Of a stretch of DNA of 21,955 nt, positions 1 through 21,955 are shown piece after piece. The position numbers and the translations under genes are program-made. This DNA comes from an uncultured beta proteobacterium (GTDB lineage Bacteria > Pseudomonadota > Gammaproteobacteria > Burkholderiales > Burkholderiaceae_C), in the NCBI GenBank assembly GCA_903927495.1, contig CAIYNH010000264.1, forward strand, positions 1 to 21,955, in the 5' to 3' direction. The notes beneath the pieces were generated by a model that was given only the letters and a program-made list of their open reading frames with translations, made no database searches and was not told where the DNA came from. Numbering within the stretch: position 1 is the first letter of the stretch; each line of letters begins with the position of its first letter.

Positions 1-2
1 CC

Positions 3-377
3 ATTGAGCGAGTAGGTGGCGCAAAAAAAGGCAAGGCCATCATCATCATCAACCCGGCGGAGCCGCCTTTGATCATGCGTGACACCGTGCACTGCCTGAC
101 CGAAGAAGAGCCCAATCAGGCCGCCATCACCGCCTCTGTCCACGTCATGATAAAGGAGGTACAAAAGTATGTACCCGGTTACAGAATGGTCAACGGGCCA
201 GTTTTTGACGGAAAGCGCGTTTCCATCTTTCTGGAAGTTGAAGGGCTGGGCGATTTCTTGCCCAAGTACTCTGGCAACCTGGACATCATGACCGCTGCTG
301 CTGCCCGCACGGCCGAAATGTTTGCAGAAGAAATTCTTGCCGGGCGTTTAAGCCTGCAACCCACCGCTGTGGCATAA
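3..377 (+). CDS. dmpF: Acetaldehyde dehydrogenase (acetylating), C-terminal part
   Basis: This is the 3' end of a gene that enters from the left edge; the frame is open from base 3 to the TAA at 375-377, giving about 124 residues. The internal ATG at 69 is not the start, because family-like sequence ([15 protein letters not shown], then [15 protein letters not shown]) continues upstream of it. The enzyme family oxidises acetaldehyde with NAD+ and CoA to acetyl-CoA and works in a channelling complex with the aldolase encoded next. The catalytic cysteine and the Rossmann NAD domain lie outside the window, so activity cannot be judged here. The aldolase gene starts 10 bases downstream. The symbol dmpF is used for the family (also called bphJ, mhpF, nahO or xylQ in other operons). 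Confidence 0.93.
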
Positions 378-380
378 GGA
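376..380 (+). promoter_or_regulatory. Ribosome binding site of the aldolase gene
   Basis: AAGGA lies 7 bases before the ATG at 388 and overlaps the stop codon of the preceding dehydrogenase gene. This supports the chosen start and suggests translational coupling of the two partner enzymes. Confidence 0.6.
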
Positions 381-387
381 AACCGAC

Positions 388-1425
388 ATGACACTCCAAG
401 GTAAAAAAGTCACCGTTCACGACATGACGTTGCGTGACGGCATGCACCCCAAGCGACACCTGATGACGCTGGATCAAATGAAAGCGGTCGCCTGCGGTCT
501 GGATGCGGCAGGTGTGCCGCTGATTGAAGTAACCCATGGCGATGGTTTAGGTGGCTCGTCGGTGAACTACGGTTTCCCGGCGCACAGCGACGAGGAGTAT
601 TTGTCCACCGTTATTCCGCTGATGAAACAGGCCAAGGTTTCAGCGCTGTTGCTGCCCGGCATTGGCACCGTGGATCATCTAAAAATGGCCAAAGATCTGG
701 GCGTACATACCATTCGCGTGGCAACCCACTGCACCGAAGCCGACGTGTCCGAGCAGCACATCAGCTTCGCCCGAAAACTGGACATGGACACCGTCGGCTT
801 CCTGATGATGGCCCACATGAACTCCGCCGAAGGTCTGATACGTCAGGCAAAGCTGATGGAAAGCTATGGTGCCAACTGCATCTACGTAACCGACTCGGCC
901 GGCTATATGTTGCCCGATGATGTGACGCTCAAACTCGGCGCCGTGCGGGCCGCATTGAAACCAGAAACTGAACTCGGCTTTCACGGCCACCACAACCTCG
1001 CCATGGGCATCGCCAACTCCATCGCTGCCGTGCAAGTCGGTGCCAACCGCATTGATGCCGCGGCGGCAGGACTGGGCGCAGGTGCCGGCAACACGCCGAT
1101 GGAAGTCTTTATCGCGGTATGCAATCGGATGGGAATCGATACCGGCGTGGATCTGTTCAAGATCATGGACGTGGCAGAAGACATTGTGGTGCCACTCATG
1201 GATCACCAAATCCGCATCGACCGAGATGCGCTGACTCTCGGTTACGCCGGTGTCTATTCCAGCTTTTTGCTGTTTGCCAAGCGTGCAGAGAAGAAGTACG
1301 GCATTTCGGCGCGCGAAATTCTGATTGAACTGGGCAGGCGTGGCATGGTCGGCGGTCAGGAGGACATGATCGAAGACACCGCCATGACCTTGGCACGCGA
1401 ACGTGGCCTTTTGAAATCAGCCTGA
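388..1425 (+). CDS. dmpG: 4-hydroxy-2-oxovalerate aldolase
   Basis: A 345-residue class II pyruvate aldolase that cleaves 4-hydroxy-2-oxovalerate to pyruvate and acetaldehyde; the acetaldehyde is passed to the dehydrogenase partner encoded just upstream. The length is typical of the family. Visible active-site residues are R16, D17 and H20 in [11 protein letters not shown], the metal-binding pair H199 and H201 in GFHGHHN, and Y290. These numbers match those known for BphI/DmpG, which supports both the identification and the ATG at 388. The order dehydrogenase-aldolase-decarboxylase is that of dmp-type meta-cleavage operons. No truncation or frameshift is seen. The symbol could equally be bphI or mhpE; the family assignment is very secure. 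Confidence 0.96.
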
Positions 1426-1436
1426 AAGAATCACGC

Positions 1437-2225
1437 ATGAAACTTGACCAAATCACCGTTGAAAAACTGGCCGAACACCTGGAGAACTGCGAACTCAACG
1501 CGCAAGACACCCCCAAAATCACGGACGAACATCCGAACATGGATTGGGATGACGCGTACCGGATTCAAAACGAAATCAAACGCCGCAAACTGGCGCGTGG
1601 CAACCGCATCATCGGGTTGAAGGCCGGTCTGACCTCGTGGGCCAAGATGAAGCAGATGGGCGTTAGCACGCCGATCTACGGGTTTCTGTCCGATACTTTT
1701 GCTTTGGCGGATGGCGCGGAATGCAAGATTTCTGAACTCATCCACCCCAAGGTAGAGCCGGAAATTGTATTTGTCACCAAAAGGGCGCTCAAAGGCCCGG
1801 GCTGCCACGTGGCCGATGTGCTGGCGGCGACCGACTTTGTCATGGCCGGCATCGAGGTCATCGACTCGCGCTATCGCGATTTCAAGTTCGATTTGAAGAG
1901 TGTCGTTGCTGACAACTGCTCGTCGTCACGCTTTGTGCTGGGCAGTGTGGCGCGTTCGCTGGATGGCTTGGACTTGCGAACGCTCGGTGTGGTAATGGGA
2001 AAAAACGGGCAAATTGTTTCGCTCGGCGCAGGGGCTGCCGTTCTCGGGCATCCGGCCATTGCCGTTGCCATGTTGGCCAACCACCTGGGGCAATACGGGG
2101 AAGAGATTCCTGCGGGTTCGATGATTCTTTCCGGCGGCATCACCGAGGCCATATCGGTGGCGAGTGGTGATGCTATTCACTTGCGCATGCAGGGACTTGG
2201 CAGCACCAGCCTGCGCTTTATTTAG
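1437..2225 (+). CDS. dmpH: 4-oxalocrotonate decarboxylase
   Basis: A 262-residue member of the hydratase/decarboxylase (FAA hydrolase-like) family. I favour the decarboxylase, which converts 2-oxo-3-hexenedioate to 2-hydroxypenta-2,4-dienoate, over the hydratase. The reasons are the GLKAGLTSWAKMKQMGV segment, the IDSRYRDFKFDL motif, the GAGAAVLGHPAIAVAMLANHL segment and a position directly after the aldolase, as in dmpFGH. The acidic residues in HPKVEPEIVF and GIEVIDSRY fit the Mg2+ site of this family. The ATG at 1437 follows the aldolase stop by 11 bases, with only a weak purine-rich RBS. The hydratase that normally consumes its product would lie upstream of the window. The decarboxylase-versus-hydratase call is from recalled family patterns, not an alignment. 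Confidence 0.85.
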   Translation: MKLDQITVEKLAEHLENCELNAQDTPKITDEHPNMDWDDAYRIQNEIKRRKLARGNRIIGLKAGLTSWAKMKQMGVSTPIYGFLSDTFALADGAECKISELIHPKVEPEIVFVTKRALKGPGCHVADVLAATDFVMAGIEVIDSRYRDFKFDLKSVVADNCSSSRFVLGSVARSLDGLDLRTLGVVMGKNGQIVSLGAGAAVLGHPAIAVAMLANHLGQYGEEIPAGSMILSGGITEAISVASGDAIHLRMQGLGSTSLRFI

Positions 2226-2243
2226 CGATTATTTTTTATTAAC

Positions 2244-2248
2244 AGGAG
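2244..2248 (+). promoter_or_regulatory. Ribosome binding site of the ABC binding-protein gene
   Basis: AGGAG lies 6 bases before the ATG at 2255. It is one of the better Shine-Dalgarno sequences in the operon, as expected for a periplasmic binding protein made in excess over its permeases. Confidence 0.6.
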
Positions 2249-2254
2249 ACAGAC

Positions 2255-3427
2255 ATGACATTTAGACCAAAAGCAATTTCCACCGCTATCGCCACCGCAT
2301 GGATGCTTACCAGCGCTTCAGGTGTGGCCATGGCTGACATCAAGATCGGCTTCCTCGCTACGCTATCGGGCAATGGTGCTGCGCTAGGCCAGGACATGCT
2401 GGACGGCTTTAACCTCGCGCTAACGGAGCGCGGTGGCAAACTGGGCGGGCAAACCATCAATCTGGTCAAGGAGGACGACCAGTTGAAGCCCGACGTAGGT
2501 GTCCAGGCGGTACAGAAATTTCTTGAAAAAGAGAAGGTCGACATGGTCACAGGCGTGACCTTCTCCAATGTCATGATGGCGATTGCCAAGCCGCTGGCTG
2601 ATGCAGATATGACCTTTGTTGGCTCCAACGCTGGCCCAGCTCCGTTGGCCGGCAAGCAGTGCAGCAAGGGTTTTTTCTTTACCTCCTGGCAAAACGACAA
2701 CCAAGCCGAAGCGATGGCCAAGTTCGCCGTGGACAAGGGTTTCAAAAAAATGTACTTGATGGCTCCTAACTACCAGTCTGGGCGTGACCAGATTGCCGGT
2801 TTCCATCGCATCTACAAAGGCAGTATTACCGGCGAGGTTTACACCCAACTCAACCAACCAGACTACTCCGCTGAACTGGCCCAGTTGCAATCGGCAGCGC
2901 CAGATGCGGTGTATGCCTTTTTTCCCGGTGGCATGGGCGTGAACTTCATCAAGCAGTACAAGCAAGCAGGTCTGTTGGGCAAGATCCCGTTGTTGACCGT
3001 TTCCACCGTCGATGGCTCGACATTGCCAGCACTTAAAGATACAGCGCTGGGTGTCTACGCTGCCACATTTTGGGGCCCGGACTTCCAGAATGCGACCAGC
3101 AAATCTTTTACCGCAGCGTTTGAGAAAACCTATGGCCGCATTCCCTCGCAATACGCGGCACAGTCTTATGAATCGGCCTTACTGATTGATAGCGCACTGA
3201 AGAAAACAAAGGGCAGCGTCGCAGACAAAAAAGCTTTGCGCGATGCACTTCGCGCCGCGGATTACGCTTCATTGCGAGGCAACTACAAATTTGGTGCCAA
3301 TGGTTTCCCGATTCAGGACTTCTATGCATTTGAAGTCGCCAAAGATGCAGGCGGTCGCGTGTCCCTAAAGACCATAGCTACGGTGCTGAAAGCGCATCAG
3401 GATGTCTACGCAGCCGAATGTAAGTAA
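2255..3427 (+). CDS. Periplasmic substrate-binding protein, branched-chain/aromatic (HAAT) type
   Basis: A 390-residue LivK-like (type I periplasmic fold) binding protein. It has a Sec signal peptide with a likely cleavage after A27 (ASGVAMA, then DIKIGF); the mature part begins with the DIKIGFLATLSGNGAALG pattern usual in this family. It captures a ligand in the periplasm and delivers it to the permease pair encoded next. The ligand is not readable from sequence. The location inside a meta-cleavage operon makes an aromatic acid or ring-cleavage intermediate more likely than an amino acid, but this is inference. The permease gene starts 12 bases downstream. The start is supported by an AGGAG sequence. 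Confidence 0.9.
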   Translation: MTFRPKAISTAIATAWMLTSASGVAMADIKIGFLATLSGNGAALGQDMLDGFNLALTERGGKLGGQTINLVKEDDQLKPDVGVQAVQKFLEKEKVDMVTGVTFSNVMMAIAKPLADADMTFVGSNAGPAPLAGKQCSKGFFFTSWQNDNQAEAMAKFAVDKGFKKMYLMAPNYQSGRDQIAGFHRIYKGSITGEVYTQLNQPDYSAELAQLQSAAPDAVYAFFPGGMGVNFIKQYKQAGLLGKIPLLTVSTVDGSTLPALKDTALGVYAATFWGPDFQNATSKSFTAAFEKTYGRIPSQYAAQSYESALLIDSALKKTKGSVADKKALRDALRAADYASLRGNYKFGANGFPIQDFYAFEVAKDAGGRVSLKTIATVLKAHQDVYAAECK

Positions 3428-3439
3428 GTCGAAACTGGT

Positions 3440-4360
3440 ATGAGCCCCGAACTACTTTTTATCCAAGCGCTGAACGGATTCCAGTTCGGTGTCCTGCTGT
3501 TCCTGATGGCGGCAGGCTTGACGCTTGTTTTTGGAATCATGAGCTTTATCAATTTGGCACATGGTTCACTCTATATGTTTGGGGCTTATTTTGGAGCCAC
3601 TGCTTACAACGCCAGCAACTCTTTTTTGCTCGCCATTGCGGCTGCATTTGGCGGTGCATTTGTGCTAGGTGCGTTGCTGGATCGTTTCGGATTTTTCATC
3701 CTTCACCAACGCGACCATCTGGATCAGGTGCTCGCCACGTTTGGTGTGGTTCTGTTTTCCAATGAGGCGGCACGCATGATTTGGGGAGCCTCACCGGTAT
3801 TTATGGAATTACCTGAGTCACTTAGCAACTCCATCTCCCTGTTCGGTCTGAACTATCCTTTGTACCGCGTGCTCATCATCGGTGTCGGTCTAGCCGTGGC
3901 ACTTGGTCTATACCTGCTGATTGAACGCACACGGATTGGCATGCTGATTCGGGCTGGTGCCAGCAACCGCGCCATGGTGTCGGCCCTGGGTGTCAATATC
4001 GGCTGGCTCAATACCTTTATATTTGCCTTGGGCGCTGGCCTGGCGGGTCTGGCGGGTGCCATGGTCGGGCCGATTCTGTCGGTGCAACCGGGCATGGGGG
4101 ACTCGATCCTGATTACCACTCTGGTGGTGATTGTGATTGGTGGCATCGGCTCAATTCGTGGTGCCTTTTTGGGAGCGCTGATCGTTGGCATGGTTGACAC
4201 CTTGGGGCGCACCGTGATGCCCTTCGTACTGCGTCAATCGTTTGATGCAGAAACCGCCAATACGCTCGGCCCGGCACTGTCATCGCTTTCCGTCTACGTG
4301 TTGATGGCCGTGATTCTTACTGTCAAGCCCGATGGCCTTTTCCCTGTAAAAAACCGCTAA
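3440..4360 (+). CDS. ABC transporter permease, LivH type
   Basis: A 306-residue inner-membrane permease of the branched-chain amino acid importer family. The N-terminal LTLVFGIMSFINLAHGSLYM pattern is the family hallmark, with about eight hydrophobic segments through to the C-terminus. It pairs with the LivM-type permease encoded 11 bases downstream to form the translocation channel. The cytoplasmic stretch around residues 150-200 (IERTRIGMLIRAGASNRAMV, then SALGVN) holds the coupling-helix region that contacts the ATPases. The gene lies 12 bases after the binding protein and has no strong Shine-Dalgarno sequence, so it probably depends on readthrough translation. The family is secure; the substrate is unknown. 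Confidence 0.93.
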   Translation: MSPELLFIQALNGFQFGVLLFLMAAGLTLVFGIMSFINLAHGSLYMFGAYFGATAYNASNSFLLAIAAAFGGAFVLGALLDRFGFFILHQRDHLDQVLATFGVVLFSNEAARMIWGASPVFMELPESLSNSISLFGLNYPLYRVLIIGVGLAVALGLYLLIERTRIGMLIRAGASNRAMVSALGVNIGWLNTFIFALGAGLAGLAGAMVGPILSVQPGMGDSILITTLVVIVIGGIGSIRGAFLGALIVGMVDTLGRTVMPFVLRQSFDAETANTLGPALSSLSVYVLMAVILTVKPDGLFPVKNR

Positions 4361-4371
4361 AAAGTGCCCCA

Positions 4372-5367
4372 ATGACCACCCCCTTTCAAGCCATGCGCCG
4401 GTTCAACGGTTTTGCTCGCTACAAATCCAAGTTGCGCATCGGCATCACTGTTGTACTGGCGATTTTGTTTCTATTGGTGCCCGTGTATTCGGCGCAAGCC
4501 GGTAACACCTATGCCCTGACACTGTTTGGGCGTGTGCTGGTGTTTGCCATGGCAGCCGTGGGTCTTAACTTCGCGCTCGGCTACGGCGGCATGGTCAGCC
4601 TGGGCCATGCCATGTATATCGGCCTGGGAGCATACACCATGGCGATTTTGTCACGCCATGGTGTCGAAAACGGACTTGTGCATCTGCTTGCGGTGGGAGC
4701 CGTCACGGCGTTGGTAGCCATTCCGGTGGGGTTCATTTCTCTGCGCACGCAGGGCATCGCCTTCATCATGATCACGCTGGCGTTTGCGCAAATGTTGTTC
4801 TTTGTCTTTGTCGGACTAAAGCAATACGGTGGTGACGAAGGCATGACGATTGCGCAGCTAAGTGGCTTTGGCGCACTTACTGCCAACAAGACAGCGCTGT
4901 ATTTGTCGATGATGGTCGCTCTGGCGCTCTCGCTCGTGGTTTTCCGACGCGTCATCAATTCCCGCTTCGGACTGGTACTGCGCGCCACGCGCTTTAACGA
5001 GCGCCGAGTGCGTGTTGTCGGTACTGCACCACTCGGTTATCGTCTGGTTGGGTACGTCCTTTCGGCTGAGTTGTGTGCGCTGGCCGGGTATTTTTTGGCT
5101 AATTTAACTGGTTTTGCTTCACCTGCTTACATGGCTTGGACGGTTTCAGGTGAACTGATTGTCATGGTACTTCTAGGTGGTGCCGGAACGCTGATAGGAC
5201 CGGTCATTGGCGCTGCCGTGTTCATGCTGCTGGAAGAAGGCTTGAAGGCCATGACCGAGCATTGGATGATCATCATGGGGCCGGTCATTATTTTGATCGT
5301 ACTGTTTCTGAAAGACGGTCTGTGGGGACTGTTGAGCGACGGCCCCACCAGCAAGGGAGGGCACTGA
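4372..5367 (+). CDS. ABC transporter permease, LivM type
   Basis: A 331-residue multi-pass inner-membrane protein, the second permease of the importer. It carries the GLNFALGYGGMVSLGHAMYI pattern typical of LivM and an RATRFNERRVRVVG cytoplasmic loop that corresponds to the ATPase-contact region. The N-terminus has about 25 mostly polar and basic residues before the first membrane helix. The ATG at 4372 has a poor RBS, and an in-frame ATG at 4393 is a possible alternative start. The LivG-type ATPase gene begins 3 bases after the stop. No defect is seen. Confidence 0.92.
   Translation: MTTPFQAMRRFNGFARYKSKLRIGITVVLAILFLLVPVYSAQAGNTYALTLFGRVLVFAMAAVGLNFALGYGGMVSLGHAMYIGLGAYTMAILSRHGVENGLVHLLAVGAVTALVAIPVGFISLRTQGIAFIMITLAFAQMLFFVFVGLKQYGGDEGMTIAQLSGFGALTANKTALYLSMMVALALSLVVFRRVINSRFGLVLRATRFNERRVRVVGTAPLGYRLVGYVLSAELCALAGYFLANLTGFASPAYMAWTVSGELIVMVLLGGAGTLIGPVIGAAVFMLLEEGLKAMTEHWMIIMGPVIILIVLFLKDGLWGLLSDGPTSKGGH
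5356..5360 (+). promoter_or_regulatory. Ribosome binding site of the LivG-type gene
   Basis: GGAGG lies inside the last codons of the preceding permease gene, 10 bases before the ATG at 5371. It fixes the ATPase start and couples the two genes. Confidence 0.55.
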
Positions 5368-5370
5368 GTT

Positions 5371-6126
5371 ATGCAAGCTTTGCTTTCCATTCGCGGCCTG
5401 GTCAAACGCTATGGCGGTTTGACGGTAACGGATCACGTTGATCTGGACATCATGCCTGGCGAATTGCACGCCATCATAGGCCCCAATGGTGCTGGAAAAA
5501 CGACTCTAATTAGTCAAATTGTTGGCGAAGTAATCAGTGACAGTGGCGACATTCAGTTGCTGGGAAAAACCCTGATCGGTTTGGGTGTGGCTCGAATAGC
5601 CCAAGCGGGTATTGGGCGCTCATACCAAATTACATCGGTAATCCAACAATTCACGGTACTGGAAAACGTCATTCTGGCGGTACAGGGATGTCGCGGTCAC
5701 GCCTACCAATTTTGGACTCCAGCGGTGGAGTGCGTGGAGTTGACGAGCCGAGCCGACGCTTTGATTGATCTACTCGGTCTATCCAAAGGTCGTGACAAAT
5801 ATGCCCTGGAGTTGTCCTACGGCCAGCAACGCCAGCTTGAAATTGCCATGGCACTAGCGATGGAACCCAAGGTGCTGTTGCTGGATGAGCCGATGGCGGG
5901 CATGGGCCACGGCGAGTCGGCGATGATGGTCCAACTGCTGATGAAACTCAAAGGCAAATACGGCATTTTGCTGATTGAACATGACATGGACGCGGTATTC
6001 AGTTTGGCTGATCGCATCAGTGTGCTGTGTTACGGCAAGGTGATTTATTGCGGCGACCCCACCGCCGTCAAATCCAATCCGCAGGTGCGTGAGGCCTATC
6101 TGGGCGACGAGGAGGTCGCGACATGA
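5371..6126 (+). CDS. ABC transporter ATP-binding protein, LivG type
   Basis: A 251-residue cytoplasmic ATPase. It has Walker A GPNGAGKT at residues 37-44, the signature motif as LSYGQ (a known LivG variant of LSGGQ), Walker B with VLLLDEP, and the switch histidine in LLIEHDMDAVF. It powers import together with the LivF-type ATPase. The first four bases of the next gene overlap this one through ATGA at 6123-6126, so the two ATPases are translationally coupled, as expected for a heterodimer. The start is fixed by GGAGG. Confidence 0.94.
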   Translation: MQALLSIRGLVKRYGGLTVTDHVDLDIMPGELHAIIGPNGAGKTTLISQIVGEVISDSGDIQLLGKTLIGLGVARIAQAGIGRSYQITSVIQQFTVLENVILAVQGCRGHAYQFWTPAVECVELTSRADALIDLLGLSKGRDKYALELSYGQQRQLEIAMALAMEPKVLLLDEPMAGMGHGESAMMVQLLMKLKGKYGILLIEHDMDAVFSLADRISVLCYGKVIYCGDPTAVKSNPQVREAYLGDEEVAT

Positions 6127-6833
6127 GCAGCTTGTTGCAGGTTGAAGGTTTGGTAGCTGGCTATGGCCGCAGTCAAGTGCTGTTTGGGCTAAGCCTGGGA
6201 ATTGAGCAGGGGCAGTGTGTGACCTTGCTGGGCCGCAACGGCATGGGTAAAACCACCACCATCAAGAACATCATGGGGCTGTCCAAACCGTGGAGCGGAA
6301 AAGTCAGTTTTCGCGGTGCACCGATTGATGGTTTAGCCTCATACCGTATCGCGCAAGCGGGTCTCGGACTGGTACCTGAAGGGCGTCAGATATTTCCTAA
6401 TTTATCAGTGCGCGAGAACTTGATTGCGACCGCTGCAGATCGGCGCAAAAAACCTTCGCCGTGGGATTTGGCGCGGGTCTACCGGATGTTTCCACGACTC
6501 AAAGAGCGAGCCTCCAACTTTGGTAACCAGTTATCCGGCGGCGAACAACAAATGCTTGCAATTTCGCGCGCGCTGATGACCAATCCGGATTTACTGATTC
6601 TGGACGAGGCAACAGAAGGACTGTCCCCGCTGGTACGCCAGGAAATTTGGGCGGCACTGTCGGAATTGCGCAAAGAGGGTATGTCGATACTTGTCATAGA
6701 CAAAAACATCGTGCCCCTGCTGGCGTTGGCCGACTACCACTTTGTCATCGAAAAAGGACAAGTGGTGTGGCGCGGTAACTCTGCCACATTAAAAGCTTCG
6801 CCTGAAATCTGTCACAAATACCTCGGTGCCTGA
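6123..6833 (+). CDS. ABC transporter ATP-binding protein, LivF type
   Basis: A 236-residue cytoplasmic ATPase with Walker A GRNGMGKTT from residue 37, signature LSGGEQQ and Walker B LLILDEA followed by TEGLSPL. The position of the usual switch histidine reads VIDKNIVPLLALADYHFVI: the residue after the aspartate is K, not H. In my recollection this substitution is common in a LivF subgroup found with aromatic-type importers, so it need not mean loss of function. The partner LivG-type protein keeps its histidine. The gene overlaps the previous one by 4 bases and is followed after 34 bases by a small gene with its own strong RBS. Confidence 0.93.
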   Translation: MSSLLQVEGLVAGYGRSQVLFGLSLGIEQGQCVTLLGRNGMGKTTTIKNIMGLSKPWSGKVSFRGAPIDGLASYRIAQAGLGLVPEGRQIFPNLSVRENLIATAADRRKKPSPWDLARVYRMFPRLKERASNFGNQLSGGEQQMLAISRALMTNPDLLILDEATEGLSPLVRQEIWAALSELRKEGMSILVIDKNIVPLLALADYHFVIEKGQVVWRGNSATLKASPEICHKYLGA

Positions 6834-6855
6834 GCGCACTTTGTTGAACACCAAT

Positions 6856-6861
6856 AAGGAG
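6856..6861 (+). promoter_or_regulatory. Strong ribosome binding site of the 99-residue protein gene
   Basis: AAGGAG lies 6 bases before the ATG at 6868. It decides the start: the in-frame ORF extends upstream to 6826, but nothing there has such a signal and that stretch overlaps the end of the LivF-type gene. Confidence 0.7.
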
Positions 6862-6867
6862 AATCCA

Positions 6868-7167
6868 ATGATCACTTTTGTTCGCCGGGTACGCATGCGC
6901 AACGGCTATTTTGTTGAGGCCATGGACTTGCTGAAGGCTCGCGTTGAATATATCGAAGCAACACACGGGATCAAAATTGAACTTCATGGCCGATTCGGCG
7001 GCCCGGTGGGAGAAGTAGCAATGGTCTCTCGCCATGAAGATGCGACCAACCTCGAATTGTTTCGCAAGAAAATATCTGCTGATGTGGCTTCCTCTGCACT
7101 TCTGAAAAAGCTGTCAGATTTCACAATCAGCGGTGAAACTTATGACGAAATTTGGATGAGTCAGTAA
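6868..7167 (+). CDS. Small unassigned protein, possible dimeric alpha/beta-barrel fold
   Basis: A 99-residue soluble protein with no signal peptide or membrane segment. I do not recognise a named family. The pattern of an N-terminal strand (MITFVRRVRMRNGYF), a helix with repeated charged residues (EAMDLLKARVEYIEATHG), a central GRFGGPVGEVAMV strand region and a final ISGETYDEIWMSQ resembles ferredoxin-like dimeric barrels of the ABM/NIPSNAP kind. That is a weak fold guess only. It is the last gene of the operon and has the best RBS in it, so it may be made in quantity. It is not the missing 4-oxalocrotonate tautomerase, which would be about 62 residues and begin with Met-Pro. A role in handling the imported aromatic compound is possible but unsupported. 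Confidence 0.7.
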   Translation: MITFVRRVRMRNGYFVEAMDLLKARVEYIEATHGIKIELHGRFGGPVGEVAMVSRHEDATNLELFRKKISADVASSALLKKLSDFTISGETYDEIWMSQ

Positions 7168-7191
7168 TTCGCACATTTTCCAAGTGATTTT

Positions 7192-7210
7192 TACGCATGA
7201 ACCATGCGTA
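7192..7210. repeat. Perfect 8-bp inverted repeat (TACGCATG / CATGCGTA)
   Basis: TACGCATG-AAC-CATGCGTA begins 25 bases after the stop codon of the 99-residue protein gene. The stem is perfect with a 3-base loop. It may act as a factor-dependent terminator or mRNA-stabilising stem for the + operon, or be a protein binding site. It lacks a following T tract on the + strand; the T run (GATTTTT) lies just before it. Confidence 0.5.
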
Positions 7211-7250
7211 GTTGCGCTAAAGCTGGCCTGCCAGCGCAGAGCATCCACAC

Positions 7251-7275
7251 GTTGCTTGCCATCGAGCAAAGCAAC
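7251..7275. repeat. Imperfect inverted repeat
   Basis: GTTGCTTGC and GCAAAGCAAC flank a 6-base loop, giving a 7-bp outer stem and a 2-bp inner stem with one bulged base. It sits in the gap between convergent genes and could help terminate transcription from either side, though no T tract follows. Confidence 0.4.
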
Positions 7276-7402
7276 CGCTACATTACCCATCGCAAGGAAC
7301 AGCGCCAATACCACCATCAAATCACAAGAAAAAGCCACGAAACGCAAGCCAGCGAAGAACGAGCAGCTATCAACACAGGATCATACCCAAGATCAACAAA
7401 CG

Positions 7403-8098
7403 CTAATCGTTGCTGATGGCCACGTTCAGGCAGAGCCGGTATCCCTGGCCACGGATGACCTTCAGGCTGGTTTCCTGGATGCCGGCTTGCAGAAATTTTT
7501 TGCGCAAACGCACAATTTGCACTTCCAAGGCTTTTTTGCCAGCTTCGGTCACCGATTTTTCGGTCATGGTCAGGAGTTGCCAGGTTTCAAGCTGTTGGTC
7601 TTTGGCGCGCACCAAGGCCGCCAACAGTGCAGCTTCGTGGTTTGACAGGCTGACAGTGCCTTGTGGACCATGCAGAGTTTGGCCGATCTGATTAAAAGTG
7701 CCAGCGCAGGGCCTCGGGTCTTCCGGCCTGATGCGCCGCGTAAGCGCACGCACGGCAGCCAGCAGTTCATCGGTGGAGGTGGGCTTGGTCAGGTAAATGT
7801 CGGCACCACTGTCATAGCCAGTCAGCCGGTCGCGGGGCTGCCCGCGCGCGGTGACCATGATGATGCCAATGTCAGGCTGCGCTGCGCGAATGCGCCCGGC
7901 CAGGCTCAAGCCGTCTTCACCCGGCAAGTTCAGGTCCACCACAAGCAGGTCGATTGGCGTGGGACCGGGCTCGTCAGAAAGCGCTTCGGCGCAGTCCACC
8001 CCCCGCACGTTGTGCCCGTGTTTACCCAGTGCCTCAACGGTAACGGCACGCAGTGCGTCGTGGTCTTCCACCACCACAATGTTCAGTGACTTGGTCAT
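7403..8098 (-). CDS. Response regulator, OmpR/PhoB family
   Basis: A 231-residue two-component response regulator. The receiver domain (about residues 5-118) has the acidic pair E11/D12, the phospho-acceptor D55 in LLVVDLNLPGEDG, T83 in MVTARG and K105 in LTKP. The C-terminal winged-helix DNA-binding domain (about 135-225) is recognisable from the SLSNHEAALLAALV start and the LKVIRGQGYRL end. It should bind DNA as a dimer after phosphorylation by the kinase encoded upstream on the same strand. The start is ATG with only a weak RBS. A 233-base gap to the kinase gene suggests it may have its own promoter or be subject to attenuation. Targets are unknown; the neighbouring pel operon is the obvious candidate, by position only. 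Confidence 0.92.
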   Translation of the reverse strand: MTKSLNIVVVEDHDALRAVTVEALGKHGHNVRGVDCAEALSDEPGPTPIDLLVVDLNLPGEDGLSLAGRIRAAQPDIGIIMVTARGQPRDRLTGYDSGADIYLTKPTSTDELLAAVRALTRRIRPEDPRPCAGTFNQIGQTLHGPQGTVSLSNHEAALLAALVRAKDQQLETWQLLTMTEKSVTEAGKKALEVQIVRLRKKFLQAGIQETSLKVIRGQGYRLCLNVAISND

Positions 8099-8331
8099 GT
8101 TTGCAAGCTTACCCCCGCTATGGGCGCGAAACCTACCAATACCTACAGACGGCTGATGCGATTTGAGCTGGGCACTTTCCTGTCTTGGGTGCAGGGTCGC
8201 TGTCGCTCAAAAGATGCGCGTCTTCAAAACACCGTTGCAGGGTCAGGACGGTGTTCGAAATACTTATTGTATTTGCCACATGCGCTTACTCAGCATACTT
8301 TAACCACTATATAAATGAGAGCAAATCGAGC
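8099..8331. other. Gap between kinase and response regulator genes
   Basis: A 233-base non-coding stretch lies between two genes of a presumed kinase-regulator pair, which are usually a few bases apart. It contains an 8-bp inverted repeat at 8228-8255. No clear sigma-70 promoter pair is visible for the regulator, and no coding frame resembles a known family. Confidence 0.55.
8228..8255. repeat. 8-bp inverted repeat between kinase and regulator genes
   Basis: AACACCGT at 8228-8235 and ACGGTGTT at 8248-8255 form a perfect 8-bp stem with a 12-base loop. Read on the - strand it lies 77 bases after the kinase stop and is followed by TTTGAAGA, a poor T tract. It could be a weak terminator or attenuator, or an operator for the regulator gene. 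Confidence 0.45.
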
Positions 8332-10614
8332 TCAGGTTGGCAACCACAATTCAAAGCAAACAAGCTCGGCAGTGGGCGCGTAACGGACCCAGCCTCCCAG
8401 TTGACGTGCCACTTTATCCACCAGGTACAGGCCCAGCCCAGAGCCAGTTTTCCTGTGGGCGCGTGGGCTACGGTAGTATTTTTTGAACACTTGGCTGGCA
8501 TCCGGCATACCGACGCTGCCGGGGGTATTGGCTACGCTGATCAGAATCCCGCTGCGGTGCCAGTTGCCATGTACTTTGGCGCTGATCTGCACCATGCTGC
8601 CAGCGGTGGCATATTTCTGTGCGTTGTCGATCAGGTTGCCGAGGGCAATGCTCAAAAGCTGGATGTCGCATTTGAAAATGGGCAGGTCGGCCACGCTGAT
8701 GTGCAGGGTTTGTGGTGCCGCGCAGCCCGCTTGCAGGTCCTCCAACAGATTAGGCAGGCAGCAGGGTAGTCGCTCATTAGCCTGGTTGCGATACTGCAGA
8801 CGGTCAGCTTGCAGGCAACGGTGAATGAGGGCATCTATGTCGTGCACGGATTGTTGGGCGTAGGCACGGGTGCTGTCCGACAGTACATCTTGCTCCAGCG
8901 CAATGCGCATTACCGAGAGCGGTGTTTTGAGCTCATGGCTGAGCATGGACATGAATTTGTCTTGCTCGTTGCGATGCCCGATTTCGACGGTCAGGAACCA
9001 CGCCAAAACCACCAAAATGCCCAACCCAATGAGTGAGCCTAACAAAGGCCACCGTACGCGCTCATGTAAGCTGGTCTTGAGGTCTGATAGCGAGAAACCG
9101 GTCACGATAACCAGAGGAAAACCGTCAATCTTCTTATAGACAAAGATCCTGGAAACGTCATCAACGGCGCTTTTGTTGTCATAAATGCCGGAGTCAGACC
9201 GGGACAATGCGTCCCACAAGGGAGATACAACCGGGGCTTGCCAGCGATCATCCTTAGGCTCTGGTACGCGCGCCAGTAATTTATGGTCAGCCACGTTGAT
9301 CAGGGAAGCGCTGTTTTGCGACTTGATGCCAAGTGCTCGGTAGTAGCGAGCGAAGGATTCGGGATTGATGGTGCACAAGATCACGCCTGCAAAGCTTCCG
9401 TCAGGGTTATTGATGCGTCGGGAAACTCGGAAGTGTTGCTTGCCTGTGACACGCCCAGCATCCACCGGGCTGATGAAAATTTGATCGCCGACGGTTGTCT
9501 GGTGAAACAAATAGTAGTCGCGGTCAGAGATGCTGCGGCCAAGCGCCGCCGGATCGTGGGAAATCACCAGTCGGGCCTGATCATCGGTAATATAGACGTT
9601 GTCGATAATCTCTCTGTCAAACGGCTGTATATTGATGAATTGCTCGGTGTCTGCCGCGGAGCGGGTGCGCATGTGGAAGCCGCGTACCGCATTCAAAACT
9701 GTATCGATCTGGGTGAAAATGAGCTTGGAATGGTTGGCAAACGCATCGTTGCTGAGTTGCACAGCCTGAGTTAACCGGGTCTGCTCCAGTTCGTATGATT
9801 TTGTGTAATACAAGCCAATTAGCCCGCCAATTCCGAGTACCAATATGATCACCGTCGCCCAGAGCAATTGCAGTTGGTTGTGGAAGTATTCAAAAAAATC
9901 AAAAAACGCCCGGCGCCCCTTCAGTCCAATTTGGAAAAATCGCGATGACTGATCGACCGTGATCCGGCGCAACTCCAACCAGACAATGCAAGCCGTAAAC
10001 AACGTGATCATGACGATGTACCAGAACACCGTGATCCATCTGGTCGGATTGGCACCGCGCAAAGCTACAGGGGCTTGCTCAGCCACCAGTGAATAAACGC
10101 CACGTACCGTCATCCAGACCGAAAAAACACCATACAGAGCGGCCAACGCGATGATCGGCACACGGCGCAAACTGGTGTGAATCGCGCGCATCAGCAAAAA
10201 AGGAATACGCACATTGATTGCTGCCGCAGCCAGTGAGAAAACTGCCGAGCGGTAGTTGCCGTTGGGCTCGATCAGGCCCCAATACCAAAAAGGCAGCGCA
10301 GTGAGCGCCACCACGCCCCAACCAAACCGATCAGTCTTGGGTTTTTGCTGCGCGCAAAAAGCGACGAAGCCGGAATACATCACCGCACCCGCCGAGATCA
10401 GGGCCATGTTGGTGCCGATGACCATCGACCATCGGGGTAGCACGGACCCGAACCCAGCGACGGTTAAGCCACCCGCAAGAATATAAATGCCGATGGCACA
10501 ATTTCGCAGCAGCCAACTGCCGGGCTGTAGGTAAGCAATAACCGTCATCAGCAGCGCAAGACCGATGCTTGAGGCACCGGCAATAAGGTAAAGCGTGAGT
10601 GTGTAGGGATCCAC
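8332..10614 (-). CDS. Membrane sensor histidine kinase with PDC-like sensor domain
   Basis: A 760-residue inner-membrane histidine kinase. The N-terminus has about seven hydrophobic segments (within residues 5-213). It is followed by a membrane helix at 250-270, an extracytoplasmic PDC/dCache-like domain at about 271-522 with the LGRSISDRDYY and VSRRINNPDGSFAGVI patterns, and a membrane helix at 523-543. The HisKA domain has phospho-acceptor H560 in MLSHELKTPLS; the HATPase domain has the N box GNLIDNAQKY and the G box GSGLGLYLVDK. There is no HAMP domain between the last helix and HisKA. The GTG start is the first available start after an in-frame stop, but no RBS is evident. It is transcribed divergently from pelA and precedes a response regulator gene. 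The ligand is unknown; PDC domains of this kind often bind small organic acids or amino acids. Confidence 0.92.
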   Translation of the reverse strand: MDPYTLTLYLIAGASSIGLALLMTVIAYLQPGSWLLRNCAIGIYILAGGLTVAGFGSVLPRWSMVIGTNMALISAGAVMYSGFVAFCAQQKPKTDRFGWGVVALTALPFWYWGLIEPNGNYRSAVFSLAAAAINVRIPFLLMRAIHTSLRRVPIIALAALYGVFSVWMTVRGVYSLVAEQAPVALRGANPTRWITVFWYIVMITLFTACIVWLELRRITVDQSSRFFQIGLKGRRAFFDFFEYFHNQLQLLWATVIILVLGIGGLIGLYYTKSYELEQTRLTQAVQLSNDAFANHSKLIFTQIDTVLNAVRGFHMRTRSAADTEQFINIQPFDREIIDNVYITDDQARLVISHDPAALGRSISDRDYYLFHQTTVGDQIFISPVDAGRVTGKQHFRVSRRINNPDGSFAGVILCTINPESFARYYRALGIKSQNSASLINVADHKLLARVPEPKDDRWQAPVVSPLWDALSRSDSGIYDNKSAVDDVSRIFVYKKIDGFPLVIVTGFSLSDLKTSLHERVRWPLLGSLIGLGILVVLAWFLTVEIGHRNEQDKFMSMLSHELKTPLSVMRIALEQDVLSDSTRAYAQQSVHDIDALIHRCLQADRLQYRNQANERLPCCLPNLLEDLQAGCAAPQTLHISVADLPIFKCDIQLLSIALGNLIDNAQKYATAGSMVQISAKVHGNWHRSGILISVANTPGSVGMPDASQVFKKYYRSPRAHRKTGSGLGLYLVDKVARQLGGWVRYAPTAELVCFELWLPT

Positions 10615-10721
10615 GATGAAGAATTCGGCAAATGTGGGCGAGAGCTGACAGGTTTAGAAAAGTTTTCAGACCAAGCGCAGATTTCTAGAGAGTATGCAGT
10701 TTAATAAACGCTTGTCCGGAC
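10615..10721. promoter_or_regulatory. Divergent promoter region between kinase and pel operon
   Basis: These 107 bases must hold the 5' signals for both the kinase (-) and pelA (+). A small palindrome, GAAAAGTTTTC, lies at 10657-10667. A weak sigma-70-like pair for pelA could be TTTTCA (10663-10668) and TAGAGA (10686-10691) with a 17-base spacer, but the match is poor. I see no sigma-54 consensus. Confidence 0.4.
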
Positions 10722-13511
10722 TTGCCGTTAAAAGTGAAATTCTTGAAAAATCTTCTGACTTTGTTGTTGACCTTGCTGGCTGGCTTTTGGGGCCCAAAGG
10801 TGTTAGCCTCGGCGGCGCTCAACAATCCAAACATTGCTTTCTTTTACGGTGCCAAGCCACCCTGGGCTGAACTACAGGCTTTTGATTTGGTTGTGGTGGA
10901 TCCGGGTCATGTGCCAGACCCGGCGCTGCCCAAGCTTGCGCATACCCGGTTGGCAGCGTATGTGGCAGTAGGCGAAGTGCAGCCGTCAAGGTCCTACGCG
11001 GCGCAGATTCCCAAGGCTTGGCTTGTAGGTGAAAACAAGGATTGGGGCAGTCGGCTGATTGATCAGTCGCAACCGCAATGGCCCAAATTCTTCACCGACA
11101 GCATCATTGCTCCGCTTTGGAACAGTGGCTATCGCACTTTTTTTCTGGACACCCTGGACTCTTACCACCTGTTTGCCAAAACCCCGCAAAAGCGGGCGGC
11201 CCAGGAAGCCGGCATGGTGGCCGTGATCGATGCCGTCAAGCAGCGCTACCCGGAAGTCCGGTTTATTTTCAACCGGGGTTTTGAAATACTCGGGCGCACT
11301 CACCAGCACATCGAGTCGGTGGTTGCAGAGTCTTTGTTTCAGGGGTATGACGCGGGCAAGGCCAAATACAAGGTGGTGCCGCCAGAAGACCGGGAATGGT
11401 TGCTAGGGCAACTGCGACGCGCCAAAGACGAGTACCGCTTGCCGGTGGTGGTGATTGATTACGTACCTTCGTCAGAGCGGGAGTTGGCCCGCAAAACTGC
11501 CAAACGCATCATGGATTTGGGCTTTACTCCGTGGGTGGCAACGCCTGATTTGGGCACCTTGGGGGTGGGCGCGATTGAGGTCATGCCACGAAAAGTGCTG
11601 GTGGTGCATAGCACGATGCGGGATGAATATGCGCTTCGCATGAGTGAGTCGGTTCGGTTTGGCGCGATGCCACTCAACTACCTGGGCTATGTGCCAGAGT
11701 ATGTCGACGCACAGCATTTGCCAATTCACCTTCTGGCAGGTCGCTACGCGGGTGTTGTGGTGTGGTTAACAGATGATGTCAGCGCGGCTGTTCGCACCAA
11801 TTTACTGGATTGGCTTGAAGCTCAGACACGGGAAAAACTCCCGATCGTACTGCTCAACCCGCCTTTTTTCTTGCTCGACAGCGGCCTTGGCAAGACGCTG
11901 GGGCTGGTCATTGGGACTGCAGGCGCCAGCTCTGATCCTGTAGAGATCATCCAGCAAGACAGCATGATGGGTTTTGAGCGGACCCCCTCCAGGGCACCCG
12001 ATGCTTTCTTCCCGATGGCCATCGAGAATGGCAGCCCACTCTTGACCCTGAAGCAGGGTGCGCAGCAGCAGGTTGTCGCTGCCATAACGCCGTGGGGAGG
12101 CTTCATTCTGGATCCTTACAGTGTGATTACGCTGCCCGGCGGTAATGGAAATCGCTGGGTCACGGATCCTTTCGCTTTTTTTAGTCAGGCGTTGCAGCTG
12201 CCAGTTATGCCTGTGCCCGATGTCAGCACTGAAAACGGCCGCAGATTACTCATGGTGCACATGGACGGAGACGGTTTTATCAGTCGCTCAGAATTGGCTG
12301 GCAACCCCATGGCCGGCGAGGTTGTGCGTGACCGGGTGGTTCGTAAGTATCCGCTGCCAATGACGATGTCGGTGATTGAGGCTGAAATTTCACCAACCGG
12401 TTTGTACCCTGGCTTATCCGGAGTAGCTGAAAGGGTAGCGAAAGAAATTTTCAAAGAAGCCAACGTTGCCATTGCCTCACACAGTTTTTCGCATCCATTT
12501 ATTTGGCGAAAGGCCAGCGCCAGTGATGCCGTTGAGGGCTATAACTTGCGCTTGCCAGGGTACAAGTTCGATTTGCAGCGTGAAATTGAGGGCTCGATCC
12601 GATATATCGAGGAACGCCTGGCACCCAAAGGCAAAAAAGTAGACATGTTTTTATGGACTGGCGACTGCATTCCTGGCAGCGATGCGCTGGCCTGGACTGA
12701 AAAACTGGCGGTGCTTAACATGAATGGTGGCGACACCGTAGCCACCCGCTCACAACCCACGGTGACGCAGGTGGAAGGTTTGGGTGTCCCGCGGGATGGC
12801 GGGTTTCAGGTTTTTGCACCGAATCAAAATGAAAACGTCTATACCAACAATTGGCAGGGTCCGTTTTATGGCTTTGAGCGCGTTATCGAGACCTTTGAGC
12901 TGACCGAGGCACCACGCCGACTCAAACCCATTGACATCTATTTCCACACCTACCTGACCACCAAGCGCGCTGGCATGCAGTCACTGGACAAGGTGTTTGC
13001 CTACGCGTTGGCGCAAGAAACAACACCGGTATTTGTCTCTGAATATGCGCGCAAGGTTCTTGATTTTCAGCACCTGGCAATTGCCCGAACCGCAACCGGT
13101 TGGCGTGTGCGTGGTGCAGGTGGAGTGCGCACGCTGCGAATTCCGGCCTCGCTGGGCTGGCCAGATCTGGCACAAGGCGAGGCGGTGGCTGGTTTTGCAA
13201 ATTTCCAGAACGATCGTTTTGTTCACCTGAGCGCTGACGCGGCTGAGCTGGTACTGACTGCGAGCGAGTCAAGCGGGCTCCATTTGGTTTCGGCCAACGC
13301 CAGGCTTGAACATTCGGAGCGCCTATCCAACGGTTTTCGCTGGAATTTATCGGGCCATGTGCCACTCAAATTCACGCTGGCCCACACCCAGGCGTGTCGG
13401 GTGCGCGCGGGGGGGCGCGAGCTGACACCCGTGCGACAAACTGCCGGTTTTAGCCACTTCGAGATCAAAGACCATGCTGCCAGACCGCTCGAAGCGATAT
13501 GCCGGGGCTAA
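10722..13511 (+). CDS. pelA: PelA, Pel polysaccharide hydrolase/deacetylase
   Basis: A 929-residue periplasmic enzyme, close to the roughly 948 residues of Pseudomonas PelA. A signal peptide is visible (LLTLLLTLLAGFWGPKVLASA). The N-terminal glycoside hydrolase domain (about 35-290, GH114/GH166-like) has FFLDTLDSYH (D143, D146) and a candidate catalytic glutamate E203 in VVAESLFQGYD. A middle Rossmann-like region follows. The polysaccharide deacetylase domain has D515 and D517 in HMDGDGF and H587 and H591 in SHSFSHPF. The D-to-H spacings (70 and 74) equal those of the known D530, H600 and H604 metal site. The C-terminal part is probably a beta-rich carbohydrate-binding domain. It deacetylates and trims Pel (GalNAc-rich) polymer during export. 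The start is uncertain: TTG at 10722, or GTG at 10734, which gives a neater signal peptide. The 3' end overlaps pelB-N by 38 bases. Confidence 0.96.
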   Translation: MPLKVKFLKNLLTLLLTLLAGFWGPKVLASAALNNPNIAFFYGAKPPWAELQAFDLVVVDPGHVPDPALPKLAHTRLAAYVAVGEVQPSRSYAAQIPKAWLVGENKDWGSRLIDQSQPQWPKFFTDSIIAPLWNSGYRTFFLDTLDSYHLFAKTPQKRAAQEAGMVAVIDAVKQRYPEVRFIFNRGFEILGRTHQHIESVVAESLFQGYDAGKAKYKVVPPEDREWLLGQLRRAKDEYRLPVVVIDYVPSSERELARKTAKRIMDLGFTPWVATPDLGTLGVGAIEVMPRKVLVVHSTMRDEYALRMSESVRFGAMPLNYLGYVPEYVDAQHLPIHLLAGRYAGVVVWLTDDVSAAVRTNLLDWLEAQTREKLPIVLLNPPFFLLDSGLGKTLGLVIGTAGASSDPVEIIQQDSMMGFERTPSRAPDAFFPMAIENGSPLLTLKQGAQQQVVAAITPWGGFILDPYSVITLPGGNGNRWVTDPFAFFSQALQLPVMPVPDVSTENGRRLLMVHMDGDGFISRSELAGNPMAGEVVRDRVVRKYPLPMTMSVIEAEISPTGLYPGLSGVAERVAKEIFKEANVAIASHSFSHPFIWRKASASDAVEGYNLRLPGYKFDLQREIEGSIRYIEERLAPKGKKVDMFLWTGDCIPGSDALAWTEKLAVLNMNGGDTVATRSQPTVTQVEGLGVPRDGGFQVFAPNQNENVYTNNWQGPFYGFERVIETFELTEAPRRLKPIDIYFHTYLTTKRAGMQSLDKVFAYALAQETTPVFVSEYARKVLDFQHLAIARTATGWRVRGAGGVRTLRIPASLGWPDLAQGEAVAGFANFQNDRFVHLSADAAELVLTASESSGLHLVSANARLEHSERLSNGFRWNLSGHVPLKFTLAHTQACRVRAGGRELTPVRQTAGFSHFEIKDHAARPLEAICRG

Positions 13512-14349
13512 CGGCGATATTCCACGGCTGGTGCTGGCTGCCAATTGGCAACTGGCGCTGATAGCGCTGCTGGTGCTGGCTTTGTTGACGGTTATTTTTC
13601 CGCGCAAAGCGCTGGTTGAAAAACTCTACAAGCAAGAGTCATTGGATGAGCTGACCTTGTCATATATCCAGAATCTTTACCGCTCGGACACCAAAAATGC
13701 CGATGTCGCGCTGCTTTTGGCCAGATCGCAGCAAGATGTTTTGGACATTGACGCGCTTGAATCGATCCTATTGAAATTGGCCACAGAGGGTGATGAAAGA
13801 CAGCGCGTAGAAGCGCGAATCATGCTTTTTGATGCGTACAACCGGGACATGGAGCGACGCCCGCAGGACGTGATTCTTGCGTCGCACTTGATCGAGTTGA
13901 TGCAAAACGCCCAGAAAGATGAATTACCAGAGCGGCTGGCAAACGAGTTTGCCAGCAAGGCGTTTCAACTTAATCTACCAAAACTCGGTTTGGTGTTTTT
14001 CCAGAAAGTGAACGCCGGGCAACCGGCAGTAATACTTGAAAAGTATGGCAGTCTGGCACTTGGCGAGGGTCATCACGCAGTAGCTGCCAACTATTTTTTA
14101 CTGGCACGCGAAAGCGCCACGACGCTGGAGGAGTCCCGGCGACTTTTCCAATTGGGCATTGACACCTACATGGCGGCCAGCTTGTTCAAAGAAGCTATGC
14201 TGGAGGCCAGACAGCATCTGGGAAACCTAGCAGAAGACTCGTCAATTTTGCGGTTCCTTTCGCATACTGCTTTGGCCGCAGGTAACTTGGCGCAGGCGGC
14301 TGAATATGCCCGCAAATTGGTGTTTCGAACAAGCTCAAGCGAATCATGA
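13474..14349 (+). CDS. pelB: PelB N-terminal part: inner-membrane-anchored TPR protein
   Basis: A 291-residue protein with a short basic cytoplasmic N-terminus, one membrane helix at about 25-42 (QLALIALLVLALLTVIFP) and a periplasmic helical-repeat region. The sequence right after the helix (PRKALVEKLYKQESLDELTL) is like the start of single-chain PelB. Helix-turn-helix repeats of TPR type are suggested by paired stretches such as LANEFASKAFQLNLPKLGLV and FLSHTALAAGNLAQAAEYAR. In Pseudomonas the same protein continues through TPRs to an outer-membrane barrel; here it ends and the next gene begins in an ATGA overlap. It should act as an inner-membrane scaffold that recruits PelA. The start lies inside pelA (38-base overlap) without a strong RBS. 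The assignment to PelB rests on position, topology and pattern. Confidence 0.8.
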   Translation: MLPDRSKRYAGANGDIPRLVLAANWQLALIALLVLALLTVIFPRKALVEKLYKQESLDELTLSYIQNLYRSDTKNADVALLLARSQQDVLDIDALESILLKLATEGDERQRVEARIMLFDAYNRDMERRPQDVILASHLIELMQNAQKDELPERLANEFASKAFQLNLPKLGLVFFQKVNAGQPAVILEKYGSLALGEGHHAVAANYFLLARESATTLEESRRLFQLGIDTYMAASLFKEAMLEARQHLGNLAEDSSILRFLSHTALAAGNLAQAAEYARKLVFRTSSSES

Positions 14350-17300
14350 GGAGCAGGGTTTTACTGGCAATAACCGTCTTTACGGCCTGGCTACCAGCCC
14401 TGGCCAGCAGTCCGCTGGCGCAGGGGCAGGACTATTACTCACTGCAAATTGCCAGTAGCCAGAATATCCAGGTGTTAAAAGCCATTTATCAGCGCTACGT
14501 GCAGTTACCACACGTTCGTATTGAGCGGCGCGGCAAGCTGTATGTGCTTCGTGCCGGCTTTTGGGAAGACATGAAGGCCGCACAGACCAGCCTGTCTGAG
14601 GCTCGGGTGGATGCCACACTGATTCGTTTGGCGGCCTATCGCCCCCAAGCAATTGTCCAGCGCAACTGGCAGGAGTCGCAGCCCGGCACGGTGGTGAGAC
14701 AAGGCGCAGGACCGGCCCGTGAGGCCAGAAGCAAATTGGTGCTGGAGCCGCCCGATCTGACACCACCACCGGAGCCGATGCCTGCACCGCTGCCGAGTCC
14801 GCCACCGCCAGGGAGCCGACCAGCGTCCGAGGTGAAAACAGTCCCAGGCAATGCCAAAGATAAGGAGACTTTGCGGCCCTTCGACGAAGCCGACTTTGCC
14901 CTGGCTTTTGACGTGTTGGTGGGTGCTGGCGATTTGGGGCGGGCTTTTCAGATCGCCCAGCGGGCTGTTCAAACCACCCCCGAGAGCGACAGTTGGCGGC
15001 TCAAACTGGCGCATATCAGCGAGTGGACCCAGCACCCCGAGCTTGCTGGCGAACAATGGTTGGCACTGTTTCAGCGTGGAAATCGTTCGGCCGAGGTGGT
15101 TTCTTCGGTGATACGTTTGGCACCCTTGGTCGACAAGCCGATGTTGGCAGTGCAGGCTTGGGCTTTTCGGTCAGAAAAGACCCCCTTGACGGAGGCGCAA
15201 TGGCGCGACATTTTTAATCTTTACGAGAATGCCTCCGAGCCCACGAAGGGGTCACTATTTTTCGAGACGCAATTCAAAGCCAAAAAGCAATCCCAGTTGC
15301 TCGAATATGCGGCCCGCTTGGCTGAAAACGCGGGCGACGATGAGCGAGCGCAAGCACTTTACCAGCAACGGGCGAGCCTGGCACCTTTTTCGATGGCAAT
15401 GGTGTTGCGCGCAGTGGTGAACCTGGTCAGACGCGACAAATTACCCCAGGCCCTGGCCTTGATGCAAAAGCACGACCAACAGGTGCCGGCAGAGGCCTTT
15501 GAGTATTGGCGATTGTTGAGCCAGATTGCCTGGGATGCCGGTCAATACGGTGTTGCCAAGGATGCCTATCAGAGGTATGCAGCCTTGCCGCAGGCAAACT
15601 CAGGTGACTGGTCACGTCTGATTTTTCTGGTTCGCCAAAATCACCCGTCTGAGGCCGCCGATTTATCGCTTGCGGCATTTCGACGCTTTGGCCTCATGGA
15701 GCAATTACTGCATGCTTTGGGCATCTATGCCGAGTTGGGCGATGTGGCGGCCCAAGCCCGCATTTTTAATTCACTGGATGCCAAAACAACAGCCGAAGCG
15801 CAGCAGGTGGTTCGCTTCCTGATGTTGCGTGCACAATTTTACCAGCGCCAGAAGACCATCGAATTGGCATGGTTGGACTTGCGCCGGGCGCTGCAAAAGA
15901 GTCCTCGCGAAAAAGATGTTGTGCTGGCCAATTTATGGTTCTTGATTGATGGTCAGCACAAAGATCTGCTTGCCACTTTTTTGAAAAATCATGCTTCACT
16001 GGCCTCGCGCGACCCGGCCTATTGGTTGGCCTATGCGGCTGCAAACCAGACTTTGGAGCGCCATCCGGATGCTGTGCATTGGTACGGCAAAGCGGTCACA
16101 CTGCATGCAGACGAACCGCTGATGTTGTTGAACTATGCCGACGCATTGGAGCGGATCAACCGGGTGGGAATGGCCGAGCGCCTGCGCCGCCATGCCTGGT
16201 TGCAACTCAAGGCAAAGTATCCGGGCGCGCCAACCTTTAAGGATTTGGGTCAAAACGCTGAGTTGCTGACGTTTGTCCGCCTGGCGCTGCTGAATCGGCC
16301 GGGCGACACGGGCCATGAGCTGGTACGTCAATTGGTCACCCAACTGCGTGGTTTGTCTACCGACCCGATCGACGAACCGACCTTGGCCCTGGTGTTGGGC
16401 TGGTCGATCTTGAAAGAACAGTATGAGAACGCACGAGCCTGGATGTGGCGGCGCTATGCCCAACAGACGCAGTTGGCCGCTCCGTTGTGGGGACAAAGTC
16501 AGACTGCGTTGCAGCTCAAAGACACGCACACCATGGCGCACTTGCTCAGCACCAGCTCCAAGGGCATGCCGATCTACAACCGCTATGACACGGCCTTTGA
16601 GCTGGGGTATGCGCAGCAGGCGCTAGACACCGCCTTCGAAGGCATGACGCAGCATGAGGATGAATCTTTGTATGAGCGGTTTCGCCAGCACGCGCCAGCG
16701 CAAGCGCATTATTTGCAGTTACGCGCCTGGGCCGATAACCAGGGGACTTTGGACAGTCGGGGGCTGCAATTTGAAACCCAGTTGGCAATCAACTCCCGAT
16801 TGCGCGTGGTGCTCAATTGGTCTCGCGCTCAGCAGTCCAGTACTGAGCCAGTTCTTGCGTCATTGGCACCGACATCGGACCAACTTGGCAGCATTCAGGC
16901 CCGCTGGCAGGGCTCACGCGGACTCTCCACTGTGACCTTGTTTCGGCGTGAAGAGTTGAGCGGCTTGGCCGGTTTTCGCCTGAGCCAGAGTTATCAGTGG
17001 GGTGCCCGGTTGAATCTTGAGGCTGGGCTGGATTTTCGGAACCAACCCAGCGCGAGTCAGCCTTTGCGGCTTGCAGGATACGAAAACAGCCTGTATGCCA
17101 GCCTTGGCTATAGCCTTGGCAAACGCGAATACTGGCGCCTGGCTCCACATTTCTCCAGCTATTACACGCAGTTTGGTGATTATTTGGGCACTGGTCGCCA
17201 GCTTGATATGGAGGCCGGGTATCGGATACGAACTGAATATCCAGATTGGCGAATTCGGCTCTTTGCCACGCATCAGCGGTTTTCCAGAGATGGCAGCCTG

Positions 17301-17663
17301 AGTGCAGCTTCGGCTGCCCACCTGCCCCTTGGTTTCCAGACTTTTCTGGCCAGTGGCATTGTTGACCCGCTGGCCTATTTCATTCCCGAAGGCAGCACCA
17401 CTTGGGGTGCTTGCCTTGGCATGGGGGAAAACCTGGGTGGGCAAAATTTGCAAACCGTCTATTCACGCGCTTGGCGACCATTTGCTGACCTCTGCATCAA
17501 CCATAATACTTCGACCGGCAACGGTTACAACGGCACGCTTGGTGTTGCCGGATCTTTAATGGGCGAAGACCACTTGCAAATGCAATTGCAAAACAGCGAC
17601 GGGGTGATGCCGGGAAGCGCTCCGACAAATTCATTGGCCATTCGTTACCGGCATTATTATTAG
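14346..17663 (+). CDS. pelB: PelB C-terminal part: SPOR-like domain, TPR repeats and outer-membrane barrel
   Basis: A 1105-residue secreted protein. A Sec signal peptide has a likely cleavage after A20 (TAWLPALA). A SPOR-like domain spans about 29-100 (YYSLQIASSQNIQVLKAIYQ, then KLYVLRAGFWEDMKAAQTSL). A proline-rich linker covers about 134-160. TPR-type repeats fill about 175-800, for instance WLAYAAANQTLERHPDAVHW and MLLNYADALERINRVGMAER. A C-terminal porin-like barrel covers about 810-1105, with alternating strands and a terminal aromatic residue (LAIRYRHYY). It should form the outer-membrane export channel of Pel polysaccharide with PelC. The signal peptide and SPOR-like block are not part of single-chain Pseudomonas PelB (about 1193 residues). 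Its start overlaps the stop of the previous gene through ATGA. Confidence 0.88.
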   Translation: MRSRVLLAITVFTAWLPALASSPLAQGQDYYSLQIASSQNIQVLKAIYQRYVQLPHVRIERRGKLYVLRAGFWEDMKAAQTSLSEARVDATLIRLAAYRPQAIVQRNWQESQPGTVVRQGAGPAREARSKLVLEPPDLTPPPEPMPAPLPSPPPPGSRPASEVKTVPGNAKDKETLRPFDEADFALAFDVLVGAGDLGRAFQIAQRAVQTTPESDSWRLKLAHISEWTQHPELAGEQWLALFQRGNRSAEVVSSVIRLAPLVDKPMLAVQAWAFRSEKTPLTEAQWRDIFNLYENASEPTKGSLFFETQFKAKKQSQLLEYAARLAENAGDDERAQALYQQRASLAPFSMAMVLRAVVNLVRRDKLPQALALMQKHDQQVPAEAFEYWRLLSQIAWDAGQYGVAKDAYQRYAALPQANSGDWSRLIFLVRQNHPSEAADLSLAAFRRFGLMEQLLHALGIYAELGDVAAQARIFNSLDAKTTAEAQQVVRFLMLRAQFYQRQKTIELAWLDLRRALQKSPREKDVVLANLWFLIDGQHKDLLATFLKNHASLASRDPAYWLAYAAANQTLERHPDAVHWYGKAVTLHADEPLMLLNYADALERINRVGMAERLRRHAWLQLKAKYPGAPTFKDLGQNAELLTFVRLALLNRPGDTGHELVRQLVTQLRGLSTDPIDEPTLALVLGWSILKEQYENARAWMWRRYAQQTQLAAPLWGQSQTALQLKDTHTMAHLLSTSSKGMPIYNRYDTAFELGYAQQALDTAFEGMTQHEDESLYERFRQHAPAQAHYLQLRAWADNQGTLDSRGLQFETQLAINSRLRVVLNWSRAQQSSTEPVLASLAPTSDQLGSIQARWQGSRGLSTVTLFRREELSGLAGFRLSQSYQWGARLNLEAGLDFRNQPSASQPLRLAGYENSLYASLGYSLGKREYWRLAPHFSSYYTQFGDYLGTGRQLDMEAGYRIRTEYPDWRIRLFATHQRFSRDGSLSAASAAHLPLGFQTFLASGIVDPLAYFIPEGSTTWGACLGMGENLGGQNLQTVYSRAWRPFADLCINHNTSTGNGYNGTLGVAGSLMGEDHLQMQLQNSDGVMPGSAPTNSLAIRYRHYY

Positions 17664-17671
17664 GACTGACT

Positions 17672-18220
17672 ATGAAGCAAATCAAAAATAGACTGCTCTG
17701 TCTGCTTGTTCTCGTGCTGGTGGGCTGCTCAACAGCCATTCAGTCTACAGCAGAGCATGAGGCGCTGGATGCGCAGGCCAAGTGGGCGCTGTTGCCGATC
17801 ACCAACAATACCGACACGCCGCAGGCGGGTCTTTCTGCCGAGGCGATGGTGGAACATCTCTTGCACCGACAAGGTATTACCGAACTGCTGCACTACCCCG
17901 CAGCACTGTCACGCGATAGCCTTTTTGAGCCAACTGAGCGCAAGGTCACCGAAGAGGCCCAAAAATGGGCCCGTGAGCAAGGTGTGCGCTTCGCTGTGGT
18001 AGGCAGTGTCGAAGAGTGGCGCTATAAGGTCGGAATTGACGGTGAACCTGCCGTAGGCGTAACTTTGAAAGTACTTGACTTGTCCAACGGGCGCCTGGTG
18101 TGGAGTGCTTCTGGTGCTAAAAGCGGCTGGAGTCGTGAGGCACTCTCCGCGGTAGCGCAAACACTTCTGGGTAATTTGCTGGCCAGCATGCGTTTGACGG
18201 TCTCAAAACCTGGCAACTAA
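17672..18220 (+). CDS. pelC: PelC outer-membrane-associated lipoprotein
   Basis: A 182-residue lipoprotein, near the 172 residues of Pseudomonas PelC. A basic N-terminus and hydrophobic stretch lead to the lipobox LVLVGC with the lipidated cysteine at residue 19. In Pel systems PelC forms a dodecameric ring on the periplasmic side of the outer membrane that guides the cationic polymer to the PelB channel. Conserved tryptophans of the family may correspond to W144 (LVWSASG) and W153 (SGWSREA), but I cannot align them here. The gene starts 8 bases after the pelB stop, with AGGA in the spacer. Confidence 0.92.
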   Translation: MKQIKNRLLCLLVLVLVGCSTAIQSTAEHEALDAQAKWALLPITNNTDTPQAGLSAEAMVEHLLHRQGITELLHYPAALSRDSLFEPTERKVTEEAQKWAREQGVRFAVVGSVEEWRYKVGIDGEPAVGVTLKVLDLSNGRLVWSASGAKSGWSREALSAVAQTLLGNLLASMRLTVSKPGN

Positions 18221-18229
18221 TCAGTCAAC

Positions 18230-19597
18230 ATGGCGCGTTGGAATGTCTCTAAATTGTTCAAACGCCTTTTGAGGCTGGACTCTTTGGCAACTCAGGAGGT
18301 GAGTTCCCAAACGCATTGGCTCGAAATTTCCGTGATTGCTTTGGGTGCCGTGGGCTTGGCCTGGCTGGCCCGACCACACGACCCTACCTTGATGGCCGCG
18401 CGCTTTCCCTGGCTTTGGGTGGCACCCATTGTCATTTCTCTACGCTACGGCGTCATGCCCGGTCTTTTAGGCAGCATTCCCTTGATTGCGAATGAATGGG
18501 TAGCTTCGCAGATGGGACGGGTTTCGGGTGATTTCTCTGCTGAGTCTTTTTTTGGTGGTGGGCTACTGACGCTGATATGTGGCGAGTTCAGTGATGTGTG
18601 GCGCGACCGGAACAAACGCATGGAGGAAACCTATCTGTACGTTACCGAGCGTTTGTCGCGCTTGACCAAAAGACATTTGTTGCTTAACTTGTCTCATGAC
18701 CGGCTTGAGCAGGAGATGCTGGCACGACCTGGTTCATTGCGTGATGCTTTGGCACGCCTGCGCACCATTGTCATGGACGCAAAACGACAGGACGGGCCGA
18801 TGCCAGGTGCTGCCGGACTGTTGCAGTTGCTGTCGCAATACGTGAACATCGAATCAGCCGCGATCTATACCTTGAAGCCTAAGTCAGGGACTTATATTCT
18901 TGGCAAATGTGTTGCCAGCCTGGGCGACCCGGATGACCTGTCACCTACCGATGAATTGCTGCGCCTGGCTCTTGAAAAGGGCACTTTGGCGCATATCGCC
19001 GGTGAAGACATCAGCCTGAACCGCCACACCCAACAACTGGTTGTGGCACCATTGGTAGCGGGAGAAACCGGCCTGGTCGGCGTACTTTCTGTCACACGCA
19101 TGCCTTTTTTCTCATTGAATGTGGAAAACCTGCAAATGATGCTGGTCATGCTGGGATATTTTGCCGACAACCTGGGGGCCGCAGCGGGTGTCATCAATAT
19201 CCAGCAACGCTTGCCTGCGATGCCGGTTCTATTTGCCCAGGAATTGGCATGCATGATCCGGATGCAGGAAAAAATAGGTATTTCAAGTCACATCGTTGTC
19301 ATGCATTTAGGCGGCCAGCGACGCCAGGAAATCACCACTGAATTTCTTCGCATCAAGCGTGGCCTCGACCTCTATTGGCAAACGTACGTGCAAGACAAGC
19401 CAATGTTGGCGATTCTTATGCCGTTTACATCCGCATCTGCGAAAGACGGATTTTTGCAGCGCATCGAAGCCTGGTTGCAACATCGATTCCAGGGCAACTT
19501 TGACGCATTGGGGATTCAACTGCGCATTATCAACTTTGAGTTTGAAGACCCGTTGACTGCGCTCTGCCAGTGCGTCAATGGTGATATGACCCCATGA
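18230..19597 (+). CDS. pelD: PelD, inner-membrane c-di-GMP receptor
   Basis: A 455-residue protein, the same length as Pseudomonas PelD. It has several membrane segments within residues 33-125, a helical connector (about 125-185), a GAF domain (about 190-310) and a degenerate GGDEF domain (about 320-450) that lacks an active-site GGDEF. The c-di-GMP inhibitory-site motif RxxD is present as R377-G-L-D380, with a second arginine at R411. The 34-residue distance nearly matches the 35 between R367 and R402 in Pseudomonas. Binding of c-di-GMP here activates Pel synthesis post-translationally through PelF. Start ATG at 18230, 9 bases after the pelC stop, has no clear RBS. The stop overlaps the pelE start through ATGA. 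Confidence 0.95.
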   Translation: MARWNVSKLFKRLLRLDSLATQEVSSQTHWLEISVIALGAVGLAWLARPHDPTLMAARFPWLWVAPIVISLRYGVMPGLLGSIPLIANEWVASQMGRVSGDFSAESFFGGGLLTLICGEFSDVWRDRNKRMEETYLYVTERLSRLTKRHLLLNLSHDRLEQEMLARPGSLRDALARLRTIVMDAKRQDGPMPGAAGLLQLLSQYVNIESAAIYTLKPKSGTYILGKCVASLGDPDDLSPTDELLRLALEKGTLAHIAGEDISLNRHTQQLVVAPLVAGETGLVGVLSVTRMPFFSLNVENLQMMLVMLGYFADNLGAAAGVINIQQRLPAMPVLFAQELACMIRMQEKIGISSHIVVMHLGGQRRQEITTEFLRIKRGLDLYWQTYVQDKPMLAILMPFTSASAKDGFLQRIEAWLQHRFQGNFDALGIQLRIINFEFEDPLTALCQCVNGDMTP

Positions 19598-20634
19598 GTT
19601 CGTTCTTTTGGGTTGTGCTCGCCGTCATTGCCGATTTGGCGCTGATGCTGAGCCCGCAGATTGTCTCGAAAGACCTGTCGGCATTCCTATTGATGCTATT
19701 GGGTCATGTGATGGTGTGCGTGGTTGTGACGAGCGCCACCCACCCTATGCTGCCGACCCGTTATCGGCACCCCAAGCGCTTTGTCTGGATGCTGATTTTC
19801 TGCTTTGCATTTGTCGCGCCGGTGGTAGGTGCTATTGGTTTGATACTGATTACCCGTTTCAGCTTGCGCCTTACCGGGGAAAATGCGCTTTATGCGGTAC
19901 CGGTATCCGTGGGTTTGCCCGAGTACGATATTCAATTCAAGGAAGGGCATCGAGGCACCCAAGGTGCCATTCGGTCTCGCTTGAGGACCGAAGTTCCGAG
20001 CGAGGTGCGGATGCAGTCGCTGCTGACCTTGCAAGCCGTCCCCAACAAGGTTTCCAACCCCATTTTGGAAGAACTGCTGGGTGACACGACAGACGATGTA
20101 CGATTGGTCGCTTTTGGAATGCTGGATTCAGAAGAAAAGAAAATTTCCAAGCAAATCAGAAATGAGACGGCTATTCTGACAGGTAACTTGACACTGGAAC
20201 AGCGCTACGATTGCTTGCGCCATCTTGCCGAACTGAACTGGGAACTGATCTACGCATCCCTGGCCCAAGGAGAGTTGCGCCGGCACATTTTGGGCCAGGC
20301 GCGTCAATATGTTGATGCGGCATTGACCACAGGTACGCCTCTTGATTCAGGGTTGGTATTCCTGAAGGGGCGCATTCTGCTGGAGCAGGGCGACATAGCC
20401 GCCGCAGAAGATGCCATACAGCAAGCTATGGCGCTTGGACAGTCGATTACTTCAGCGCTTCCCTACCTGGCAGAGATGGCTTTTCTACGTCGCGATTTTG
20501 CAGCCGTGAAGCAATTGATGCAGCAAGTTTCCAAGCTCAACTTGGCTTCACATACCCGGGCCATCGAAGACTTTTGGGTCAAAAGACACAACGAGATTAA
20601 TTTCAGTGACCGTCGCTACCTCCCCCACATCTAA
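19594..20634 (+). CDS. pelE: PelE, inner-membrane TPR protein
   Basis: A 346-residue inner-membrane protein, slightly longer than the 329 residues of Pseudomonas PelE. It has about three hydrophobic segments in residues 1-90, followed by a soluble helical-repeat domain; the TPR pattern is clearest near GLVFLKGRILLEQGDIAAAE and LPYLAEMAFLRRDFAAVKQL. In Pel systems PelE joins PelD, PelF and PelG in the membrane synthase complex. The ATG lies in an ATGA overlap with pelD, and the 3' end overlaps the pelF start by 29 bases. No defect is visible. Confidence 0.9.
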   Translation: MSSFFWVVLAVIADLALMLSPQIVSKDLSAFLLMLLGHVMVCVVVTSATHPMLPTRYRHPKRFVWMLIFCFAFVAPVVGAIGLILITRFSLRLTGENALYAVPVSVGLPEYDIQFKEGHRGTQGAIRSRLRTEVPSEVRMQSLLTLQAVPNKVSNPILEELLGDTTDDVRLVAFGMLDSEEKKISKQIRNETAILTGNLTLEQRYDCLRHLAELNWELIYASLAQGELRRHILGQARQYVDAALTTGTPLDSGLVFLKGRILLEQGDIAAAEDAIQQAMALGQSITSALPYLAEMAFLRRDFAAVKQLMQQVSKLNLASHTRAIEDFWVKRHNEINFSDRRYLPHI

Positions 20635-21955
20635 GCCCAGATTTCCAAAATCGGAAAACGTGGACGTTTTGCTGCTTCTTGAAGGCACGTTCCCATTTGT
20701 AGCGGGTGGCGTTTCAAGTTGGGTAAACCAAATTATTCGGGGGTTCCCGGAAATTCGATTTGGTGCCATTTTCTTGGGAAGTCGCCCCGAGGACTACGGT
20801 GATTTACGCTATCAATTGCCAAATAACCTGGTACATCTGCAAACTGCTTATCTGTTTGAGGATAAAGAAAACCCACCGGTCATGCCGGTGCGTGCGCCTG
20901 CTGGCGCGATGTCGATGGTCGAACACATGCATGAATTGTTTGAGACCAACATTCGCGAACCGAATTGTGGAAAGTTGTTTTCTGAATTGATGGATGAGGC
21001 CGGGCCGGATGGTCAACTCAGTCATCAAGTTTTCTTGTACAGCAAAGCCTCTTGGGAATTTATCAAGAAGTGCTATAGACAACGTAGTACGAATCCCTCG
21101 TTTGTGGATTATTTCTGGACGATTCGCACCATTCACACCCCCTTCTGGCGACTTCGTGAGGTCGCATTGAAATGCCCGAAAGCCAGGATTTATCATTCCG
21201 TTTCCACCGGATACGCCGGTATTTTGGGGGTCTTGCTAAAGCATCGCAATCACCGGCCTTTCATGCTCAGCGAACACGGAATTTACGTCAAAGAGAGAAA
21301 AATTGACCTCTATCAGGCGCAGTGGCTGAAAGATAATCGTGGAGTTTTTGACCGTGACCCCTCCCGAGTGAGTTATTTCCGGCAACTTTGGATACGCTTT
21401 TTTGAGCACTTGGGCTACGTTACCTATCAGGCGGCCGACGACATCATTGCACTGTACGAAGCGAATCGGCAAAGGCAACTGCTCGATGGTGCTCCGCAAG
21501 AACGGACCGCAAATATTCCCAATGGCATTGATGTTGCCCGATTTTCGCCACTGCGAAATTTGCGCACCGAAAAGATTCCGCAAGTGCTGTGCCTGATTGG
21601 TCGCGTGGTGCCTATCAAGGACATCAAAACATTCATTCGAGCCATGCGCACCGTGGTCAATCACTTGCCTGATGCAGAGGCATGGATCGCCGGGCCCGAG
21701 GATGAGTCGCCCGAGTATGCACAGGAATGCCACGAAATCGCCGATCAACTGGGTCTGACAGACAAAGTGAAGTTTTTGGGATTTCAGCAACTCACAAACC
21801 TGTTACCCAAAGTGGGACTGGTGGTGCTCAGCTCAATCAGTGAAGCGCTACCGCTGGTCATTTTGGAAGGCTACGCCGCAGGTGTGCCCACACTATCAAC
21901 GGATGTCGGTTCGTGCCGGCAACTGGTGTTCGGTTTACCGGGTGAGGACGAGGCA
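20606..21955 (+). CDS. pelF: PelF glycosyltransferase (GT4), 3' end beyond window
   Basis: This open frame runs from a GTG at 20606 to the window edge, giving 450 of the roughly 507 residues usual for PelF. The start gives MTVATSPTSKPRFPKSENVD before the first strand VDVLLLLEGTFPFVAGGVSS. That short polar leader is what PelF proteins normally have, and no other in-frame start fits. Family markers are LLLEGTFPFVAGGVSSW, MLSEHGIYVKERK, NIPNGIDVARF, CLIGRVVPIKDIKTFI and the GT4 EX7E motif at E413 and E421. PelF is the cytoplasmic transferase that uses UDP-activated hexosamine and works with the c-di-GMP-bound PelD complex. It overlaps pelE by 29 bases, so its translation is probably coupled. pelG should follow outside the window. 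Confidence 0.94.
   Translation, partial: MTVATSPTSKPRFPKSENVDVLLLLEGTFPFVAGGVSSWVNQIIRGFPEIRFGAIFLGSRPEDYGDLRYQLPNNLVHLQTAYLFEDKENPPVMPVRAPAGAMSMVEHMHELFETNIREPNCGKLFSELMDEAGPDGQLSHQVFLYSKASWEFIKKCYRQRSTNPSFVDYFWTIRTIHTPFWRLREVALKCPKARIYHSVSTGYAGILGVLLKHRNHRPFMLSEHGIYVKERKIDLYQAQWLKDNRGVFDRDPSRVSYFRQLWIRFFEHLGYVTYQAADDIIALYEANRQRQLLDGAPQERTANIPNGIDVARFSPLRNLRTEKIPQVLCLIGRVVPIKDIKTFIRAMRTVVNHLPDAEAWIAGPEDESPEYAQECHEIADQLGLTDKVKFLGFQQLTNLLPKVGLVVLSSISEALPLVILEGYAAGVPTLSTDVGSCRQLVFGLPGEDEA

Follow-up and report, generated by a model that had tools for sequence, protein, structure and literature searches.

PelB of the Pel exopolysaccharide system appears to be cut at one place in several bacterial lineages

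The closest described relatives of the genes analysed here are single-chain PelB proteins, such as those of P. aeruginosa (PDB 9h80) and of Burkholderiales, with which they share a TPR region, a 16-strand barrel, a hydrophobic N-terminal helix and a place between pelA and pelC. Fission of pelB in aquatic thermophiles was already mentioned in 2020 (legend of Fig. 5 iii in PMC7112194). There too pelB is reported as split, but the lineage is a different one, and the available part of that paper does not give the break position, signal peptides, a SPOR domain or repeated origin. Our literature search found no report of the joint at which PelB is split, of the recurrence of the split or of a SPOR domain on PelB.

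The window (the whole stretch of DNA analysed, 21,955 nucleotides) is the entire contig C264; the draft genome to which this contig belongs is fragmented and 75.6% complete. The window carries a split pelB surrounded by pelA, pelC, pelD, pelE and the start of pelF, and the position of pelG is expected past the contig end. The features are:

10722..13511, forward strand: pelA, 929 aa, GH114 domain at 72 bits; the last 38 bases of the gene are shared with pelB-N
13474..14349, forward strand: pelB-N, ATG start, 291 aa
14346..17663, forward strand: pelB-C, ATG start, 1105 aa, the secreted outer-membrane half
14346..14349, forward strand: ATGA, made up of the pelB-C start codon and the pelB-N stop codon
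14346..14405, forward strand: signal peptide of pelB-C, residues 1-20, rule-based
14427..14639, forward strand: SPOR-like domain (Pfam PF05036), about residues 28-98
14634..14867, forward strand: proline-rich disordered linker, residues 97-174, pLDDT <50
14886..16703, forward strand: TPRs and additional helices of pelB-C, residues 181-786, from Pfam and the AlphaFold model
16698..17657, forward strand: barrel, PF24604 at 224.9 bits (cut-off 31), 16 strands modelled at residues 789-1104
17672..18220, forward strand: pelC
18230..19597, forward strand: pelD, PF16963 at 85 bits
19594..20634, forward strand: pelE
20606..21955, forward strand: 5' part of a gene that we take to be pelF from its position, interrupted by the contig end; DUF3492 at 309 bits, glycosyltransferase group 1

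In most loci examined, a pelA homologue lies 5' of pelB and a pelC homologue 3' of it. The locus encodes no single polypeptide spanning both membranes; there are two genes with separate targeting signals. The preliminary description of this DNA had reported open reading frames of 291 and 1105 aa overlapping by ATGA, which are present as described, and its view that the two are real genes whose products are targeted by separate signals was borne out. N-half and outer-half genes are adjacent and joined by an NTGA overlap of stop and start codons in 20 of the 21 named split loci. By eye, no Shine-Dalgarno sequence was evident directly 5' of the ATGA in the window. To judge from sequence, the frequency of the stop/start overlap points to coupled translation of split pelB. 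The suggestion that the inner-membrane half could be regulated independently is so far without support; these overlaps favour coupling instead.

We aligned both proteins to a PelB profile of 1226 positions that was built from 34 single-chain PelBs only. PelB-N matches positions 2-289 (158 bits, E 6e-47) and PelB-C positions 306-1226 (720 bits), so the 291-aa protein is indeed related to PelB and the two halves tile the single chain without overlap, as the preliminary description had supposed. The split site is a joint between helix blocks, the only joint in the TPR region that varies widely in length among single chains (4-114 residues; standard deviations of 26 and 36 in two sets, versus at most 5.9 in other stretches of the TPR region). 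The joint is 11 residues or shorter in 20 of the 47 single chains of one set, including those of the P. aeruginosa type, which have almost no linker there; a linker at the joint is therefore not universal in single chains. In the single-chain protein L071, pLDDT is low at 312-322. The 50 matches listed for a fold search with the N-terminal model of a single chain are all helical-repeat proteins with no relation to Pel.

The fragmented state of the draft assembly from which the window comes and the frameshift-like breaks that occur among relatives (L059 and the second break of L077) would both suit a sequencing error, a frameshift or a decaying pseudogene. However, a PelB barrel was found in 7 of 89 genus genomes (window included) and the split layout is identical in all seven, which settles the doubt about a frameshift. 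In a search that admitted only lengths near that of the query, 268 N-half homologues were found, and 119 of the 120 listed are 285-298 aa long; 119 of the 120 end at profile position 288-296. The outer half of the window has its own signal peptide by our rule, as do the outer pieces in general (12/13 tested, the exception being L058, versus 0/2 frameshift controls). In comparison with L127 the dN/dS values are 0.06 for pelB-N, 0.09 for pelA and 0.13 for pelB-C, and in comparison with L054 they are 0.18 for pelB-N and 0.09 for pelA; pelB-N is thus under purifying selection. Recurrence and purifying selection together lead us to reject an artefact or pseudogene, the likelihood of which we regard as negligible, and the sequencing error that the preliminary description had allowed for is not the source of the two frames.

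PelB-N consists of a hydrophobic helix (about residues 24-42) followed by the first helical block of PelB, so that both of these elements of the single chain are present on a separate protein. A Pfam scan of PelB-N found no TPR above the cut-off, and a single-sequence PDB search returned no PelB; we assign a TPR nature to PelB-N because of its profile match to single-chain PelBs. By analogy with P. aeruginosa PelB, the helix is probably an uncleaved inner-membrane anchor. Of 12 split N halves, 8 (that of the window among them) have a cleavage site within the N-terminal helix according to an A-x-A rule; since it flags this helix, the rule cannot settle cleavage there and was not used for that argument.

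The AlphaFold model of PelB-C (mean pLDDT 81, pTM 0.50) has PelB as its best PDB fold match (9h80_M, TMt 0.81), and residues 175-618 align to residues 281-722 of P. aeruginosa PelB (E 4.8e-22). Pfam analysis of the isolated stretch and the AlphaFold model uphold the earlier reading of the extra N-terminal block of PelB-C as a SPOR-like domain plus linker. PF05036 scores 20.0 bits on the full-length protein (cut-off 21) and 25.3 bits when the stretch is scanned alone; in full-length relatives the score is above the cut-off for P0125 (25.9) and P0134 (29.2) and below it for P0121 (20.3). AlphaFold predicts a bab-bab fold (strand 30-38, helix 41-50, strands 58-62 and 65-73, helix 76-85, strand 94-98) with pLDDT values of 51-77 in blocks of 10 residues. 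When the SPOR profile was compared with the PDB, the sole SPOR chain was DamX (E 0.11), ranked under matches of similar weight to LidA (E 0.04-0.16) that look like chance and were discarded. Residues 106-170 of the linker are 32% identical to those of L127. The SPOR-like domain and disordered linker are often found on the outer-membrane half in the clade of the window. Nevertheless, SPOR is missing from four of the seven split genus members and is therefore not essential to the split form.

The preliminary description had proposed a survey for split forms, and several lineages have them, among them Rhodoferax and its kin and Moraxellaceae; overlapping start and stop codons and own signal peptides recur among these forms. 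Breaks that were frameshift-like or unclear (L059, the second break of L077, L111, L156, L169 and L175) were left unmended and not counted as splits. On a tree of PelA plus PelB the split state requires four changes, a count that does not separate gain from loss, and placing all split forms in one clade is rejected by the AU test (p=0.0003). On a PelB-only tree (66 rows, mixture model) one split clade, comprising 4 genus rows and 9 class-level rows including L078 and the truncated L085, was not rejected (p=0.267), and a PelA-only tree (57 rows, no Moraxellaceae) has two changes and is compatible with one origin. A single origin is thus rejected on the larger tree, and the smaller ones leave room for fewer origins.

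Most likely, split PelB is a two-part trans-envelope conduit in which the covalent link is dispensable. Both genes would be translated from one mRNA on which the stop codon of the first overlaps the start codon of the second, pelB-N yielding a helical (TPR-type) stub anchored in the inner membrane and pelB-C a TPR-barrel exporter of the outer membrane with its own signal peptide. Together the halves would conduct Pel, once it leaves the PelDEFG synthase, past PelA and on to the outer membrane, meeting in the periplasm either end to end or loosely. Where present, the SPOR-like domain perhaps tethers the conduit by keeping the outer half on peptidoglycan, which would make up for the missing covalent connection to the inner membrane. 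We give a probability of about 0.7 to this best explanation as a whole, namely that PelB is here divided at its natural joint and that its halves jointly replace single-chain PelB as the Pel conduit.

It is possible, but in our judgement unlikely, that the halves never dock, PelB-N being only an inner-membrane subunit of the synthase and PelB-C a free exporter like PgaA or BcsC, held by SPOR where that domain is present. The signal peptide and long disordered linker of PelB-C would fit such an arrangement, as would the loose geometry implied by the variable joint of single chains, and the highest conservation in PelB-N is in the first 15 residues, preceding the helix (3.65 bits), as a contact with the synthase would give. 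However, those residues are encoded in the overlap of pelA and pelB-N, which may itself produce their conservation; the end of the helical block is still conserved (2.55-2.66 bits, with 0.59 bits in the tail), and the adjacency and codon overlap of the two genes also speak against this reading.

A rather improbable alternative is that the split is older than some single chains, an ancestral two-protein PelB having been fused in Gallionellaceae and other relatives, with the linker as the scar of an old signal peptide. Some single-chain linkers do have a hydrophobic stretch ending in A-x-A (e.g. L071, L167, L171 and L190), and a weight matrix applied to 95 chains, near-duplicates among them, placed the best signal-like site of 17 chains in the joint, versus 3.7 expected by length. 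Yet linker scores reach at most 9.1, whereas even the weakest of the 28 signal peptides used for training scored 10.7; a crude rule had set several of the cleavage sites in the training set, and alanine-rich linkers inflate the scores. A stricter signal rule matched once in 1850 linker residues versus 12 times in 31502 TPR residues, and the tree counts are blind to direction. Given the negative strict rule and the low, composition-biased scores, the idea that single-chain linkers contain a relic or an internal signal peptide was rejected and is kept as a lead only. Still more doubtful, taken jointly, is the idea that PelB is in essence a pair of subunits, one a TPR cap in the inner membrane that belongs to the Pel synthase and the other an exporter in the outer membrane, with a coupling that can be lengthened, cut or replaced; in the Rhodoferax type a SPOR tether would replace it and place Pel export on new or septal peptidoglycan, and some single chains with signal-like linkers may be cut after synthesis.

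Among known systems, PgaA and BcsC resemble PelB-C in being secreted TPR-barrel outer-membrane proteins, BcsC being its second PDB fold match, and neither is known to have a separate inner-membrane TPR partner of the PelB-N kind. The SPOR-like domain resembles those of DamX and FtsN in its Pfam match and bab-bab fold. DamX and FtsN are division proteins, whereas the domain here is on an exopolysaccharide exporter and, if it binds peptidoglycan, would connect biofilm secretion to the places where the cell wall is being remodelled. Compared with single-chain PelB, the window has two proteins and a second signal peptide, and part of its clade has a SPOR-like domain and linker besides. If the split bacteria export Pel, covalent continuity is dispensable, and the split pair permits docking tests that are impossible with one chain of ~1200 residues.

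The window spans an entire contig of a draft genome (75.6% complete), on which pelA, pelB-N, pelB-C, pelC, pelD, pelE and the 5' part of pelF follow one another in the same direction. The preliminary description had read the second and third of these as a PelB encoded by two overlapping genes, each with its own targeting signal, and both genes are present as claimed:

13474-14349, same direction as pelA, pelB-N, putative inner-membrane half of PelB, 291 aa
14346-17663, same direction as pelA, pelB-C, secreted TPR-barrel half of PelB, 1105 aa

The end of pelB-N and the start of pelB-C share the overlap ATGA. Pfam finds TPRs and the PelB barrel (224.9 bits, cut-off 31) in PelB-C, and residues 281-722 of P. 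aeruginosa PelB align with its residues 175-618. The identity of PelB-N rests on profiles, because this half alone had no PelB match in a single-sequence PDB search and no TPR above cut-off in a Pfam scan. On a profile of 34 single-chain PelBs from related genomes (1226 positions), PelB-N occupies positions 2-289 (158 bits, E = 6e-47) and PelB-C positions 306-1226 (720 bits). The halves tile the profile with zero overlap and a 16-position gap. Divergent from pelA lies a histidine kinase gene with a dCache-like sensor match (8332-10614, minus strand); further upstream (388-6833, plus strand), genes for a DmpG-like aldolase and an FAA-hydrolase family enzyme, together with those for an ABC transporter of the branched-chain amino-acid type, probably serve the uptake and breakdown of aromatic compounds.

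The PelB barrel is present in seven of 89 genomes of the window's genus, the window's included (two of the 50 with at least 90% completeness and at most 5% contamination), and all seven are split alike (the window and the related pel loci L054-L056 and L127-L129), which rules out a sequencing error. A database search, admitting only lengths near the query's and scoring the 7998 best candidates, returned at least 268 PelB-N homologues, among which single chains therefore cannot show; among the 120 matches listed, the window's own being one, 119 are 285-298 aa long and one 454 aa, and 119 end at profile positions 288-296. Purifying selection acts on pelB-N: dN/dS against L127 is 0.06 for pelB-N, 0.09 for pelA and 0.13 for pelB-C, and against L054 0.18 for pelB-N and 0.09 for pelA, values that are rough because dS is high (1.2-2.3). 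The most conserved block of PelB-N, residues 1-15 (3.65 bits), could contact cytoplasmic machinery; the end of pelA overlaps the first 12 codons of pelB-N, and this overlap alone could explain the conservation.

Split and single-chain forms both occur among related loci. In a first set of 67 (window included, L084 left out as a duplicate), 13 were split and had either an overlapping start or a separate signal peptide. In 12 of them the N half stops at profile positions 286-294 and the following piece starts at 277-323, the one other break being that of L058 (434/442). A simple A-x-A cleavage-site rule for signal peptides was passed by 12 of the 13 outer pieces tested (L058 failed; L087 was read by eye) and by neither of two frameshift controls. 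The second set, the best 80 of 577 named loci fetched through PelA, overlaps the first, at least six of its split loci being from genomes found in both. It held 48 single complete chains, 21 split loci (L148 cut by its contig end), three broken or unclear (L156, L169, L175), four cut by contig ends and four without any PelB piece. Split loci among these 80 belong to Rhodoferax, other Comamonadaceae, Hylemonella, a Sterolibacterium-labelled draft genome, HGW-Gammaproteobacteria-1 and Moraxellaceae (Fluviicoccus, Agitococcus and two UBA genomes); single chains belong to Ralstonia, Cupriavidus, Acidovorax, Xylophilus, Delftia, Azonexus, Sideroxydans and others. An ATGA, GTGA or TTGA overlap joins the pieces in 20 of the 21 (in L144 and L148 picked among several in-frame starts), and L132 has a nine-base gap instead. 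L080 (genome G711, reverse strand, 4907-8918) encodes a three-protein PelB (286 + 547 + 504 aa) with ATGA overlaps and rule-based signal peptides on the last two proteins; its second break lies between TPR region and barrel (profile 762/819), a place also insert-rich in single chains. In L057 (G358, reverse strand, same family), a short 634-aa PelB (profile 657-1165) adjoins a 317-aa pelA piece, a pel locus that is reduced or decaying.

Two single-chain sets, of 47 and 48 chains and partly from the same genomes, were compared across profile positions 289-317. They hold 4-114 and 7-114 residues there, with standard deviations of 36 and 26, whereas the other TPR-region windows do not exceed 5.9 and 3.7; 20 of the 47, Pseudomonas-type chains among them, have at most 11. 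Among the 34 chains of the profile, position 306 has the largest inserts of the TPR region (21 rows, 17 with at least 6 residues, maximum 80). In an AlphaFold model of residues 1-700 of L071, the single chain best matching PelB-N among the related loci (E = 2e-27), two confident helical blocks are predicted, and pLDDT is below 50 only at 1-21 and 312-322. The break therefore coincides with the only joint of the PelB chain that varies in length. Seven single-chain linkers (L071, L073, L157, L164, L167, L171, L190) carry a hydrophobic stretch ending in AxA (VPAAQA, SAHA), a resemblance to worn signal peptides that is suggestive only.

A tree of PelA and the PelB C-terminal region (66 hand-picked rows, 28 split; 1658 columns, LG+G4, quick search) has four changes of the split label, all forced by well-supported branches; because the root was not inferred, such counts cover fission and fusion alike and give no direction. 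The Rhodoferax-type clade with HGW-Gammaproteobacteria-1 forms one split group (16 rows), sister to single-chain Gallionellaceae; the others are Moraxellaceae (four rows), a class-level clade (seven rows) and L078. AU tests rejected uniting all split rows in a single clade (p = 0.0003) and joining the Rhodoferax-type clade with Moraxellaceae (p = 0.003) or with the class-level clade (p = 0.019). In the PelB-only tree, however, a grouping similar to this last one was not rejected (p = 0.267), and the PelA-only tree allowed a single origin. The PelB-only tree has four label changes counting truncated rows and three without them, and in it L058 (G309, 659-4428, pieces joined by ATGA) adjoins its single-chain relative L062. 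On the tree of PelA and the PelB C-terminal region, the closest single-chain relatives are Gallionellaceae and not other genera of the window's family; together with the patchy barrel in the genus, many of whose genomes are incomplete, this makes horizontal transfer of 10722-20634 possible.

The window's PelB-C contains a SPOR-like domain followed by a disordered linker (residues 106-170, 32% identity to L127). Pfam SPOR was matched by isolated stretches of all eight aligned sequences, the window's included (E up to 1), and precomputed PF05036 is found in seven of 20 relatives retrieved with PelB-C residues 1-200. With a small profile made from the retrieved relatives, the domain was detected in 10 of the best 80 of 577 loci. 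Every one of the ten is a split PelB-C from the Rhodoferax-type clade, and no single chain among the 80 has it; for one of the ten, L142, the domain is absent from the Pfam listing. The domain is accessory, because four of seven genus members lack it: the window, L054 and L127 carry it, and it is missing from L055 and L056 (Pfam) and from L128 and L129 (sequence reading only).

The locus encodes two targeted proteins from adjacent genes, which tile single-chain PelB and are under constraint. The stop/start overlap may allow both to be made in step; PelB-N would take the polymer at the synthase and pass it to PelB-C, which would act with PelA and PelC and, where SPOR is present, might be tethered to peptidoglycan.

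The two-gene PelB is a well-supported variant, and pelB fission as such was mentioned in 2020 in a figure legend (PMC7112194). The available part of a 2018 study of the pel operon in Acidithiobacillus thiooxidans (PMC5852609) does not mention a split pelB, and we found no description of the joint, separate signal peptides, SPOR domain or repeated splitting in the accessible portion of the open-licence literature. Mapped through a Pseudomonas-type chain, the break corresponds to residue ~280 of P. aeruginosa PelB, upstream of residues 332-436, for which PelA binding is reported in the available text of PMC12141448. The model outlined in the accessible part of PMC12022489 assigns polymer guidance to TPRs 1-9 and PelA binding to TPRs 9-14/15. 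Because of this model and the position of the break, the first polymer-guiding repeats would stay with the inner half and the PelA-binding repeats with the outer half.
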